Shown: positions 1 through 64,000 of the stretch, in pieces | Numbering within the stretch: position 1 is the stretch's first letter | Layout of the letters: every line of letters begins with the position of its first letter | Source: Castellaniella denitrificans | Lineage (GTDB): Bacteria > Pseudomonadota > Gammaproteobacteria > Burkholderiales > Burkholderiaceae_B | NCBI RefSeq assembly: GCF_027214045.1 | Contig: NZ_JAPWHE010000001.1 | Coordinates: 124,001-188,000, forward strand | Length of the DNA: 64,000 bases | Reading direction: 5' to 3' | Position numbers and translations under genes: made by a program | Notes under the pieces: model-generated | The model's input: only the letters and a program-made list of their open reading frames with translations | What the model was told of the DNA's origin: nothing | Databases searched by the model: none

Positions 1-146
1 AAATCGCGCAGGAAATCGCCATGCTTTTCCAGGACGGTCACCGGGATGCCCGCACGCGCCAGCAGCAGTGCCAGCATCATGCCGGCCGGGCCGCCTCCGA
101 CGACACAGCATCTGGTGCAATCAGGGGGGTTCGGGCTCAATGACAT
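1..146 (-). CDS. FAD-dependent monooxygenase/oxidoreductase, N-terminal fragment
   Basis: Only the first 48 codons are inside the window; the gene runs off the left edge. The N-terminus carries a classic FAD-binding Rossmann signature, VVGGGPAGMMLALLLARAG, followed by a strand ending in VTVLEKHGDF, where the acidic residue would bind the FAD ribose. This pattern is typical of UbiH/PHBH-like aromatic-ring or quinone hydroxylases. The ATG at 146 is preceded by an AGGA ribosome-binding site eight bases upstream. Substrate and exact family cannot be judged from this fragment. Confidence 0.8.
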   Translation of the reverse strand, partial: MSLSPNPPDCTRCCVVGGGPAGMMLALLLARAGIPVTVLEKHGDFLRD

Positions 147-238
147 GATCACGTCCTCGAAATATCGCCGGTTGGCCGTGATCAATCATAGCGTGGCGCA
201 TGGCCATCCGACGAGGCGCATGGTAGTCATGGGCGGCC

Positions 239-265
239 TAAAGAAAGTACAATCGGGACCGTAGA
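239..265 (+). promoter_or_regulatory. Putative FliA (sigma-28) promoter for the YjfB-like gene
   Basis: The sequence reads TAAAGAAA, 11 bases, then ACCGTAGA. The enterobacterial FliA consensus is TAAAGTTT-N11-GCCGATAA, so the -35 start, the spacing and the CCG core match while the rest of the -10 is degenerate. The downstream gene encodes a putative motility protein, which fits flagellar-class control. Assignment is by eye only. Confidence 0.4.
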
Positions 266-332
266 AGAGACGAAGTTCGCTGGACCGCTTCCTGCCGCTC
301 GGCATGGAAATCCATTTTCACAGGAGTCCCTG

Positions 333-536
333 ATGTCGAATTCCATCGAAGGCACTGTCGGCGCCGCCGTCGGCCTGCAACAGGCCAACATGATGCAGGA
401 AAAAGACAATCTGCTGCTGCGCAAGGTGCTGGACAACCAGGCCAATACCATCATGAGCCTGGTCAACTCGGTGCCCTCCGCCCCGCAACTGGCCAACGGC
501 GGCATGGTCGGCACGCTGCTGCATGTGACCGCCTGA
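333..536 (+). CDS. YjfB-family putative motility protein
   Basis: A 67-residue protein without signal peptide or membrane segment. It starts MSNSIEGTVGAAVGLQQANM and continues with an amphipathic helix containing QNLLLRKVLDNQA-like spacing and a C-terminal MVGTLLHVTA. This composition and length match the small YjfB family (putative motility protein, found near or co-regulated with flagellar genes). An AGGAG-like ribosome site lies just upstream of the ATG. It stands alone between a divergent monooxygenase and a strong terminator, and a FliA-like promoter precedes it. Its molecular function is unknown; a role in motility is family inference. Confidence 0.75.
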   Translation: MSNSIEGTVGAAVGLQQANMMQEKDNLLLRKVLDNQANTIMSLVNSVPSAPQLANGGMVGTLLHVTA

Positions 537-558
537 CGCGACCGCGGATCCGCCAATC

Positions 559-589
559 AAAAGGGGCCTGGATTTCCAGGCCCCTTTTC
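559..589. terminator. Bidirectional rho-independent terminator
   Basis: A 10-bp GC stem (GGGGCCTGGA with TCCAGGCCCC) and a two-base loop is flanked by AAAA on the left and TTTT on the right, so it can stop transcription of the YjfB-like gene on the plus strand and of the lipoprotein gene arriving on the minus strand. Confidence 0.9.
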
Positions 590-644
590 GTTGGGCGCGT
601 CTGACGCTATGCGGCGACAGCGCGGCCCGGCATCGGCAACGCGA

Positions 645-1013
645 TCAATTCGTGCGCGCCGGCTGCGTGGGCGAGGCGGCGGCACCGGAAGGCCCGTCCT
701 GGACACATCCTTTTTCCGCCGCGACGCTCTGCAACTGTTTGAGCCGCGTGTTGGCGCTCTTGATGGCATTGTCTTTTTCCATCATATTGCCGATGCCGAA
801 GTCACCCAGGAAAGAAAGCACCGACCGCCCGTCGAACTCGCTTTCCTTTTGGACGTGATCGAGAAACCCCATGACTTTTGCCTGCTCCAGGGCCAGTTCC
901 CGGCAACTCATGGTGTTCTTTTCGTAATCCGTCAGTTCGCCTTGGCGGCCATAGTTTTTTGTGGCGCAACCCGCCAGGAGCACGACGATCCCCGCGACCA
1001 GTACTTTCTTCAT
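645..1013 (-). CDS. Small predicted lipoprotein
   Basis: Encodes 122 residues. The start chosen gives MKKVLVAGIVVLLAGC, a lysine-rich n-region, hydrophobic core and a lipobox LLAGC with the lipidated cysteine at position 16; a longer upstream reading lacks any signal logic. The mature part is hydrophilic and partly charged, with two further cysteines (TMSCREL and EKGCVQ) that could form a disulfide, and an alanine/proline-rich tail. No known family is recognised. It is a single gene ending at the bidirectional terminator. Likely inner- or outer-membrane anchored in the periplasm. Confidence 0.7.
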   Translation of the reverse strand: MKKVLVAGIVVLLAGCATKNYGRQGELTDYEKNTMSCRELALEQAKVMGFLDHVQKESEFDGRSVLSFLGDFGIGNMMEKDNAIKSANTRLKQLQSVAAEKGCVQDGPSGAAASPTQPARTN

Positions 1014-1162
1014 TGTTCTTCCCCGCTTTTGAAAAGCGCCTATGATATTTCTTTTCGCCAGGGCATGAAATAGCGCGCCATTCGCCTGGTGCAGAATCAA
1101 CGGGGTTTTTCAGCGGCAGATCGCGATTCAGATGCTTGCGGGGCCGGACAGAGGCCCCCTGA

Positions 1163-2176
1163 TCAAGCCGCCGCGCGCGGACCGGGCGCACGCTTTTCCT
1201 GCTGTCCCGCCCGCAGATAGTGCTGCGCCAGCACCGCGCACACCATCAACTGGATCTGGTGAAAAATCATCAACGGCAACAGCACCGGGCCGATGGCGCC
1301 CGCGCTGAACAGCACCCCGGCCATCGGCACGCCCGTGGCCATGCTTTTCTTCGAGCCGCAGAACACGATCGTGATTTCGTCGGCGCGGTTGAAGCCCATG
1401 CGGCGCGCCGACCAGGTATTCAGCGCCAGCACCAGCGCCAGCAGCGCGCTGCACGCCACCACCAGCCAGGCCAGCGAAGCCGTATCCACCGTCTGCCACA
1501 GCCCGCCGATCACCGACTCGCTGAACGCCGTATAGACCACCAGCAGGATCGAGCTCTGGTCCACGTTGGTGACGAGTTTGCGGTGGCCGTCCATCCAGCG
1601 ACCGATCACCGGGCGCATCAGGTGGCCGGCGACGAAAGGCAGGAAAATCTGCACGCTGATGCGGCCGATGGCCTGCAGCAGCGAGCTGCCGCCCAGGGCG
1701 GACGTATCCGCGCCCAGCATCCATTGCAGCAGCAGGGGCGTGACGACGATGCCGACGATGCTGGAAGCCGAAGCGGCGCAGACGGCGGCGGGCACGTTGC
1801 CGCGCGCGATCGAGGTGAAGGCGATGGCCGACTGGACCGTGCCGGGCAGTACCGTCAGGTAGACGATGCCCACGTAGAGCGGTTCGCCCAGCAAGGGCAG
1901 AAGAACCGGCCGAAGCACCCACCCCAGGATGGGGAAAATCACGAATGTCCAGGTGAAGATCACCCCATGCAGCCGCCAGTGCGTGGCGCCTGCGATGATG
2001 GCCTCGCGGGAAAGCTTGGCCCCATGCAGGAAGAACAGCAACGCAATGGCCGCGGCCGTGAGCCATTCGAAGAACACCGCGCCCTGACCGTGTGCGGGCA
2101 AGACCGTGGCGGCCGTGACGACCGCAATCAGGATCAGGGTGAAACGATCGAACAGCAGACGTAATTTCGACATCAT
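1163..2176 (-). CDS. Bile acid:sodium symporter-like (SBF-like) transporter
   Basis: A 337-residue integral membrane protein with about ten hydrophobic segments, consistent with the SBF-like (YfeH/RCH1) branch of the bile acid:sodium symporter superfamily. Recognisable family signatures are FFLHGAKLSREAI after the second segment, the TVLPGTVQSAIAFTSIARGN stretch, and FCGSKKSMATGVPMAGVLF near the C-terminus. Members are sodium-coupled organic-acid carriers or calcium-related proteins, and the substrate here is unknown. Two ATG codons are adjacent (2176 and 2173). The gene is divergent from an AraC-type regulator across an 81-base gap, so that regulator is a candidate controller. Confidence 0.85.
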   Translation of the reverse strand: MMSKLRLLFDRFTLILIAVVTAATVLPAHGQGAVFFEWLTAAAIALLFFLHGAKLSREAIIAGATHWRLHGVIFTWTFVIFPILGWVLRPVLLPLLGEPLYVGIVYLTVLPGTVQSAIAFTSIARGNVPAAVCAASASSIVGIVVTPLLLQWMLGADTSALGGSSLLQAIGRISVQIFLPFVAGHLMRPVIGRWMDGHRKLVTNVDQSSILLVVYTAFSESVIGGLWQTVDTASLAWLVVACSALLALVLALNTWSARRMGFNRADEITIVFCGSKKSMATGVPMAGVLFSAGAIGPVLLPLMIFHQIQLMVCAVLAQHYLRAGQQEKRAPGPRAAA

Positions 2177-2257
2177 GGCAGTGGGTGCTCCGGCGGTCCG
2201 GGGCTCTCGAAGAGAAGGTTAAACTGGGCTGGAAGCCATGTTTGGCGGTAAACAGCT

Positions 2258-3130
2258 ATGAAACATTCGCGAACGGACACTCAAAGCGCGTTCTCAAGCC
2301 CTGCGCGAACCGGACGACCCGGCCAGGGCACCGGCGCCGCAGCCGTCCCCGGCAGACGCGGCGGGCTTCGACACCTGCCCCGCCCCGTCTATGGGCACAT
2401 CGACAGCCAGTCGAACATCCTGATCCCCCGGCACCACAAGCACGCCTGGGCTCAACTGTCCTACGCCACCCAAGGCTACCTGCAGGTCTGGACACCGGAC
2501 GCCCGCTTCGTCGCACTGGCGCAGCGGGCGGTCTGGATCCCGGCCGGGGTGGCGCATCAAGTGGCGCGGCAATCGACCCATGCCGTCATCCGCAGCCTGT
2601 ACCTGGATGCCGAGGCCCTGGGGCTGGACTGGCCCGTCTGCCGGGTGCTGGCCGTCAGCCCGCTGCTGCACGAACTGATCCGGCGCTTCAGCACCCTGCC
2701 CATCGAATACGACGTCGATGGCCCGGACGGGCGCCTGGCCCGGGTGCTGGCCGATCAACTGGCTGTCAGCCCCGATGCCGGGCTGATCCTGCCCTGGCCC
2801 ACCGACCCGCGCCTGCAGTCGGTGTGCCGGCAATTGCAGAACCACCCCGACAGCGCGCCGGACCTGGGCGCTTTCAGCCGTCGCCTGGGCCTCTCGGACA
2901 AGACGTTGACGCGGCTGTTCCAGCGGCAGACGGGCCTGGGATTCCGCCTGTGGCGCCAGCGCGCCCGGCTGGTGCATGCCCTGCCGCTGCTGGAACGCGG
3001 CGACCGCATCACCGACGTGGCCCTGGCCTGCGGCTACGACAGCCTGTCATCCTTCATCGCGGCTTTCCGCGCACACACCGGCGTCACGCCCAGGGCGTTC
3101 GCCACGGGCACTCATTCAGAGGTTCTCTAG
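2258..3130 (+). CDS. AraC-family transcriptional regulator
   Basis: A 290-residue regulator. The N-terminal half contains an AraC-type cupin sensing region (HIDSQSNILIPRHHKHAWAQLSYATQGYL-like order of His and aromatic residues, then WIPAGVAHQV). The C-terminal 100 residues form the paired HTH domain: LGAFSRRLGLSDKTLTRLFQ then ITDVALACGYDSLSSFIAAF with the family ending FRAHTGVTPRAF. The cupin-plus-HTH arrangement matches the regulators that control adjacent transporters. It is divergent from the SBF-like carrier and its last codons overlap the 3' end of ampG on the other strand. The inducer is not known. Confidence 0.88.
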   Translation: MKHSRTDTQSAFSSPARTGRPGQGTGAAAVPGRRGGLRHLPRPVYGHIDSQSNILIPRHHKHAWAQLSYATQGYLQVWTPDARFVALAQRAVWIPAGVAHQVARQSTHAVIRSLYLDAEALGLDWPVCRVLAVSPLLHELIRRFSTLPIEYDVDGPDGRLARVLADQLAVSPDAGLILPWPTDPRLQSVCRQLQNHPDSAPDLGAFSRRLGLSDKTLTRLFQRQTGLGFRLWRQRARLVHALPLLERGDRITDVALACGYDSLSSFIAAFRAHTGVTPRAFATGTHSEVL

Positions 3131-4354
3131 CGCCCGGATCCTACCGCGCATCCACCACAGCAGACCGAGTCCCGGCAAGGCGATCGCCACGGTCAGGACG
3201 AAGAAGACCGGCCAGCCGAAACCGGCGACCAGCACCGGCGTCAACGGCCCGGCCAGATAGGTCCGCCCCACGGCGGACAGCGCCGACAGCAGCGCGAACT
3301 GCGTTGCGGAAAATTCCGCCCGGCACAGGGCCATCAGCAGCGCCACGAAGGCCGCCGTACCCAGGCCGCCGCACAGATTTTCCACCGCCACGACCAGCGC
3401 CATGGAGTACAGGTGCGGCGGGGTGACGGCCAGCATCCAGTAGCCCAGGTTCGAGAACGCCTGCAGCAGACCAAAGGCCATCAGGGCGCGATACAGCCCC
3501 AGGCGCGTCATCAGCGCGCCGCCCGCCAGCGCGCCGACGATGGTGGCCACCAGGCCGAAGACCTTGTTGACCATGCCGACCTCGGTGACGTCGAAGCCGG
3601 CCCCCCGGATCAGGAAGGTGGTGGACAGCGCGCCCGCGAACGCGTCGCCCAGCTTGTACAGGACGATGAGCAGCAGGATGGCCCAGGCCCCCCGGCGGCC
3701 GAAGAATTCCTTCAGCGGCTCGGCCACGGCCTCGCGCAAGGTGCGCGGCGGCCGCGCGGCGCGCTCCGGTTCCGGCGCCCACAACGTCGCCAGCGATGCC
3801 AGCGCCATCAGCCCGCCCATGAGGATGTACATGGCCCCCCAGCCCAGCCACTGGTCGGCCAGGATCAGCGCCAGGCCGCCTGACACCACCATCGCCAGCC
3901 GGTAGCCCATGACCTTCAGCGCCGCGCCCGCGGCGCGCTCGTCCTGGCGCAGCACATCGGTGCTATAGGCATCGAACGCAATGTCCTGGGTGGCCGACAG
4001 GAATGCGACCCAGACCGCCAGCAAGGCCAGAACCCGTAATTCCGATCCCGGATCGAACAGGCCCATGGCGGCGATCGAAGCCGCCAGCAGCCATTGCGCC
4101 AGAAAGACCCAGCCGCGCCGCCGCCCCAGCCAGGGGGGGGCGTAGCGGTCCACCAGCGGCGCCCAGAGGAATTTCAGCGTGTAGGCCGTGCCCGCCAGCG
4201 TCAGGAAACCGATGCTCTGCAGCGAGACCTGGGACACCGTGGCCCAGGCCTGCAGCGTGCCGGACGTCAGCGCCAGCGGCAGGCCGCTGGCAAAACCCAG
4301 AAACAGCAGCGGCGCCACGCGCCGGCCGCCATAGACCCGCCAGCCTTGCGTCAT
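3116..4354 (-). CDS. ampG: AmpG-like muropeptide permease (MFS)
   Basis: A 412-residue MFS transporter with about twelve membrane segments. The N-terminus carries the AmpG signature LLFLGFASGLPLALTSGTLQAW, followed by KFLWAPLVDRY and the ATQDIAFDAYSTDVL motif between segments four and five, all characteristic of AmpG. AmpG imports anhydro-muropeptides from the periplasm for cell-wall recycling and influences beta-lactamase induction in some bacteria. The length is shorter than the roughly 490 residues of the E. coli protein, consistent with the 12- rather than 14-segment form. Its ATG overlaps the metW stop by four bases, so it is translated from the metX-metW transcript. Confidence 0.85.
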   Translation of the reverse strand: MTQGWRVYGGRRVAPLLFLGFASGLPLALTSGTLQAWATVSQVSLQSIGFLTLAGTAYTLKFLWAPLVDRYAPPWLGRRRGWVFLAQWLLAASIAAMGLFDPGSELRVLALLAVWVAFLSATQDIAFDAYSTDVLRQDERAAGAALKVMGYRLAMVVSGGLALILADQWLGWGAMYILMGGLMALASLATLWAPEPERAARPPRTLREAVAEPLKEFFGRRGAWAILLLIVLYKLGDAFAGALSTTFLIRGAGFDVTEVGMVNKVFGLVATIVGALAGGALMTRLGLYRALMAFGLLQAFSNLGYWMLAVTPPHLYSMALVVAVENLCGGLGTAAFVALLMALCRAEFSATQFALLSALSAVGRTYLAGPLTPVLVAGFGWPVFFVLTVAIALPGLGLLWWMRGRIRALENL

Positions 4355-5010
4355 GCGCGGACACTCCCGGGCGATTCAAAGCGGTAGACCGCCAGCTGGC
4401 TGCGCCAGCCGCGCAGCCAGTGGACTTCCCGGTTGCCGCAGAACGCGGCCAGATGCGTGACCCGCAATCCCAACCGCGCCGCCAGATCCTGGAAATCGCG
4501 CAGGGTACACAGGTGGATGTTGGGCGTGTCGTACCATTGATAGGGCATCTGGTCGTTGACCGGCATGCGTCCGCGCAGGATCGACCAGCCGTGCGGCCAA
4601 TAGCCGAAATTCGGAAAGGACACGATGCCGTAGCGCGCCACCCGTGCCATTTCCCGCAGGATGTGTTCCGTATGGTGCATGGACTGCAGGGTCTGGGACA
4701 GCACCACGGTGTCGAACTGCTTATCGTCGAACAGTGCGAGGCCTTCTTCCAGGTTCTGCTGGATCACGCGCACGCCGCGCCGCACCGCCGCGATCATGCG
4801 CTCGTCGTCGAGTTCGACACCGGCTCCGCGCACCTGGCGGGTGCGCCGCAGGTAGTCCAGCAACCGGCCATCGCCGCAACCCAGGTCCAGCACCCGGCTG
4901 CCCGGCTCGATCCATTCCGCGATCCGCAGCAGGTCGATCCGCAGCAATGGGTCGCCCTGTGCCGCCACCGTGTCCGGCGCCGATGTCGCCGCGTCCTGGA
5001 TCGCCGTCAT
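4351..5010 (-). CDS. metW: MetW, methionine biosynthesis methyltransferase-fold partner of MetX
   Basis: A 219-residue protein. It has the SAM-type fold beginning [16 protein letters not shown] (glycine-rich motif I), then [22 protein letters not shown] and VSFPNFGYW, signatures specific to MetW. MetW is found with MetX in proteobacteria and stimulates or is required for its acyltransferase activity. The start codon overlaps the metX stop and the stop overlaps the ampG start, so metX, metW and ampG form one translationally coupled operon. Confidence 0.93.
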
Positions 5011-6257
5011 GCCAGCACCCCCGCGACACGGCGGCGTTCGCCCAGGCCCAGGCGGGCGGCAATGTCATCGTAATAGCCCTGCACCACCGCATGATAGCGC
5101 CGGTCCCCCAGCAGGAAGGCGTCGTGGCCATGCGGCGCGTCGATTTCCGCGTAGGTGACCTCGCGCTGGTTTTTCAGCAGGGCGCGGACGATCTCGCGCG
5201 AATGTTCGGGCGCGAAGCGCCAGTCGGTGGTGAAGGACACCAGCAGGAAGCGCGCCTGCGCCGCCGCCAGGGCGCGGGCCAGATCACCGCCGTGCGCGCG
5301 CGCGGGATCGAAATAATCCAGCGCCCGGGTCAGCAGCAGATAGGTGTTGGCATCGAAGTAGCGGGAGAATTTTTCCCCCTGGTGGCGCAGATAGGACTCG
5401 ACCTCGAATTCGACGTCGTAGTTGTAGCGGTAGTCGCCCGTGGGCCCGGGCGCGCGCTGCGCGCGCCCGAACTTGGAGGCCATGACCTCGTCGGACTGAT
5501 AAGTGATGTGGCCCACCATGCGTGCCACGGAAAGGCCGTTGGCCGGCACCACGCCGTGGGCGTGGTAATCCCCGCCGTGGAAGTCGGGGTCGGTCAGGAT
5601 GGCGCGGCGTGCGACCTCGTTGAACGCGATGTTCTGCGCCGACAGGCGCGCCGTGCTGGCGACCACGATGCAGTCGCCCACGCGGTCCGGGCAGGTGATC
5701 GCCCAACTGAGCGCCTGCATGCCGCCCAGCGATCCGCCCATCACGGCAGCGAAGCGCCCGATGCCGAAATGGTCGGCGACGCGCGCCTGGGCATGCACCC
5801 AGTCCTCCACGGTGAGCAGGGGAAACGCGGCCCCCCAGGGCCGGCCGGTGGCGGGGTTGATCGTGGCCGGTCCCGTGGAACCGAAGCACGACCCCAGGTT
5901 GTTGACGCCGATGACGAAGAAGCGGTCGGTGTCCAGGGCCTTGCCGGGACCGACCATATTGTCCCACCAGCCGATCTGGTCCGGCCGTTCGGCGTCCATG
6001 CCGGCGACGTGGTGGGAGGCGTTCAGCGCATGGCAGATCAGCACCGCGTTGCTGCGCGCGGCGTTCAGACGGCCATAGGTCTCCACCGCCAGGGTATAGG
6101 ATGGCAGCACCTGGCCACTGGACAAGGTCAGGGGTTCGGAGAAATGCAGGAATTCGGGGGAGACGAAACCGACGCTGCCTTCCGGCACGGGGCGCGGATC
6201 GATGGCGGAGGCGGTTGGCCCGGTGGCGGGCGCGAAAGGAACGGCGGTCTTGGTCAT
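5007..6257 (-). CDS. metX: Homoserine O-acyltransferase MetX
   Basis: A 416-residue alpha/beta-hydrolase-fold enzyme that acylates homoserine as the first committed step of methionine synthesis. The nucleophile elbow is [10 protein letters not shown], and the catalytic His lies in [13 protein letters not shown] near the C-terminus; the conserved SCFGSTGP and [10 protein letters not shown] stretches are present. Betaproteobacterial MetX paired with MetW is usually a succinyltransferase (MetXS), but acyl specificity cannot be read safely here. A strong AGAGGT ribosome site precedes the ATG. It heads the metX-metW-ampG operon. Confidence 0.93.
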
Positions 6258-6512
6258 GAGACCTCTTTAGCTGGATTTATGGAGCGCCCGCAAGCGGATC
6301 AGGCAAATCGGCGCGAATTCGTTTTTTCATTCTATCACCGCGTCTTGTGACGCGGGCAAGCCGCCCCGGATGTGCCGGCATCGCGACCTCGAATTAAGTC
6401 ATATCAATGTTTTCCGGATTCCTCGCCCGGGCAACCGAGGGGCGATGATACATTTGCTCACGTTAGTGTGCGGCAAGACATGACTGGATCCGTGGGAGGA
6501 GGGACGCGCCAC

Positions 6513-6821
6513 ATGAAGTTGCTGACAGAACGGGAACACGACTGCCTGTATTGGGCGGCACAGGGCAAGACCAGCTGGGAGATCGGGTGCATCCTGGGCA
6601 TCAGCGAACGGACTGCCAATTTTCATATCGCCAACCTCTGCGACAAACTGGACGTGCGCACGCGCCAGGCCGCCATCACTGCGGCGATGAGCCAGGCGCT
6701 GCTGTCCCCTCCCCGCCAGGCCAGCGCAGCGACAGCCAGAAATCACCCACCGGCGCGTGCGCATGGTCGTCGGGTGCGGCAATCACCACGGCCTCCAGCC
6801 ATTCGGTCGCCGTCACCCTGA
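6513..6821 (+). CDS. Short LuxR-type HTH regulator
   Basis: The first 60 residues form a complete LuxR/FixJ (GerE) DNA-binding domain: LTEREHDCLYWAAQGKTSWE, then IGCILGISERTANFHIANLCDKLDVRTRQAAI with the classic recognition helix. No autoinducer or receiver domain is present, so the protein resembles a stand-alone GerE domain or a truncated quorum-sensing regulator. The tail after residue 65 is low-complexity and overlaps 146 bases of the lipoprotein gene on the opposite strand, so its end is probably degenerate. GGAGGAGGG lies upstream of the chosen ATG; an alternative ATG is at 6480. Confidence 0.65.
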   Translation: MKLLTEREHDCLYWAAQGKTSWEIGCILGISERTANFHIANLCDKLDVRTRQAAITAAMSQALLSPPRQASAATARNHPPARAHGRRVRQSPRPPAIRSPSP

Positions 6822-7221
6822 CCTGCGCCTCGACCCGCACCGGACCTCGCGGACCACGGCCCTCGAAGGAGAACCGCTGTTGTGGATCGGCTTCCGGGCC
6901 GGGCGGTTCGGCCCCCGCGTTGCGATACAGGGCATCGACCGCCCAGCGGGCCAGGCGCCGACGGACCGCCGCGTCGTCGGCCCAGCCGGGCGGCAGTTCC
7001 GCCGCCCCCAGTGCGAACAGCACGCCGCCGGCCCGCGCCGAGCGCATCGTCAGGTTCAGCGTCCGGTCCTCGAACGGCACCGGACGGGTCTGCGCCTGAG
7101 GCGTATCCGGCAACACGCCCGCCGCGCCGGCCTGGCCGAAGGCCACCGGCCGCCAATCGAAGGTCGGCGAACAAGCGGCCATCAGCACCGCGCACCCACC
7201 GATCGCCAGCATCCTGAGCAT
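6676..7221 (-). CDS. Predicted lipoprotein
   Basis: Encodes 181 residues from the ATG chosen to give MLRMLAIGGCAVLMAACSPT, a lipoprotein signal with lipobox LMAAC. The mature protein contains a predicted beta-rich region (TLNLTMRSARAGGVLFALGAAELPPGWADDAAVRRRLARWAVDALYRN) and ends with DFWLSLRWPGG. No family is recognised; it may be a small envelope protein of the type found upstream of gshA in Alcaligenaceae. It converges with and overlaps the LuxR-type gene, which argues that the tail of that gene is not under strong constraint. Confidence 0.7.
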   Translation of the reverse strand: MLRMLAIGGCAVLMAACSPTFDWRPVAFGQAGAAGVLPDTPQAQTRPVPFEDRTLNLTMRSARAGGVLFALGAAELPPGWADDAAVRRRLARWAVDALYRNAGAEPPGPEADPQQRFSFEGRGPRGPVRVEAQVRVTATEWLEAVVIAAPDDHAHAPVGDFWLSLRWPGGEGTAAPGSSPQ

Positions 7222-7375
7222 GTCATCCTCCGAACGTGTCCCGATCGCGCGCGGCCCGCCCGCGACGCCCGTCGGCCGCATTGTACGGCCCCGATCCCCG
7301 ATCCGCGCGCGCGATCCGGGGCGGCGATGCAGCTAAAATCCCCTTTTATTCAGACCAACCCGGTACCCATTCATC

Positions 7376-8941
7376 ATGAGCCTGGCCTCGGAACGGCGCG
7401 CCCATCTGGCGGCGCAACCAGAACTGTTGCGCGCCATCCGGCGCGGGATCGAAAAAGAGGGCCTGCGGGTGGACGTGTCGGGCAATCTGGCCATGACCCC
7501 GCACCCGGCCGCCCTGGGATCGGCGCTGACCAATGCGCGCATCACCACCGACTATTCCGAATCCCTGCTGGAACTCATCACCCGCCCCCTGCCCGACGCG
7601 GGGTCGCTGATCGGCGAACTGACCGACATCCACAGTTTCGTCGCCCTGCGCAATCCCGGCGAACCGATCTGGAACCAGTCCATGCCGGCGCACCTGCCGC
7701 CGGAGGCCGACATCCCCGTCGCCTGGTACGGCACATCCAACACCGGCATGCTCAAGCACGTCTACCGCCTGGGCCTGGCCTGGCGCTACGGCAAGGTCAT
7801 GCAATGCATCGCGGGCGTGCACTACAACTTCTCGCTGCCCGAGGCCGTCTGGGACCGGTTGGCCGACGGCGACACGCCGCAGGACCGGCGCAACACCGGC
7901 TACATGGCCCTGATCCGCAATTTCACGCGCCACGCCTGGCTGCTGATGTACTTGTTCGGCGCCTCGCCCGCCGTGTCCCGCAGCTTTCTGCAACATGCCG
8001 GTTTCGAGGCCAGCCTCACCCGGCTCAGCCCGGACACCTACTGTCTGCCCTGGGCCACCAGCCTGCGCATGAGCGACCTGGGCTACAAGAGCCCGATCCA
8101 GTCCGACCTGCAGCTCTGTTACAACGACCTGGACACCTTCACCACCCGCATCCACCGCGCCGTCACCACGCCATGGCCCGCCTACGAGGCCATCGGCACC
8201 CACCGCGACGGCCGGCGCATCCAGTTGAACACCAGCATCCTGCAGATCGAGAACGAATACTATTCCAGCATCCGGCCCAAGCAGACCACGGGCCGCTGCG
8301 AGCGGCCCAACACCGTACTGCGCCAGCGCGGCATCCAGTACATCGAGGTCCGCTGCATGGACATCGACCCGTGGGCGCCCGCCGGCATCGCGATCGAGAC
8401 CAGCCGGTTCCTGGACGCCTTCCTGCTGTACTGCGCGGTCGAGGAAAGCCCGCTCTTTCCCCCGCCCGGCTTCTGCCAGGAAAGCCAGGACAATTTCTCC
8501 CTGGTCGCCCGCGAAGGCCGCCGACCCGGCCTGCAACTGCGGCGCGAAGGCCGGGCCATCGACCTGCGGGACTGGGCCGAGGAGGCCCTGGACCGGATCG
8601 AGCCCTATGCCCGGCTGCTGGACGAGCATGCCGGCGACGGTGGCCACGCCGACGCCCTGGACCGGCAGCGCGCCAAGGCCCACGACCCGGACGACACGCC
8701 CTCGGCCCGGCTGCTGGCGGCCTTGCGCGACGGCGGTCATGAATTCCACGACTGGACCCTGGCCCAAAGCCAGGCCCACTGGGATTTCCTGCGCGCGCGC
8801 GGCCTGCCGGCCGACACGCTGGCGGCCTATGACGCGGCGGCTCGTTCATCCATCGCCGACCAGGCCGCCATCGAGGCCGCCGACACGATTTCCTTCGAGG
8901 ACTACGTGGCGCGCTTCCACGACGCGCTGGGACCGGCATAG
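7376..8941 (+). CDS. gshA: Glutamate-cysteine ligase
   Basis: A 521-residue enzyme of the E. coli-type (class 1) gamma-glutamylcysteine synthetase family, catalysing the ATP-dependent first step of glutathione synthesis in the cytoplasm. The family signatures are visible: RRGIEKEGLRVD near the N-terminus (glutamate/metal site), TTDYSESLLELIT, HVYRLGLAWRYGKVMQCIAGVHYNFS, and NEYYSSIRPK followed by YIEVRCMDIDP. The length matches the family (about 518). It is monocistronic, with a promoter region in the 150 bases after the divergent lipoprotein gene. Confidence 0.95.
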   Translation: MSLASERRAHLAAQPELLRAIRRGIEKEGLRVDVSGNLAMTPHPAALGSALTNARITTDYSESLLELITRPLPDAGSLIGELTDIHSFVALRNPGEPIWNQSMPAHLPPEADIPVAWYGTSNTGMLKHVYRLGLAWRYGKVMQCIAGVHYNFSLPEAVWDRLADGDTPQDRRNTGYMALIRNFTRHAWLLMYLFGASPAVSRSFLQHAGFEASLTRLSPDTYCLPWATSLRMSDLGYKSPIQSDLQLCYNDLDTFTTRIHRAVTTPWPAYEAIGTHRDGRRIQLNTSILQIENEYYSSIRPKQTTGRCERPNTVLRQRGIQYIEVRCMDIDPWAPAGIAIETSRFLDAFLLYCAVEESPLFPPPGFCQESQDNFSLVAREGRRPGLQLRREGRAIDLRDWAEEALDRIEPYARLLDEHAGDGGHADALDRQRAKAHDPDDTPSARLLAALRDGGHEFHDWTLAQSQAHWDFLRARGLPADTLAAYDAAARSSIADQAAIEAADTISFEDYVARFHDALGPA

Positions 8942-8986
8942 AATGAAACCCTGAGGCCGCCATCGGCGACCGGGCAGGAGACCATC

Positions 8987-10261
8987 ATGACCCAACCCGC
9001 TCCCGCGCGCGGCGCCACCGCCGTCCTGACGCATCTGGCCGCGCTGCTGCCGGACATCGAAACCCTGTACAAGGACCTGCACGCCCACCCCGAACTCTCG
9101 ATGCGGGAAACGAGGACGGCGGGCCTGGCCGCCGAACGGCTGCGACAGGCCGGCTACGAGGTCACGACCGGCGTGGGCGGAACAGGCGTGGTCGGGCTGC
9201 TGCGCAACGGCGAAGGGCCGACGGTCATGCTGCGCGCCGACATGGACGCCCTGCCGATCGCCGAAGACACGGGCCTGGACTATGCGAGCACCGCGACGGG
9301 AACGGACGCCGAGGGCCGCGCGGTCCCGGTGAGCCACATGTGCGGCCACGACATGCACGTGGCCTGGCTGGCCGGGGCCGCCACCCTGCTGGCGCGGACG
9401 CGCGAGGCCTGGCAAGGCACCCTGATGATCGTCTTCCAGCCCGGCGAGGAAACCGCGCAGGGCGCCCGGGCCATGCTCGAGGACGGACTGTTGCAGCGTT
9501 TTCCCGCGCCCGACATCGTGCTCGGCCAGCATGTCATGGTGGGGCCCGCCGGCACCGTCGCCGGCAGCGCCGGGCCGATCACTTCCGCCGCCGACAGCCT
9601 GCAGATCCGCCTGTTCGGACGCGGCGCGCACGGCTCGATGCCGCAGGCCAGCATCGACCCCGTGGTCATGGCGGCCTCTATCGTGCTACGCCTGCAGACG
9701 GTCGTTTCACGCGAGGTCGCCGCCACCGACGCGGCGGTGCTCACGGTCGGCGTGCTGCAGGCCGGCACCAAGGAAAACGTCATTCCCGACGAGGCGATCA
9801 TCAAGCTCAACGTGCGGACTTTCGACGCGGGCGTGCGCCAGCACGTACTGGCGGCCATCGAGCGGATCGTCAATGCGGAAGCCGAGGCTTCGGGCGCACC
9901 GCGCAAGCCGGAAATCACGCCGCTGGACCGCTACCCCCTGAACATCAACGACGAGACCGCCAGCAACCGCATCGCCGAGGCGTTCCGCAAGCATTTTTCC
10001 GCCGACCGGGTCCGGCACACCGGGCCGGCGCCGGCCAGCGAGGACTTCGGCTGTTTCGGCACCGCCTGGCAGGTGCCGTCGGTCTTCTGGTTCGTGGGCG
10101 GCACCGATCCGGCGGTCCACGCCGAGGCCAGGGCGGCGGGCAAGCTCAATGACCTGCCCGTCAACCACAGCCCGAAATTCGCGCCGGTCCTGCACCCGAC
10201 GCTGGAAACCGGCGTCGAAGCCATGGTCGTCGGCGCGCTGGCCTGGCTCGGCGCGGCCTGA
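8987..10261 (+). CDS. M20 family amidohydrolase (hippurate hydrolase-like)
   Basis: A 424-residue metallopeptidase-fold amidohydrolase. Metal ligands are visible in LRADMDALPI and SHMCGHDMHVAWLAGAA, with FQPGEETAQGARAMLEDG and the dimerisation-domain sequence GRGAHGSMPQ. This is the M20D subgroup, which hydrolyses N-acyl amino acids, hippurate or IAA-amino-acid conjugates in the cytoplasm. The start follows an AGGAG site. It lies 45 bases after gshA on the same strand and may be cotranscribed. The substrate is not predictable. Confidence 0.88.
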   Translation: MTQPAPARGATAVLTHLAALLPDIETLYKDLHAHPELSMRETRTAGLAAERLRQAGYEVTTGVGGTGVVGLLRNGEGPTVMLRADMDALPIAEDTGLDYASTATGTDAEGRAVPVSHMCGHDMHVAWLAGAATLLARTREAWQGTLMIVFQPGEETAQGARAMLEDGLLQRFPAPDIVLGQHVMVGPAGTVAGSAGPITSAADSLQIRLFGRGAHGSMPQASIDPVVMAASIVLRLQTVVSREVAATDAAVLTVGVLQAGTKENVIPDEAIIKLNVRTFDAGVRQHVLAAIERIVNAEAEASGAPRKPEITPLDRYPLNINDETASNRIAEAFRKHFSADRVRHTGPAPASEDFGCFGTAWQVPSVFWFVGGTDPAVHAEARAAGKLNDLPVNHSPKFAPVLHPTLETGVEAMVVGALAWLGAA

Positions 10262-10290
10262 GCGGCCGCCCCGCCCTGGTCCGGGAGTCC

Positions 10291-10965
10291 ATGATGCTCA
10301 CCACCCAGACCTTCGTGCAGGTCCTGGACCTGGGCGGCACCTTCGTGTTCGCGATCAGCGGGGCGGTCGCCGCCGTCAACCGGCGACTGGACCTGTTCGG
10401 CATCCTCGTCCTGTCCTTCGTCGCCGGCAACGCGGGGGGCATCACGCGCGACGTGCTGATCGGCGCCGTGCCGCCGGCCGCCCTGGCCACCGGGCACTAT
10501 CTGCTGGCGTCCGTGCTGGCCGGGCTGATCACGTTCGTCTTTTACGCCGGTGTGGATCGTCTGCGCGCGCCCGTCCTGATGTTCGACGCGGTGGGCCTGG
10601 CGTTCTTCGCGGTGGCCGGCACGGAAAAAGCGCTTGCCTTCGGACTCGACCCCGTCATGGCCGCACTGCTGGGCATGGTCACCGGGATCGGCGGCGGCAT
10701 GATGCGCGACGTGTTGCTGACGGAAATCCCGCAAGTGCTGCGATCCGACCTGTATGCCGTCGCGGCGCTGGCCTGCGCGTCGATCGTCGTGATCGGCCGC
10801 GTACTGGGGTTCGGGTATGCAATCCCGGCCCTGGCCGGTGGCGCGCTGTGCATCGGCTTGCGCTACATGGCGATCCGCCACGGCTGGCACCTGCCCATCG
10901 CGCACCTGTCCGCGCGGGGACGCGCGGCGCCGGATGCGGAGAAGGACAAGGATCGGGATATCTGA
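10291..10965 (+). CDS. TRIC-type cation channel family protein (YicG/UPF0126)
   Basis: A 224-residue integral membrane protein with about seven hydrophobic segments. Two related halves are visible, each with a family motif: FAISGAVAAVNRRLDLFGIL...GNAGGITRDVLIG in the first half and DAVGLAFFAVAGTEKAL...GIGGGMMRDVLLTEIP in the second. That internal repeat and the GG(x)xRD motifs define the YicG/UPF0126 family, structurally related to trimeric intracellular cation channels. The start may be the second Met at 10294. It follows the amidohydrolase by 29 bases, so the two may share a transcript. Confidence 0.85.
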   Translation: MMLTTQTFVQVLDLGGTFVFAISGAVAAVNRRLDLFGILVLSFVAGNAGGITRDVLIGAVPPAALATGHYLLASVLAGLITFVFYAGVDRLRAPVLMFDAVGLAFFAVAGTEKALAFGLDPVMAALLGMVTGIGGGMMRDVLLTEIPQVLRSDLYAVAALACASIVVIGRVLGFGYAIPALAGGALCIGLRYMAIRHGWHLPIAHLSARGRAAPDAEKDKDRDI

Positions 10966-11128
10966 CGGGAAATACAGCACAACCAAGTTGTGCACGCCCC
11001 CCCATGACGAGGACCCGGCTCAGTGCGAGCTAAGTCTTCCTGCGTAGTCTCCACGCTGTGCAAATCCTTGCACGCTTCGCCAGCATGGCCGGATCGACCC
11101 TTGTGCGGCGATCCTGTCCGGAGACCTC

Positions 11129-11725
11129 ATGGAATCACTCAACCACACACTGTTTCTCTGGCTCAACGCGCCCAAGCATCCCAACGCCTGGGTGCTGGCC
11201 CTGGCCATTTTCTTTGCCAAGCATCTCATCTGGGCGGTGCCGCTCGCGATCAGTATCGGCTGGCTGCGTGGCCACGAAGGCACCCGCAAGGCCATGCTCG
11301 TCGCCACCGCGGCGGGAGTACTGGGCCTCCTGATCAACCAAGCCATCGGTCTGGCCTGGTCGCACCCCCGGCCTTTCATGATCGGCCTGGGGCACACACT
11401 CATCCCCCATGCCGCCGACTCGTCATTCCCAAGCGATCACCTGACGCTGTGGTGGGCCGTTGCGTTCAGTCTCCTGTTCCAGCGAGGACAACGCGGCGGA
11501 GGCATCGGGCTGGCCTTGGCGGGCGTTCCCATCGCCTGGGCGCGCATCTATCTTGGCGTGCACTTCCCGTTCGACATGCTCGGGGCAATCGCGGTCGCCG
11601 CAGTCGGCGCCTGGCTTGCGTTGCGTGCGGTCCGCTGGTACCTGGAGCCAGGTTACCAGCTCGCCGCCGCCATTCATCATCGACTTTTCGGCAAGTTGAT
11701 CGCGCTCGGATGGGTCCGCGCGTAA
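11129..11725 (+). CDS. PAP2-family phosphatase, probably undecaprenyl-diphosphatase (BcrC/YbjG-like)
   Basis: A 198-residue membrane protein of the type 2 phosphatidic acid phosphatase family. The three active-site motifs are readable: HPRPF (from KX6RP), SSFPSDHLTLWW (PSGH) and ARIYLGVHFPFDMLG (SRX5HX3D). About five to six membrane segments. BcrC-type enzymes recycle undecaprenyl pyrophosphate in the envelope and can give bacitracin resistance; lipid A phosphatases share the fold. It heads a cluster with the COG4705 protein and a two-component system, an arrangement that suggests envelope-stress or lipid A-related control. Confidence 0.85.
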   Translation: MESLNHTLFLWLNAPKHPNAWVLALAIFFAKHLIWAVPLAISIGWLRGHEGTRKAMLVATAAGVLGLLINQAIGLAWSHPRPFMIGLGHTLIPHAADSSFPSDHLTLWWAVAFSLLFQRGQRGGGIGLALAGVPIAWARIYLGVHFPFDMLGAIAVAAVGAWLALRAVRWYLEPGYQLAAAIHHRLFGKLIALGWVRA

Positions 11726-11793
11726 CCCTATGGGCGGGCTAAGTCCGACCAGCCAGACTGAGGCCGGCCATTTCACTTCGTCAGGAGAACATC

Positions 11794-12639
11794 ATGAACC
11801 AATTGCCCGCGGGCGGCTCCACAGGCTGGCTCAACAAAGTCCCGGAAGTCGCGCTTTCATTCTGGATCATCAAGATCATGTCCACCACGGTGGGCGAAAC
11901 GGGAGCCGATTTTCTGGCGGTCAACGCCGGCTTGGGCCAAGGCGTGACACGAACCATCATGGCGGCTCTGTTGGCGGCCGCCTTGTTCATGCAGTTGCGT
12001 ACCCGCCGCTATACCCCCTGGACTTACTGGCTGACGGTGGTCCTGGTCAGCGTGGTCGGCACGCAGATCACCGACCTGCTGACCGATGGCCTCGGCGTCA
12101 GCCTGTACCTCAGCACCGCCGCGTTCGCCGCGGTACTCGCCGCGATTTTCTTTGTCTGGCATCGGGTCGAGCGCACGCTGTCCATCCACGACATCGTGAC
12201 ACGCAGGCGCGAACTGTTCTATTGGGCCGCCATCCTCTGCACGTTTGCGCTGGGCACGGCCGCAGGCGATCTGGCGACCGAGGCATTGGGCCTGGGCTTT
12301 ACCTGGGGAGCGGTGGCATTCGGCGCGCTGATCGGCGTCACCTATGCCGCCTGGCGCATGGGTGGCAACGCGGTCCTGACCTTCTGGATCGCCTACATCC
12401 TGACCCGCCCCTTCGGCGCCGCGCTCGGCGATTTTCTGACCCAGGCCAAGGCCGATGGCGGCCTTGGCCTGGGGGCCATGTGGACCAGCGCCCTGTTTCT
12501 TGCCGTGATCGTGATGTTGGTGGCATCCGCCCAGATCGGTAGTCATGGAAGCCGCTCGGAATCGGGTACGCTGGTGGCTGGCGTTCATGACGACCGCCAC
12601 CCCGCTGGCCAAGCGGCGGTCAGCCGGACGGCACATTGA
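11794..12639 (+). CDS. COG4705-family multi-pass membrane protein
   Basis: A 281-residue polytopic protein with about eight hydrophobic segments and four imperfect internal repeats built around TT(V)GETGADFL, VVGTQITDLLTDGLG, TAAGDLATEALGLG and RPFGAALGDFL. This spacing of T/G-x-x-x-GD is the hallmark of COG4705 membrane-anchored proteins. The function is not established. The last ~30 residues, after the final membrane helix, are hydrophilic. It is placed between the PAP2 phosphatase and the response regulator gene, with short gaps, so it probably belongs to the same regulon. Confidence 0.75.
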   Translation: MNQLPAGGSTGWLNKVPEVALSFWIIKIMSTTVGETGADFLAVNAGLGQGVTRTIMAALLAAALFMQLRTRRYTPWTYWLTVVLVSVVGTQITDLLTDGLGVSLYLSTAAFAAVLAAIFFVWHRVERTLSIHDIVTRRRELFYWAAILCTFALGTAAGDLATEALGLGFTWGAVAFGALIGVTYAAWRMGGNAVLTFWIAYILTRPFGAALGDFLTQAKADGGLGLGAMWTSALFLAVIVMLVASAQIGSHGSRSESGTLVAGVHDDRHPAGQAAVSRTAH

Positions 12640-12661
12640 ACCATGACTGAACGGAGGGGGG

Positions 12662-13327
12662 ATGCGGGTCTTGCTGGTTGAGGACGATCCCATGATCGGC
12701 GATGCGATCCAAGGCGCGCTGAGGGATGCGTCCTATGCCGCCGATTGGGTGAAGGACGGACAGACGGCGCTCACGACGCTGGGCTGCCAGCACTACGATC
12801 TGGTGCTGCTGGACCTGGGCCTGCCCGGCAAGGATGGACTGGAGGTGCTGGCCAGCCTGCGCGCCAGAGGCGACCCGATCCCCCTGCTCATCATCACGGC
12901 GCGCGACGGCCTGGATGATCGCCTGCGCGGCCTTGACGGCGGGGCCGACGACTATGTGTCCAAGCCGTTTCAGATGGCGGAGCTGCTGGCCCGGATGCGC
13001 GCCGTTCTGCGGCGCAAGGCCGGCGCGGCGGCACCGGTGCTCGGCAACGGCGTGGTGTCGCTCGATCCGGCCACCAAAGAGGCACGCGTCCATGGCGGCG
13101 CCCCGCAGCGACTGTCCAGCCGCGAGTTCGCCCTGCTGCAGGCCCTGCTGATACGCCCCGGGGCGATTCTCTCGCGCAGCGATCTGGAGGATCGCATCTA
13201 CGGCTGGGGAGAAGAAGTGGAAAGCAATGCCGTCGAATATCTGATCCATGCGCTGCGTCGCAAGCTGGGCAGCGAGGCCATCAAAAACGTCAGGGGGATC
13301 GGATGGATGGTTTCAAAACCCGCTTGA
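12662..13327 (+). CDS. OmpR/PhoB-family response regulator (QseB/PmrA-like)
   Basis: A 221-residue two-domain regulator. The receiver domain has the acidic pair EDD (residues 7-9), the phospho-acceptor Asp in LVLLDLGLPGKDG, the Thr in LLIITARD and the Lys in DYVSKPF. The C-terminal winged helix contains LSSREFALLQALLIRPGAILSRSDLEDRIYGW and NAVEYLIHALRRKLG, closest to QseB/PmrA/TctD. Its end overlaps the histidine kinase start by 25 bases, so the pair is translationally coupled. The neighbours suggest control of envelope or lipid functions. Confidence 0.92.
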   Translation: MRVLLVEDDPMIGDAIQGALRDASYAADWVKDGQTALTTLGCQHYDLVLLDLGLPGKDGLEVLASLRARGDPIPLLIITARDGLDDRLRGLDGGADDYVSKPFQMAELLARMRAVLRRKAGAAAPVLGNGVVSLDPATKEARVHGGAPQRLSSREFALLQALLIRPGAILSRSDLEDRIYGWGEEVESNAVEYLIHALRRKLGSEAIKNVRGIGWMVSKPA

Positions 13328-14676
13328 ACGCGTCGGTTCAGCTCAAGCTGTCCTTCACCCTGTCGCTGGCCATTCTCGTGGTGGCGATCGTAGCGGGTGT
13401 TTTCTCGTTCCTGTCCGCCCTGGACGAGGCCCACGAGCTGCAGGACGAAGTGTTGCGCCAGGTCGCGCATCTCATGGACCGCCAGCACCTGTCGCCGCCC
13501 GCGCCGGGCATCGGCCCCCGTCTCAAGGATGCCGATGAGGAAGCGCGCGTGATCGTCCAGCGCCTGGGAGAGGCCGGCCCCTCCACGGCAGGCGTGGATG
13601 CGGGAGGCATGCTGCCGCTTCCGGCGACATTGTCCGACGGACTGCACACGCTGGAAGTCGGCAGCGAGACCTTCCGCGTGCTGGTCAAGACCACCGCGGC
13701 AGGTGAGCGCATCGCCGTGGCTCAAGAGTCTGGTTTCCGCAATGAAATCGCCCGCGACGGGGCGCTGCGCACGGTGATGCCTTTCCTGATCCTCGTGCCG
13801 GTGCTGCTGTTGATCGTCGCCGACCTGGTACGCAAGATGTTCCGGCCCATTGCCGCGCTCTCCAGGGAAATCGATCAACGGGCGGAGCAGGAGCTGCATC
13901 CTGTCGACGACCGCCACCTTCCGGCCGAGGTTCGCCCCTTCGCCGTGGCGATCAATCGCCTGCTTACCCGTGTCGGTCAGTCGATGGATGCCCAGCGCCG
14001 CTTTGTGGCGGATGCCGCGCACGAACTGCGCTCGCCGCTGACCGCCCTATCGCTGCAGGCGGAGCGGCTGGCGGCCGCGGAAATGTCCGTTCTGGCACGC
14101 GAACGGCTGACGGCGCTGAGTCAAGGCATCGAGCGCGGCCGGAGCCTGCTGGATCAACTGTTGACGTTGGCCAAGGCGCAGTCGGCCACTGGCGTGCCCC
14201 AGTCGCCGGTCTCGGTACAGGACATCTATCGCCGCGTGCTGGAAGACCTCATGCCGCTGGCCGAGGCCAAGCACATCGACATCGGTGTCGAGGGCACGCA
14301 GAACGCCGAAGTGTGGGTGAGCGAGCCGGACCTGATCGCCGTGGTCAGAAACCTGGTCGATAACGCCATCCGCTACACGCCAGAGGGCGGGCAGGTCGAT
14401 CTCTCGGTGAATGTGTCGGGCGGGAAGGCCAGACTGCGCATCCAGGACAACGGTCCGGGCATTCCATTGGACGAGCGGGACCGGGTTTTCGATCCCTTCT
14501 ATCGCACGCTGGGCAGCGAGCAGATCGGCTCTGGCCTGGGGCTGTCCATCGTCCAGACGATCGCCCATCGCATCGGTGCGGAAATCCGCCTCGATTTCTC
14601 GGACCTGGCCCGACAGACCGGCTTGAGCGTCACCGTGCGCCTTCCGTCTGTCGAACCCCCGGCCAGGGGTTCATGA
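13303..14676 (+). CDS. Sensor histidine kinase (QseC/PmrB-like)
   Basis: A 457-residue membrane kinase. One membrane helix near residues 15-40 and a second near 155-175 enclose a periplasmic sensor of about 110 residues. Then come a HAMP-like linker, the H-box DAAHELRSPLTAL with phospho-accepting His, the N-box NLVDNAIRYTPEGG, the G1 box DNGPGIPLDERDRVFDPFYR and the G2 box GSGLGLSIVQ. Domain order and length match QseC/TctE kinases. It is the partner of the overlapping response regulator. Confidence 0.92.
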   Translation: MDGFKTRLNASVQLKLSFTLSLAILVVAIVAGVFSFLSALDEAHELQDEVLRQVAHLMDRQHLSPPAPGIGPRLKDADEEARVIVQRLGEAGPSTAGVDAGGMLPLPATLSDGLHTLEVGSETFRVLVKTTAAGERIAVAQESGFRNEIARDGALRTVMPFLILVPVLLLIVADLVRKMFRPIAALSREIDQRAEQELHPVDDRHLPAEVRPFAVAINRLLTRVGQSMDAQRRFVADAAHELRSPLTALSLQAERLAAAEMSVLARERLTALSQGIERGRSLLDQLLTLAKAQSATGVPQSPVSVQDIYRRVLEDLMPLAEAKHIDIGVEGTQNAEVWVSEPDLIAVVRNLVDNAIRYTPEGGQVDLSVNVSGGKARLRIQDNGPGIPLDERDRVFDPFYRTLGSEQIGSGLGLSIVQTIAHRIGAEIRLDFSDLARQTGLSVTVRLPSVEPPARGS

Positions 14677-14912
14677 AGGCACATCTTCAAGCCTCAAACA
14701 AAGTAACAAGCCACAGCCAGAAAAAACCCAGGCATGCTTCGGAACCACCGCCAAAAAAAAGCCACAAAAACCAAAGCTGGCCATGGCAATTCACCCAAAT
14801 GATTTCCGCGAAAAAAGGCAGATCACACCCCGCACGGCCAGCACATCACTTAGTTCAAACCCCCTGCCTTTTTACCGGATTTTTATAATATCCGATTCAG
14901 TTTTATATAAAA

Positions 14913-16727
14913 ATGATATCCTCGGTTTCCAATGCTTCGGTCGCCTATTCTGCTTATGGCAACGCTTCTAGAATTGCCAAACCCGCTCCCACCAATGATT
15001 TAAGCGCCACTCCCGCTCAAGCGACCGTATGTCCTACCGCTTACTCGATGGAAGAGCGGATTGAATCCACTTACCTCTATAATCAGCAGGGAAACGCGGT
15101 TTTTGATCCCATCATTGCCCTACGGCATCAGGCTGACCAAGGCGATGCCGAATCACAATACCAGTTCGGCCTGGCATTTGACTCTCACTTAAGAAATACC
15201 TTTCAATCTCCCGAAGAGTCTTATTTGAGACGCGCGGCCGAACAAAACCACCCCGCAGCGGCACGCGAATACGCAAACCGCGTCATAAGCACCTATTACA
15301 ACAACGCCAGAGGCTTTTTTTCCGTCAGGCCCAGTTTCGAAGATGCGGAAATTTTCTTCCGCAGGGCAGCTACCAATGGCGATGCCCAGGCGGCCATTAG
15401 TTATGCGGAGCTGTTTAGCAAACCGCCAATCCTGATTGCCGGAGAAAATGGGTCATTTACCCACAACCCTATCTTGCAACGCGATGCTGTGCGGCAGCTG
15501 AATGATTTGCAAGATGCCTTGCACTGCTTGCGGCCTTATGCCGAGGATGGCAACGCAAGCGCTCAGATGGAGTACGCCAAGCTCACTTTTGAACTAGCAC
15601 GTCGCGTCGAAGAGTCGGCGTTGCCGCATAAGCTGCAAGACCCATATCTCGACGTTGCAGAAGCGGTGGGATTTTTAGGCCAGGCCGCCACGCAGGGCAT
15701 GCCTCAAGCTCAATATGACTATGCAATGCTGGTGGTAAACACCTACCAAGGAGAAAACTCGCTTTGGCCCGATAGCTTGCCTTTACCGGATTATGATCAG
15801 GCGGAGCAATACCTCCGGGCTGCCGCACTTGGGCCATCATCAAATTCCGAAGCGCGGCAAGCCTATGCGCATATGTGGCTTTCACTCGGCCCGCTCCATG
15901 ACCGCAATGGCCAGCCCATACCCAATCCGTTAGCCCAGCGTCACGCTGAAGAACAATCGGACAACAAGCGCTTCGCAATGAATTATTTATATGGCCAAGC
16001 CACTCAGCAGAGAGATACGCAGGCGCAATACAGATACGTCCATGAGATATTTTTGCAAAACCCATTGATCGACGCTGCAGAAGGGGTAGAATTTTTACGC
16101 CAGGCCGCCACGCAGGGCATGCCTCAAGCTCAATATGACTATGCAATGCTGGTGGTAAACACCTACCAAGGAGAAAACTCGCTTTGGCCCGATAGCTTGC
16201 CTTTACCGGATTATGATCAGGCGGAGCAATACCTCCAGGCTGCCGCACTTGAGCCATTAAATTCCGACGCGCGGCAAGCCTATACGCATATGTGGCTTTC
16301 ACTCGACCCGCTTCGTGACCGCAATGGCCAGCCCATACCCAATCCGTTAGCCCAGCGTCGCGCTGAAGAACAATTGGCCAACAAGCGCTTGGCAATGGGT
16401 TATTTATATGACCAGGCCACTCGACAGAGAGATACGCATGCTCAATACAGATACGCTTATCAAGTCTTAGTGAATAATAAGACAGAAAACATCAATCCCA
16501 GAGCGGATGGCAGAGACGCCACAACGGTTCGAAATGAAGCGCTCGGATTGTTGCGCGAGGCAGCTGAAAAAGGACATCCATTGGCTCGCATGGATTATGG
16601 CTATGAGTTGCTGCGAAGAGCGGCAACCATGAAGCTTTCACGTGAAGAAAATTCACTTGAAAGAATGCTTGCAGCGCATGAGGAAGCGGAAAACTATTTG
16701 GCACCGGCCAATCCCCCCGGAAACTAG
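14913..16727 (+). CDS. Large Sel1-repeat protein with recent internal duplication
   Basis: A 604-residue protein visibly more AT-rich than its neighbours. It holds several Sel1/TPR-like alpha-helical repeats, for example ALRHQADQGDAESQYQFGLAF, FFRRAATNGDAQAAISYAELF, FLRQAATQGMPQAQYDYAMLV and LLREAAEKGHPLARMDYGYELL. The first 40 residues are Ser/Thr/Ala/Asn-rich, without a Sec signal, resembling type III effector N-termini, but that is only a compositional hint. No clear ribosome site precedes the ATG, and a TATAAT lies at 14884-14889. About 130 residues are duplicated (15651-16042 and 16071-16459). Sel1 proteins scaffold interactions; this one may be a secreted or signalling protein. It abuts the element's left attachment site. 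Confidence 0.75.
   Translation: MISSVSNASVAYSAYGNASRIAKPAPTNDLSATPAQATVCPTAYSMEERIESTYLYNQQGNAVFDPIIALRHQADQGDAESQYQFGLAFDSHLRNTFQSPEESYLRRAAEQNHPAAAREYANRVISTYYNNARGFFSVRPSFEDAEIFFRRAATNGDAQAAISYAELFSKPPILIAGENGSFTHNPILQRDAVRQLNDLQDALHCLRPYAEDGNASAQMEYAKLTFELARRVEESALPHKLQDPYLDVAEAVGFLGQAATQGMPQAQYDYAMLVVNTYQGENSLWPDSLPLPDYDQAEQYLRAAALGPSSNSEARQAYAHMWLSLGPLHDRNGQPIPNPLAQRHAEEQSDNKRFAMNYLYGQATQQRDTQAQYRYVHEIFLQNPLIDAAEGVEFLRQAATQGMPQAQYDYAMLVVNTYQGENSLWPDSLPLPDYDQAEQYLQAAALEPLNSDARQAYTHMWLSLDPLRDRNGQPIPNPLAQRRAEEQLANKRLAMGYLYDQATRQRDTHAQYRYAYQVLVNNKTENINPRADGRDATTVRNEALGLLREAAEKGHPLARMDYGYELLRRAATMKLSREENSLERMLAAHEEAENYLAPANPPGN
15651..16042 (+). repeat. Tandem in-frame repeat, copy 1, inside the Sel1 gene
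   Basis: About 392 bases that recur 420 bases downstream with few differences. A central stretch of about 135 bases (from 15680) is identical in both copies, indicating a recent duplication. Confidence 0.95.
16071..16459 (+). repeat. Tandem in-frame repeat, copy 2, inside the Sel1 gene
   Basis: Second copy of the 15651-16042 repeat, three bases shorter because of one codon deletion, so the frame is kept. The identical core begins at 16100. Confidence 0.95.
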
Positions 16728-16761
16728 TCCTCAGGAGGGTTGAATTTTCTAGCAGAAGGCC

Positions 16762-16782
16762 GCGAGCGGCATGGCCGCTCGC
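16762..16782. terminator. Perfect 9-bp hairpin after the Sel1 gene
   Basis: GCGAGCGGC, loop ATG, GCCGCTCGC. It lies 35 bases after the stop codon. There is no T-run, so it may act as a weak or Rho-assisted terminator rather than an intrinsic one. Confidence 0.5.
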
Positions 16783-16938
16783 CTGGCGCCCGGGGAAGCG
16801 GGGCAAGGCCATTCGATAGGGACGCACCCGCCGCCTATCGGACTCGAAAGGGCCGGCGCACCGCAAAACGCCAATGTCGTGGCCGAGACCACCCCGGCAG
16901 CGGGATATGCCCGACCCGGTATCCAGACCCATGCATGA

Positions 16939-16969
16939 CTGGCGCGCCCGACAGGAATCGAACCTGTAT
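16939..16969. repeat. attL: 31-bp copy of the tRNA-Arg(CCG) 3' end
   Basis: Identical over 31 bases to 53461-53491. It contains the T-arm and acceptor 3' strand of the tRNA but not the rest, so it is a duplicated attachment core and not a functional tRNA. Confidence 0.93.
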
Positions 16970-16995
16970 TCCGCGCTGGCCATGAGGCCTCTCAA

Positions 16996-17313
16996 ATGTC
17001 TGAACCCCTGTCAGAGGTCATCCGCATCCGGGTGTCCCACAGTCAGGCAATGCGCCTGCAGCAGGCCGCCGCCCTGGCGGGCCTGTCATTTTCTGATTAC
17101 ATCCGTCGCCGCCTAACCCATGCCGATGCGCTGGCCGATGAACTGGCGCTGCTGCGCCAAGCCGTCCACCAACTGGACGGCCTACAAGAGGCGAGGGCCG
17201 GGGCTATTGAAGCCGCTCTACTTGTCCGCCAACAGGCAAGGCCTGAGCATCGCGCCCAGGTCGAAAACACAATGCAGATGCTGGGGGTCGAGCCTCTGGC
17301 GCGTATGCCATGA
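16996..17313 (+). CDS. Ribbon-helix-helix-like protein, first gene of the transfer region
   Basis: A 105-residue protein. The N-terminus VIRIRVSHSQAMRLQQAAALAGLSFSDYIRRRL fits a MetJ/Arc-type ribbon-helix-helix: one strand and two helices. Residues 40-100 form a probable helical or coiled-coil extension. Such proteins are relaxosome accessory factors (MobC/TraJ-like) or operon autoregulators. GAGG precedes the ATG by about eight bases, only 27 bases from the attachment core, leaving no room for a promoter inside the element; see the finding on circular-junction transcription. Its stop overlaps the next start. Confidence 0.6.
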   Translation: MSEPLSEVIRIRVSHSQAMRLQQAAALAGLSFSDYIRRRLTHADALADELALLRQAVHQLDGLQEARAGAIEAALLVRQQARPEHRAQVENTMQMLGVEPLARMP

Positions 17314-17522
17314 ACAGGCCCGGCATCCCAACGGTATGCCAGCTGGCATACGAGGCTCATTACCGCACAAGCTACGACAACCCGGCCTTTACCCAGCGCC
17401 GTCTGATCTGGGATACTGCTTGGCGGGAGGCTGAGCGTGCCGCTGCTCTGATCCGCAAGGCGCAGGACCGCACCAGGAGGGGATCCTATGACCACCACAA
17501 CGAACGGAAAAAATCTGACTGA
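17310..17522 (+). CDS. Small hypothetical protein of the transfer operon
   Basis: A 70-residue hydrophilic protein rich in Arg and aromatic residues (CQLAYEAHYRTSYDNPAFTQRRLIWDTAWREAERAAALIRKAQDRTRRG). The ATG overlaps the stop of the preceding RHH gene (ATGA) and its 3' end overlaps the next gene by 35 bases, so the three are translationally coupled. No family is recognised. Confidence 0.55.
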   Translation: MNRPGIPTVCQLAYEAHYRTSYDNPAFTQRRLIWDTAWREAERAAALIRKAQDRTRRGSYDHHNERKKSD

Positions 17523-18060
17523 TCCGTCCATCCGGGACGGGTTTCACGATGCTTACCGGGTGTCCTGGTACGGCTACATCAGCCCGATCCTGAGCATTCG
17601 CAGATTTATCAACTGGGGCATCATGCTGCTGCCCTGCCTGATTGTTCCTCCGCTCATCGTGATCTACGCCATTGTCGCGGTGGTGAAGGTCATCCTCTTT
17701 CTGCTGCATACCCGCACCATCCGGTTGTACGCCAATCAGGAAGGCATCTGGTTGTACCAGGGCCTTTTCCCCTGGCAACGGTCGCTGGCTGGCGTGCGCT
17801 GGCATAACGTCGATGAGGCGACGTCGCGCACAGGCTTTATCAGCTGGCTGACCCGTGCATATCCGGTGCGCATCACAAACCGCTACACGAAGGACACTGA
17901 GATCTACGCCTTCGACATCGCCCGTGGAGACGAGTTCGTGTCCCGGATCAATGATGTAGTCGGTCAACGGTACGCCGGTGGCCCGATTGTGCAACCGATC
18001 GGACGCAGTAAACGCCCCACGGCGCTGCCGGATCGCTCGGCACCGCAGGCTATCGAATAG
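17488..18060 (+). CDS. Membrane protein with possible bacterial PH-like domain
   Basis: A 190-residue protein. Two close hydrophobic helices lie around residues 38-75 (INWGIMLLPCLIVPPLIVIY and VAVVKVILFLL). After them a beta-rich region (TIRLYANQEGIWLYQGLFPWQRSLAGVRWHNVDEATSRTG...PVRITNRYTKDTEIYAFDI) has the strand pattern and tryptophans typical of membrane-anchored bacterial PH-like domains. A basic proline-rich tail follows. The role in conjugation is unknown; position before trbM suggests an inner-membrane accessory protein. An AGGAGG site precedes the ATG. Confidence 0.6.
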   Translation: MTTTTNGKNLTDPSIRDGFHDAYRVSWYGYISPILSIRRFINWGIMLLPCLIVPPLIVIYAIVAVVKVILFLLHTRTIRLYANQEGIWLYQGLFPWQRSLAGVRWHNVDEATSRTGFISWLTRAYPVRITNRYTKDTEIYAFDIARGDEFVSRINDVVGQRYAGGPIVQPIGRSKRPTALPDRSAPQAIE

Positions 18061-18103
18061 CACCACCAACGGCAGGCCGTTCGGCCCTGCTTTCTGCAGC
18101 ACC

Positions 18104-18125
18104 CAGGGCGCAATTCTGCGCCCTG
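18104..18125 (+). terminator. Intercistronic hairpin upstream of trbM
   Basis: CAGGGCGCA, loop ATTC, TGCGCCCTG, then ATCTTTTCC. It has terminator-like form but sits within the transfer operon, 24 bases before trbM, so it probably acts as an attenuator, processing or mRNA-stability element. Confidence 0.5.
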
Positions 18126-18149
18126 ATCTTTTCCCCCAACGGAGTCCCT

Positions 18150-18857
18150 ATGTCCCCCCATCCCACCATGCGGGCCGGGGCCGCTGCGCTTGCCTGCGCC
18201 CTGGCCCCTGCCGTGTTTGCTGCGGACTCACCGGCCGATGACCTTCTGACCGGTAATGTCCGTCTGGCCTGCGAAGCCACGCTGTGCCTGTCGTCCAGCG
18301 TGCGCCCGGGCGAATGCAACCCATCCCTGGAGAAATATTTCAGCATCGAGATATTTGACGATGGCCATCTGGACTGGGGCGCCACCGTTGATGCCCGCCG
18401 CGCTTTTCTCGCCATGTGCCCCGGCAACTCTGCGGAGGGCATGCCGGCGCGGATCGACGCGATTTCGAAGGGCGCGGGCAAATGTGACCCTGCGTATCTG
18501 AACAGCGCCTACGCGGGGACCGCCTACAGGTACCGACAGCGCGGTTACAGCTACGACTCCAACACCGGTACCAGCGAACCGTCCTATGAGGTTCACGAAC
18601 TCAAGACGGTGACGCTGAATACCCTGCCTTCGTACTGTGTCGCCTACAACGACCATGCATGGACTTATGAGTTGAGCGTCAAGTACGTCGGCACTCCCGA
18701 CAAGGGTGGGCGATGGGTGAAGGCGGAAGACTATGACGCCGCACAGGCCGCATGGAACGCGGACCATGGCGGCACCTGGGCCAGCGGCTGGAACTTCTCA
18801 CTGACCGATCCACGCCGCTCCTACAGCGGTAATAACCACGGCGGCAACGAACGATAG
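18150..18857 (+). CDS. trbM: TrbM-family exported conjugal transfer protein
   Basis: A 235-residue protein with a Sec signal peptide (RAGAAALACALAPAVFAADS, cleavage after AFA near residue 25). The mature N-terminus DDLLTGNVRLACEATLCLSSSVRPGECNPSLEKYFSI is characteristic of TrbM, a periplasmic cysteine-rich protein found in IncP and related transfer regions. At least six cysteines could form disulfides. The C-terminal 80 residues are aromatic-rich and charged. TrbM function is poorly defined. It precedes the VirB1-like gene by two small genes in one operon. Confidence 0.8.
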   Translation: MSPHPTMRAGAAALACALAPAVFAADSPADDLLTGNVRLACEATLCLSSSVRPGECNPSLEKYFSIEIFDDGHLDWGATVDARRAFLAMCPGNSAEGMPARIDAISKGAGKCDPAYLNSAYAGTAYRYRQRGYSYDSNTGTSEPSYEVHELKTVTLNTLPSYCVAYNDHAWTYELSVKYVGTPDKGGRWVKAEDYDAAQAAWNADHGGTWASGWNFSLTDPRRSYSGNNHGGNER

Positions 18858-18865
18858 GAACCATC

Positions 18866-19207
18866 ATGCTGACCAACCCCATCACCACCCTGGACAAATA
18901 CACTCTGCGCCAGGAACAGGACGACCAGCGCGACCCTCTGGATGCCCTCAAGGATGCCGAAACTCTGCGGACTTTTCTGAACCATCTGCGCCCTTACCTC
19001 AGCGGCCCCAGCCCCGACGTGGCGCTGCGCGACATCATGCGCCACCTGGTCGATGTCGTCAGCAACCCCGCAACATCGTATCTGCTGCTCTCCCGAATTC
19101 GCGAAGATCTGACGGCAGGCGACGTGGACCGGGCGCTGGCTGATGCACAGCATCTGGTGGAAACCAACGGCCGCCGCGCTGAAGCGGCCCTGAAGCAAGC
19201 ATGCTGA
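18866..19207 (+). CDS. Hypothetical helical protein of the transfer operon
   Basis: A 113-residue hydrophilic protein, mostly predicted alpha-helical (DQRDPLDALKDAETLRTFLNHLRPYL; DVALRDIMRHLVDVV; IREDLTAGDVDRALADAQHLVETNGRRAEAAL). No signal peptide or family motif is seen. It begins nine bases after trbM and its stop overlaps the next start by seven bases, so it is translated together with the VirB1-like gene. Function unknown. Confidence 0.55.
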   Translation: MLTNPITTLDKYTLRQEQDDQRDPLDALKDAETLRTFLNHLRPYLSGPSPDVALRDIMRHLVDVVSNPATSYLLLSRIREDLTAGDVDRALADAQHLVETNGRRAEAALKQAC

Positions 19208-19815
19208 CCACCATCGCCGCGCTGGCATTGACATGCGCCCCGCACATACACCCGGCCACGCTCTCGGCGCTGGTGCGGCATGAATCCAACGCCAATCAAT
19301 ACGCGATTGGCGTCAACGACCCTGCCCACCGACTGTCACACCAACCAGACTCACTGGATAAAGCCGTGTCAGCCGCCCGCGCCCTGATCGCAGATGGTGT
19401 CAATTTCGATGCGGGCTTGGGGCAGATCAACGTGCGAAATTGGGGCTGGCTGGGTCTGACTGCCGAAACGGTATTCGATCCCTGCGCAAATCTGACAGCG
19501 GCCCAAACAGTGCTGTCGGAATGCTATGCCCGCGCCTTGAAAACTCACCGGCCCACCCAGCAGGCTCTACGCGCCGCGCTGTCTTGCTACAACACAGGCG
19601 ACCTGGCACGCGGATTCAACAACGGGTATGTCGGCCGAGTCCTCGCCGCCGCCGGCATCCAAGTGCCGGCGCTGCGGGATGACAGCGTCACAGCAGGGGA
19701 AGCCCCGCCACCTCAGCCGCCCACCGGATCCCCGGATGGGTTTTCCTCGAACCCCATACCTGACGGCTTCTCTCAGCCACCACCCGCACAGGAACAGACG
19801 GCCCCCGCCGCCTGA
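19201..19815 (+). CDS. virB1: VirB1-like lytic transglycosylase
   Basis: A 204-residue protein with an SLT/VirB1 domain in residues 1-150. The catalytic Glu lies in LSALVRHESNANQYAIG; GLGQINVRNWGWLGL and LSCYNTGDLARGFNNGYVGRVL are the usual second and third motifs. It opens the peptidoglycan for assembly of the secretion channel. A short hydrophobic N-terminus serves as export signal. The last 50 residues are proline-rich and disordered, as in many VirB1 proteins. Confidence 0.88.
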   Translation: MLTTIAALALTCAPHIHPATLSALVRHESNANQYAIGVNDPAHRLSHQPDSLDKAVSAARALIADGVNFDAGLGQINVRNWGWLGLTAETVFDPCANLTAAQTVLSECYARALKTHRPTQQALRAALSCYNTGDLARGFNNGYVGRVLAAAGIQVPALRDDSVTAGEAPPPQPPTGSPDGFSSNPIPDGFSQPPPAQEQTAPAA

Positions 19816-19851
19816 CACCGCTTTCACCCCCCTTGTTTTTCAACTATTGCC

Positions 19852-19867
19852 CCGTGCCTCAGCACGG
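19852..19867 (+). other. Intercistronic hairpin upstream of virB2
   Basis: CCGTGC, loop CTCA, GCACGG, located 15 bases before the virB2 start and next to its ribosome site. It may modulate translation or mRNA stability of the pilin gene. Confidence 0.45.
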
Positions 19868-19882
19868 AGGCTGGAGATTGCT

Positions 19883-20212
19883 ATGCGCTTTTTTCTCTAC
19901 ATCCTGAACCTGCTCCAATCCGCACTGACCTCGCGTCATGCACCCGCCCGCTTGGCCGCCACTCTGGCCATGACCGGGTTGAGCCAGGCCACCTTTGCAC
20001 AGGTCGGCGGTCTGTCGAAGGCAAAAACGACGCTGGAAGCCCTGCGAGATCAGTTGGACATCATCCTGCCGATTGCCGCCGTGATCATCGGGGTCATCAT
20101 CGCCGTCCTCTACTCTGCGGAAATCATGCGAAAAGACGATGCAGTGCGCTGGGGTATCGGCGTGGTCGTCGCCGGGTCAGTCGGCGAACTGGTGGTACTG
20201 CTCTGGAAATGA
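19883..20212 (+). CDS. virB2: VirB2/TrbC-type major pilin
   Basis: A 109-residue prepilin. A long basic signal peptide ends about residue 40 (LSQATFAQVG), followed by a short polar part and two hydrophobic helices (IILPIAAVIIGVIIAVLY and WGIGVVVAGSVGELVVLLW) separated by a small charged loop, the classical VirB2 topology. Mature subunits polymerise into the conjugative pilus. GGAGATTG precedes the ATG. Confidence 0.87.
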   Translation: MRFFLYILNLLQSALTSRHAPARLAATLAMTGLSQATFAQVGGLSKAKTTLEALRDQLDIILPIAAVIIGVIIAVLYSAEIMRKDDAVRWGIGVVVAGSVGELVVLLWK

Positions 20213-20215
20213 GCC

Positions 20216-20557
20216 ATGAGCAACACGCCCGAAAACACATACCCAGTCTTCAAAGGCCTGGGACGCAAACCGACGTTCCTCGGCGTGCCCACCACGTTGC
20301 TGCTCGCCGCATTCTCGGTCGTGGCCATGATCGCCATGACTGTAGGCCTGGCGTGGTGGGGCCTGCTGTTGATCGTGATCCCGACCATCAAGATCGTCAC
20401 CCGTGAGGATGACAAGGCCTTCGATGTGCTGTGGCTGGAATTTAAGACCCGGGCCAGGAACCGGAACAAACGGTTTTGGGCCGGATCTAGCTACGCGCCT
20501 ATCGGCTACGACACCCGGCGGCCCTGGGTCCGCCTCATCGAAAGGAAATCACAATGA
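20216..20557 (+). CDS. virB3: VirB3-like inner-membrane protein
   Basis: A 113-residue protein with the VirB3 N-terminal motif (YPVFKGLGRKPTFLGVPTTLLL) and two adjacent hydrophobic helices in residues 25-65, then ITREDDKAFDVLWLEFKTRARN, also typical. VirB3 works with VirB4 in pilus biogenesis. It starts three bases after virB2, and its stop overlaps the virB4 start (ATGA). Confidence 0.88.
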   Translation: MSNTPENTYPVFKGLGRKPTFLGVPTTLLLAAFSVVAMIAMTVGLAWWGLLLIVIPTIKIVTREDDKAFDVLWLEFKTRARNRNKRFWAGSSYAPIGYDTRRPWVRLIERKSQ

Positions 20558-22989
20558 CCTCTGCCGCCTCGCTGGCCGTCGATGAACGGCTGGTTTCGCG
20601 CTACCTGCCCTACTCTCACCATGTGACCGATCAGATCGTGGCCTGCGACAACCACGAGTATCTGACCGTCATTAAAGTGTCTGGCCGTGCACCTGACGCC
20701 CATAGCGCCGCCGATTTGAAAGAGTGGATCGAGGCGCTGCACAATGTGCTGCGCGGCCTGCCTTTCGGCCAGCTGGGCCTGTATTCCCACATCGTGCGGC
20801 GCCGCGTGACCGAATACCCCGACAGCACGTTTACGCAACCCTTCGCCGCGCAGTTCGACCGTGCATACCGGCGCACATTCGACGCCGCCGGTCTGATGGT
20901 CAACGATCTGTACCTGACCGTCCTGATTCACCCGGTCGCTGATCCCGTGCTAGGCACCTTCGCCAGCCTGGAACGGGCGGATCGCGCCCGTCTGGCGCTG
21001 TGGCAAAAAGAATCCATCGACCGCCTGCAAGAGGTCTGCCGCACCCTCAAGGCAGGTCTTGTGCGCTACGACCCGGAAATCCTCGGCATCGTGGATCGCA
21101 ATGGCTTGGCGTTCAGCGAGACGGCCGAATTCCTGGGATTCCTGCTGTCTGGCCGGCATCGGCCGGTGCCTGTGGCACAGGACCGCATCCGCGACACCCT
21201 GCCCGATGCGCGCCCCATCTTTGCCCGTGCGGGTGAACTGGGCGAACTGCGCACCGTCGAAGGATCCAGGATCTTCGGCATGCTGGAACTGCGCGACTAC
21301 CCGGAAAACTCCAAGCCTGGGCACCTGGATCGCCTGCTGGGTCTGCCTCACGAATTCGTGCTCACACAATCATGGGGAAGCCACACGGGGGCAGCGGCAA
21401 AGAAGATGGTCAAGAAACAGCACAAGCTGCTGATCGACTCCGGAGACGATTCGCAAAGCCAAGTCAATCAATTGGCCGACGCGATGGACGACCTGACATC
21501 GGCTCGCCTGGGGTTGGGCGACCATCACGCCACGCTGCTGGTCTACGGTCCTGACCCTGCCGCCGTGCGCCAGGCACTTGCCAATGTATCGGCCGCCATG
21601 GCCGAAGACGCAATCGGGTTCCGGCCCATGGCCCGCGCCCTCGAGGCCGCGTTCTGGGCGCAATTGCCAGGCAACTGGCACTGGCGACCGCGCCCCGTGC
21701 CGGTCACGTCGTTCAACTTCCTGTGCTTTTCCAGCCTGCACAACCAACTGACCGGCAAGCCGGCGGGCAACCCCTGGGGGCCGGCCGTCACGATGCTGAA
21801 GACCCAGACCGGATCCCCGTTCTTCTTCAACTTCCATGCATCGACCGAAGACGTGGATGAGACGGGCAAACGGCGGCCGGGCAACACCATGATCATCGGC
21901 ATGACCGGCACCGGCAAAACCGTGCTGCAGGGGATGCTGGTCACGCAAGCCCAGAAGTTTGGCGCGACTTGCGTGGTCTGGGACAAGGACCAGGGCATGC
22001 AGGTGCTGATCATGGCCCTGGGCGGACGCTACTTCAATATCCGCCTGGGCGAATCCACCGGCTGGGCACCATTCCAGATGGAGCCTACGAAGGGGAACGT
22101 GGCTTTCATGACGCGCCTGGTCGTGTTCCTTGCAGAACGCCGGGGCGAGCCGGTCACGACACGCCAGCGCGCCGACATCACGCAAGCCGTGCAGCAACTG
22201 ACCACGCTGATCGACCGCGACAGCCGGACCTTGTCCACATTGAACACGCTGCTGCCCAATCCGTACAGCGACGACGAGCGGGCCAGCACCATCCACTCTA
22301 GGCTGGCGCCCTGGTGCCGTGGCGGGGAATATGGATGGGTGTTCGACAATGCCAGCGACCGGCTCGATTTGGACGCTGGTGCAAGCGGTCCGGCCATTTT
22401 CGGCTTTGACTTGACCGAACTGCTGGACGACGACGAGGTGCGCGGCGCCGCGACGATGTACCTGAAACACCGGGTCGATGCCCTGCACGATGGTCGGCGC
22501 ATCATCAATCTCTACGACGAATGTCAGCACCCCCTGAAAGATCAACACTTTCAGGATGACATGCAAGACGCAGCCAGGACCATTCGGAAAAAAAATGGCG
22601 TCCTGGCCTTCGCAACACAGGAGCCGGGAGCGATCACATCCAATCCGGTCGGCCCGTCCCTGGTGCAGCAAACCGCCACGCTTATCTTGCTGCCGAATCC
22701 CAAGGCCCGCGCCGAAGACTACATCCAGGGTTTCGGGCTGACGCTGGCGGAATTCGAACTGCTCAAAAGCCTGGGTGAAGCCAGCCGCAAATTCCTGATC
22801 AAACAGGGATCCAGCGTCACCGTGGCGCAGTTGGACTTGTCGGGCTGCGAAGACGAACTGCTGGTCTTTTCCGGATCCCCGGACATGGCCGAAATCGCTG
22901 AACAAGCGGTCGCGCAAGCTGGCCAGGATCCCGCAGCCTGGCTACCTGTCTATCTCGCCGCCGTGAAACAAGCGCGGCAACAACCATAG
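20554..22989 (+). CDS. virB4: VirB4-type conjugation ATPase
   Basis: An 811-residue AAA+ ATPase that energises type IV secretion assembly and transfer at the inner membrane. The N-terminal CagE/TrbE/VirB domain spans about residues 1-430. Walker A is GMTGTGKT near residue 448, and the Walker B-like RRIINLYDECQHPL is near 650. The motif FATQEPGAITSNPVGPSLVQQTATLI is characteristic of VirB4. Length is normal for the family. Confidence 0.95.
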   Translation: MTSAASLAVDERLVSRYLPYSHHVTDQIVACDNHEYLTVIKVSGRAPDAHSAADLKEWIEALHNVLRGLPFGQLGLYSHIVRRRVTEYPDSTFTQPFAAQFDRAYRRTFDAAGLMVNDLYLTVLIHPVADPVLGTFASLERADRARLALWQKESIDRLQEVCRTLKAGLVRYDPEILGIVDRNGLAFSETAEFLGFLLSGRHRPVPVAQDRIRDTLPDARPIFARAGELGELRTVEGSRIFGMLELRDYPENSKPGHLDRLLGLPHEFVLTQSWGSHTGAAAKKMVKKQHKLLIDSGDDSQSQVNQLADAMDDLTSARLGLGDHHATLLVYGPDPAAVRQALANVSAAMAEDAIGFRPMARALEAAFWAQLPGNWHWRPRPVPVTSFNFLCFSSLHNQLTGKPAGNPWGPAVTMLKTQTGSPFFFNFHASTEDVDETGKRRPGNTMIIGMTGTGKTVLQGMLVTQAQKFGATCVVWDKDQGMQVLIMALGGRYFNIRLGESTGWAPFQMEPTKGNVAFMTRLVVFLAERRGEPVTTRQRADITQAVQQLTTLIDRDSRTLSTLNTLLPNPYSDDERASTIHSRLAPWCRGGEYGWVFDNASDRLDLDAGASGPAIFGFDLTELLDDDEVRGAATMYLKHRVDALHDGRRIINLYDECQHPLKDQHFQDDMQDAARTIRKKNGVLAFATQEPGAITSNPVGPSLVQQTATLILLPNPKARAEDYIQGFGLTLAEFELLKSLGEASRKFLIKQGSSVTVAQLDLSGCEDELLVFSGSPDMAEIAEQAVAQAGQDPAAWLPVYLAAVKQARQQP

Positions 22990-22997
22990 GAGAATCC

Positions 22998-23363
22998 ATG
23001 GCGAACTTCAAAAATACTGGCCCCGACAAGGCAGCAGAAGCAGGCAAGAACGATCAACAGGCTCGACAAGACCGCCTGGATCGTGAGCATGAAGACCTGG
23101 GCCGCGAACAGCATGAATCCACCCTGGCCGCATCCGCCGCTGGCGTGCTGGCGACTGCCCAAGACCCGCTCAACAAGGCGCTGCGAGGCGTCGGCGATCA
23201 CCTCCAGCACAAGGTGGACCAGATCAGCCACCAGACGGACCTCCAACAGGACGATTTCTACCAGCGTCTGGGCCTGTCTGACCCGAGTCATGCACCCGAT
23301 ACGCCGCAACTGGACCAGCCCCAGGCCATCCGTGAAAACGACGGCCCGGAACTGGATTTCTGA
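22998..23363 (+). CDS. Hydrophilic hypothetical protein of the transfer operon
   Basis: A 121-residue, highly charged protein with no signal peptide or membrane segment. The first 50 residues are Gln/Asp/Glu/Arg-rich (DKAAEAGKNDQQARQDRLDREHEDLGREQHE) and probably coiled or disordered; the remainder is helical and polar. No family is recognised. It follows virB4 by eight bases with an AGGAGAATCC site, so it is expressed with it. A 319-base gap follows before the lipoprotein gene. Confidence 0.6.
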   Translation: MANFKNTGPDKAAEAGKNDQQARQDRLDREHEDLGREQHESTLAASAAGVLATAQDPLNKALRGVGDHLQHKVDQISHQTDLQQDDFYQRLGLSDPSHAPDTPQLDQPQAIRENDGPELDF

Positions 23364-23682
23364 TCTGCTTCATGAGCAGACAGGGTCAAGGGCCAGCCCG
23401 CAAGCCGCAGCCCGTAGCCGTCAGGCGAAGGGACCGGGTGAGGACTGGGGGCGTAAGCCTGCACCCTTGACGCTGACTGATCAACCCGACGCTTGCGGCC
23501 GGCGGGCAGGGGATGCTTTCACCCCTGCCCGTCTGCCACGTGGCGAACGCGGGGAAGTCCAGAGGGGCAGCGCCCCACTGGCCAAGCCCTGCCAGGGGCG
23601 CGAAGCAACGGGAGGCCACCAGCGCCTGCAGCCTGGCCAGCGATCTCGTCTCCATCCCCACCATTCACAACAACTACCTCAA
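23364..23682 (+). other. 319-bp non-coding gap within the type IV secretion operon, with hairpins and a shared repeat block
   Basis: No credible gene. It begins with a hairpin directly at the stop codon (TCTGCT, loop TCATG, AGCAGA at 23364-23380). A strong 9-bp hairpin follows (GGGCAGGGG with CCCCTGCCC at 23504-23530). About 43 bases at 23400-23442 closely resemble 45386-45425 in the leader module upstream of the radC-like gene. The gap may contain an internal promoter or RNA-processing sites for the downstream virB5-virB11 genes. Confidence 0.5.
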
Positions 23683-24069
23683 ATGAAACGACGACACTTC
23701 ATTGCCGCCGTCGGCGCCGCCGCGCTGGCAATCCTCACCGGGTGTAAAACCGACTCACCGCCCGGGGAAAAATTCGTGGGCTACTGGCAAGGTCAGGCCC
23801 AAGGCAAACGCCCTCCGGATCTGATCCACATCGCCCGCAACGGCGAATCGGGCTTTCTGTTTACTCTGACAGGCTTTGACGCCCTGTTTGGAGGAGGCTA
23901 CAAGTCCCGCACGGCGCCCGCCGTCATCAGCGATTCGGCCAACATGCTGATCGTGGCTCAGACGCTCAACGTGGCTTACGACGAAGACGCTGATCAATTG
24001 GTCTCGGACCAGCTTCGCGCCACACGCATCACTGAATCGCAGTACCAGGCTGCTTTGGCGACCAAGTAG
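23683..24069 (+). CDS. Lipoprotein, candidate entry-exclusion protein
   Basis: A 128-residue lipoprotein. The signal has a basic MKRRHF start, a hydrophobic core and lipobox AILTGC with Cys near residue 21. The mature part contains GYWQGQAQGKRPPDLIHIARNG and a beta-rich centre. Its place immediately before virB5 recalls TrbK and Eex, small lipoproteins that block entry of a second related plasmid and are encoded among virB5/virB6-equivalent genes. No sequence-level family match is claimed; function is inferred from class and position. Confidence 0.55.
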   Translation: MKRRHFIAAVGAAALAILTGCKTDSPPGEKFVGYWQGQAQGKRPPDLIHIARNGESGFLFTLTGFDALFGGGYKSRTAPAVISDSANMLIVAQTLNVAYDEDADQLVSDQLRATRITESQYQAALATK

Positions 24070-24105
24070 CTCCTCCATCCCCGCGGCTACCAGCTGCATC
24101 TTTCT

Positions 24106-24127
24106 GTGGTGCCCGTCCGGGCACCAC
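24106..24127 (+). other. Intercistronic 10-bp hairpin upstream of virB5
   Basis: GTGGTGCCCG, loop TC, CGGGCACCAC. The 16-base centre GTGCCCGTCCGGGCAC recurs exactly at 31692-31707 near the replication origin. Confidence 0.6.
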
Positions 24128-24146
24128 CTTCCCCGGAGTCAACTCA

Positions 24147-24833
24147 ATGAATCGCTGGTCACAGAACTTAGCGGGCCTGGTGCTGCTCGTCAGTACCCTA
24201 GGCGCCGCCCATGCCAGTGGCATCCCGACCGTGGATGCCGCTACCATCGCCCAGTTGCAGCAGCAGTATGAAAACGCTGTGAAGCAACTCAGTACGTTGC
24301 AAAGCCAACTGGAAAACGCGAAGTCCCAGCTGAAGGCAATGACGCAATCGAGCGGCTTTGGCAACGTGGTCGGCGATCCGACACAGCGCGACCGGTTCCG
24401 CCAGGCGCTGCCGTCGCAATCCGACGACCTGCTTGACCGCTCAGGCTCATCCAGTCTGAATACCGATGTCAAAGCCGCGCAGGATAAAGTCCTGGCGCCG
24501 GTCGATTTCGCCAGCGACCGGGCGCAGCTCTCGCAGGATGCTCTGAACATCGAAGCCACATCCAAGGCCATGAGCCAACGGGCCTATGACTCCATGACTC
24601 AGCGCCTGGCCAATATCGACGCACTGCAAGACAAGATCAACCAGACCACAAACCCCAAGGAGATTGCAGAACTGCAGGCCCGCATTGCGATTGAACAGGC
24701 GAACATCAGCGCGGAACAGACCCGCATCCAACTCGCGCAGCAGCAGCTGCAAGCTGAACGCAATCTGCTACAGGCCCGCGCCAAGCGGGTCTATGGCGGC
24801 TGGTTTGGCGACAAGCCCGCCTCGGGCGAGTGA
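24147..24833 (+). CDS. virB5: VirB5-like minor pilin / pilus-tip protein
   Basis: A 228-residue secreted protein. The signal peptide covers residues 1-23 (AGLVLLVSTLGAAHASG). The mature N-terminus has the typical VirB5 long helix (IAQLQQQYENAVKQLSTLQSQLENAKSQLKAM) and a C-terminal coiled region rich in Gln and Ala (QARIAIEQANISAEQTRIQLAQQQLQAERNLLQ). It probably localises to the pilus tip and mediates recipient contact. It sits directly before virB6, as is usual. Confidence 0.82.
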   Translation: MNRWSQNLAGLVLLVSTLGAAHASGIPTVDAATIAQLQQQYENAVKQLSTLQSQLENAKSQLKAMTQSSGFGNVVGDPTQRDRFRQALPSQSDDLLDRSGSSSLNTDVKAAQDKVLAPVDFASDRAQLSQDALNIEATSKAMSQRAYDSMTQRLANIDALQDKINQTTNPKEIAELQARIAIEQANISAEQTRIQLAQQQLQAERNLLQARAKRVYGGWFGDKPASGE

Positions 24834-24842
24834 GGTCGTGCC

Positions 24843-25844
24843 ATGGCCGGATTTGACACAACCATCACTCAACCGACTGACGCCGCCACCATCGGGGACT
24901 GGATTCTGACGCAAACGGGCAATGTCCTGAACAACGCAGTGAACGGCCCCATGGAAAAATTATGGGACGCGCTATCGCCCGTCATCATCGTGGGCCTGAC
25001 GATTCAATTCTTGGCATATGCCTACATGCTGGCCAGCGGCCACGGCACGATGAGCGTGACGGAGTTCTTCAAGAAAGCCATTATGGTCGTCATCATCGGC
25101 GCATTCTTCGGCAGTGCCGGGGCATTCCAGACAAACATTGCCGATACCATGCTGTCGCTGCCCGATGACGTGGCGACCCTGACCAGCGGCACCAAAGACA
25201 TCGGCAAAGAGGTCGATAAGCTGCAAGCTGAAGCCTCCAAAGCGGCCAATGCAATGACCAATTCGGGCGATTCGTCCTGGTTCCAGTTCCTACCCAGTGG
25301 CCGGGAAGTGCTGGTCAGCATCATCGCTGTGGCCATGAAGGTCGATATCGCAATTGTCGGCGGCATCATGGTGGTCCTCATGATGGTCTGTCAGGTCGGC
25401 ATGGCGTTGGTCGTAGCGGCCGCACCGATCTTTATCGCCTTCCTGCTCTTTGAGCCCACAAAGCAGATGTTCAACAGCTGGGTGTCCGCAGCCTTCAATT
25501 TTGTGTTCCTTGCGATGCTTCTAGGCCTGGTCCTCGGGTTCCTTCTGCAGATGAATCTGGGCCTGATGCAGATGGTTGCTACCGATGTCAATGCGGGCGC
25601 AGTCGATGTCTTCACACTGCTAGCGGCATCCACGTTGATGGGTCTGGCAAGCATCGTCATCATGATCATGTTGCCAAGCCTGGCCAGCAGTCTGTCGGGC
25701 GGCTTTGGGGCGCATTTCGGCGTCGGCTCCGCTGCAAGCGGTGCCATGTCGGGCCTGCGCATCAAGTCAATGATGCGGATGATCCCCGGCGCGGGTGGCG
25801 CACGGGGCGCAGCGCGCGCTGCAGCGTCTTCCGCAAAAAAGTAG
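24843..25844 (+). CDS. virB6: VirB6-like polytopic inner-membrane protein
   Basis: A 333-residue protein with about six or seven membrane helices, e.g. LSPVIIVGLTIQFLAYAYML, IMVVIIGAFFGSAGAF, the long segment VVLMMVCQVGMALVVAAAPIFIAFLLFEPTKQMFNSWV, and LASIVIMIMLPSLASSL. The AAAPIFIAF...PTKQMFNSWVS motif is typical of VirB6/TrbL. VirB6 forms part of the inner-membrane translocation complex. The C-terminal cytoplasmic tail is basic. It starts nine bases after virB5. Confidence 0.88.
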   Translation: MAGFDTTITQPTDAATIGDWILTQTGNVLNNAVNGPMEKLWDALSPVIIVGLTIQFLAYAYMLASGHGTMSVTEFFKKAIMVVIIGAFFGSAGAFQTNIADTMLSLPDDVATLTSGTKDIGKEVDKLQAEASKAANAMTNSGDSSWFQFLPSGREVLVSIIAVAMKVDIAIVGGIMVVLMMVCQVGMALVVAAAPIFIAFLLFEPTKQMFNSWVSAAFNFVFLAMLLGLVLGFLLQMNLGLMQMVATDVNAGAVDVFTLLAASTLMGLASIVIMIMLPSLASSLSGGFGAHFGVGSAASGAMSGLRIKSMMRMIPGAGGARGAARAAASSAKK

Positions 25845-25862
25845 TCCTTCCTCTATGCACAC

Positions 25863-25882
25863 GCCCGCCCTAGGCGGCGGGC
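25863..25882 (+). other. Intercistronic hairpin upstream of the virB7-like gene
   Basis: GCCCGCC, loop CTAGGC, GGCGGGC, ending 13 bases before the virB7 start and overlapping the approach to its AGGAG site. Confidence 0.5.
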
Positions 25883-25895
25883 AGGAGTCTTTTCC

Positions 25896-26033
25896 ATGAA
25901 AAAAATCATCGCCGCCCTGGCGCTGGCCGGGGTGCTCTCGGGTTGCGCGTTTCACGCGCCACAACCCCCGCAACCGGCTGACGGCCCCCGTGTTCCAGTC
26001 AACGCCACGGCCCCGCTTATTGAAGGAGTCTGA
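25896..26033 (+). CDS. virB7: VirB7-like small lipoprotein
   Basis: A 45-residue lipoprotein absent from simple long-frame lists because of its size. It starts MKKIIAALALAGVLSGC with a perfect lipobox (LSGC), followed by a short proline-rich mature part (FHAPQPPQPADGPRVPV). This form and its place between virB6 and virB8 identify it as the VirB7 equivalent, which stabilises VirB9 in the outer-membrane core complex. A GCAGGAG ribosome site is present. It ends three bases before virB8. Confidence 0.85.
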   Translation: MKKIIAALALAGVLSGCAFHAPQPPQPADGPRVPVNATAPLIEGV

Positions 26034-26036
26034 CAC

Positions 26037-26723
26037 GTGTCCAAACAGATCAAAATGCAGGACCTGGCCCGGCACCTGGAGGAATCCAGAGGGCTGGAAC
26101 GCGACTATCTGGGCGAATTGGTCGCCAGCCGCCGACGCGCTTGGCGTGTAACCCTTGCCGCCGGCATCCTCGCCCTGGGTTCGGTCGGAGCCGTCATGGG
26201 GTTGACGCCCCTGAAGCAGCCGCCGGAAATGTACGTCGTGCGCGTCGATAACGCCACAGGCGCCATCGAACACGTCAGCACCCTGGGCCAGCCCATGGAG
26301 GATTACGGTCAGCGCATCGCCAAGTATTTTCTCAACACCTACGTGCTGAACTGCGAAGGCTACAGCTGGCAGACCATTCAGGAACAGTTCGATACCTGCG
26401 CCCTGCTGTCCTCGCCTTCTATCCAGACCGCGTACGGCAAGCGATTCGAGGGCACGGACGATCCGACCAAACGTCTGGGCACGCTCGGGGCCATCGACGT
26501 GAAGGTGCATTCCATCACGCTGGGAGCCAACCAGGCCGCCGTGGTGCGCTTTTCGACCATCGAGCGCGACACCACCACGGGTAACGCCCTGAAAACGCGC
26601 CACCTGATCGCCACGATGGCCTACGAGTACATCAATGTGCCGCTGACGGAAGAAGTAGCACGACTGAATCCGCTGGGATTTCAGGTCGTGCGCTATGACC
26701 TGGCTGCTGACCTGTCCCGATAA
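26037..26723 (+). CDS. virB8: VirB8-like assembly factor
   Basis: A 228-residue bitopic inner-membrane protein. A short cytoplasmic N-terminus of about 38 residues is followed by one helix (AWRVTLAAGILALGSVGAVMGL) and then the periplasmic NTF2-like domain with LKQPPEMYVVRVDNATG. Residues EHVSTLGQPMEDYGQRIAKYFLNTYVLNCEGY match the VirB8 family. The start is GTG at 26037, preceded by GAAGGAG 10 bases upstream. VirB8 organises the channel. Confidence 0.9.
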   Translation: MSKQIKMQDLARHLEESRGLERDYLGELVASRRRAWRVTLAAGILALGSVGAVMGLTPLKQPPEMYVVRVDNATGAIEHVSTLGQPMEDYGQRIAKYFLNTYVLNCEGYSWQTIQEQFDTCALLSSPSIQTAYGKRFEGTDDPTKRLGTLGAIDVKVHSITLGANQAAVVRFSTIERDTTTGNALKTRHLIATMAYEYINVPLTEEVARLNPLGFQVVRYDLAADLSR

Positions 26724-26737
26724 AAAGGAACCATCCC

Positions 26738-27931
26738 ATGAAGCAAACCACCAAGGGCGGCCGACTGGCCGCCCTTTCACTGGCGCTGCTGCTGGCCGCA
26801 CCGATGGCCGCACAGGCTCTGGACGCGCCCACCTATTCCAAAGCGGACCGCCGGGTGCGATACGTCGATTACAACCCGGCCGATGTCATCCAGCTCGATG
26901 CCGTGATCGGTGTGGCCACTCACATCGTGCTGGAACCTGGTGAGCGCTACGTCTACCATGTCTTCGGCGATAGCCAGGCATACCTGTTCACCCAGAAAGA
27001 CAACCACCTGTTTTTCAAGCCAACCGCTGAAGACGCTGATACCAACCTGATCGTCGTCACGGATCGCCGGGATTACGCGTTTCGCCTGTCCTACCACGAC
27101 AACCGGGATGCTTCGGCGCTGTACAAGCTGGTCATCCGCTACCCTGAATCGGAGATCCGCCAGGAGGCGGCCAAAGCGAAGCGACAGGCTGTGGAATACG
27201 CCTTGCGCCAAGTCGGCACACCCATGAACTGGAAGGCATATACGCGCAGCGGCGACGTTACGCTCGCGCCGGTCCATGCCTGGGATGACGGTCGCCAGAC
27301 CTGGCTGCAGTTTCCGGTCGAAGGCGACATCCCCGCCGTATACCGCGTCACGCCCGACGGTCAGGAAGTGATCACGAACTACCACATGGCTGACAGTCGG
27401 ACGATGGTCTTGCATCGCACCTCGGCGCTGTGGCACCTGCGCCTGGGCGACCAGGTGCTGGCCATTTACAACGACGCATACGGGCAAGTGGCCCCGCCCA
27501 CTCATACCGGCACGGCCTCTCCGGAGGTCCGCCGCATCGTCAAGGGAGTAGCCGACCAGTCTCTCCCGACCGCCAATCCGGTCGATCTGAAGCCCGCACC
27601 AGCATCGGTCGCGCCTTCTGCCGTAGCTCAACCTGTGGCGCAACCCGCGCCGTTGGAGCCTGCCCCGATTCTGCAGCCTGTTGAGGCCGATGCGACGGGG
27701 GATCTGTCGCTGATGCCCTCGCGGATGTGGGAACAGGACGGCAAGACTTGGATGCAGTTTTCCGGTGCCGTGCCCACCGTCTACGCCGTGGGCGATGACG
27801 GTCAAGCAAAACTCGCATCGACAACCTTACACCCTGATCACACGATTTCTGTGACCGGCACAGGTAGCAGATGGCAACTGCGCCAGGGCACTGCAAACCT
27901 GACGATCAGCAAACGGGATGGACAAAAATGA
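26738..27931 (+). CDS. virB9: VirB9-like outer-membrane core component
   Basis: A 397-residue protein with signal peptide (LAALSLALLLAAPMAAQALD). The family region begins YSKADRRVRYVDYNPADVIQLDAVIGVATHIVLEPGE, followed by NLIVVTDRRDYAFRLS. At least two copies of a C-terminal VirB9 beta domain motif are present (WDDGRQTWLQFPVEGDIPAVYRV and WEQDGKTWMQFSGAVPTVYAV). The protein is longer than the ~290 residues usual for VirB9 because this motif appears duplicated with a Pro/Ala linker of about 60 residues. Its stop overlaps the virB10 start. Confidence 0.92.
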   Translation: MKQTTKGGRLAALSLALLLAAPMAAQALDAPTYSKADRRVRYVDYNPADVIQLDAVIGVATHIVLEPGERYVYHVFGDSQAYLFTQKDNHLFFKPTAEDADTNLIVVTDRRDYAFRLSYHDNRDASALYKLVIRYPESEIRQEAAKAKRQAVEYALRQVGTPMNWKAYTRSGDVTLAPVHAWDDGRQTWLQFPVEGDIPAVYRVTPDGQEVITNYHMADSRTMVLHRTSALWHLRLGDQVLAIYNDAYGQVAPPTHTGTASPEVRRIVKGVADQSLPTANPVDLKPAPASVAPSAVAQPVAQPAPLEPAPILQPVEADATGDLSLMPSRMWEQDGKTWMQFSGAVPTVYAVGDDGQAKLASTTLHPDHTISVTGTGSRWQLRQGTANLTISKRDGQK

Positions 27932-29040
27932 CTGATTCGACGCATCAAACGCCGCCGCTCGGCACAGAAGACCTGGACCGTGGCGGCGCAGCACTGGACG
28001 ACGTGCAGCGCACTGCACCGCGTGGCGCTCGCGCCATCTTCATCCTCGCTGTCATGGTCGCCACAGCGGTCGTGGCAGGCGTCCTCTGGCGCTCATGGTC
28101 CAGCAGCACAGACAAAGAGGCGACCGACAGTGCGGCTCTGGAGTCGGAACAAAGTGGCATCAGCAATCTGCTGAAAACCCCTGCTGTGCCGCGCCCGGCA
28201 CCACCGCCACCGGCGGTCGCTGCGCCTGCTGCACCGCCTCCCCCACCGCCGGTACACGTTACGCCGGTCGCGCCACCGGCCCCAATGATCGACAAGGTCG
28301 CGCTGCGGCGCCTGGCCAGCCCCCTGCAGGGTGAGGGTCAGGCTCAGACACCGAACGCGGCAGGATCCACTACAGGGCCGACTGGGCCGCGTGTTGACGC
28401 TGGGCCTCTGGCTGACAAGCTGCGGCCGCTGGAACTGGCCCCATCGGTTGCCGGCCAGCTTGGCAACATGAACATGCTGCTCACGCAAGGCACGATGATC
28501 GACTGCACCCTGCAAACCAAACTGATCAGCACCCAGGCTGGCCTGCTGACCTGCCTGGCCACCCACGATGTGATGAGCGCCAACGGCAAGGTGAAACTGA
28601 TCGACGCTGGCACCAAGTTCACGGGCTATCAATCTGGCGGCATCGTGCAGGGCCAGGCCCGTGCTTTTGTGACATGGAACCGGCTGGAGACCCCCACCGG
28701 TGTCATCCTCAACTTGGGGTCCCCTGGCACTGGGCCATTGGGTGAGGCTGGCCTGGGCGGTTTCGTGGACAACCATTTCTGGGACCGATTCGGCAATGCC
28801 ATTTTGCTGTCGCTGGTTGGCGACCTGGGGAACTGGGCGGCCAATCAGGGGCAATCAGGCAGCAACAACATCCGCTTCGACGGCACCCGTGAAGGTGGCC
28901 AGGAGGTCATTTCGAAGATCCTCGAAAAGTCCCTGGACATCCCGCCGACCCTCTACAAAAACCAGGGCGAACGCATCGGCATCATGGTCGCCCGCGATCT
29001 GGATTTCAGCCAAGTCTATGACCTCAAACCCGTCTACTGA
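27928..29040 (+). CDS. virB10: VirB10-like envelope-spanning channel protein
   Basis: A 370-residue protein. A cytoplasmic N-terminus precedes one helix (AIFILAVMVATAVVAGVLW, about residues 35-53), then a long Pro/Ala-rich periplasmic linker (RPAPPPPAVAAPAAPPPPPP) and the TrbI/VirB10 domain: LTQGTMIDCTLQTKLISTQAGLLTC, GTKFTGYQSGGIVQGQARAFVTWNRLETPTGVILNL and GERIGIMVARDLDFSQVY. VirB10 links inner and outer membranes and transmits energy from the ATPases. It overlaps virB9 and virB11. Confidence 0.93.
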   Translation: MTDSTHQTPPLGTEDLDRGGAALDDVQRTAPRGARAIFILAVMVATAVVAGVLWRSWSSSTDKEATDSAALESEQSGISNLLKTPAVPRPAPPPPAVAAPAAPPPPPPVHVTPVAPPAPMIDKVALRRLASPLQGEGQAQTPNAAGSTTGPTGPRVDAGPLADKLRPLELAPSVAGQLGNMNMLLTQGTMIDCTLQTKLISTQAGLLTCLATHDVMSANGKVKLIDAGTKFTGYQSGGIVQGQARAFVTWNRLETPTGVILNLGSPGTGPLGEAGLGGFVDNHFWDRFGNAILLSLVGDLGNWAANQGQSGSNNIRFDGTREGGQEVISKILEKSLDIPPTLYKNQGERIGIMVARDLDFSQVYDLKPVY

Positions 29041-30037
29041 GCCGCTACCCTTTGACCGCGCTATCGCGGTCAAAACGTTCTTACGGCCGGTGAACCAGTA
29101 CCTGGACGACCCTGCTGTTACGGAACTGGCGATAGTCCGGCCTGGCGAACTGTTCACACGTGAAAGAGGCGCCTGGCACTTTCATGAATGCCCGGACCTC
29201 TCGGCCAGCCACCTGGCCGCCCTGGCCAACGGCCTGGCCGCCTACAACAGCATGGCGCCTGCACCGATCATGTCGGTGATTCTGCCCAATGGCGAGCGTG
29301 GCCAGCTGGTCAGCCCGCCTGCGTGCATCGACGGCACGGCCGCGATCAACATCCGCAAGCACGCCCAAACGGTCATGACTCTGGAGGAATTGACCGCACA
29401 GGGCGCATTTGCGTCGGTGCGGGATTCCGCCGCCGAGTTTGCCGCTGGTGGCCTATCACCGGTCGATCAGCGTTTGTCGGCGCTGCAGGCGGCAGGCGAC
29501 ATCCCCGGCTTCCTGCACGAGGCCATCCAGGCCCGCAAGAACCTGGTCATCGCTGGCGCCACGGGCTCTGGCAAGACCACCTTCGCCAGGTCGCTCATCG
29601 AGCGGGTGCCGGTCGATGAACGGCTGATCACCATTGAGGACGTACACGAACTGGCGCTTCCTCGTCACCGCAACCGCGTCCACCTGATGTACGGGGGGAC
29701 ACGGGGCCGAGTGTCGGCCACGGACTGCCTTGCCGCCTGCATGCGGCTCTCACCTGACCGGATCTTTCTGGCCGAACTGCGCGGCCCGGAGACGTGGGAT
29801 TACCTTGCGGCGCTGAACACCGGCCATCCGGGCTCGATCACCACGACTCACGCCAACAGCGCAGCCGACACGTTCGACCGGCTGGCGGTCCTGGTCAAAC
29901 AATCGCCCACGGGCGGCCAGCTGGACCTGGCGACGATCCAGGCGTTCCTGCGCCAGACCGTGGACATCGTGCTGTATTTCGAGCGGTTCCGCCTCACCGA
30001 ACTCTGGTACGAGCCGCGCCGGCGCACCTTGCACTGA
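29018..30037 (+). CDS. virB11: VirB11-type traffic ATPase
   Basis: A 339-residue hexameric secretion ATPase. The start chosen (ATG 29018) overlaps the end of virB10 by 23 bases and restores the normal N-terminus (MTSNPSTEPLPFDRAI). Walker A is AGATGSGKTTFAR near residue 180; the Asp box ITIEDVHELALP, the Walker B region LSPDRIFLAELRGPETWDYL and the His box GHPGSITTTHAN are all present. It completes the virB1-virB11 set. Confidence 0.95.
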   Translation: MTSNPSTEPLPFDRAIAVKTFLRPVNQYLDDPAVTELAIVRPGELFTRERGAWHFHECPDLSASHLAALANGLAAYNSMAPAPIMSVILPNGERGQLVSPPACIDGTAAINIRKHAQTVMTLEELTAQGAFASVRDSAAEFAAGGLSPVDQRLSALQAAGDIPGFLHEAIQARKNLVIAGATGSGKTTFARSLIERVPVDERLITIEDVHELALPRHRNRVHLMYGGTRGRVSATDCLAACMRLSPDRIFLAELRGPETWDYLAALNTGHPGSITTTHANSAADTFDRLAVLVKQSPTGGQLDLATIQAFLRQTVDIVLYFERFRLTELWYEPRRRTLH

Positions 30038-30073
30038 TTCGTCTGCTGCCGTCCGCGCAGCCCCACCAGCCGC

Positions 30074-30089
30074 CCAGGAATCTTCCTGG
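30074..30089 (+). other. Hairpin between virB11 and trfA
   Basis: CCAGGAA, loop TC, TTCCTGG. It could partly separate expression of the replication gene from the secretion operon. Confidence 0.45.
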
Positions 30090-30164
30090 CGCGGCGCTTC
30101 CCTTTCCTGGATGGTGCGAGGCTTGCGCACCCTGGGCGAGCCTTCGCGCCCGGAGCCTTGCCCC

Positions 30165-31076
30165 ATGTCAACAAATTTCTGCCTGCCGTTTCACGAAACC
30201 CCCGCCACCCAGCGCCTGTCAGCGGCCATGCAACGAGCCAAGGAAAAAGCCGATGAAGCCGTGGCGGCGGCCGCCGAAAAACAGGCCACCACGCCGGTCA
30301 AAATGCTCCTGCCCGGCCTGAATGAGTCCGTCCGCGCCATTCCCAACTACATCGCCAGAAGCGCGATTTTTGCGCCTGTTCGCAAAGGATGCAGACAGAT
30401 TCACGACGACACTGTGTTTCTCGAAGGCCCGAACATTCTGCTCAAGGGCTCCGGAAAGCAACTGTCCGAAGACCATTCGGACATCTGGATGCACGCCATG
30501 TATCTGCAGACCACGGTCCTGGTGGGCGAAGCCCCGGTCATCAACCGCGCCGACTTCCTGCGCGGCATGGGCCGCCCGACAGGCGGCAGCGCATACGATT
30601 GGTTGCACGATGGCATGAAAGACCTCTCACGCTTCACCATCTGCATCGAGGCCCGCCGACGGGATGGCTCCGTGAAATACAGCTACGGCCAGGCTCGATC
30701 CTGCCGGCTGCTGGCGATGATCGGCGGCTTCGATTACCAGGAATCCACGGGCCTGTACACCCTGTATGCGGACCCACGCTGGGCGCAGATTTTCGGCAAC
30801 CGTGAGTTCGCACTACTTGACTGGGCCAAGCGCCTGAACCTGCGCCATGACCTGTCCAAGAGCCTGCAGCGGCTCATCGGCACATCGTCCGATGAGCGCC
30901 AGAAATACACCCTGGAAACCCTCAAGGACCGGGCGCAGTACACAAGCCCGATGCGCAAATTCCGGGGCAACCTGGAACGCAGTCTGGCCGAACTGGAAGC
31001 CTGCGGAATCATCGCCCGTCCATGTATCGAGACGGGGGCCAGGGGCCAGGAAATGGCCTCCTGGACGCGCCTGTAG
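30165..31076 (+). CDS. trfA: TrfA-type plasmid replication initiator
   Basis: A 303-residue protein. The central and C-terminal part matches the TrfA family of IncP-type initiators: EDHSDIWMHAMYLQ, RADFLRGMGRPTGGSAYDWLHDGMKDLSRFTICIEARR, YTLYADPRWAQIFGNREFALLDWAKRL and LSKSLQRLIGTSSDERQKYTLETLKDRAQYTSPMRKFRGNL. TrfA proteins are winged-helix proteins that bind iterons and load host helicase. Iterons and DnaA boxes lie right after the gene. The ATG follows GGAG. It shows that the element can probably replicate when excised. Confidence 0.88.
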   Translation: MSTNFCLPFHETPATQRLSAAMQRAKEKADEAVAAAAEKQATTPVKMLLPGLNESVRAIPNYIARSAIFAPVRKGCRQIHDDTVFLEGPNILLKGSGKQLSEDHSDIWMHAMYLQTTVLVGEAPVINRADFLRGMGRPTGGSAYDWLHDGMKDLSRFTICIEARRRDGSVKYSYGQARSCRLLAMIGGFDYQESTGLYTLYADPRWAQIFGNREFALLDWAKRLNLRHDLSKSLQRLIGTSSDERQKYTLETLKDRAQYTSPMRKFRGNLERSLAELEACGIIARPCIETGARGQEMASWTRL

Positions 31077-31330
31077 TGACCCCCTGGCATCGTCATATCA
31101 TCGCTCTTGAGCGAAAAAACAGCCTGTGGATAACGACGATTGAGCATCGTCATATCATTCCGCCCGCATCGTCATATCATTCCGCTTTGTCGTCATATCA
31201 TTCCGCTTTATCGTCATATCATTCCGCCACCTCTCACGAAAAGCCTTTATTCATGCGGTTTTCCAGGGGTCGAGTGTCGCTCTACCTTATTACTACCTTA
31301 TTTCTACCAGACAGGGCCTGTGGATAACAC
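31077..31330. other. Predicted vegetative replication origin (oriV)
   Basis: The region combines five iterons (31090-31227), two perfect DnaA boxes TGTGGATAA (31125-31133 and 31319-31327) and an AT-rich run with TACCTTATTACTACCTTATT at 31283-31302 that could be the unwinding element. It directly follows the TrfA-type initiator gene. This architecture matches iteron-controlled plasmid origins. No coding capacity is seen. Confidence 0.85.
31090..31227 (+). repeat. Five iterons, 17-bp core
   Basis: The core TCGTCATATCATTCCGC is perfect at 31147, 31169, 31190 and 31211 (spacing 22, 21, 21: two helical turns). A fifth copy at 31090 agrees in the first 12 bases. They are the expected binding sites of the adjacent TrfA-type initiator. 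Confidence 0.92.
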
Positions 31331-31886
31331 GGACGCCCATCGCCGGAAAGTTACAGATTAGATACAAACAAGCGGGGCGCGATGATATGCCGATGCCCCG
31401 AAGGTAGAACAAGAGTCCCCCACGCCTGACGGCGCGGGGAAAAGGTAGCCCCCCCTGGACCACGGACACAGACCAGGGCACTAACCGCACCTCGGTCCAT
31501 CCACGAACCTTTCAGCATCAGTCCCCACGCCTACCGGCGCGGGGATGAACGCACCCCTGGCAACGGACAGCCGCTCCGACGCGAACCGCGTCCAGCGACA
31601 TCACCTCATCCCACAGGCGGCGGGGCTGCCGCCCCCCGTCCGGGCCTTCGGCCCGCCGCCTCGCCCCCCGGAGGGCGCTAGCGCCCCTCCCGTGCCCGTC
31701 CGGGCACGGCCCCCTCCCCGCAACCCCGACACGCTAACCGAGTGTCGTCGGTCTGCAGTTGGAAAAGCGCTGCCTGCCGACCCAGGCTCGGCGCCAAGCC
31801 CAAGCTGCCGCATCACCCTATTCGCCCCTTCCCGTCGTAGCCGTCTATCACCAACGGCTGCTGCGTCATGCCCAAAGGAACCAACC
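31331..31886. other. Non-coding GC-rich region between oriV and the next gene, with a cluster of hairpins
   Basis: No convincing gene is seen before 31887. Two copies of a 26-base motif with stem CCCCACGCC...GGCGCGGGG occur at 31424 and 31522. Three GC hairpins lie in 70 bases: CGGGCCTTCGGCCCG at 31641-31655, an imperfect one at 31670-31690, and CGTGCCCG-TC-CGGGCACG at 31691-31708. Possible roles are a single-strand origin, primosome assembly or termination. Confidence 0.55.
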
Positions 31887-32333
31887 ATGACCCCTGCCAT
31901 GAGCAACATCCTCAGCAAGATCCGCCAGGCTGCACAGAGCGACTGCACTGGTCTGTCCACTGCCGAAGCCTTGATTGCCGCTCTCGTACTCGACCGGCCT
32001 GACTGGCTGATCGACATGAAATTCACGATCCCCGAAGCACTGGATCGGATCGGTCCCCAATGGGCCGAGCTCATCCCCGAAATCGCCCGGATCTGGAAGC
32101 AGGAACTGGCTACCCAGGACTCCCGTTTCTCCTACGAAATTCTGCCGCGCTCCGAGGACATGGGCGGTGGCTACCAGCTACGCCTGCTGGAGGCAGGCCA
32201 GGAAGTGGGAGGTGGCGTATTCCCAGCCCAGAGCGGCTCTCCTGGTCGAGGCCTGGGCGATCTGTCCTACAGCGAAGCGGTGGCCACCGCCCACGCTTGG
32301 CTGGACTCCCGCCGGGCCTCTCCAGGTCGCTAA
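31887..32333 (+). CDS. Hypothetical protein
   Basis: A 148-residue soluble protein, starting after an AAAGGA site. The N-terminal half is helical (MSNILSKIRQAAQSDCTGLSTAEALIAALVLDRPDWLIDMKFTIPEALDRIGPQWAELIPEIARIW), the rest beta-rich and Gly-rich. No family is recognised. It lies between the origin and the invasin-type gene, 20 bases upstream of the latter, so the two are probably cotranscribed. Confidence 0.6.
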   Translation: MTPAMSNILSKIRQAAQSDCTGLSTAEALIAALVLDRPDWLIDMKFTIPEALDRIGPQWAELIPEIARIWKQELATQDSRFSYEILPRSEDMGGGYQLRLLEAGQEVGGGVFPAQSGSPGRGLGDLSYSEAVATAHAWLDSRRASPGR

Positions 32334-32353
32334 TTCGCTGTACCCCACCAGCC

Positions 32354-33820
32354 ATGAACGTAAAGAAAAAGGTCTCTCTCAACATGCTCAACAGAATCAC
32401 TCGCACCATCACCTGCAGCATGGTTGCGCTCTCCATGCTAGCGGGCTGCGCATCCACGAACATGCCGCCACCGGCCTCCACTAGCACACAACCCTGGCAG
32501 ATCACCCCCAGCGCCTCACAGGCGCAGGGGGTCGGCCAGCCCGCCCTGCCTCCCAACATGACCGTCATACCGGATCAAGCCCAGACACAGGACCGCAAAG
32601 AGGTGTCCTTGCCAGATCAGTCGCGGCACGGGCAATCCGGCGCGACCAGTGATTCCCTCGCAAGCCAGGCCCATGGCATGGCGCAGAACGTCGCACAGGA
32701 CTGGCTGTCACAGTTTGGCACTGCGCGGCTGTCGGTCGGCCAGATAGGCCAGGGCGGCGATATCAGCGGCGCTCTGGACATGCTGTTTCCGATCCATGAA
32801 GACGGCAAGAATCTGGCGTTCACGCAACTCGGTGTACGGCATTCAACGCAGTACACGGGCTCGTTTCGCACCACAATCAATGCCGGCTTGGGGTATCGCC
32901 GTTTCTTTGACGCACAGAGTCCCTACATGCTCGGCATGAACGCGTTCTATGACCAGGATCTGACTGTTGGGCATCAGCGCCTGGGCCTCGGCGCGGAATA
33001 CTGGATGGACAACTTCAAGGTGGCGGCCAATGGCTACTTTCCCATCTCAGACTGGAAAAAGTCGCCCGACCTCGCCCGCTACTTCGAGCGCCCTGCCACG
33101 GGCTTTGACATCCGTGCTGAGGGCTATCTGCCGATGTACCCCCACCTGGGTGGCAAGCTGATGTACGAACAGTATTTCGGAGATGAGGTCGGTCTGTTTG
33201 GCGCGCAAAACCGCCAGAGCGACCCGAAAGCATGGACTGTCGGTTTGACATACTCGCCAGTCCCGGCCGTGACCCTGGGCGTCGATCACAAGATGGGCGA
33301 AGCCGGTATGCGAAGCACCAATGCCACGCTGAACTTCAAGTTCCAAATCGGGGTGCCGCTAGCCAAACAATTTGATCCGACCAGAGTCGCCCCTTCGCGC
33401 AAACTCGACAACATGCGCCATGACCTGGTGGACCGCAATAATGAAATCGTTCTGGAATACCAGAAAGATGAGACCGAGATTGCTGGGCCGATTCAAATCA
33501 CCTACCACGTTGCATCGCTAATCCTGCCCCCCATGGGGCCTGATAGCGCCTTTGACGCCGAAGCAGTCGTCGTGGACAGTGAGGGCAATCCAGCACCCGC
33601 CATGGCTCAAGTGACCTGGCGGGTGAGGGAACTGGACAAATTCGGTACCCCGGTTTCCCCATGGGCTTTCATTGCGACTCTGCCCACTGATGGTGCTGGC
33701 CTCTCCAGCTTGCCTGTCCCTGCGCCCGGATGCGTCAACAAGACCTTTGAGTTTTGGGCTTCTGTTGATGGCGGCAGTGACCAAGGGCAGCATGGCACCG
33801 TGACGTGGACATGCTCCTGA
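32354..33820 (+). CDS. Inverse autotransporter (invasin/intimin-type) with a single Ig-like passenger
   Basis: A 488-residue outer-membrane protein. Residues about 110-380 form an inverse-autotransporter beta-barrel domain with nearly all hallmark segments: AGLGYRRFF, MLGMNAFYDQDLTVGHQRLGLGAEYW, ANGYFPISDWK, ERPATGFDIRAEGYLPMYPHLGGKLMYEQYFGDEV, TYSPVPAVTLGVDHKMGEAG and DNMRHDLVDRNNEIVLEYQK. The last ~105 residues look like one Ig-like domain. The N-terminus, unusually, reads as a lipoprotein signal (VALSMLAGC, Cys at residue 32). Such proteins present adhesive domains on the cell surface; here it may promote mating-pair contact or host adhesion. An alternative start is 32384. Confidence 0.85.
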   Translation: MNVKKKVSLNMLNRITRTITCSMVALSMLAGCASTNMPPPASTSTQPWQITPSASQAQGVGQPALPPNMTVIPDQAQTQDRKEVSLPDQSRHGQSGATSDSLASQAHGMAQNVAQDWLSQFGTARLSVGQIGQGGDISGALDMLFPIHEDGKNLAFTQLGVRHSTQYTGSFRTTINAGLGYRRFFDAQSPYMLGMNAFYDQDLTVGHQRLGLGAEYWMDNFKVAANGYFPISDWKKSPDLARYFERPATGFDIRAEGYLPMYPHLGGKLMYEQYFGDEVGLFGAQNRQSDPKAWTVGLTYSPVPAVTLGVDHKMGEAGMRSTNATLNFKFQIGVPLAKQFDPTRVAPSRKLDNMRHDLVDRNNEIVLEYQKDETEIAGPIQITYHVASLILPPMGPDSAFDAEAVVVDSEGNPAPAMAQVTWRVRELDKFGTPVSPWAFIATLPTDGAGLSSLPVPAPGCVNKTFEFWASVDGGSDQGQHGTVTWTCS

Positions 33821-33842
33821 TGACCAGCAAACGAGAACCACT

Positions 33843-34241
33843 ATGACCGAATCCCGTTCAGTCGCGCGGTTTCGGGCTGTGCTGGCTGAACTGGACCCTC
33901 GGATCAGCCTCGCAGCGCGACTGCGTGCCATCTTCCCCCAACTCGAAGAACTCGCCGCCTCTGGCTTGCCGATGGCGGCAATTCTCTCCGACCTGAGCGC
34001 GGCAGGGCTGGATGTGCAGCCCGACACCCTGACCAAGACGCTATACCGCTGGCGCAAGAGAAAGCGGGGAGCCATGCCTGTCCCGGCGCCGGCGAACCCA
34101 GCACCACCAGCCCCCGATAGAGAAACTCCGCATAAAACCCAGCGCATCGAAACGCCTGGTGATCTGCGCAATATCCGGAACATGCATGTCGATCTGGAGG
34201 CGCTGCGGCGGGAGGGGCAGGCCTTACGCAAAGGCAAATAG
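33843..34241 (+). CDS. Small HTH-like protein, candidate StbA/relaxosome factor
   Basis: A 132-residue basic protein. Residues 20-75 resemble the DNA-binding region of plasmid proteins upstream of stbB or mob genes (RLRAIFPQLEELAASGLPMAAILSDLSAAGLDVQPDTLTKTLYRWRKRKR). A proline-rich linker and a short helical tail follow. Its position directly before an StbB-like ATPase gene suggests an StbA equivalent, i.e. the DNA-binding factor for segregation repeats. A strong hairpin (34264-34283) separates it from stbB. Confidence 0.5.
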   Translation: MTESRSVARFRAVLAELDPRISLAARLRAIFPQLEELAASGLPMAAILSDLSAAGLDVQPDTLTKTLYRWRKRKRGAMPVPAPANPAPPAPDRETPHKTQRIETPGDLRNIRNMHVDLEALRREGQALRKGK

Positions 34242-34263
34242 CAACCGCATCAACGACTCACCA

Positions 34264-34283
34264 GGGGCCGCATTCGCGGCCCC
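34264..34283 (+). terminator. Hairpin between the StbA-like and StbB-like genes
   Basis: GGGGCCGC, loop ATTC, GCGGCCCC, followed by TATTCATT. It has terminator form with a weak U-tract, so partial termination is plausible. Confidence 0.6.
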
Positions 34284-34315
34284 TATTCATTGCATTTCAA
34301 CTGGAGTTACACCAC

Positions 34316-35056
34316 ATGAAAGTCGCCATCCTCAACTACTCCGGCTCGGTCGGTAAAACCGTGACCGCCTCGCACCTGTTGGCACCCCGCATGCACGGGG
34401 CGCAGATCTTCGCCATCGAATCCACGAACGAAACCGCCGGCGACCTCGGCCTGGACATCGACATGCTGCGCGGCGAACAGTTCGGCAAGCTGTTCCGCGA
34501 CCTGCTCGCCATTGACGATGCCATCGTGGATGTGGGGGCCAGCAACATCGAGGACTTCCTGACCGCCATGAACCGGTACGAGGGCGCCTACGAGGAACTG
34601 GACTACTTCGTGCTGCCGGTCATCAACACCGGCAAGGCCCAGCGCGAAACCATCAAGACTGTGGCCGCCCTGGCCGGCCTGGGTGTCCCGGCCAACAGGA
34701 TTCGGGTGCTGTTCAATCGGGTCGAAGTGAGTATCGAAGACGAATTTCTGGCAATCCTGGCCTATGCCGACAAGACGGGCGAATTCGTCGCCAACCCGAA
34801 AGCCGCAATCTACGAGAACGAGGTGTTCGAAATGCTGGCAGATCTGCGCACCACGATCCAGGACGTGCTGGCCGACGATACGGATTACCGGGCGCTGCTG
34901 CGCCAGGAGGACCCCGCGCACCAGGCGCGGCGCAGCCACCTGAGCAACATGATTGCCCTGCAAGCCCTGGCCAAGCCGGTTGCCAGGCAGATGGACGCCG
35001 CGTTCGCCGCCCTGTTCCAGCAGTCGGCTCCCGCCGCGACGGAGGACCGGCCATGA
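34316..35056 (+). CDS. stbB: StbB-like ParA/MinD-fold ATPase-like protein
   Basis: A 246-residue protein resembling StbB of IncW/IncN plasmids. The N-terminus MKVAILNYSGSVGKTVTASHLLAPRM carries a degenerate deviant Walker A (SGSVGKT), followed by ESTNETAGDLGLDIDML and DDAIVDVGASNIEDFL in the position of the P-loop partner motifs. StbB affects plasmid segregation and conjugation with StbA. The stop overlaps the next gene by four bases. Confidence 0.75.
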   Translation: MKVAILNYSGSVGKTVTASHLLAPRMHGAQIFAIESTNETAGDLGLDIDMLRGEQFGKLFRDLLAIDDAIVDVGASNIEDFLTAMNRYEGAYEELDYFVLPVINTGKAQRETIKTVAALAGLGVPANRIRVLFNRVEVSIEDEFLAILAYADKTGEFVANPKAAIYENEVFEMLADLRTTIQDVLADDTDYRALLRQEDPAHQARRSHLSNMIALQALAKPVARQMDAAFAALFQQSAPAATEDRP

Positions 35057-35466
35057 GCGACGAACGCAGCGCCGCCCGCACGAAGCTGGATTTTGTGTAC
35101 CAGGAGGTCGTAGGCGAGGTCACAGCCCTGGTCACACGGATCGAGGACGCCAATAAACGCCTGACGGCAGTGGGCAAAAAAATGGATGCGGCGGCCGTCT
35201 CCATCGATAAGCTGCCCGACCGCCTGCAGACGGCCCTGGCCGCATCGGGCAAAGAGATCAGCCACGATCTGGCCGCGCGAGCCCATGATGCCGTCCAAGC
35301 ATCCGAATCGCACCTGGCCGAACTGGCCCGTCAGTCTGCCCGGTACGCCACCATCGCCCATCAGTCGGCCCGCCGCATGGCACTGATCGCCCTGATCGTG
35401 GGCAGCGCGGCCGGCAGCATCGGCGGTCTGCTCGCCGGTGTGGCCCTGGGCGGTCACCTGGGCTGA
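35053..35466 (+). CDS. Membrane-anchored helical protein following stbB (StbC-like position)
   Basis: A 137-residue protein with a long predicted coiled-coil (VYQEVVGEVTALVTRIEDANKRLTAVGKKMDAAAVSIDKLPDRLQTALAASGKEISHDL) and one or two C-terminal hydrophobic helices (MALIALIVGSAAGSIGGLLAGVALG). It overlaps stbB (ATGA) and precedes the coupling protein gene. Position corresponds to StbC; sequence similarity is not asserted. It may be a relaxosome or coupling-protein accessory in the inner membrane. Confidence 0.55.
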   Translation: MSDERSAARTKLDFVYQEVVGEVTALVTRIEDANKRLTAVGKKMDAAAVSIDKLPDRLQTALAASGKEISHDLAARAHDAVQASESHLAELARQSARYATIAHQSARRMALIALIVGSAAGSIGGLLAGVALGGHLG

Positions 35467-35513
35467 TTGATCCGGGGCTGGCCCTGCCTGGCCCCTTTTC
35501 ACAAGGACATGAC

Positions 35514-37199
35514 ATGCCGCAACTCTCCCCTATCACACGGCGGCGTATCGCCGCCGTGTGCCTGTCTGTTTTCCCCATCGGGGCGTGGCTCATGGCCGCG
35601 TCCTGGTCTTCTGGGCTGCGGCTGGCCGACTGGGACGCCAAAGCCTTCTGGTACTTCCTGAGTGTGACTTCCACCTACCCGGTCCTCTACATCCCGCCAG
35701 TCGCGGGCCTCATCCTCGCTCTGGCGCTCGTGATCTACCTGGGCCGTGCGCATCAATCCGACGGATTCGAGGGTGCTGGCTATTCGCGGTGGATCCGCGG
35801 CACGCGGTCTGTCTCCCCGCGCACCCTGGCGCGGATGTGTAAGGAGCGTGGCACGGTGCAGGCAGATGTCGCAGGGTTACCGATGCCGCGCAAGGTCGAG
35901 AATCTGCACCTGATGATCGGTGGCGCCACGGGTTCGGGAAAATCTGTGCTGCTGCGCCGCCTTGCCGACTCTGTGCGCCGACGCGGAGACCGGATGATCG
36001 TGATCGACCCCAACGGAGATTTGATGTCGAAGTTCTGGAAAGATGGCGACATGATCCTCAACCCCTACGACATCCGCAGCCAGGGCTGGACTTTCTTCAA
36101 CGAGATCCGCGCAGACTACGACTGGAAGCGCTTGGCAAATTCTATGGTCCCCATGAGCCAGGACAAGAACGCCGAAGAATGGAACGACTTCGGTCGACTG
36201 CTGCTGCGCGAAACCGCCAAGAAGTTGCACCAACTGCAAGGCGAAGACGCCAGCATCATGGATCTGTTCAGGCTCTGCACGATTGAGGATCCCAAGGTTC
36301 TGAAGCAGTTTCTTGACGGCACCCTGGCCGAATCGCTGTTTGTGGGTTCGTCAGAAGCCAGCAAAGCCCTGTCTTCGGCCCGGTTTGTGCTGTCAAACAA
36401 GCTATCCGAACACACCTGCATGAAGCCGGGTGCCTTTTCCATCCGCGATTGGCTGGAAGATCCGAATGGGGGCAACCTGTACATCAACTGGCGCGAAGAT
36501 ATGGCGTCCTCCATGCGACCGCTCGTGTCGGCCTGGGCGGACGTGTTCATCACGTCGATTCTGTCGATGCCAGAAGATAGGGATCGGCGGTGGTGGCTGT
36601 TCATTGATGAACTGGCCAGCCTGGAAGCACTGCCGTCCCTGGAAGCGGGCTTGACCAAGGGCCGCAAGAACGGCTTGCGCATCGTTGCAGGCCTGCAAAG
36701 CACGTCCCAGCTGGAATACATCTACGGGCGCACCATGGCCACCACCATCCGGGCATCCTTCCGTAATCTGGTTGTGCTGGGTGGCTCAAAGACGGATCCG
36801 CAAACCGCAAAGGACATGAGCGACAGCCTGGGCGAACATGAAATCGAACGTCCAGATTACAGGGTCTCCCGATCCGTGGATTCGCGCAACACGACAGACG
36901 GCATGGTGCGCACCACGGAAAAAGTTGTCACCCCTTCTCAGATCCAGGCCCTGCCGGAACTGGTCGGCTACGTCGCCTTCGCAGGTGACCATCCGATTGC
37001 CAAGGTGCAGATGCAGTACAAGGCGTTCGCCCAACGCACGGCCCCCTTCTGCGAGTCCGAACAGCTACGTCGAGTCAACGCGCCCACCGCAACGCAGTTC
37101 ACGCCGGAAGTCGGCGCGCTGTTGGACGGCATGCGCGAAGCTATCAAGACAACGGACACGATCGACGCCTCCGCACTGCCCAAGACCAGCGCGGCATAG
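35514..37199 (+). CDS. trwB: TrwB/TraD-type conjugative coupling protein (VirD4 class)
   Basis: A 561-residue ATPase that links the relaxosome to the secretion channel. Two N-terminal membrane helices lie near residues 10-30 and 50-75. Walker A is GGATGSGKSVLLRRL (about residue 135), then VIDPNGDLMSKFW; Walker B is RRWWLFIDELASL with LTKGRKNGLRIVAGLQS after it. These signatures place it in the TrwB/TraD family associated with MobF relaxases. A strong hairpin separates it from the relaxase gene. Confidence 0.93.
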   Translation: MPQLSPITRRRIAAVCLSVFPIGAWLMAASWSSGLRLADWDAKAFWYFLSVTSTYPVLYIPPVAGLILALALVIYLGRAHQSDGFEGAGYSRWIRGTRSVSPRTLARMCKERGTVQADVAGLPMPRKVENLHLMIGGATGSGKSVLLRRLADSVRRRGDRMIVIDPNGDLMSKFWKDGDMILNPYDIRSQGWTFFNEIRADYDWKRLANSMVPMSQDKNAEEWNDFGRLLLRETAKKLHQLQGEDASIMDLFRLCTIEDPKVLKQFLDGTLAESLFVGSSEASKALSSARFVLSNKLSEHTCMKPGAFSIRDWLEDPNGGNLYINWREDMASSMRPLVSAWADVFITSILSMPEDRDRRWWLFIDELASLEALPSLEAGLTKGRKNGLRIVAGLQSTSQLEYIYGRTMATTIRASFRNLVVLGGSKTDPQTAKDMSDSLGEHEIERPDYRVSRSVDSRNTTDGMVRTTEKVVTPSQIQALPELVGYVAFAGDHPIAKVQMQYKAFAQRTAPFCESEQLRRVNAPTATQFTPEVGALLDGMREAIKTTDTIDASALPKTSAA

Positions 37200-37263
37200 T
37201 CACCTTGTCCGCATTTTCTGTGGACAAGCCTGCACGCAGCCTCCCACTCCCAATCCTCACGTG

Positions 37264-37307
37264 GCCCGCCGGGCGGCAGGAAGTTTCCTGACCGCCGGCG
37301 GGCTTTT
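37264..37307 (+). terminator. Strong terminator-like hairpin between coupling protein and relaxase genes
   Basis: A long stem with outer arms GCCCGCCGG and CCGGCGGGC, extended inside by GCGG/CCGC-type and CAGGA/TCCTG pairing, followed by TTTTG. It is a canonical intrinsic terminator yet lies between two transfer genes, 18 bases before trwC, suggesting attenuation or a separate relaxase promoter. Confidence 0.75.
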
Positions 37308-37324
37308 GTTTATCAGGAGTACTC

Positions 37325-40228
37325 ATGATCACCTACAAAGTGCTGCGCCGTGAAGCGGCCGCCGATAACACGCACTACTACAATGATCAGAAGGATGACT
37401 ATTACAGCCGTGACAGCGGCGCGGCTGTGTGGCAAGGCGATGGTGCTCGCCGCCTTGCCGCCGTCGGTGATGTGGATCCACAGCGGTTTCATGCCATGCT
37501 GCGTGGCGAGTTCGGACAGGGTATCCAAGCGGGCAAGTCTGTGCGCAAGGACAGCAAGGCCCGCGCTGGCATTGACCTGACATTCAGCGCCCCCAAAAGC
37601 ATCACGCTGCAGGCCTTGGTGGGCGGTGACGAACGTCTGCTCAAAGCGCATGATGAAGCCGTAGCCGCAACGCTGGCATATATCGAGCGCCACGCGGCCC
37701 GTGGTCGCCAGAAAGAGCGCGGCAAAACGCACACGGAAGAAACAGGCAACCTGATCATCGCCAAGTTCCGGCACGAAACCGCCCGCCCGACGGAAGATGC
37801 GCCGCCAGACCCCGCCCTGCATACCCACGCCGTCATCATGAACGCCACCCAGAGGACTGATGGTAGCTGGGTATCGTTGTCGAACGAAGAAATCGTCAAG
37901 CGGCGCATGCTCTACGACGCGGTGTATAACGCCCAGCTGGACTACCAGGTACGTCGCCTAGGATACGAGGTCCGCTACGAAAAGCACCATATCGAACTGG
38001 CCCACATCAGTCGGAAGGCCATTGAGGCGTTCAGCAAACGCCGGGCCCAGATCGCTGCTGCAATGGCTGCGCACGGCCTGGACATCAATGAAGCACCGCG
38101 ACAACAGCGCGAACCCGCGCTGCTGGCCACCCGCCAGGACAAAACCAAGGAATACAACCGCGCGGACCTGCATGCGAGCTGGGTCCAGCAGGCCGTAGAC
38201 ATTGGCATTGATTTTGGTGCCCGCACGGCCCCCGAAGCCTCCCGCGAAGACCCACAGGCTCAGCGCGACGAGCGCCCCGAACACGCAATTGCCGACCAGT
38301 GCCTGAATTGGGCGGTGGCACACTTGGCTGAACGCGAAAGCGTGATGCCTCGCTCAGAACTGCTGGCCGCCGCCATCCGCCAATCCGGCGGTACGGTCGC
38401 CCCGGAAGTCATCAGCGATGCATTGCGCCGCCGTGCGGACGCGGGCCAGTTGCTGCGCAACCCCGCGCAGTACCGACTGGCGGCAGACTTGAAAGCAGAT
38501 CCCCTGACACGCAAAGCCTGGGCGCAAAAGGTTGCGACCCAGCGCGGCCAGCCTCTGGCCGATGCTCTGGCGACAGTGGACCGGGCCATTGCACAGGGTC
38601 GCCTGGTCGCCGACGAACCGCTGTATGCGACTCCGGCCGCCTATGCGGCCGAGAAACGCATTACAGACATGGAAGCCGCCGGTCGGGGCGCAGTGGCGCC
38701 TGTGATCACCCGCGAAGTGCTGCAACACACCTTCGAGGGCAGTACCCTGAGCGCTGGCCAGCGCGATGCCCTATGTCTGATCCTGGCCGAACAGGACCAG
38801 ATCGTAGGCGTCCAGGGCCTGGCCGGCACCGGCAAATCCTTCGCTCTGCAAAGCGCACAGCGCCTGCTACAGGAGCGCGGCTACAACATGGTGGCCCTGG
38901 CTCCCTATGGCGCCCAGGTCAGCAACCTGCGCCAGGATGGCATTGCGGCCAACACCGTGGCCTCGTTTCTGACGGCCAAGGACCCGCGCCGGATCATGGA
39001 CAAAATGGGGCCGCAGACCGTGGTGGTGATCGACGAGGCTGGTGTCGTGCCCGTGCGCCAGATGGACAAGCTGCTTGGCAGGATCACAGCGACAGGCGCC
39101 CGCGTCGTCGTGCTGGGCGATACAGCCCAAACGAAGGCCGTCGAAGCTGGCCGCGCCTTTGCGCTACTGCAGGAGCGCGGCATGAGAACCGTGACGATGG
39201 GCGACATCCAGCGCCAGAAAAGCGAACGGCTGCGCCGCGCTGTGGAGCTGGCCGCCGGTGGCCAGGCTAGCCAGTCACTGCCGTTGGTGGACCGGATCGC
39301 ATGCGTGCAGGACTCGTTTGGCGAAGACGAGCACGGCAACAAAACCCGCGACAGCAGCGCCCGCTACGAGGCTATCGCCGCAGAATACACAGCACTGCCT
39401 CATGAGGACCAAGCCAAGACCCTGATCATCACAGGCACGAACGATTCACGCAAAGCCATCAACGCCCTGGTCCATGCCAAACGCGGCTTGGCGGGCTGCG
39501 GCCACCGGTACCAGCTGCTCACCCGCCACGACACGACACGAGCGGAACGCTCATGCGCAAAGTACTACACGGTGGGGGATGTCGTGCAGCCTGAGCGCGA
39601 CTACAAGTGCGGTCTGAAACGAGGCCAGTTGTATCGAGTCGTGGAATGTGAACGCCGCTTTGACCGGATCTCGGTGGTGCCCATGGGTGCCCCTACCCAG
39701 ACGGACAAAATCATCGAAATCATCCCAAAAACGATGAGCAAGCTCTCGGTCTACCACCAGCATGAAGCGGAACTGTCCGTGGGCGACTGGGTGCGCGTCA
39801 CACGCAACAATGCCGCCGCCGACCTGGTCAATGGCCAGCGTGCCGAGGTCGTGGCCATCGATCCGGACGCCATCACGCTCGATGTTGGCGGCCGCTTGGT
39901 AGAACTGACAACAGACAAACCATTGCATCTCGATCATGCTTACGCAACGACCGCGCACAGCGCCCAGGGCCTGACCTGCGACCGCGTGTTTTACAACGCG
40001 GAAAGCTACAGTCGCACCACGGCACAGGACACCTACTACGTCAGCATTTCGCGGGAACGTCATGAGGTGGTGGTGTTTACAGACGATGCGACCGCGCTGC
40101 CCAAGGCAGTTGACCGAGTGCCCTACAAGGGCCTGGCGCATGACCTGGTTGGCCCCGATCATGCGCCGACAGGCCACGCGCTGAAAGCGCCGGAATATGA
40201 AACCGGTGATGATCTGGAAATGGACTGA
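37325..40228 (+). CDS. trwC: MobF-family relaxase-helicase (TrwC/TraI)
   Basis: A 967-residue bifunctional enzyme that nicks oriT and unwinds the transferred strand. The relaxase domain (residues 1-300) has the N-terminal tyrosine cluster NTHYYNDQKDDYYSRDS and the metal-binding His motif PDPALHTHAVIMN. The helicase domain has Walker A VQGLAGTGKSFAL near residue 498, Walker B TVVVIDEAGVVP and the C-terminal TTAHSAQGLTCDRVFYN and YYVSISRERHEVVVFTD motifs. The length is typical of TrwC (966). It is the last gene of the plus-strand transfer region, ending at a perfect terminator. Confidence 0.95.
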   Translation: MITYKVLRREAAADNTHYYNDQKDDYYSRDSGAAVWQGDGARRLAAVGDVDPQRFHAMLRGEFGQGIQAGKSVRKDSKARAGIDLTFSAPKSITLQALVGGDERLLKAHDEAVAATLAYIERHAARGRQKERGKTHTEETGNLIIAKFRHETARPTEDAPPDPALHTHAVIMNATQRTDGSWVSLSNEEIVKRRMLYDAVYNAQLDYQVRRLGYEVRYEKHHIELAHISRKAIEAFSKRRAQIAAAMAAHGLDINEAPRQQREPALLATRQDKTKEYNRADLHASWVQQAVDIGIDFGARTAPEASREDPQAQRDERPEHAIADQCLNWAVAHLAERESVMPRSELLAAAIRQSGGTVAPEVISDALRRRADAGQLLRNPAQYRLAADLKADPLTRKAWAQKVATQRGQPLADALATVDRAIAQGRLVADEPLYATPAAYAAEKRITDMEAAGRGAVAPVITREVLQHTFEGSTLSAGQRDALCLILAEQDQIVGVQGLAGTGKSFALQSAQRLLQERGYNMVALAPYGAQVSNLRQDGIAANTVASFLTAKDPRRIMDKMGPQTVVVIDEAGVVPVRQMDKLLGRITATGARVVVLGDTAQTKAVEAGRAFALLQERGMRTVTMGDIQRQKSERLRRAVELAAGGQASQSLPLVDRIACVQDSFGEDEHGNKTRDSSARYEAIAAEYTALPHEDQAKTLIITGTNDSRKAINALVHAKRGLAGCGHRYQLLTRHDTTRAERSCAKYYTVGDVVQPERDYKCGLKRGQLYRVVECERRFDRISVVPMGAPTQTDKIIEIIPKTMSKLSVYHQHEAELSVGDWVRVTRNNAAADLVNGQRAEVVAIDPDAITLDVGGRLVELTTDKPLHLDHAYATTAHSAQGLTCDRVFYNAESYSRTTAQDTYYVSISRERHEVVVFTDDATALPKAVDRVPYKGLAHDLVGPDHAPTGHALKAPEYETGDDLEMD

Positions 40229-40242
40229 CTCCCCCCCTTCGA

Positions 40243-40268
40243 CCCGGCCTCGTGCCGGGTTTTTTTTC
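40243..40268 (+). terminator. Rho-independent terminator of the transfer operon
   Basis: CCCGGC, loop CTCGT, GCCGGG, then nine T. It lies 15 bases after the trwC stop codon. Confidence 0.95.
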
Positions 40269-40326
40269 AACTATCGGCATTCGGTAGGTGATGGGTTGCC
40301 GAAAACATCCCTTAACCGTCTTATTG

Positions 40327-40403
40327 ATGTCCTTGATGTGTCCTGTTGATGTCCTTGAAGCGTCCTATAGATGTCTTAGAAATGTCCTGTATATGTCCTA
40401 TGG
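40327..40403 (+). repeat. Seven direct repeats with exact 11-bp period
   Basis: The core ATGTCCT (variants GTGTCCT, GCGTCCT and ATGTCTT) begins at 40327 and recurs every 11 bases to 40393. The strict helical phasing points to cooperative binding of one protein on one DNA face. The R388 StbA site is built of 9-bp repeats with 2-bp spacers, the same period. Confidence 0.93.
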
Positions 40404-40648
40404 GCTTCTCAGAGTAGAAAACCTGCAGTGTCTACGGAACCAAATGGCTACAGCCGTGGAACGATTCACCAGCATGGATCGGGTCTCTCCGAAGATTTGT
40501 AGCCTACCGTGTTCCACGGTGTCGATTTTTCGATTTTTCTTGCAAGCCGCGCTGGCGCTGGCTTTTGAACCCCGCCAGGGGTGCGTCATGTATGGACCCT
40601 TTAAGGCCACAAATGAGCGCCAGCGAATTTGGGGAATTGAAGGGTCCA

Positions 40649-40668
40649 GCAGGCCCTTAAGGGCCTGC
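40649..40668. repeat. Perfect 20-bp palindrome
   Basis: GCAGGCCCTTAAGGGCCTGC. Flanked by further inverted repeats in the control region; a candidate cruciform or protein site. Confidence 0.9.
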
Positions 40669-40853
40669 AGCGTCATCAGCGCGGGACCCAGGCGAAGCCT
40701 GGGATGTGGGCTATGACATCACCCTGACGACAGGCAGGGCCAAATCCACCACAGGCAGGAACAGGACGACAGCATGCCGGTATCTGAGACCGGGCACTAC
40801 CGGCAGACCAGGACATGAAAAAGCCCACGACCAGGCAAGGCAGTGGGCCAGTG

Positions 40854-40885
40854 CAGGCCAAAAGAAAGGGCCGTATCAACGGCCC
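40854..40885 (-). terminator. Rho-independent terminator of the minus-strand leading-region operon
   Basis: On the minus strand GGGCCGT, loop TGAT, ACGGCCC is followed by TTTCTTTT. It lies 23 bases after the DUF2442 gene stop and faces the transfer operon terminator. Confidence 0.88.
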
Positions 40886-40907
40886 GAAGGATTAGAAAAC
40901 TGGCTGT

Positions 40908-41228
40908 TCATGCCGTTTCAAGTTTCTTGATCTCTGCATACATGGCATCGGGGGCTAGGTCGATGTCACCCGGCCATGTCACCGCGCCATGATTGACGAA
41001 CGCTTCGTTGAATAGGGATGGATCGCTGAGGGCAGCAAAGACCCCCGCGCCAGCGGAGTGAATGAGTGCAGTCAAGTCCATCGTTCCCTCAGTGCCATCC
41101 ACGAATCGGACATGCAACCGAAACCCTGGGAGGGCTTCCACCGTCGTCACGCGCCAAGGCATGCGCGGTTGAATCGGCGGCGTTACACCAAGGGATGAAT
41201 CTTGTTGGGCTGCTGATTGCGAGCGCAT
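40908..41228 (-). CDS. DUF2442 family protein
   Basis: A 106-residue protein. The DUF2442 core is visible: WRVTTVEALPGFRLHVRFVDGTEGTMDL, FAALSDPSLFNEAFVNHGAVTWPGDIDLAPDAMYAEIK. The chosen ATG lies within the preceding DUF4160 gene (overlap 46 bases), after GGAGG; a later in-frame ATG at 41162 would give only the core. DUF4160-DUF2442 pairs recur in genomes and are often listed as toxin-antitoxin-like, but no activity is established. Confidence 0.75.
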   Translation of the reverse strand: MRSQSAAQQDSSLGVTPPIQPRMPWRVTTVEALPGFRLHVRFVDGTEGTMDLTALIHSAGAGVFAALSDPSLFNEAFVNHGAVTWPGDIDLAPDAMYAEIKKLETA

Positions 41229-41443
41229 AGTTCCCAGTCCTCCATAAGTTCGGCGCGATGTTCCTGCGCCCATTCCAGGATCAGAGCGAGCGCTCGCCGC
41301 GGCATCTCGCCTTCCACACTCTCCAACGTCCGGATGTCGATCAACACTTCATGCTCAGCATAGAGCGCGTGAAAGTGCGGCGGCGCGTGATCGTTCCAGA
41401 ACATTTGGATCAGGATTCCGTAAAACGTGCTGATAGTCGGCAT
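41183..41443 (-). CDS. DUF4160 family protein
   Basis: An 86-residue protein with the DUF4160 signature: MPTISTFYGILIQMFWNDHAPPHFHALYAEHEVLIDIRTLE and ALILEWAQEHRAELMEDWE. It overlaps the DUF2442 gene, and the two are likely translated together. The ATG at 41443 is used; an upstream TTG is possible. Function unknown. Confidence 0.8.
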   Translation of the reverse strand: MPTISTFYGILIQMFWNDHAPPHFHALYAEHEVLIDIRTLESVEGEMPRRALALILEWAQEHRAELMEDWELCARNQQPNKIHPLV

Positions 41444-41451
41444 TGTCAGAA

Positions 41452-41709
41452 TCAAGCGCTGCGGGCCACATCGTAGTATGGCCCTGGTTCATAGTAGATG
41501 GATAACGGATCTTCATCAATGGCGGGGGGGCATGGTGGCGGTGCATCCCCCTGTGCCTCTCTGAAGGCCAGCACGGCAGCGACCTGATTACCCTGTGCCC
41601 CGTCCAGCCATTTTTTGGCTTCGGCTTCCGCGCAACCGGTGCGGTGCATGACATACGCCATCGCCGCCGCTTGAACGACCAGGGGTTTATCAGGAAGGAT
41701 CCGCCGCAT
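41452..41709 (-). CDS. Small hypothetical protein downstream of ssb
   Basis: An 85-residue protein. A predicted helical start (MRRILPDKPLVVQAAAMAYVMHRTGCAEAEAKKWLDGAQGNQVAAVLAFREAQG) precedes a proline- and acid-rich tail with PLSIYYEPGPYYDV. The helical part resembles a UBA-like small domain in spacing, but this is only an impression. It begins 17 bases after ssb on the same strand and reads toward DUF4160, so it belongs to the ssb operon. Confidence 0.6.
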   Translation of the reverse strand: MRRILPDKPLVVQAAAMAYVMHRTGCAEAEAKKWLDGAQGNQVAAVLAFREAQGDAPPPCPPAIDEDPLSIYYEPGPYYDVARSA

Positions 41710-41726
41710 GCCGTGCCCCTTGTTGT

Positions 41727-42203
41727 CTAGAACGGAATGCCGTCCGAATCGTCAGCCGCCGCCGGCGCGGGTTTGCCGCCCTTGCTTTGCGGTGCGGATT
41801 CGTTGCGAATGTCCCGGCCAGCGACTTGCCCGACCGGCCCGTTGATGTTCTGCGTCGTGCCGCCTTCACCCCCGCCCAGCATCTGCATCTGATCGGCGAC
41901 GATCTCGGTGCTGTAGCGGTCGGCGCCAGTTTCCTTGTCCTGCCATTTCCGGGTCTTCAGACGGCCCTCGACGTAGACGGACCGGCCCTTCTTGAGGTAT
42001 TCGCCGACGATCTCGGCCAGGCGGTTGTAGAACACTACGCGGTGCCATTCGGTTTCCTCGCGGCGTTCACCCGTGGCTTTGTCTTTCCAGGTGCTGGTTG
42101 TTGCGATGGACACAGTGCAAACGGCCATGCCGTCGGGCGTGTAGCGAACCTCGGGATCTTTGCCCAGGTTGCCGATGAGGGTGACGCGGTTCAGTGATGC
42201 CAT
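41727..42203 (-). CDS. ssb: Single-stranded DNA-binding protein
   Basis: A 158-residue SSB. The OB-fold occupies residues 1-110 ([62 protein letters not shown]), with a flexible Gly/Ala/Pro linker and the intact acidic tip DDSDGIPF. Plasmid SSBs coat the incoming strand and are expressed early in recipients. An AGGAG site precedes the ATG. Upstream lies a 500-bp leader module shared with the radC-like gene. Confidence 0.96.
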
Positions 42204-42720
42204 GGTGCTTTCTCCTGATGTACTTCCGTGGTTGAAAAGGTCTTTCCCTGCTGACCGGATCCGAAGATTCTTGAGCCGGATCGTAAAAATCGAGGTTTAG
42301 GGATTGATCCTGGCGCCCGGTGTTGCCGCCGTCTTCCGTGAGTTCCGTCGCCGTGCCGTACTGGGCCACGAAGCGACAAGCGCAGGGGGGACCGTGGAAT
42401 AAATAGGGAGCGCCAGCGACCGGTTTATGCCGCGAAAGCCCCCCGCAGCGCCGGAGCGCAGTGGTACACGTCGGCGGTTTAGGCGGCGGAACTCACGGGA
42501 GACGGAGATCTCGGCCACTGCGAGGATCTGTCACTGAACGGCGGCCGCGCGGCGAGCGCCCTTTGTCGCGCCACCAGGCGCGGCACCAAACAGGGCCGCA
42601 TTTCGGCCCCCCAGGCAAGCGCAGCGCGCAGCGTCGCCAGACGCGAAGGCATGAGGGATGGAAGCCCGCAGGGGCGAGACCCGGAACGGGGGCTCGATGC
42701 GCAGCACGAGAGCCCGACCC
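42204..42720 (-). promoter_or_regulatory. Leader module 1, upstream of ssb (repeated upstream of radC-like gene)
   Basis: About 500 bases that resemble 45191-45705 in several blocks at the same distance from the gene start. A 28-base block is identical (42250-42277). Arms of a long inverted repeat lie at 42325-42352 and 42482-42505, and the same 24-base arm pair is present in module 2. A further 20-base block is at 42541-42560. It is non-coding; the shared design suggests a common regulatory element. Confidence 0.75.
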
Positions 42721-42873
42721 CGGCGTCGACAGCGACGGGGGGATGCACAAGCTTGCATGTGCCTAGACAAGCTGCGCCGATCCTTGCATCAGGCGGGGCT
42801 GGCGGGCAGCAGCCAATCGCAACACTGAACACCGCCCACGCCGATCGGATCTGTAACGCTTGGCACCCTGGGT
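42721..42873. other. Non-coding spacer upstream of leader module 1
   Basis: GC-rich sequence with no gene or clear promoter that I can support. It ends at the terminator of the DUF3560 transcription unit. Confidence 0.4.
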
Positions 42874-42912
42874 AAAAAGGCCCTGGGGTGCGTCAGCACC
42901 GCAGGGCCTTTG
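42874..42912 (-). terminator. Rho-independent terminator after the 46-residue gene
   Basis: On the minus strand AAAGGCCCTG...CAGGGCCTTTTT forms an 11-bp outer stem enclosing an inner GGTGC/GCACC stem and ending in T5. Confidence 0.85.
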
Positions 42913-42953
42913 CTTCTTTGAGCCAGCCCACAAGGGCTGGCCGGGTGCGCCGT

Positions 42954-43094
42954 CTATGCGTTCACCACGTATGCATCCAACAGCCGCATGAATGCCGCCA
43001 TCTGGCGCACAGTCATGAGTGGCAAACGCCAGGGCCTGCCCTGGTCGTGGCACTCACGCATATCGCAAGCCAGTCTGCTAAGATCGTGGCTCAT
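42954..43094 (-). CDS. 46-residue hypothetical protein
   Basis: Encodes MSHDLSRLACDMRECHDQGR and continues WRLPLMTVRQMAAFMRLLDAYVVNA. A GGAG site lies eight bases before the ATG at 43094; another in-frame ATG six bases earlier is too near the site. It follows the DUF3560 gene by 71 bases... in the opposite sense of distance it is the downstream gene of that unit, ending at a good terminator. Probably a small helical protein of the leading region. Function unknown. Confidence 0.6.
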   Translation of the reverse strand: MSHDLSRLACDMRECHDQGRPWRLPLMTVRQMAAFMRLLDAYVVNA

Positions 43095-43165
43095 GGTCAT
43101 TTCTCCTTTCATGTGGTGGGTGGCTGTGCAGCCCCGTTCAGGCCGCTTACCTGAACGGGGCGTTT

Positions 43166-43969
43166 TCATTGCGCGGCGGCCGCTTCCAGTTCTTGCATGG
43201 CCTGCCGTGCTGCCCATTGGGCATTGCCGGTCAACTGACGAACCCAGGCGCTGCGAGTCGGACTCCATCGGAAACCGTGACGCTTGAGAATTTCGCGGGT
43301 CGCCTTCTCCGGCTTACCATCGAACAGGAACATGGCGCGGTTTTCCTCGGGATCCTCGCGGTATACGTACCCTTCGCCTGATTTTTCGACGGCCTCACGA
43401 CTTTCGGCGCGCTCCAGTTCTTTGATTCGGGCCGCGATGCGGCGCATGTTGGCGCCGTTGTTGGTCAATTCGAACGAGGCGAACCCGATACGGCCTGCAT
43501 AGTCCGGCTCAATCAGGCGGCGGGCGGTAGCCTCGGTGATGCCATCCAGACCGGTCAGGGCCGCGATGGCTGCATGGGCATCGTTCCTGTGCTTGCGCAG
43601 TAGCGCGTTGGCCTTCTTCATGAGTTCATGGACGGCCTGGGCCTTGCGCAGTTGCGCCTTCAATTTTTCGATGGCGTCTGGATCGTCACTCGAAATCCCG
43701 CCCTTGCCGACGCTGGCTGCTTTGCGTTCGTAGTGGCCGGCCTTGTCCTGCATGGCAAATGCTTTGCCGTAGGTGTCGTGGATCCGGTTGCGGTAGTTGC
43801 GGTCGCGGCTCTCACTATGGTGCCCGACCAGGATGGGCTGACCGAACGGGATCGCCTCGGCCATCTTGCGGGCCTGGGCGTGAATGGAGTCGGCCTGGTG
43901 CCTTGCGGCATCGGCTCGGTCTTCATAGCGGGCGCGGCGGGCGGCTTGCTTGGCTTCGTAGGGGTTCAT
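43166..43969 (-). CDS. DUF3560 domain protein
   Basis: A 267-residue protein. The N-terminal two thirds contains the DUF3560 pattern (RRARYEDRADAARHQADSIHAQARKMAEAIPFGQPILVGHHSESRDRNYRNRIHDTYGKAFAMQDKAGHYERKAASVG). The C-terminal part (RAMFLFDGKPEKATREILKRHGFRWSPTRSAWVRQLTGNA) is a recurrent module in plasmid and phage proteins. Such proteins are common in plasmid leading regions and next to anti-restriction genes. No activity is known. An AGAGGAAA site precedes the ATG. Confidence 0.8.
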   Translation of the reverse strand: MNPYEAKQAARRARYEDRADAARHQADSIHAQARKMAEAIPFGQPILVGHHSESRDRNYRNRIHDTYGKAFAMQDKAGHYERKAASVGKGGISSDDPDAIEKLKAQLRKAQAVHELMKKANALLRKHRNDAHAAIAALTGLDGITEATARRLIEPDYAGRIGFASFELTNNGANMRRIAARIKELERAESREAVEKSGEGYVYREDPEENRAMFLFDGKPEKATREILKRHGFRWSPTRSAWVRQLTGNAQWAARQAMQELEAAAAQ

Positions 43970-44036
43970 GGTGCGATTTCCTCTAGGTTGTTGCGGCCTG
44001 CCTGGACAACAGGCCAGCGAGTGGTACTGCTGAAGA

Positions 44037-44585
44037 TCAGGAATTCAGCCATTGGGCATAGGTTTTGAGCGGCTGGCCTGTCGTGATGTCCTGGCCGCTC
44101 CCGTCATCAGCGCATGCCCGATAAATCTGATATTCCTGGTCGTACGTGCCTCGCCTGCGGAGCTTGAATTCGTTGACCATCCGCAGCGACCGGGCGCAGT
44201 CTTCCAGTTCTTGGCGCAGGGCGTCGAGGATATGGATAGCCCGGCCGCGAGTGTTTCTACCGTTGCGCACACTGGCTGCGATACGCTCGGCATCGCGCCG
44301 CGTGAACCGCATGCATTGATCGGGGGTCGTGTGGCGGGGATCAGATACAAGGCCGTTCGTGATCGTGAAGGACAGATACACGCCCTCGCAGGCCACAACC
44401 CAGCCCTCACCCAGCAAGACGCCGTCGAGTTTTGCTCTGGCCTGCTCCAGCCGTGCGCGGTATTCGAGTTGCGACGTAATGAATTCATTGCGGCAGGACT
44501 CGGCGGCGGCGGTGGCGTATGCGCGGGCCTCTGTCTCCACATCGACCAAAGACGCGGGCAAGGGTGGCAATTTGGGATTGTCCAT
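44037..44585 (-). CDS. Hypothetical leading-region protein
   Basis: A 182-residue soluble protein with several helices (VETEARAYATAAAESCRNEFITSQLEYRARLEQARAKLDG), a central motif SFTITNGLVSDPRHTTPDQCMRFTRRDAERIAASV and a C-terminal EFKLRRRGTYDQEYQIYRA. No family is recognised. The ATG at 44585 is eight bases after GGAG. It lies between the radC-like and DUF3560 genes in the same transcription direction. Confidence 0.65.
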   Translation of the reverse strand: MDNPKLPPLPASLVDVETEARAYATAAAESCRNEFITSQLEYRARLEQARAKLDGVLLGEGWVVACEGVYLSFTITNGLVSDPRHTTPDQCMRFTRRDAERIAASVRNGRNTRGRAIHILDALRQELEDCARSLRMVNEFKLRRRGTYDQEYQIYRACADDGSGQDITTGQPLKTYAQWLNS

Positions 44586-44647
44586 GTTCATTTCTCCATT
44601 CTGTGGTGGCTGGTGGTCTGTGGGCGGCACCGCCGCCCGGGGGATGG

Positions 44648-45190
44648 TTAACACTGGCCGCGTTCGGCCAGCGATACGGTGTCAGTCGCTCCGACAACGA
44701 TGTGATCCAACAGGCGCACGTCGATCAGCGCCAGCGCCTGCTTTAGCTGTTTGGTCATGCTGATATCGGCGCCGCTCGGTTCGGGGATGCCGGACGGGTG
44801 GTTGTGGCTCATGATGCAAGCGGCCGCGTTCATGCGAAGGGCGGTTTTGACGATTTCGCGGGGGTAGACGCTGGCATGCGACAAGGTGCCGTGCGCCAGT
44901 TCCACGTACTTGATCACCCGCAACTGCGTATCGAGAAAAAGCATTGCGGCGCACTCGTGCCCCAGACCGGTCAATTTCGCTTGGAAAAACTCTTTAACGG
45001 CCCTGGGCTGGCCCAAGGCCTGACCGTCGGACAGCAAACCATGTGCAGCGACTCGACCGGCGGCCAGGATCTGCGCATCGGTGGCGACCTGGTAGCAGCC
45101 TTGAGAATCCCGTACAAACAAGGTTTTCCCGTCGTTCATGTCGTCATAGCTGAGTGCCGGGGTAGCCTCGAAGTTCAAAGATGCTTGCAT
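44648..45190 (-). CDS. RadC-like JAB/MPN-domain protein
   Basis: A 180-residue RadC-family (UPF0758-like) protein. The metalloprotease-type JAMM motif is intact: MNAAACIMSHNHPSGIPEPSGADI with H-x-H...S...D. The region lacks the N-terminal HhH part of chromosomal RadC, as is usual for short plasmid and prophage versions. Function is not settled; these genes recur in plasmid leading regions and defence islands. AGGA lies eight bases before the chosen ATG (alternative 45196). A leader module identical in design to that of ssb precedes it. Confidence 0.85.
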   Translation of the reverse strand: MQASLNFEATPALSYDDMNDGKTLFVRDSQGCYQVATDAQILAAGRVAAHGLLSDGQALGQPRAVKEFFQAKLTGLGHECAAMLFLDTQLRVIKYVELAHGTLSHASVYPREIVKTALRMNAAACIMSHNHPSGIPEPSGADISMTKQLKQALALIDVRLLDHIVVGATDTVSLAERGQC

Positions 45191-45705
45191 GGCCATGGTC
45201 CTAAAAATCGCTTCCGTGGTTGGAAAGGTTTTCTGTGCTGACCGGATCCGAAGATTCTTGAGCCTGGGCGTAGATTTCGATGTTCGATGCGCTACGCTGG
45301 CCGTCCGGTGTTGCCGCCGTCTTCCGTGAGTTCCGTCGCCTTGCCGTGCTGAACCCCGTAGCGCCGACCGGAAAGGGGACGGCACGCAAGCCGCAGCCCG
45401 CAGCGCAGCGAAGGGACCGGGTGAGTACCGGCCCCTTGCAGGGAGAAGCGCAGGGGTACAGTCGGCGTTTTAGGCGGCGGAACTTACGGGAGACGGGTAG
45501 CGGTGGCCCAGGAGTGGGTGGCTGAGAACAGCGGCTGCGCGGCGAGCGCCCCCAGCCGTGCGCTTGGCGTACGGCTCAAATTCTGGTTCTGGGGGTTTGT
45601 TTTGCAGCGCCATCAGCGCTGTCCGAAAGGGATTGAAGCCCGCCAGGGGCAAGACCCAAAGGGGCTTGATTCACGAAAGCCCGTCCCCGGCGTTGCGCCG
45701 GGGTG
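45191..45705 (-). promoter_or_regulatory. Leader module 2, upstream of the radC-like gene
   Basis: Non-coding counterpart of 42204-42720. Shared blocks: 28 identical bases at 45237-45264, inverted-repeat arms at 45313-45340 and 45473-45496, a 20-base block at 45531-45550 and a further block at 45635-45657. Distances from the gene start (123, 283, 341) match those in module 1 (122, 279, 338). Confidence 0.75.
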
Positions 45706-45746
45706 AGTCAGAAGAAATTCGCGAAGGTCAGTGCAGAAGAGTCTCT

Positions 45747-45905
45747 ATGTGCAGCAAATCTACCAAGCACGCGAGAAAGCGAGCCGCTGCAAAACAATCC
45801 GCTGATATCCTCGCCAGCAATTCGATGAAGTCAACTGATCAGACCGAAATTTTGAGGCTGGCCAAATTGTCAGTCAGAACTTTGGCAGCGTGGCCAGGGC
45901 CATAG
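45747..45905 (+). CDS. Possible 52-residue protein
   Basis: A short open frame, MCSKSTKHARKRAAAKQSAD followed by a helical SNSMKSTDQTEILRLAKLSVRTLA. It has a basic start and ends just before the small gene on the other strand. GAAGAG lies upstream. Neither homology nor promoter is evident, so it may not be expressed. Confidence 0.3.
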   Translation: MCSKSTKHARKRAAAKQSADILASNSMKSTDQTEILRLAKLSVRTLAAWPGP

Positions 45906-45920
45906 ACAACCAAATACAAC

Positions 45921-46064
45921 TTAACCAGATCCAGCAACTGCTGAAGCCAGCATATCCTTCAGCTCATTGCGAGTGAGTTCATTTCCTGTGTCAATCATGA
46001 TGACTAATTCGCCGACAGGAGCGATTCTGACCTCGTAAGGGGTTTCACGCGCTGATTCACTCAT
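45921..46064 (-). CDS. 47-residue protein downstream of the restriction gene
   Basis: Encodes MSESARETPYEVRIAPVGEL followed by VIMIDTGNELTRNELKDMLASAVAGSG. It has no convincing ribosome site but shows a balanced helix-strand pattern and codon use like the restriction genes. It lies 95 bases after the restriction endonuclease gene on the same strand and may be a small accessory of that system. Function unknown. Confidence 0.45.
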   Translation of the reverse strand: MSESARETPYEVRIAPVGELVIMIDTGNELTRNELKDMLASAVAGSG

Positions 46065-46159
46065 AGAACATCTTTTGCTTTACAACTCAAGACTATTCAT
46101 CTACTAGGATCTTCATAATATTGATATGCAAAAGAGTATAGCTAGGACACAACCTCATA

Positions 46160-47302
46160 CTAACGATTAGCGCACACTTCGTTCCAAGCGAGCCGATGCT
46201 CATAACCAAGATCCGGATCTCCTTCGACAAGCGCAGTATATCGATTAATAAAAGAAGAAGGAGAGTCTATTAAACGAAGATAATATTTGAGTGTATCAAG
46301 AACTCCATTTACGATAATCTCGCAGCCATTGGAACGCCGAAATCCATCCGCAAGCTTCTTCACTTCGCTCGATTCACCTTCAGCGATGCCACTAGTAGAG
46401 AGAATTAAATAACGCTTAACTGATGCAGTTTTTATTTTCTGTATGGCTTCAGCAACATGTTCACGACTTATACCAATCTGAAACTTTATCTCCACAGCCT
46501 CAAAAGGTTCACCGTCTTTGTTTACATCAACATCTCCCACGGACCCACTCTTTCTATTAGCAGCTTTCATGCGTTCCAGAGGACCAAGCGTAAGTCCTTC
46601 ATAACGATTCATCGTTGGTATGATACACTGGTAAATCGCATAAATAGCCACCTGTGGAAGGCGAGGACTATTCTTCTCATACCCGCGAAAAAAATGCTCC
46701 TTCAATAGTGTGATGGTCTGATCTATCGATAAGTTCTGAGGTTTCTCTAGAGGAATTTTCCCACGATTGCGTGCGTCGATGAGCTCACCGAATATGATCT
46801 CCAAAACAGCTTTTGAGAAAGCCACCGGGTTTTGAGCAGATTGAATTGCATTTACCACTTTAAGCATCAACGGACCAGCTAACTTCGGCTGCGTTTTAAG
46901 AACCAGGTCTGGCAAGTAAGGCCCAGCGAAAGAGAAAGTTTGGCTTAGCCAATGAGTCTCCACATTGTAGTAAAGGCTGTGGGCCTGTAAAAATGGAACC
47001 GTTCCGGCATTATCGATTGAGCGCGCAGAAAAGCCACCGGGGTGTTCGGACTTGTGCAATCGTATATCCTGCCGTGAATCGATTACCTTGTATGCAGCAA
47101 GCGTCAAGGCGATGCCACGGGCTGCATGCCGGATCTTGGATAATTGAAGCACTTCTGCATAATGTTCTTCACCGAGAATTTCTCGTTGAACGCCCCAATT
47201 ACCAGATTTATGGGCGGCCTCGGCCACTAAATAAGAAGATTGTAATATCGCGTTGAAGCGCTCTAATTTTCCCTGTTCAACCTGCATATCAGAATCTTTC
47301 AT
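46160..47302 (-). CDS. Type II restriction endonuclease, possibly SacI family
   Basis: A 380-residue protein coded directly after a C5-cytosine methyltransferase with a one-base stop/start overlap (TGATG). The C-terminal third carries a PD-(D/E)XK-like core: GDVDVNKDGEPFEAVEIKFQ, with Asp and E-x-K in the right spacing, and then HVAEAIQKIKTASVKRYLILSTSG. Size and the pairing with an m5C methyltransferase recall R.SacI (GAGCTC), but this is recollection of the family type and not a computed match. The region is visibly AT-richer than the rest of the element, a sign of separate acquisition. Confidence 0.7.
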   Translation of the reverse strand: MKDSDMQVEQGKLERFNAILQSSYLVAEAAHKSGNWGVQREILGEEHYAEVLQLSKIRHAARGIALTLAAYKVIDSRQDIRLHKSEHPGGFSARSIDNAGTVPFLQAHSLYYNVETHWLSQTFSFAGPYLPDLVLKTQPKLAGPLMLKVVNAIQSAQNPVAFSKAVLEIIFGELIDARNRGKIPLEKPQNLSIDQTITLLKEHFFRGYEKNSPRLPQVAIYAIYQCIIPTMNRYEGLTLGPLERMKAANRKSGSVGDVDVNKDGEPFEAVEIKFQIGISREHVAEAIQKIKTASVKRYLILSTSGIAEGESSEVKKLADGFRRSNGCEIIVNGVLDTLKYYLRLIDSPSSFINRYTALVEGDPDLGYEHRLAWNEVCANR

Positions 47303-49146
47303 CACGCGCTCCTACGCCGTTCCAACTGTGCTTTTCCGGATAACAACGGAAAAGGATATGTACAAAGCATCCGCTCATCGCGGATAGTAGCGTGAGTCTC
47401 GGGCAATCGAACATCCCATCTCATCTCACGCAACTGGTAAACCAAGCCCTTAACCTGACTGGGTTGGCAGCCAACGGCGCTGGAAAAATCTGTATTGGAA
47501 AGAAATTGACCACAATTATTCGATGAACCGAAGAATTCAAACGATTTCTCTAGCACGGACTTTCTCGCGCCAGAGAGTGTAGTACTTACTTTTACGGTAT
47601 CGCCTCTATTCGCATAGTGCCCATATATATCAATAAGCGTATAGAACTGGCTATCTTTGGTTATCGAATCCTCAATGATGTCCCAAACTCTGAAAATGTC
47701 TTCGTTACCAATCAACCCTGCTTTACAATGCAGCACATCCACACTCAGTAAGTATTTTTCAAGCCCGGATATTACTATGTCTATTTCTCGCTTCGGTTTC
47801 CCCGCTACCGGCGATATCATGAGTTCGATGTGACTGCCAGCCCGCTGTTCGCTAACCGTATAAAAGCGCTTCCCCATCTCGGATATGGGAGGCTGTAAAA
47901 GCGTCTCTTTGGTAAAGAAGCCCTCATACCCAACAAAGAATTTCGTTTTCACACTAGCCCTGGGACGCTGAATAATCTCGAGATTTGGGAAGCGCCTAGC
48001 CACCTCGGATCTTGCAACCATTTTGAAATGATTCGTCCGCTCACGCTGCCGCTTTCGGAATGTAGAAATAAACCCAGCAGGCCGCTTGGCATAACGGAGT
48101 GGACTAGAGGGACGCAGTAGCTGTTCTTTAACAGAAACTGCGATCACTTCGGCCAGCCCAGGAGGTACAGAATTGCCGATTTGTTCTACCACTTTTCCAA
48201 ACGTGCCGACTAACTCATAGCTATCTGGGAAGCTCTGAAGCCTTTTCAGCTCATCAATCGTAAAATGCCTGTTCTTCCAATGGAAAGGTCCCGTGAATTT
48301 TCCAGGCTGTGCTTTAATAGTTCTGGACGGGAAGTGCCGATCAGCCTTGTAAAGAAAGTCGTGGAACTTTGAGCGCCATGCGAAGAATGGTTTTGGATAG
48401 CCCATTTCCCGTGTGAAAAATGAATAGTTCAGGCCTTCCGGGACCAATGGAAGCAGATGACCGTAGAGGCCATCAAACTCATGATAGGGCTCATCTGGGT
48501 CTTGAAGATCCCCAATCGCATCTATGATTGAAACCAGTGGCCTATCTGTCTCAGAATCAGGGCCGTGCGTAGGCACAGGGAACTCATAGCTTAGGCTCTT
48601 GTCGCGATAGCCCACGATGATCAGCCGCTCTCTGTGCTGGGGAACCCCATAGTCCGCGCTGTCTACGACTTCTGCTTTTAGCTGATAGCCCAGCTTCCCA
48701 AAAGCGTTACATATTTCCCGCCATGGCTGCCCGCCATTGGCTCCCGGCAACCCGTATACATTCTCAAAAACGAAAACTTTAGGCTCGATAGCCCTCAAGA
48801 TTCTGCAATATGACTCAAACAGCCGCCCTCTTTCATCGATTGTGCCCAATACTCCGCCAGAGCGTCTGCCAGCAGCCGAAAACGTTTGGCATGGAGGTCC
48901 TCCAATCACGCATTCAACACCGATTCCCGCGTAGGGCGCAGGATCGAAATCTCGGATATCTTCACAGTGAATTCTAAGGTTGGGACCAAAGAAACGGCCA
49001 GAACCGCTATTAGCCGCCAGGCTCTTCGCATAGACGGGTTCAATTTCGACGCATCCGAGGATATCAAAGCCCGCTTTGTGAAATCCGATATCTAGGCCAC
49101 CAGCCCCTGAGAATAAGCTGAGTGTCTTAATTTTTCTTGAGGTCAT
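47302..49146 (-). CDS. C5-cytosine DNA methyltransferase with C-terminal extension
   Basis: A 614-residue protein. Residues 1-340 hold the m5C methyltransferase motifs in order: I LSLFSGAGGLDIGFHKAGF, IV VIGGPPCQTFSAAGRR with catalytic Cys, VI VFENVYGLPG, VIII PQHRERLIIVGYR, and IX/X RLQSFPDSYELVGTFGKVVEQIGNSVPP. The remaining ~250 residues are an extra domain not needed for methylation and usually absent from simple type II enzymes. Start chosen at MTSRK; 49164 is possible. It protects DNA from the partner endonuclease encoded downstream. Confidence 0.9.
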   Translation of the reverse strand: MTSRKIKTLSLFSGAGGLDIGFHKAGFDILGCVEIEPVYAKSLAANSGSGRFFGPNLRIHCEDIRDFDPAPYAGIGVECVIGGPPCQTFSAAGRRSGGVLGTIDERGRLFESYCRILRAIEPKVFVFENVYGLPGANGGQPWREICNAFGKLGYQLKAEVVDSADYGVPQHRERLIIVGYRDKSLSYEFPVPTHGPDSETDRPLVSIIDAIGDLQDPDEPYHEFDGLYGHLLPLVPEGLNYSFFTREMGYPKPFFAWRSKFHDFLYKADRHFPSRTIKAQPGKFTGPFHWKNRHFTIDELKRLQSFPDSYELVGTFGKVVEQIGNSVPPGLAEVIAVSVKEQLLRPSSPLRYAKRPAGFISTFRKRQRERTNHFKMVARSEVARRFPNLEIIQRPRASVKTKFFVGYEGFFTKETLLQPPISEMGKRFYTVSEQRAGSHIELMISPVAGKPKREIDIVISGLEKYLLSVDVLHCKAGLIGNEDIFRVWDIIEDSITKDSQFYTLIDIYGHYANRGDTVKVSTTLSGARKSVLEKSFEFFGSSNNCGQFLSNTDFSSAVGCQPSQVKGLVYQLREMRWDVRLPETHATIRDERMLCTYPFPLLSGKAQLERRRSA

Positions 49147-49248
49147 ATTTATTTCACTATTCATAATTTCGTGGGTCTTATGAGCATAGTCTTGATGCTG
49201 CAGCCCATTGACCAAATTAGACGTCTATCAAGATGAGAATTCTGTATC

Positions 49249-49845
49249 TCAAACTGTTTCAAAATTCTCGTCTTTTGATATCCGCGGCTTTATGACGCCG
49301 CAGTGCTTGTAGATGGTAGTTCTTGAGACACCATAGTCCCTGGCGACATCTGCCACGCATGTGGTGGGATCGCGCAACAGGGATTTTATGGTGCGTATCT
49401 GTTTGTCGCTCAGCGCGGCGGGACGGCCACCATTGCGGCCTCGTGCCCGAGCGGCCGACAGTCCCGCCTGTGTACGCTCGCGGATCAGGCTACGCTCAAA
49501 TTCTGCCAGCGCGGCAAAGACGTGGAATTGCAACTTCCCTCCCGCCGTGCCTGTATCGATCTTCTCTGTCAGGCTCTCGAAATGAATCCCCCGACCCTGC
49601 AGTTCTTCAATGATCCGCACCAGATCAGGCAGACTACGCCCTAAGCGATCCAGCCGCCAGACCACCAACGTATCATCCGGCCTCAGTGCTTTCAGGCAAT
49701 GGGACAGTTCTGGACGTTGAGCATTTTTCCCGCTGGCTGTTTCCTCATAGACCAAGCTGCAACCAGCCTGCTGGAGCGCATCACGCTGCAGATCCAGATG
49801 CTGATCGTCGGTGGAAACACGGGCATACCCGATGCGTTGATTCAT
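49249..49845 (-). CDS. Serine recombinase (resolvase/invertase family)
   Basis: A 198-residue small serine recombinase. The catalytic Ser lies in IGYARVSTDDQ; the Arg-containing motif VVWRLDRLGRSLPDL and the E-helix region FAALAEFERSLIRERTQAGL are intact. The C-terminal HTH of about 45 residues (IRTIKSLLRDPTTCVADVARDYGVSRTTIYKH) is complete. It could resolve multimers, invert DNA or be a relic of the cargo's arrival. It lies 103 bases from the methyltransferase gene start, on the same strand. Confidence 0.92.
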   Translation of the reverse strand: MNQRIGYARVSTDDQHLDLQRDALQQAGCSLVYEETASGKNAQRPELSHCLKALRPDDTLVVWRLDRLGRSLPDLVRIIEELQGRGIHFESLTEKIDTGTAGGKLQFHVFAALAEFERSLIRERTQAGLSAARARGRNGGRPAALSDKQIRTIKSLLRDPTTCVADVARDYGVSRTTIYKHCGVIKPRISKDENFETV

Positions 49846-49963
49846 GGACAGTTTACGGACACAGATAGCTGTACAAGTTTACCAACACTTTACGGTATTG
49901 CTGTATGAAGATCCAGTGATTTTTTCAGACTGTCCAAAAAACTACCGTTTGTTGAACATCAAC

Positions 49964-50815
49964 TCAAAACGGAATGCTGTCGTCCATGTCCGCCAACTTG
50001 GCTTCTTTGCCGCCCGACCTTTGTGGCGGATCGGGCCAATGGTCAGCCCGACTCAGCAGCGCATTTACACCATCCTCGGTGATATGGTAAGAAAAGTAGT
50101 CGTAATGATCCTGCTCGTCGGTTGCCAGGCGCTTTTCCACATACCCCAACCGTTCTAATTTAATCGCGGCAATGTGATTTTTAATCTCAGGGACGGACTT
50201 TTTTAGGCTGTGCTCAATGCTTAATAGGCTCAGGCCACCCGGAAACCTCGTGTAGCTGGCTGCGCATGCGGCGAGAAATTCCAAATCATCGCCGGTGAGA
50301 TCGTATGCCTGGGGATTGACCCGGGTTCGCTCCCTAGCTGGGCTACCAATATGTTCAAGCAAGCCTAGCTTGCGAGCCGAGTTCTTGATGAGCGTGCATG
50401 CCGTGTTGGTGGCTGACTCCAGATCCCCATCCGAGCGATCAGCCTCATAGTCCGCCATTGTCACGCCAAGCAAGTCGGTGGGAAGGCGAAGCTCTACACC
50501 GCGTGGCTTCACAATGAAGCATCGCTCAAGACCGATAGCACCGATGAATAATCCCAGTTCGAACAACACGTTGTCGCGTATGACGTTCTGATGTTGCTCC
50601 CGAATCAGTACTTCATCATCTGGGGCGAAAACGAACAGAGCGAAGTCAACGACGGAGGACTTTTCCACCACTGCATTGATAGTCACAGATGAAAGATTGA
50701 AGGTACCGTTCTTCCATATTGTTGCCTCAAAATCGTGGTCGAGGTTTACATTAAAGGCGTCGGCTACCTTCAACTTTTCAGCCGAAGAAGCAATAAATAA
50801 CCGAGGCTTTCTCAT
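49964..50815 (-). CDS. CAP12/PycTIR-type TIR-domain protein, putative defence effector
   Basis: A 283-residue protein. Residues 4-135 fit the TIR-like nucleotide-binding domain of Pycsar/CBASS effectors: RKPRLFIASSAEKLKVADAF, ATIWKNGTFNLS, VDFALFVFAPDDEVLIRE, RDNVLFELGLFIG with the expected catalytic Glu at residue 86, FIVKPRGVELRLPTDLLGVTMADYE. In such effectors NAD+ is cleaved to stop phage growth. The C-terminal ~110 residues look like a winged helix (FLAACAASYTRFPGGLSLLSIEHSLKKSVPEIKNHIAAIKLERLGYVEK). Start is ATG 50815 or GTG 50821. No nucleotide cyclase is nearby. Confidence 0.8.
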   Translation of the reverse strand: MRKPRLFIASSAEKLKVADAFNVNLDHDFEATIWKNGTFNLSSVTINAVVEKSSVVDFALFVFAPDDEVLIREQHQNVIRDNVLFELGLFIGAIGLERCFIVKPRGVELRLPTDLLGVTMADYEADRSDGDLESATNTACTLIKNSARKLGLLEHIGSPARERTRVNPQAYDLTGDDLEFLAACAASYTRFPGGLSLLSIEHSLKKSVPEIKNHIAAIKLERLGYVEKRLATDEQDHYDYFSYHITEDGVNALLSRADHWPDPPQRSGGKEAKLADMDDSIPF

Positions 50816-50945
50816 CACCACCCTATCCTTTTCTTGTTATCTAACTATGCCCCAGTTCTGCTGGCACTGCGCCCATATCGCTGGCTACGCTGATCGGTTG
50901 GAAATCTGACATGCTGTTGATGAAGACCGCTTATTGGAAGTTTGC

Positions 50946-51653
50946 CTACGGCATCGCCTCTACGATGTACGGCCCGATTATTTGATCCGCACCGATGCTA
51001 TCCAATGCATTCTTTACGGCCTGGGCGTTTACCAGCTGGTCCGCGTGCAGACCGTTAGGTCTGAAGCCCCAATCTATAAAGCCACCAGAATCTATGAAAA
51101 AGGTCTTATGCTCCCCATCGACTGTACAGCATATGGCGTATTTAACCTTTTTGCTGTAAACACGGCCATTGAAAGTATGCCTGCTGACACAAACAAGCTT
51201 TCGACCGTGCTTCCTTGCATAGCCTATTGCACTACTTACATCGTGGGGCCGGCATTTCACCAACTTTGAGGGAGTCGCCAAAAACACGTTTAACTGCAAA
51301 TCATCAATCTGGCTCAGCAAATCTACTTCTTGATCGCCTACGTAATAGGCGGATGCTTCCTGCACCTCAATATTCACTGCCTCATAAGCCTTTAAAACAA
51401 GAGGTGGGCTAAATGTTCTCAGCGTGAGAACCATATCAGAGGAAGCAGCAAATGCTTCAAAGATCGCTATGGATTTGTCTTTCCTATTGATTAGCGTAAT
51501 CTCTTTGATGCCATAAGCAGAGTGCCTGTTGCCACCATACGTAACTTTCACGTCTACTTTGCAGCCAATCTTGGTCCATGCAAAATAAAGTGTAAAAGGA
51601 AGTGCAGCTAAACTAAGAACGCGGACTATGTCCATAGTGGCCATGCCACTCAT
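50946..51653 (-). CDS. Membrane-anchored protein of the TIR cassette
   Basis: A 235-residue protein. One N-terminal helix (IVRVLSLAALPFTLYFAW, about residues 9-26) anchors a soluble region. Residues 30-100 have a beta-sandwich pattern (VDVKVTYGGNRHSAYGIKEITLINRKDKSIAIFEAFAASSDMVLTLRTF); a region rich in Cys and aromatics follows (YAICCTVDGEHKTFFIDSGGFIDWGFRPNG). No family is recognised. The ATG lies directly behind the HTH gene stop, and the TIR gene follows after 130 bases, so it belongs to one transcription unit and may be a sensor or partner. Confidence 0.65.
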   Translation of the reverse strand: MSGMATMDIVRVLSLAALPFTLYFAWTKIGCKVDVKVTYGGNRHSAYGIKEITLINRKDKSIAIFEAFAASSDMVLTLRTFSPPLVLKAYEAVNIEVQEASAYYVGDQEVDLLSQIDDLQLNVFLATPSKLVKCRPHDVSSAIGYARKHGRKLVCVSRHTFNGRVYSKKVKYAICCTVDGEHKTFFIDSGGFIDWGFRPNGLHADQLVNAQAVKNALDSIGADQIIGPYIVEAMP

Positions 51654-51890
51654 TCAATTTGTCCCCCTCAAATCCGGCCAGATCTGCCACCAGTCGTCCG
51701 GCCGCAGCTGCTTGCGTGTTACGGCCCCACCAGTCAGTTCTTCGATCTCGACACAGCGGATGATGGGCACGGGGCGCTTGCTCATCGCCCAGTCGCTCAC
51801 GGTCACGGCAGTCACACCTAGTTTTTCAGCTAGGGCAGTGGCGCTGCCGACAAGGGCGCAAGCCTCGCGAATGGGCTGGAAATCAGACAT
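51654..51890 (-). CDS. YdaS/Cro-like HTH protein
   Basis: A 78-residue protein with a helix-turn-helix of the YdaS-antitoxin/Cro type: AIREACALVGSATALAEKLGVTAVTVSDWAMSKRPVPIIRCVEIEELTGG-like order, ending with RPDDWWQIWPDL. Proteins of this group are prophage or plasmid repressors. It is the first gene of the three-gene TIR unit and probably autoregulates it. Confidence 0.8.
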   Translation of the reverse strand: MSDFQPIREACALVGSATALAEKLGVTAVTVSDWAMSKRPVPIIRCVEIEELTGGAVTRKQLRPDDWWQIWPDLRGTN

Positions 51891-51989
51891 TTTGCTAAAT
51901 ATGTTTCAATTCTATGCAGCCTGCTATACTGCGGCCTGCGTTGTTCGGGCTGCCCAGCCCACGGCTGGACAACGAATAAAAAAGAGCTA

Positions 51990-52018
51990 TTGACGATTAT
52001 TAGTCATTGACTTATAAT
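51990..52018 (+). promoter_or_regulatory. Near-consensus sigma-70 promoter reading toward int
   Basis: TTGACG, 17 bases, TATAAT. This is the strongest promoter-like sequence seen in the element. The start of transcription would be near 52025, giving a leader of about 440 bases before the integrase gene. Confidence 0.75.
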
Positions 52019-52196
52019 ATCATCACTTGCTGACCCACAGCACTAGCTCTTTGAAAACCAGAAACCGATGAATACCGCACCCGCAGCCGATCACGGCGCT
52101 GGTCTGTGCGGCAACCTGTAGCGTATCGGGGTTGAAGTAAAACCGATAAAAACCCGTCCAACTGTCGGCCCCTAGAGTGGGGCGCAGCACGATAGC

Positions 52197-52367
52197 ATGC
52201 ACGGGGGACTTTTCCAGCTAAAGCGCCAGTTAGACGATGGCGACGTAATCGGACTATGGCAGCAGGAACAGACTGCAGCAGATGCCAGCGCGTCGAGCCG
52301 GGAGGTTGCCGGGAACAGCGACAAGCGGGGCATCTGTGATCAAAGCAACCGGCCCGCCTTCCAGTAG
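52197..52367 (+). CDS. Possible 56-residue protein upstream of int
   Basis: Starts MHGGLFQLKRQLDDGDVIGL and continues WQQEQTAADASASSREVAGNSD; hydrophilic, partly helical. It lies on the transcript expected from the 51990 promoter, in the place where excisionases are sometimes encoded, but has no visible ribosome site or HTH. Confidence 0.3.
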   Translation: MHGGLFQLKRQLDDGDVIGLWQQEQTAADASASSREVAGNSDKRGICDQSNRPAFQ

Positions 52368-52467
52368 ACAGCGGCACCGGATCACAAGGCCGCACGCTGC
52401 GGCCGCTTTGGATAACGCCCTGATTTAGGGCGCTGCCCAAAGCGTCACTATTCTTGACCACCGCACA

Positions 52468-53433
52468 ATGACGAACTCTAGCAGCACGTCGGCCAGCGTC
52501 AGCCCTGGTCGTCGGTCGTTTGCATCCGTGGCTGAGGATTGGCTCGCCTTGGTCGCTCCGACGATATCCACCACGACCCTTGCTGAATACCGCCGTGCGC
52601 TGGACAGATACTTTTTGCCGACCTACGGCCGCAAGCCGATCGCAAGCATCCAATACGAGGAATTCGCGTTGTTCGTGGCCCGTCTGCCACCCATGGCGGG
52701 CAAGACCTTCAACAACATCATGATCCCTGCTCGGGGGGTCTTTGAGTACGCTTTCCGAACCCGCAAGGTCAAACAGGACATCACCACTCATATCCTCTGG
52801 CGCAAGCACCAAGCGCCTGGCCCAGATCCGCTTGAAGTCGATGAGGTCATGACGGTCCTGGACCACTTGGCTGCGGCCTACCATCCGGTGTGGCGCAACT
52901 ACTTCGAGGTCGCTTTCTTCACTGGCCTGCGCCCCTCGGAAATGATCGCCACGCGCTGGCCATCTGTTGACTTCAGACGAGAACAGTTGCGGGTGTCCGC
53001 TGCGCGTGTCCGGGCAACGGACAAAGACACCAAGACTCACGCAATCCGCCATGTTGATCTGCAGACGCTCGCCCTCTGCGCATTGCGACGACAACGAGAA
53101 TTGACGGAATCGAAGACTGGGCTGGTGTTTCTCAACCCGAGTACAGGCAGGAAATTTGCCGATACGGCCGCGCCGCTGCAAGTTTGGTACGACGCATTGA
53201 AAGCTGCTGGGATACGGAAACGTGGTGCACGACAGACCAGACACACCTATGCCACACTGTGCCTGCATGCCGGAATGAACCCGGCGTATGTCTCGCGTCA
53301 AATGGGCCATGCAAACGCCAAAATGTTCTTTGAGGTCTATTCCCGCTGGATCGACGGTGACGCCAACACCCGAGAAAAAGCCAAGATGGACACTTTTCTT
53401 ACCGTATCTTCAACAACTCCTTTTCCAACCTAA
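52468..53433 (+). CDS. int: Tyrosine integrase of the element
   Basis: A 321-residue tyrosine recombinase. Core-binding domain in residues 20-110 (SVAEDWLALVAPTISTTTLAEYRRALDRYFLPTYG). Catalytic residues: Arg155 in TGLRPSE, Arg258 in ARQTRHTYATL, His281 in MGHANAKMFFEVYSRW and nucleophile Tyr291. The first His of the usual HxxR box is replaced by Arg255, a known variation. The gene ends 31 bases from the tRNA-Arg attachment core and points to it. It catalyses integration into and excision from the tRNA gene. Confidence 0.95.
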   Translation: MTNSSSTSASVSPGRRSFASVAEDWLALVAPTISTTTLAEYRRALDRYFLPTYGRKPIASIQYEEFALFVARLPPMAGKTFNNIMIPARGVFEYAFRTRKVKQDITTHILWRKHQAPGPDPLEVDEVMTVLDHLAAAYHPVWRNYFEVAFFTGLRPSEMIATRWPSVDFRREQLRVSAARVRATDKDTKTHAIRHVDLQTLALCALRRQRELTESKTGLVFLNPSTGRKFADTAAPLQVWYDALKAAGIRKRGARQTRHTYATLCLHAGMNPAYVSRQMGHANAKMFFEVYSRWIDGDANTREKAKMDTFLTVSSTTPFPT

Positions 53434-53453
53434 ACGAGTTTTCGTAACTCGTT
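53433..53453 (+). terminator. Hairpin after int
   Basis: AACGAGTT, loop TTCGT, AACTCGTT, followed by GATTTA; the U-tract is weak. It could reduce transcription from int across the attachment site, or serve as an integrase arm site. Confidence 0.45.
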
Positions 53454-53460
53454 GATTTAT

Positions 53461-53491
53461 CTGGCGCGCCCGACAGGAATCGAACCTGTAT
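53461..53491. repeat. attR: 31-bp attachment core within the tRNA-Arg 3' end
   Basis: Identical to 16939-16969. It includes the encoded CCA end, the acceptor 3' strand and the T-arm of tRNA-Arg(CCG). Confidence 0.93.
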
Positions 53492-53536
53492 CAGAAGCTT
53501 CGGAAACTCCTATTCTATCCATTGAACTACAGGCGC
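53462..53536 (-). tRNA. tRNA-Arg (anticodon CCG)
   Basis: The minus strand folds as a full cloverleaf. The acceptor GCGCCTG pairs with CGGGCGC, followed by discriminator G and an encoded CCA. The anticodon stem is GGAGT/GCTTC with loop TTCCGAA, giving CCG, which reads the Arg codon CGG. The T-arm has GGTTCGATTCC. It is the integration target of the element. Confidence 0.95.
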
Positions 53537-53620
53537 AGCATGGGGACGCCATTGTAGCGTGTTTGCGCCGCCCGCGCTGGCATGGCCCATGCGCGCCATG
53601 CAGCCGCACAGGCCAGTCGC

Positions 53621-53626
53621 TATAAT
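53621..53626 (+). promoter_or_regulatory. -10 hexamer upstream of the cytochrome c gene
   Basis: A perfect TATAAT 45 bases before the cytochrome ATG. No clear -35 hexamer is visible. Confidence 0.45.
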
Positions 53627-53670
53627 CTTCGGTTGAAGCCTGTAACACGAACGATTACCAGGATCCCATC

Positions 53671-54573
53671 ATGAGTCTCCCCGAACACGCCCACGGACAC
53701 GAAAGCGCCATCAAGACCCCGCGTCAGTTGCTGGTCACCGTCATCCTGGCCTTCCTGATCCCGATCGCGGTCATCATCCTGCTGGTCAACCTGGTGGGCG
53801 CGTCCATCCGCACGGGCGCCGGTTCCGACAGCCAATCGGGCGAAGCCATCGCCCGGCGCATCCAGCCCGTGGCCGGCTTCAAGCTGGTCGACGCCGATGC
53901 GCCCAAAGTCTTCAAGACCGGCGAACAGGTCTTCCAGTCCACCTGTTCGGCCTGCCACGGCACGGGCGTGGCGGGGGCGCCGAAATTCGGCGACAAGGAC
54001 GCCTGGGCGAAATACATCAAGCTGGGCTACGAAAGCCTGGTCCAGAACGCCATCCATGGCATCAACGCCATGCCCCCGAAGGGCGGCAACGCCTCGCTGG
54101 ACGACTTCGAGGTCGCACGCGCCGTGGTCTACATGACCAACCATTCGGGCGCCAATTTCGACGAACCCAAGGAACCCGCCGCCGGCGACGCCGCCAAGCC
54201 CGAAACGGCCGCCGCGCCGGCCGCCGCACCCCAGGCCGCCATGGCCAAGCCTGCCGAAGCCAAGCCTGCCGAAGCCAAACCGGCCGCCGCCGCCCAGGCC
54301 GAGGCCAAGCCGGCCGCGCAGGCCGACGCCGGCAATGCCGTCGGCAAGAAACTCTACGAGTCGGTCTGCATCACCTGCCACTCCATCGGCCTGGCCGGCG
54401 CGCCCAAATTCGGCGACAAGGCGTCCTGGGAACCGTTCATCAAGACGGGCCTGGACACCATGCTGAAGAACGCGATCAACGGCGTGAACGCCATGCCCCC
54501 ACGCGGCGGCTCGCAAGCCTCCGACGAAGAGCTCAAGGCCGCCATTCAGTACATGGTGGACGCAGCGAAATAA
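53671..54573 (+). CDS. Membrane-anchored dihaem c-type cytochrome (c5-like)
   Basis: A 300-residue protein. A membrane helix (LLVTVILAFLIPIAVIILLVNLV, about residues 22-44) anchors two class I cytochrome domains. Each has one haem site: CSACHGTGVAGAPKFGDKDAW and CITCHSIGLAGAPKFGDKASW, with distal Met in GINAMPPKGG and GVNAMPPRGG. The near-identical motifs show domain duplication. The linker is an Ala/Lys/Pro repeat (AEAKPAEAKPAAA). It carries electrons in the periplasm, probably to a terminal oxidase. A good terminator follows. Confidence 0.9.
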   Translation: MSLPEHAHGHESAIKTPRQLLVTVILAFLIPIAVIILLVNLVGASIRTGAGSDSQSGEAIARRIQPVAGFKLVDADAPKVFKTGEQVFQSTCSACHGTGVAGAPKFGDKDAWAKYIKLGYESLVQNAIHGINAMPPKGGNASLDDFEVARAVVYMTNHSGANFDEPKEPAAGDAAKPETAAAPAAAPQAAMAKPAEAKPAEAKPAAAAQAEAKPAAQADAGNAVGKKLYESVCITCHSIGLAGAPKFGDKASWEPFIKTGLDTMLKNAINGVNAMPPRGGSQASDEELKAAIQYMVDAAK

Positions 54574-54619
54574 GATCCGGCACCGGCCGCCCATCGGCGC
54601 GGCCCATCGGCTCCCGCAA

Positions 54620-54643
54620 CCCCGGCCCGCGCCGGGGTTTTTT
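54620..54643 (+). terminator. Rho-independent terminator after the cytochrome gene
   Basis: CCCCGGC, loop CCGC, GCCGGGG, then TTTTTT. Confidence 0.93.
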
Positions 54644-54689
54644 CATGTGCGGACGCCGCGTATCCGGCCGTGCCCTACCCATCTATTTT

Positions 54690-54703
54690 CAAACGATTGT
54701 TTG
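54690..54703. promoter_or_regulatory. PsrA-like operator
   Basis: CAAACGATTGTTTG matches the recalled PsrA consensus (G/C)AAAC-N2-4-GTTT(G/C) exactly with N4. It lies 92 bases before the nitronate monooxygenase gene, next to a TAGAAT -10-like hexamer at 54706-54711. Confidence 0.6.
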
Positions 54704-54794
54704 ATTTAGAATGGGGCACCACCCGGCGGGCCAGCCGGGGCCCGTCCGCCCGGTCGATCCGGGCGGCCCCATCCCCACGCGGAGACAAATCCTC

Positions 54795-55772
54795 ATGCCC
54801 CACCCCACCGTCACGGCACTGCACCAGTCCATGACGCTGCCCGTCATGGCGGCGCCCATGTTCATCGTCTCGAACCCGGAACTGGTGATCGCCCAATGCG
54901 CCAGCGGCATCATCGGCTCAATGCCGGCGCTCAACGCGCGTCCCCAGGAAAAGCTGGGCGAATGGCTCACGCAGATCGAAACCAGCCTGTCGGCCCTGCG
55001 CGCCGCCGACCCTGACCGGCCGATCCCGCCCTACGCCATCAACCACATCATCCACCAGTCCAACGACCGGCTGCAGCACGACCTGGAGGTCTGCGCCGAA
55101 CACCGCGTGCCGCTGATCATCACCAGCCTGCGCGCGCCCAACCAGGTCGTGGACGCGGTCCACGGCTGGGGCGGCAAGGTCTTCCACGATGTGACCACGC
55201 TGCGCCATGCGCAGAAGGCGCTGGAAGCCGGCGTCGACGGCCTGATCCTGGTGTGCGCGGGCGCCGGCGGCCACGCGGGCACGCTCTCGCCCTTTGCCCT
55301 GCTGGGCGAAGTCCGGCGCATCTTCGACGGCCCGGTCTGCCTGTCGGGCGCCATCAGCCGGGGGCAGGACGTTCTGGCCGCGCGCGCGATGGGCGCCGAC
55401 TTCGCCTACGTCGGCACGCGGTTCATCGCCAGCACCGAGGCCAATGCCCAGCCGGAATACAAGCGGATGATCGTCGACACGGCCGCCGCCGACATCGTCT
55501 ACACCCCGTACTTCACCGGCATCCCGGGCAACTATCTGAAACCCTGCGTGCGCAACATCGGACTGGACCCGGACAATCTGCCCGCCGCCCAGGACACGAA
55601 TTTCGGCGGCGACAGCAAAAAAGCCTGGCGCGACATCTGGGGCGCGGGCCAGGGGGTGGGCAACATCGACGCCGTGCTGCCCACCGCCGACATCGTCGCC
55701 CGCCTGCGCGACGAATACCGCGAAGCCGCCCAGGCGCTGCGCGACGGTTTCGTCGAGGAGGTTCGCGTATGA
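54795..55772 (+). CDS. Nitronate monooxygenase family flavoenzyme
   Basis: A 325-residue FMN-dependent TIM-barrel enzyme. The family signatures are MTLPVMAAPMFIVSNPELVIAQCASGIIGSMPALNARP, RVPLIITSLRAPNQVV, VFHDVTTLRHAQKALEAGVDGLILVCAGAGGHAG, and LSGAISRGQDVLAARAMGADFAYVGTRF. Nitronate monooxygenases oxidise alkyl nitronates such as propionate-3-nitronate; related enzymes may act in fatty-acid metabolism. The ATG at 54795 has GGAG upstream. It overlaps the enoyl-CoA hydratase gene. Confidence 0.87.
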   Translation: MPHPTVTALHQSMTLPVMAAPMFIVSNPELVIAQCASGIIGSMPALNARPQEKLGEWLTQIETSLSALRAADPDRPIPPYAINHIIHQSNDRLQHDLEVCAEHRVPLIITSLRAPNQVVDAVHGWGGKVFHDVTTLRHAQKALEAGVDGLILVCAGAGGHAGTLSPFALLGEVRRIFDGPVCLSGAISRGQDVLAARAMGADFAYVGTRFIASTEANAQPEYKRMIVDTAAADIVYTPYFTGIPGNYLKPCVRNIGLDPDNLPAAQDTNFGGDSKKAWRDIWGAGQGVGNIDAVLPTADIVARLRDEYREAAQALRDGFVEEVRV

Positions 55773-56509
55773 TCCGCATCGAACGCCAGGGCGCCGTCCT
55801 GGAAATCCTCATCGACCGTCCCGAACGGCGCAACGCCCTGACCGACGCCATGTACCGCGACATCGAACGCGCCCTGCGCGAGGCCGACGCGGACCCCGCC
55901 TGCGCGGCGGTGATCCTGCATGGCGCGGGAGGGCATTTCACCGCCGGCAACGATCTGGCGGAATTCCAGATGCCGCAGGACAGTCGCGACGTGGGCTCGA
56001 TCGCCTTCCTGCACGCCCTGGCCTCGGTGAACGTGCCGGTCATCGCGGCGGTGCGGGGCCAGGCGGTGGGCGTGGGCGTCACGCTGCTGCTGCACTGCGA
56101 TTTCGTCTACGCCGCGGCCGACGCAGTGTTCCGCCTGCCGTTCGTGTCTCTGGGCCTGTGCCCGGAAGGCGCGTCCAGCCTGCTGTTGCCGCGCATCGCC
56201 GGCGATCGCCGGGCTGCCCGGTGGCTGCTGGGCGCCGAACCCTTCGGAGCCGAGGAAGCGCTGGCCGGCCAGTTGCTGACCGGCGTGGCCGATGACCCGC
56301 TCGCCTCGGCGCGCGCCTGCGCCCGGTCGCTGGCCGCACAGCCCGCCCCGGCTGTCCGCGCCAGCAAACGCCTGCTGCGCGAACCCGGCCGCGCCGAGGT
56401 CCACCAGGTCCTGGACGCCGAAGCGGCGGTATTCTTCGAACGCCTGAAATCGCCCGAGGCCCAGGCGGCTTTCCAGCAGTTCTTTTATCGCAAGGCCACC
56501 TCAAGCTGA
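55769..56509 (+). CDS. Enoyl-CoA hydratase/isomerase family protein
   Basis: A 246-residue crotonase-fold protein. Oxyanion-hole motifs are HGAGGHFTAGNDLAEF and VIAAVRGQAVGVGVTLLLHCDFVYAAADA; FRLPFVSLGLCPEGASSLLLPRIAG carries the second active-site acidic position. The ATG overlaps the preceding stop (ATGA). Its job is presumably hydration or isomerisation of an acyl-CoA in beta-oxidation. The shared PsrA-like operator supports that. Confidence 0.88.
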   Translation: MIRIERQGAVLEILIDRPERRNALTDAMYRDIERALREADADPACAAVILHGAGGHFTAGNDLAEFQMPQDSRDVGSIAFLHALASVNVPVIAAVRGQAVGVGVTLLLHCDFVYAAADAVFRLPFVSLGLCPEGASSLLLPRIAGDRRAARWLLGAEPFGAEEALAGQLLTGVADDPLASARACARSLAAQPAPAVRASKRLLREPGRAEVHQVLDAEAAVFFERLKSPEAQAAFQQFFYRKATSS

Positions 56510-56600
56510 AACGCCGGCGCGGGCCGCGCCGGCCTGCGCGCCCGGGTCTGTTGTTTTTCAGAACATAAACCGGGGCTGATTTCAGGTGCTTACACAAGAT

Positions 56601-56638
56601 TAGGGTTTTCCCCTATCTTTCGATTAGGGTTTACCCTA
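56601..56638. promoter_or_regulatory. Two adjacent palindromes upstream of the small basic protein gene
   Basis: TAGGGTTTTCCCCTA at 56601-56615 and TAGGGTTTACCCTA at 56625-56638, centre spacing about 23 bases, both built on TAGGG half-sites. A -10-like TATACT follows at 56637. The arrangement looks like a double operator. Confidence 0.6.
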
Positions 56639-56683
56639 TACTGGCCTTGTTGAAATCTGAAGCTTCTGAAACAGGAGTCAGTC

Positions 56684-56914
56684 ATGCAAGCCACGCACAC
56701 CCCGAATCTGCTGTCCGACGCGCTCGAACGCGCCTACAGCCACTCCCTGCTCGACGCCACGCACCAGCCCCTGCAAGTGGGCAAGGGCATCCGCACGGCG
56801 GGCCGCGCGCTCGGCCGCGCCGCCCGCGCCACCGGCCGCTTCATCGCCAACGTGATCAACGCCCAGGCCGAAGCCCGCGCGCGCGACATGCGCTACACCC
56901 GCGCGCCCTGGTAA
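56684..56914 (+). CDS. Small basic protein of unknown function
   Basis: A 76-residue Arg/Ala-rich protein (IRTAGRALGRAARATGRFIANVINAQAEARARDMRYTRAPW), predicted mostly helical and amphipathic. AGGAG precedes the ATG. Its composition resembles the small DUF1127-like proteins but no motif decides. It faces the 3' end of rep with no gap and is preceded by a palindromic operator pair, suggesting tight regulation. Confidence 0.65.
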   Translation: MQATHTPNLLSDALERAYSHSLLDATHQPLQVGKGIRTAGRALGRAARATGRFIANVINAQAEARARDMRYTRAPW

Positions 56915-59107
56915 TCAGCGTTTCAGCAAGGCCTTGAGCCGGTCCAGCGTCCGGTCCGGATCGGTATCGCCGACCGGGCCGGGCGCTTCGGCTCCCAGGC
57001 CCATTTCCGCGATGAAACGCGAGGGCTCGCAGATCGTGTCTTCGCGCCCTCGCCGCCGCTTGCGGCACCAACTGATCCTCAGCGTGCGCTGCGCGCGCGT
57101 GATGCCCACGTACATCAGCCGGCGCTCTTCCTCGATGCGCCGCGCCCGGGCCGCGACGGCGGCCTCGCTCACATCCCCCTCCTCGTCGCCGCCCCGGTGC
57201 GGCAACAGTCCTTCCTCGACCCCGATCAGATAGACGTGGGGGTATTCCAGCCCCTTGGACGCGTGCAGAGTGGACAGCTTGACCGCGTCGGGCTCCTCGT
57301 CGTCGGCACGCTCCAGCATGGTGACCAGGGCGACGTGCTGGACCAGTTCCAGCAGGGTCATGTCATCCTCGTCCGCCTTGCGCTTGAGCCAGTCCAGCAA
57401 TTCCAGCACATTGGTCCAGCGGGACTGCGCCTGGCGCTCGTCCAGCGTGTCGTACAGGTGACGCTCATAATTCATCGCCCCCAGCAGATCGTCCAGCACC
57501 CGTCCCGCGTCGTCTCCGCGCAGGCCGTCGATGCCCGTCGCCGCGCCCGCCAGGCCGGCGCTGGCCGGCCCGACCGCGCCTGCCGATGACACCGGGCCCA
57601 CGTCAAAAGCAGGCGGATCCGGATCGAAGGCCAGCAGGTCGCCCTGGACGTCCGTCCCCGGCAGGGGCGGCACCGCGCCACCGCGCCGCGCCGCGCGTGC
57701 CTGGAAATGATCCACCAGCCGGACGAATTCGCGCACGGCCTCGCGCTGCCGGGGTGCCGGCAGGACGGCTTCGGACACGTCGGCCGCCACCGCGTACAGC
57801 GACACGCCACGCCGGGCGGCTTCCGTCCCAAGGGCCTGCAGGGTGCCCTGGCCGATGCCGCGACGGGGCGTGGTCGCCGCGCGGATGAAAGCCGGGTCCT
57901 CGTCCTCGTTGGCGATCAACCGCAGCCAGGCCAGCACATCGCGGATCTCGGCCTTGTCGAAGAAACTCTGGCCGCCCGACACCGTATAGGGAATCCGCAG
58001 CGTGCGCAGGGCCTGCTCCATCACCCGGGCCTGGTGGTTGCCCCGGTACAGCACGGCGAAATCCTTCCACTGGGCCTGGCGTTCGAAACGCGCCGCCGAC
58101 AGCCGCATGGCGATGGACTCGGCCTCGGCCAGATCCGAATCCATGGGCGTGACCACGATGGGTTCGCCCGCCCCCAGTTCCGACCACAGGGTCTTGTCGA
58201 AGGTCTTGGGATTGTGGCCGATCACCCGGTTGGCCGCCTCCAGGATGGTCTGGACGGAGCGGTAATTCTGCTCCAGCTTGATCAGCCGCAGCGACGGGTA
58301 GTCGCGCCCCAACTGGGCCAGATTTTCCACGGTGGCGCCGCGCCAGGCATAGATCGCCTGATCATCGTCGCCCACCGCCGTGAACATGGCCCGGTCCCCG
58401 CACAGCATGCGCACCAGCTGGTACTGGCAGACGTTGGTGTCCTGGTATTCATCCACCAGCAGGTACTGGACCCGCGACTGCCAGCGCGCGCGCAAGGACT
58501 CGTCGGCCGCCAGCATCCGCGCGGGCAGGCGGATCAGGTCGTCGAAATCCACCGACTGATAGGCGCGCAAAGTCGCCTCGTAGCTGCGGTAGACGCGCAC
58601 CGCCTCGGCCTCGTCGGGGCCTTGCGCGACCCGCGACGCGCCGTCCGGGTCCAGCAGGGCGTTCTTCCAGAGGGAGATCGTCTGCTGTACCGACCGCAGA
58701 CGGGCGCGGTCGGTCGTGGCCAGCAGTTCCTGGATGATGCCCTGGGCATCGGTCGCATCGAGGATCGAAAAACCGCGCTTCAGCCCCGCGCCGGCGTATT
58801 CCTCGCGCAAAAACCGCAGTCCCAGAGAATGGAAAGTCCCCACCGTCAGCCCGCGCAACAGCCGGGGATCCACCAGCGCGCGGACCCGTTCGTTCATTTC
58901 GCGGGCCGCCTTGTTGGTAAAGGTCAACGCCACCACGTGGCGGGCCTGATAGCCGCATTCGCGCAGCAGATAGGCCATTTTCTGGGTGATGACGCGGGTT
59001 TTGCCGCTGCCCGCGCCGGCCAGCACCAGGCATGGGCCGTCCAGGTAGAGCACGGCCTCGCGCTGGCGGGCGTTCAGGCCCTGCGGCAGGGTGGATCCCG
59101 GTCCCAC
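56915..59107 (-). CDS. rep: ATP-dependent DNA helicase Rep
   Basis: A 730-residue superfamily 1A helicase. Motif I is CLVLAGAGSGKTRVITQK, Ia ALTFTNKAAREM, II LLVDEYQDTN, III VGDDDQAIYAWRGA, IV LEQNYRS, V VKLSTLHASKGLEY and VI VGITRAQRTL. The N-terminus with CGYQARHVVALTFTNKAAREMNERV is closer to Rep than to UvrD. Rep helps replication forks pass obstacles. The start is GTG at 59107. A Pro/Ala-rich insertion of about 45 residues lies near residue 495. It begins three bases after priA and is probably cotranscribed. Confidence 0.93.
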   Translation of the reverse strand: MGPGSTLPQGLNARQREAVLYLDGPCLVLAGAGSGKTRVITQKMAYLLRECGYQARHVVALTFTNKAAREMNERVRALVDPRLLRGLTVGTFHSLGLRFLREEYAGAGLKRGFSILDATDAQGIIQELLATTDRARLRSVQQTISLWKNALLDPDGASRVAQGPDEAEAVRVYRSYEATLRAYQSVDFDDLIRLPARMLAADESLRARWQSRVQYLLVDEYQDTNVCQYQLVRMLCGDRAMFTAVGDDDQAIYAWRGATVENLAQLGRDYPSLRLIKLEQNYRSVQTILEAANRVIGHNPKTFDKTLWSELGAGEPIVVTPMDSDLAEAESIAMRLSAARFERQAQWKDFAVLYRGNHQARVMEQALRTLRIPYTVSGGQSFFDKAEIRDVLAWLRLIANEDEDPAFIRAATTPRRGIGQGTLQALGTEAARRGVSLYAVAADVSEAVLPAPRQREAVREFVRLVDHFQARAARRGGAVPPLPGTDVQGDLLAFDPDPPAFDVGPVSSAGAVGPASAGLAGAATGIDGLRGDDAGRVLDDLLGAMNYERHLYDTLDERQAQSRWTNVLELLDWLKRKADEDDMTLLELVQHVALVTMLERADDEEPDAVKLSTLHASKGLEYPHVYLIGVEEGLLPHRGGDEEGDVSEAAVAARARRIEEERRLMYVGITRAQRTLRISWCRKRRRGREDTICEPSRFIAEMGLGAEAPGPVGDTDPDRTLDRLKALLKR

Positions 59108-59110
59108 GGA

Positions 59111-61285
59111 TCAGATCTCCTGGGGATCGATCTCGATCCCCCAGTGCTGGACGGCCCCCCGGGCCAGTTCGTCCAGGCCGGGCAGCAGCGCCCGCAACAG
59201 CCGGTGCAGCGCGCCGCGTCCGTCGGATTCGAACAGCAACTGGGCGCGCTCGACCCGCGCCACGCGCACGATGCGCAACGGCACGGGATCATGGATCCGC
59301 ACGCCGGCGGCTTCGGGCAGCGCGCCCGCCCGGGCGCGGGCGGCTTCCAGGAAGTCCAGCGCATCGCGCACCCGGACCGCCTGCGCCGTCAGCAGCGCCT
59401 GGCTGGAGAACGGCGGCAGGCCCAAGTCCCGTCGCTCTTCCAGGGCATGGGCGGCGAAGCGCTCGTAATCGTGCCGCAACAGCGCCTGATAGACCGTCTG
59501 CTCGGGATAATCGGTCTGCACGATCACCTGGGCGCCGCCCTGGCGCCGGCCGGCCCGGCCGGCCACTTGCATCAGTTGCGCGAACAGCCGCTCCGGCGCG
59601 CGGAAGTCCTGGGAAAACAGCATGGCGTCGGCGTTCAGCACGCCCACCAGCCCCAGGCGCGCGAAATCGTGCCCCTTGGACACCATCTGCGTACCCACCA
59701 GGATGTCGGCCTCGCCGGCGTGCGCCCGGGCGAACAAGGCTTCGGCGCTGCCTTTCAGGCGGGTGGCGTCGGCGTCGATGCGCAGCACGCGCGCGCCGGG
59801 AAAGCGTTCAGCCAGGAATTCCTCGACCCGCTGCGTGCCCCGCCCCATGGGCTGGATGTCGGGGTCGCCGCAATCGGGGCAGGCGCGCGGCACCGGCATG
59901 GCGTCGCCACAATGGTGACATTGCAGCACGTGTCTGCCGCCCAGGCGATGCAGCACCATGTGCGCCGTGCAGCGCCGGCACTGGCTGACCCAGGCGCAGG
60001 ACGCGCAGCGCAGCACCGGCGCATAGCCGCGCCGGTTGATGAACACCAGGCTCTGCCCACCTTGCGTCAGCCGGCTTTCCAGCGCGTCCAGCAACTGGGG
60101 CGTGAAGCCTTGTTCCAGCCGGGCGCGGCGCGTGTCCACCAGACGGATCTCGGGCAGCGGCTGTGCCTGGGCGCGCTCCGGCAACGACAGCAGCCGGTAG
60201 TCGCCCTCCTGCGCATGGCGCCAGGTCTCCAGGGACGGCGTCGCCGACCCCAGCACCACCGGGATGCCCAGATCATGGCCGCGCCACACCGCCAGGTCGC
60301 GCGCCGAATAGCGCAGACCGTCCTGCTGTTTGTAGGATGCGTCGTGTTCCTCGTCGACCACGATCAGGCCTGGACGCGGCAGCGGGGTGAACAGCGCCAG
60401 GCGCGTGCCCAGCAAGATGTCGGCCTGGCCACGCGACGCCCGCAGCCAGGCGCGCAGACGGTCGCCTTCGGACAGGCGACTGTGGATCACCGCCAGCCGG
60501 TCGCCCAGGCGCGCGCGCACGCTCTGCTCCAGTTGCGGCGTCAGATTGATTTCCGGCACCAGCAGCAACACTTGCCGGCCCGCCGCCAGCACATCCCGCG
60601 CCAGGCGCAGATAGAGTTCGGTCTTGCCGCTGCCCGTCACGCCATGCAGCAGCGCCACGCCGGTCCCGGCCGCCAGCAGATCCCGCAGGCCCGCCAGGGC
60701 GCGGACCTGCGCGTCGGTCAGAACCGGGCCTTCATCGTCCCGCGCCGGATCGGGCACCAGCCGCGCGGCACCGGCCGCGCCCGCCGCCGGATCGACCGGC
60801 CCGGCCTGGGCGGCGTCCTTGCGCTTGCGCGCGCGCGCGCCGCCGGGCCGCCGGTCGGCGCGGCACACCGGCCCCCCCGCCGAGCGCGCGCCAGTGTAGG
60901 CGGCGGGCTTGCGCAGCGACGGCGGCAGCACCGGCAGCAGCACCTCGCCCAGGGGCCGGTGATAATAGTGCGCGGCGAATTCCGCCAGACGCAGCCAATC
61001 GGCCGGCATGGGCGGCAGGTCGTCCAGCACGGCGTCGATCGGCCGCACCCGGTCCGCCGACACGCCGGGCGCCTCGCGGACGGCCCACACCATGCCCACC
61101 ATGGCCCGGCGGCCGAACGTCACCCGTACGCGCACCCCCGGCGCCACGGGCCGGTCATGGGAATAATCGAACAGGCCGGGCAGGGGCACATCCAGCGCCA
61201 CGGCCAGATAGACGGTTTCCCCCGCCAGGACCCGCCCGGTCTGTGGATAACTTTGTGGAGAATCGCCGTGCAGAGGGGTCAACAC
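59111..61285 (-). CDS. priA: Primosomal protein N' (PriA)
   Basis: About 724 residues from the GTG chosen. The helicase motifs include LLHGVTGSGKTELYL (Walker A), LIVVDEEHDASYKQQ (DEEH box) and QMVSKGHDFARLGLVGVLNAD. The zinc module is present: CASCAWVSQCRRCTAHM...CHHCGDAMPVPRACPDCG. PriA restarts collapsed forks. The frame is open to 61450, but the extra 55 residues are AT-rich, low in conservation and overlap a DnaA box (61242-61250), so a start at 61285 (GTG) or nearby is more likely. Confidence 0.93.
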   Translation of the reverse strand: MLTPLHGDSPQSYPQTGRVLAGETVYLAVALDVPLPGLFDYSHDRPVAPGVRVRVTFGRRAMVGMVWAVREAPGVSADRVRPIDAVLDDLPPMPADWLRLAEFAAHYYHRPLGEVLLPVLPPSLRKPAAYTGARSAGGPVCRADRRPGGARARKRKDAAQAGPVDPAAGAAGAARLVPDPARDDEGPVLTDAQVRALAGLRDLLAAGTGVALLHGVTGSGKTELYLRLARDVLAAGRQVLLLVPEINLTPQLEQSVRARLGDRLAVIHSRLSEGDRLRAWLRASRGQADILLGTRLALFTPLPRPGLIVVDEEHDASYKQQDGLRYSARDLAVWRGHDLGIPVVLGSATPSLETWRHAQEGDYRLLSLPERAQAQPLPEIRLVDTRRARLEQGFTPQLLDALESRLTQGGQSLVFINRRGYAPVLRCASCAWVSQCRRCTAHMVLHRLGGRHVLQCHHCGDAMPVPRACPDCGDPDIQPMGRGTQRVEEFLAERFPGARVLRIDADATRLKGSAEALFARAHAGEADILVGTQMVSKGHDFARLGLVGVLNADAMLFSQDFRAPERLFAQLMQVAGRAGRRQGGAQVIVQTDYPEQTVYQALLRHDYERFAAHALEERRDLGLPPFSSQALLTAQAVRVRDALDFLEAARARAGALPEAAGVRIHDPVPLRIVRVARVERAQLLFESDGRGALHRLLRALLPGLDELARGAVQHWGIEIDPQEI
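61242..61250 (-). promoter_or_regulatory. Perfect DnaA box within the priA 5' region
   Basis: TGTGGATAA on the plus strand, i.e. TTATCCACA on the coding strand of priA. It lies near the predicted start and could link priA expression to DnaA; a single box may also be chance. Confidence 0.4.
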
Positions 61286-61532
61286 CAAGCCGTCCAAATG
61301 GTCAAGTCTCTCGAAGGCCCACAACAAAGACCAATTTATGCTTTTAAAACAATGTCTTGCATAACATAGCAAGAATCTGTCTGCAGTGATGCGCGTAAAC
61401 CCTGATGTCTGAGATTTTTGTGCATAAGCACAAAGCCCCGAAGCCCGCACCCACCGGTGTTCTGAACATCAAACAGGCCGCAGGGCCCCGTTTTCCAGGC
61501 TCCACATGGCGTAAATCACCGTCTGGCGGGCG

Positions 61533-62603
61533 TCATGATTCATGATAGGCGCGGCTGGCGGCATGGACTTCGTCCACCAGGACGGAGACAGCCTCCGGCG
61601 GCGTGTACTGGGAAATCCCGTGACCCAGGTTGAAGACGTGCCCCCCGGACCCCACCGGGCCGAAATCGGCCAGCACCCGCCGGACTTCGGCGCGGATGGC
61701 GGCCTCGCCGCCGAACAGGGTCATGGGGTCCAGGTTGCCCTGGAGGGCGACCCGGTCGCCGACGCGGCGGCGGGCCGCGGCCAGGTTGGCCGTCCAGTCC
61801 AGTCCCACGGCATCGCAGCCCGTGGCGGCGATGTCCTCGATCCACTGTCCCCCGCCCTTGGTGAAGACGATGACCGGCACGCGACGGCCCTCGTGTTCGC
61901 GGATCAGACCGTCCAGCACCTGGCGGGTGTAGGCCAGGGAAAATTGCTGGAACAGGCCGTCGGCCAGCACCCCGCCCCAGCTGTCGAACACCATCACGGC
62001 CTGGGCGCCCGCCTGGATCTGTGCGTTCAGGTAGGCCTGCACGGCCTGGGCGTTGACCGACAGGATGCGATGCAGCAGGTCGGGCCGGCTGTAGAGCAGC
62101 GTCTTGATCCGCCGGTAGTCGGAACTGCCCGCACCCTCGACCATGTAGCAGGCCAGGGTCCAGGGACTGCCGGAAAACCCGATCAGCGGCACCGAGCCGG
62201 CCAGTTCCCGGCGGATCAGCGACACCGCGTCGAACACGTAGCGCAAGCGCTCCAGGTCGGGAGCCTGCAGTGCCTGGATCGCGGCCTCGTCGCGCAAGGG
62301 GCGCTCGAAGCGCGGCCCTTCGCCCGCGACGAATTGCAGCCCCAGCCCCATCGCGTCGGGCACGGTCAGGATGTCGGAAAACAGGATGGCCGCGTCCAGG
62401 TCGAAGCGCCGCAGCGGCTGCAGCGTGACCTCGCAGGCGTATTCCGGATTCTGGGCCAGCCCCATGAAGGAACCGGCCTGCGACCGGGTCTGGTTGTATT
62501 CGGGCAGGTAGCGCCCGGCCTGGCGCATCATCCAGAGCGGGGTACAGGGCACGGGCTGGCGCAGCAGCGCGCGCAGGAAGGTGTCGTTTTTCAGTTCGGG
62601 CAC
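61533..62603 (-). CDS. hemE: Uroporphyrinogen decarboxylase
   Basis: A 356-residue cytoplasmic enzyme converting uroporphyrinogen III to coproporphyrinogen III in haem synthesis. N-terminal signature [33 protein letters not shown], with invariant Arg residues; [16 protein letters not shown] is the second signature; [13 protein letters not shown] and [15 protein letters not shown] are also typical. The start chosen is GTG at 62603 (VPELKNDT), with AGGA seven bases upstream; a longer frame starts at 62654. Confidence 0.95.
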
Positions 62604-62919
62604 AGCGGATCCTAGGAGAACGGCGCGGGATCCGGTGAGACGAACGTCCACCACGGATCCGGGAAGTCGTCCGTGCGGGGACGTTGCCTGGATTTTACCC
62701 GGCTTGGGGAAACGGGTCGGTCCAAGGCGCCGGCAACCACGATGTCGCAGGCGCCGGCCCGGCGGAAAGCCCCTGTCCAGGCATCATGGTTTACCCTTGC
62801 TTTTGGTATTTTTCATGCGTCAACAGAATTTTTCCCTGTTTACATCCGAATTTCAGGCCATTCGCCTGAAACCACGGTGTTAGCATTCCCAAAATTTCAT
62901 ATTGGAGGGTGTGTCAGAC
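62604..62919. other. Intergenic region between hemE and the alanine symporter gene
   Basis: Divergent promoters are expected here. The only clear structure is an 8-bp hairpin TTTCAGGC-CATTC-GCCTGAAA at 62851-62871, about 50 bases before the symporter start. The segment 62790-62900 is AT-richer than its surroundings. Confidence 0.5.
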
Positions 62920-64000
62920 ATGGAATCCCTGAATCAACTCGTCAACCAGATCAACGGTCTGGTCTGGGGGCCGCCGATGCTGGTCCTCATCCTGGGGACC
63001 GGCCTGTTCCTGATGGTGATCCTGAAGCTGATGCCGCTGCGGCGCATCGGCACCGGCTTCGCGATGATCTGGCGCGGCCGCCACCGGGGCGACATGGCTA
63101 CCGGGGAAATCAGCCCGTTCGAAGCGCTGATGACCTGCCTGGCCGCCACCGTCGGCACCGGCAACATCGCCGGGGTGGCCACCGCCATCGCCGTCGGCGG
63201 CCCGGGCGCCCTGTTCTGGATGTGGTGCACGGCCCTGGTCGGCATGGCCACCAAATACTGCGAAGTGGTGCTGGCCGTCCATTTCCGTGAAAAGGACGAC
63301 CGCGGCGAACACGCCGGCGGCCCCATGTACGCCATCAAGAACGGCCTCGGCCGCAAATGGCTGTGGCTGGGCGTGGCGTTCGCGATCTTCGGCGGCTTCG
63401 CCGGATTCGGCATCGGCAACATGGTCCAGGTCAACAGCATGGCCCTGGCCCTCGAGTCCACTTTCTCCGTCCCGCTGTGGGTGACGGGCGTGGTCACCAT
63501 GGTGCTGATCGGCCTGGTCATCCTGGGCGGCATCAAGCGCATCGGCGCGGTCGCCGCGTCCCTGGTGCCCTTCATGTGCGTGGCCTACGTGCTGGCCGGC
63601 CTGGCCGTGCTGGCCATCAACGCCGAGCGCATCCCCGAAGCCCTGGATCTGGTCTTCACGCACGCCTTCTCGCCCATCGCCGCCACCGGCGGCTTCGCGG
63701 GCGCCGCCGTCATGGCCGCCATCCGCTACGGCGTGGCGCGCGGGATCTTCTCCAACGAGGCCGGCCTGGGTTCGGCCGGGATCGCCCAGGCCGCGGGCAC
63801 CACCACCAACGCGGTGCAATCGGGCCTGATCGGCATGATGGGCACCTTCATCGACACGATCATCATCTGCAGCATCACCGGCCTGGCCATCGTGTGCTCC
63901 GGCGTCTGGAGCAGCGGCGCCAGCGGCGCGGCGCTGTCGGCCAGCGCCTTCGAGGTGTCCATGCCGGGCATCGGCGGGGCCATCCTGACCCTGGCGCTGG
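62920..64000 (+). CDS. Alanine/sodium symporter family (AGCS) protein, 3' truncated by the window
   Basis: The first 360 residues are present without a stop codon. Family signatures: LILGTGLFLMVILKLMPLRRIG, TGEISPFEALMTCLAATVGTGNIAGVATAIAVGGPGALFWMW, ATKYCEVVLAVHFREKDDRGEHAGGPMYAIKNGLG and IFSNEAGLGSAGIAQAAG. About eight membrane helices are visible so far. AGCS carriers take up alanine or glycine with sodium or protons. The ATG at 62920 has GGAGG 11 bases upstream; an in-frame GTG at 62911 is too close to it. Confidence 0.92.
   Translation, partial: MESLNQLVNQINGLVWGPPMLVLILGTGLFLMVILKLMPLRRIGTGFAMIWRGRHRGDMATGEISPFEALMTCLAATVGTGNIAGVATAIAVGGPGALFWMWCTALVGMATKYCEVVLAVHFREKDDRGEHAGGPMYAIKNGLGRKWLWLGVAFAIFGGFAGFGIGNMVQVNSMALALESTFSVPLWVTGVVTMVLIGLVILGGIKRIGAVAASLVPFMCVAYVLAGLAVLAINAERIPEALDLVFTHAFSPIAATGGFAGAAVMAAIRYGVARGIFSNEAGLGSAGIAQAAGTTTNAVQSGLIGMMGTFIDTIIICSITGLAIVCSGVWSSGASGAALSASAFEVSMPGIGGAILTLAL

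Follow-up and report, generated by a model that had tools for sequence, protein, structure and literature searches.

Paired leaders of ssb and a radC-like gene in a tRNA-Arg ICE of Castellaniella denitrificans: probable relatives of Frpo and CUP modules

The leaders of ssb and of a radC-like gene in the window (the whole stretch of 64,000 nucleotides that was analysed) are homologous end to end, and we consider them probable ICE establishment modules of the Frpo/CUP type, which would fold in the entering strand and allow early expression. Their promoter activity is proposed by analogy with the F plasmid, and the transferred strand (T-strand) is taken, from homology and context, to be the + strand of the window. 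Each leader is bipartite, with a distal box of ~75 bases and a proximal concentric hairpin (Table 1).

Table 1. Features of the ICE and of its two leaders (window coordinates; negative positions count from the start codon)
Feature	Position	Strand	Remarks
31-bp direct repeat, tRNA-Arg 3' end	53461-53491; other copy 16939-16969		probable ICE ends
StbB homologue	34316-35056	+	43% identical to R388 StbB
TrwB-type coupling protein	35514-37199	+	
TrwC/MobF relaxase	37325-40228	+	47% identical to R388 TrwC
Candidate oriT region	40310-40760		
ssb	41727-42203	-	PF00436
Leader module before ssb	42204-42740	-	~520-537 bases, ends at start codon 42203
Conserved gene-proximal block GGCTC..GAATCTTCGG..CCGGTCAGCA	42249-42277	-	radC copy 45236-45264
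Longest leader identity, 36 bases	42317-42352	-	= 45305-45340
Long inverted repeat, arm B, ssb leader	42329-42352	-	
Long inverted repeat, arm A, ssb leader	42482-42505	-	
Distal box, ssb copy	42648-42722 (-519 to -445)	-	CM R1 85.1 bits (training-set member)
DUF3560 gene	43166-43969	-	PF12083
radC-like JAB-domain gene	44648-45196	-	PF04002; start codon set at 45196 (in-frame ATG)
Leader module before radC-like gene	45197-45720	-	
Long inverted repeat, arm B, radC leader	45317-45341 (-145 to -121)	-	
Long inverted repeat, arm A, radC leader	45472-45496 (-300 to -276)	-	
Distal box, radC copy	45622-45689 (-493 to -426)	-	CM R1 59.6 bits (training-set member)
Tyrosine integrase	52468-53433	+	PF00589

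The first-pass annotation had noticed homologous blocks upstream of both start codons, and alignment of the two modules bears this out along their length, with 338 of 502 aligned positions identical (20 mononucleotide shuffles gave 42-49% identity). Ungapped blocks recur at spacings of 2967-2991 bases: D1 (79 nt, 84%), D4 (55 nt, 84%), D6 (36 nt, 94%), D11 (26 nt, 92%), and further D15, D16 and D18. The longest identity is 36 bases rather than the 28 given earlier, and the leaders, described as duplicated units of ~500 bp, are indeed duplicated but reach ~520 bases, their distal end being a separate conserved box. That the intervening genes are not duplicated was correct: those for SSB, DUF3560, an ORF without family and RadC are not copies of one another. 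A simple recent duplication of the leader was rejected, because relatives retain two copies ahead of different genes and because box and hairpin are separable (G004, G006 and G009 have leaders but no box match). Repeated leaders stand before several establishment operons, which is the mark of CUPs. A class-wide blastn draw matched only 11 of 369 genomes, several of them through short matches; viral contigs gave five stretches.

The leaders lie within an ICE of ~36.5 kb inserted in tRNA-Arg, with probable ends at a direct repeat. The candidate oriT region holds 11/22-bp tandem repeats (40310-40399) and, from ~40569, a noncoding block that is conserved in the 12 relative loci holding trwC and contains the hairpin CCCAGGC-GAA-GCCTGGG; in all 12 the operon faces trwC with this same block between them. 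Orientation and context would thus fit a leading region. A MOBF nic motif, at up to one mismatch, had no match in 40200-41000 or 33000-35600.

The box was modelled from blast instances, near-duplicates and partial copies being excluded by hand (alignment A1, 36 of 48 instances; A2, 29 of those 36). Covariance model (CM) R1, trained without F or R388 but with R46 boxes in its training set, matches the F ssb module (E = 1.5e-10, -539 to -470), the F module before the gene at 64032 (ygeA; E = 1.1e-7, -539 to -471) and both R388 leaders (E = 6.8e-8 and 1.4e-7); a third match in the window, at 10825-10904 (E = 0.076), was taken as noise. The helices covary, with 47 double-change cells versus 13.5 in shuffles, a count reached by none of 500 shuffles. 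At the end of helix 1, one box pair reads G-U in the gene-sense orientation (A-C on the T-strand) in 23 of 29 and 40 of 54 sequences, a wobble polarity opposite to that of the long stem described below.

R1 finds the box in 76 of 268 genomes of a betaproteobacterial family, and the box is present in many conjugative elements, typically some hundreds of bases ahead of a gene; the plasmid sample comprised 14 records out of 60 rows spread over 1438 plasmid records. The proposed search of other plasmids for further copies found the box in F, R388, R46 and R751. Wide occurrence away from leading-region genes had been named as a result that would speak against the idea: among the records examined the neighbours are mostly establishment-type genes, but the box also stands beside parA (L145) and upstream of the interrupted klcA region in R751, and so goes beyond a single set of leading-region genes. 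In the literature searched we found neither the shared box nor its strand-specific loops described.

Hairpin loops of the DNA type sit on one strand, the one predicted to enter the recipient. The ssb box forms three hairpins with GNA loops on the + strand; the radC box lacks hairpin A. Across 42 of the 48 boxes, c(GNA)g and c(GNNA)g loops number 174 on the T-strand versus 2 on the gene-sense strand, counting near-identical IncN copies and scoring overlapping hairpins separately; shuffles gave 16.1 +/- 4.1, with a maximum of 28. The bias continues beyond the box in 35 modules (48 T-strand loops versus 1 in the 400 nt downstream, stem of at least 4). In a further box set, where the downstream test covered 47 of the 61 boxes given, the first 60 nt downstream, outside the model, gave 52 versus 0, and positions 60-400 showed no strand bias (12 versus 13, stem of at least 4); the in-core count of this set is not independent, since its boxes were fetched with the model itself. 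In the leading regions of R46, R388, F and ColIb-P9 we counted 62 GNA loops on the T-strand versus 17 on the other, and elsewhere in these plasmids 24 versus 33 (Fisher P = 2.6e-5).

The inverted repeat of the ssb leader (24 nt, 92%, loop of 129, outer span 177) agrees with the 24-base arms ~180 bases apart reported in the first-pass annotation, and that of the radC leader is 25 nt with a 130-nt loop. T-strand folds of the proximal ~305 bases have z-scores of -3.38 and -4.54, with none of 100 shuffles as stable for either leader. The largest T-strand helix is centred at -214 and -210 in the two leaders and at -205 and -204 in F; it lies between -190 and -230 in 13 of 21 folded modules, while a hairpin near -205 is absent from the other eight, including the three R46 leaders. 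Concentric pairs number 75 and 65 in the two leaders (for each, a single shuffle of 60 reached the value) and 104 and 108 in the F modules (no shuffle of 60 did); the controls, 20 upstream regions from elsewhere in the window, gave 13-64, and the 65 of the radC leader barely exceeds the best of them. A large T-strand stem-loop directly upstream of leading genes, a feature of Frpo/ssi elements, is found here before the predicted leading genes, on the strand presumed to be transferred.

The long stem also covaries across relatives, as judged by eye. A scan with the arm-B pattern gave 75 matches, 47 of them upstream of radC/DUF3560; the other 28 had no radC/DUF3560 homologue in the fetched stretch, and those in Streptomyces and Clostridia look like chance. 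Five of the 28 (L082, L085, L102, L103, L131) were retained for stem analysis, in which the stem stood in the expected position in 58 of 61 leaders. Wobbles of 48 distinct arm pairs, counted for pairs scoring at least 8, were A-C/C-A 84 times versus G-T/T-G 15 times on the gene-sense strand. This polarity points to the T-strand, but we give it little weight: there are few events, common descent links them, and the composition of the arms tips the count the same way.

The closest parallel is F. Its modules (NC_002483, 63379-64011 and 57999-58621) resemble those of the window in being duplicated (~630 bp, 85% identical, before ssb and the gene at 64032), in their homologous box, in a concentric T-strand hairpin and in the T-strand GNA bias of the region. 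They differ in having no proximal-hairpin sequence in common with the window, a larger hairpin (span 317/318 versus 245 and 178-230) and boxes without hairpin A. By the genes named in passages of PMC9849209, these modules appear to be Frpo1 and Frpo2; recipients are there said to lose early expression from fusions to ygeA, ssb and yfjA when either is deleted. The likeness to F Frpo and IncN CUP leaders put forward in the first-pass annotation shows in the distal box, which is homologous in sequence and structure, and, in F, in a similarly placed concentric hairpin.

IncN CUP leaders (R46/pKM101) were reportedly described by Delver and Belogurov in 1997. They are also treated in sections of PMC5371602 and PMC6289460. 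R46 has repeated leaders before ardB, ardA, ccgD and ccgAI, which by their gene positions should be the published CUPs; two hold the box, at -655 to -579 and -609 to -533. Homology of the window leaders to them lies in the box only, as the R46 leaders have different gene-proximal sequence and no long hairpin near -205; ArdK/ArdR repressors are a feature of the IncN CUP system. R388 (IncW), whose relaxase and StbB resemble those of the window, has two leaders (before ardC, 23484, and the gene starting at 19554) that are 91% identical over 758 aligned positions, each with a box, which unlike that of the window carries a long insert (112 bases versus ~75), and one with a hairpin centred at -209. 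ColIb-P9 (IncI1) is said to have single-strand promoters (Bates 1999, Nasim 2004); it has a leading-region GNA bias (23 T-strand loops versus 6) and, ahead of ssb, a hairpin of 74 concentric pairs whose centre is at -196, yet the covariance model found no box there (best E = 0.78) despite the published ssDNA transcription.

On the reading that we favour, the T-strand would enter the recipient and each module would fold before complement synthesis, the distal box giving a series of small GNA/GNNA-looped hairpins and the proximal ~250-300 bases a single large concentric hairpin built around the 24-bp stem. RNA polymerase would find in this hairpin a duplex-like start site although the DNA is single-stranded, and would at once transcribe ssb and the radC-like gene towards oriT with the T-strand as template; duplex conversion would remove the fold and turn early transcription off. 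For the box itself we suggest a role that is possible but short of probable: a ssDNA element new to description, common to F Frpo, IncN CUPs, R388, R751, PromA-type plasmids and many ICEs, whose row of d(cGNAg)/d(cGNNAg) mini-hairpins would form only in the transferred strand, withstand SSB and RecA without melting and serve to tag that strand, either by marking where RNA polymerase or primase enters or by braking the incoming complementary-strand polymerase, such loop bias being a general signature of leading regions. As that polymerase would meet the box before the hairpin, a brake would set the duration of single-strand promoter activity.

A role as priming sites would be compatible with early expression, as F Frpo reportedly combines the two, and sections of PMC7736820 and PMC10085688 describe Frpo transcripts as primers besides mRNA. 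Priming would suit the orphan boxes near stbC in R46 (22150-22079) and a Pseudomonas plasmid (L038, 7995-8072), orphan boxes having no annotated gene just downstream on their own strand, and also the place of boxes at the upstream end of modules, from which primers would extend through the gene. We nonetheless regard it as rather unlikely: phiX174, with its known primosome site, has no match to the box model and a single GNA hairpin with stem of at least 4 (at 4335), and priming alone would not need the usual spacing of a few hundred bases between box and gene. The same orphan boxes speak against structures acting in the mRNA leader as cis-regulatory RNA, a very improbable reading even though hairpin rows precede coding genes and the box pair at the end of helix 1 is G-U. 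The GNA/GNNA loops lie on the DNA template strand and would be TNC/TNNC in RNA, while RNA-type loops are scarce in 84 cores (c(UNCG)g 6, GNRA 0). A terminator-like hairpin near 42870-42914, read directly in the sequence though not listed by the scan, stands between the upstream operon and the ssb box. Rfam has no match in the leaders at gathering threshold; its radC RNA motif, a candidate whose name we did not find as a phrase in the literature searched, had none at E up to 5. At gathering threshold five relative loci gave sul1 RNA only, and the terminator following trwC accounts for weak matches at 40201-40268.

The leaders might instead be ordinary double-stranded promoters, repressed in the donor by proteins of the StbA/ArdK type and released on entry by dilution (zygotic induction), the stems and boxes being operators or relics. 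R388 has known duplex promoters: passages of PMC3937220 report that ArdK and StbA repress PardC and Porf7 and that expression of leading genes overshoots once conjugation has taken place; passages of PMC5371602 give IncN2 CUPs putative ArdK sites and promoters. Given the StbB homologue of the ICE, an StbA-like repressor may exist at 33843-34241, a label by position only. We judge this explanation unlikely: a consensus scan finds no sigma-70-like site in 40200-46200, where 1.6 were expected (it also finds none in both F modules), and the covariation, the GNA strand bias and the match in hairpin placing with F would go unexplained. For switch-on at the entry of ssDNA, as first suggested, the scan likewise supplies no promoter; loops on the predicted entering strand and a leading-region-like layout are what stand in its favour.

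Taken as Frpo/CUP-type modules, the leaders suggest an early-expression device shared well beyond the known cases. Single-strand promoters are reportedly known from experiment in F and ColIb-P9. Surveys so far, going by sections of PMC11541004 and PMC12826799, sought relatives of Frpo/ssi by BLAST against known sequences. The box covariance model spans F, IncN, IncW, IncP-1 and ICEs of a betaproteobacterial family, and could be used to catalogue early-expressed genes for establishment and anti-defence where an element has no recognised Frpo. The GNA strand bias, if it is what we propose, would be readable from sequence alone even where there is no box, as in ColIb-P9; it would provide a test for the transferred strand and allow a direct test of how the entering strand stays folded in the presence of SSB.

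The paired leaders that the first-pass annotation had recognized upstream of ssb and the radC-like gene were confirmed by alignment, with 338 of 502 positions identical (42–49% in shuffles), as were the long identity it had noted between them, here 36 bases, and the long inverted repeat in each. Window 16939-53491 is a complete-looking MOBF ICE of ~36.5 kb in tRNA-Arg(CCG) of a 3.1-Mb genome. Between its direct repeats lie genes for VirB4, a VirB5-type protein, VirB6, VirB8, VirB9, TrwB, a TrwC/MobF relaxase (47% identical to R388 TrwC) and a StbB homologue (43% to R388 StbB); the 381-aa ORF of its accessory block is perhaps the restriction partner of the adjoining methyltransferase.

Relatives carry the same leaders upstream of radC and of DUF3560(-ssb). 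In 12 of 17 relative loci trwC was present, in all 12 facing the leader operon and separated from it by a conserved noncoding block (window copy ~40569-40704) that we take as a candidate oriT region; no nic and no known nic motif was found in the window's copy, and its hairpin CCCAGGCGAAGCCTGGG reads CCCATCGAAGATGGG in some relatives. A pattern for arm B of the inverted repeat matched 75 times in 84,980 genomes, 47 of these preceding a co-oriented radC or DUF3560 homologue by 112–153 bases (one by 487). The leading region of one relative ICE holds a sul1 RNA (Rfam RF03058; L055 5655-5708) above the gathering score.

Coordinates of features in the window and in compared plasmids
Feature	Record	Position	Remarks
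Direct repeat, 31 bp	window	16939-16969 and 53461-53491	matches 3' end of tRNA-Arg(CCG)
tRNA-Arg(CCG)	window	53462-53536	
Tyrosine integrase	window	52468-53433	
Tandem repeats, 11/22 bp	window	40310-40399	beside conserved noncoding block
Conserved noncoding block	window	40569-40760	inverted repeat 40593-40614/40627-40648, palindrome GCAGGCCCTTAAGGGCCTGC, hairpin CCCAGGCGAAGCCTGGG
ssb leader	window	42204-42740	minus strand
radC leader	window	45197-45720	minus strand
5mC methyltransferase	window	47302-49215	accessory block 46160-51890
381-aa ORF without family	window		accessory block; adjoins methyltransferase
Resolvase	window	49249-49845	accessory block
TIR protein, CAP12/Pycsar type	window	49964-50821	accessory block
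YdaS/Cro-like regulator	window	51654-51890	accessory block
F modules	F	57999-58621, 63379-64011	85% identical to each other
Repeated whole leaders	R46		ccgAI, ccgD, ardA, ardB
Repeated whole leaders	R388		ardC and 19554
Repeated whole leaders	L033, L035, L038, L043		

In a search with the ssb leader, its distal 110 bases were matched in 1438 of 72,556 plasmid records; the matched element occurs in IncN R46 and pLJ1, MOBF plasmids of Pseudomonas and Xanthomonas, pIPO2, Aeromonas, Burkholderia and others. Many of these plasmids repeat whole leaders of ~420–750 bases up to the start codons. The leader has two parts, a distal box and a proximal part that varies from plasmid group to plasmid group. 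A covariance model of the box (R1), built without any F or R388 sequence, matched both F modules (E 1.5e-10, 1.1e-7), both R388 leaders (6.8e-8, 1.4e-7) and one place in IncP-1 plasmid R751 (4.9e-10); phiX174 gave no match and ColIb-P9 no box (best E 0.78). Within the window's family, boxes occur in 76 of 268 genomes, spread over 28 of the 43 genera, with up to 18 in one genome among the matches listed; the window's own genome has two, both in these leaders. The R751 box (L220 14829-14912) lies between trfA and the antirestriction operon of klcA, the latter separated from the box by a transposon-bearing stretch, and orphan boxes adjoining stbC in R46 (L039 22079-22150) and a Pseudomonas plasmid (L038 7995-8072) have no annotated same-strand gene just downstream.

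The box is a structured element. Across 29 cores, 97.1% of cells pair vs. 85.4% in shuffles, and both sides change in 47 cells vs. 13.5 expected (each 0 of 500 shuffles as high); sliding the structure left only 32–60% pairing. A further 54 distinct cores gave 115 double-change cells vs. 38.7, a count biased towards the model by their alignment to it. Helix 3 appears as CGAG/CTCG, CAAG/CTTG, CGTG/CACG and CATG/CATG.

Read on the strand complementary to the gene sense, the box hairpins have GNA or GNNA loops with a C-G closing pair, a loop type that is unusually stable in DNA. GNA-type loops (stem ≥3) in 42 boxes numbered 174 on the complement vs. 2 on the gene-sense strand (200 shuffles, 16.1 ± 4.1, maximum 28). 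The 54 further boxes plus 60 nt downstream gave 182 vs. 1, a count not independent inside the core since these were fetched with the model; the 60 nt alone gave 52 vs. 0 (47 of the 61 boxes given, 45 distinct). In 35 plasmid-set modules, the 400 nt downstream gave 48 vs. 1 at stem ≥4; at this stem length the further set was no longer biased at 60–400 nt (12 vs. 13). Leading regions, with limits we drew from gene tables, held (transferred/other strand, stem ≥4) 23/6 in ColIb-P9, 15/2 in R46, 13/5 in R388 and 11/4 in F, vs. 7/7 and 9/8, 5/10, 3/7 and 0/1 outside them (pooled, 62/17 vs. 24/33, Fisher P = 2.6e-5); R751 overall had 17/16. Window 40200-46200 had 10 on the plus strand, the presumed transferred strand, and 2 on the minus (stem ≥3). 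RNA-type loops were scarce in 84 cores (c(UNCG)g 6, GNRA 0). Against folding of the transferred strand, most sequences have a G-U at one end pair of the box when read in the gene sense.

The proximal part is predicted to fold on the presumed transferred strand into a giant hairpin, with its main helix centred at -214 (ssb) and -210 (radC) from the start codons, compared with -205/-204 in F, -193 to -228 in relatives, -206/-210 in Aeromonas and -209 in one R388 leader. The largest helix fell between -190 and -230 in 13 of 21 folded modules and outside in R46 (3), the R388 ardC leader, Kp33, Ps38, Ec43 and Bg42. Concentric pairs numbered 104 and 108 in the F modules (0 of 60 shuffles as high), 75 and 65 in the window leaders (1 of 60 each) and 40 in R388 (5 of 60), with 13–64 in 20 other upstream regions of the window. 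Both arms of the 24-bp stem covary across relatives, as judged by eye; Paraburkholderia (L101) and the DUF3560 leaders have an almost perfect stem, and Aeromonas has an unrelated-looking 26–28-bp stem at the same place. In a Burkholderia glumae plasmid (L042 5970-6451), concentric inverted repeats of 27, 24 and 17 bp form a nearly continuous hairpin ending 8 bases from the start codon.

The F modules stand before ssb and before the gene at 64032, the placing of Frpo2 and Frpo1 in PMC9849209, according to which their deletion removed early expression in recipients. We found no description of a common box joining CUP, Frpo and ICE leaders, nor any report of strand-specific GNA loops, in the open-access papers searched (listings and opening lines of abstracts). 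The main alternative is a duplex promoter with a repressor, as reported for R388 in PMC3937220, and it may coexist with a role of the Frpo/CUP type. Such a role is likely for the window leaders, because their distal box is homologous to that of modules for which single-strand expression is proven, the giant hairpin has the same placing, and the loop code is present only in the presumed entering strand. Within the module, the box may serve for polymerase entry, for priming or as a brake on the complementary strand.
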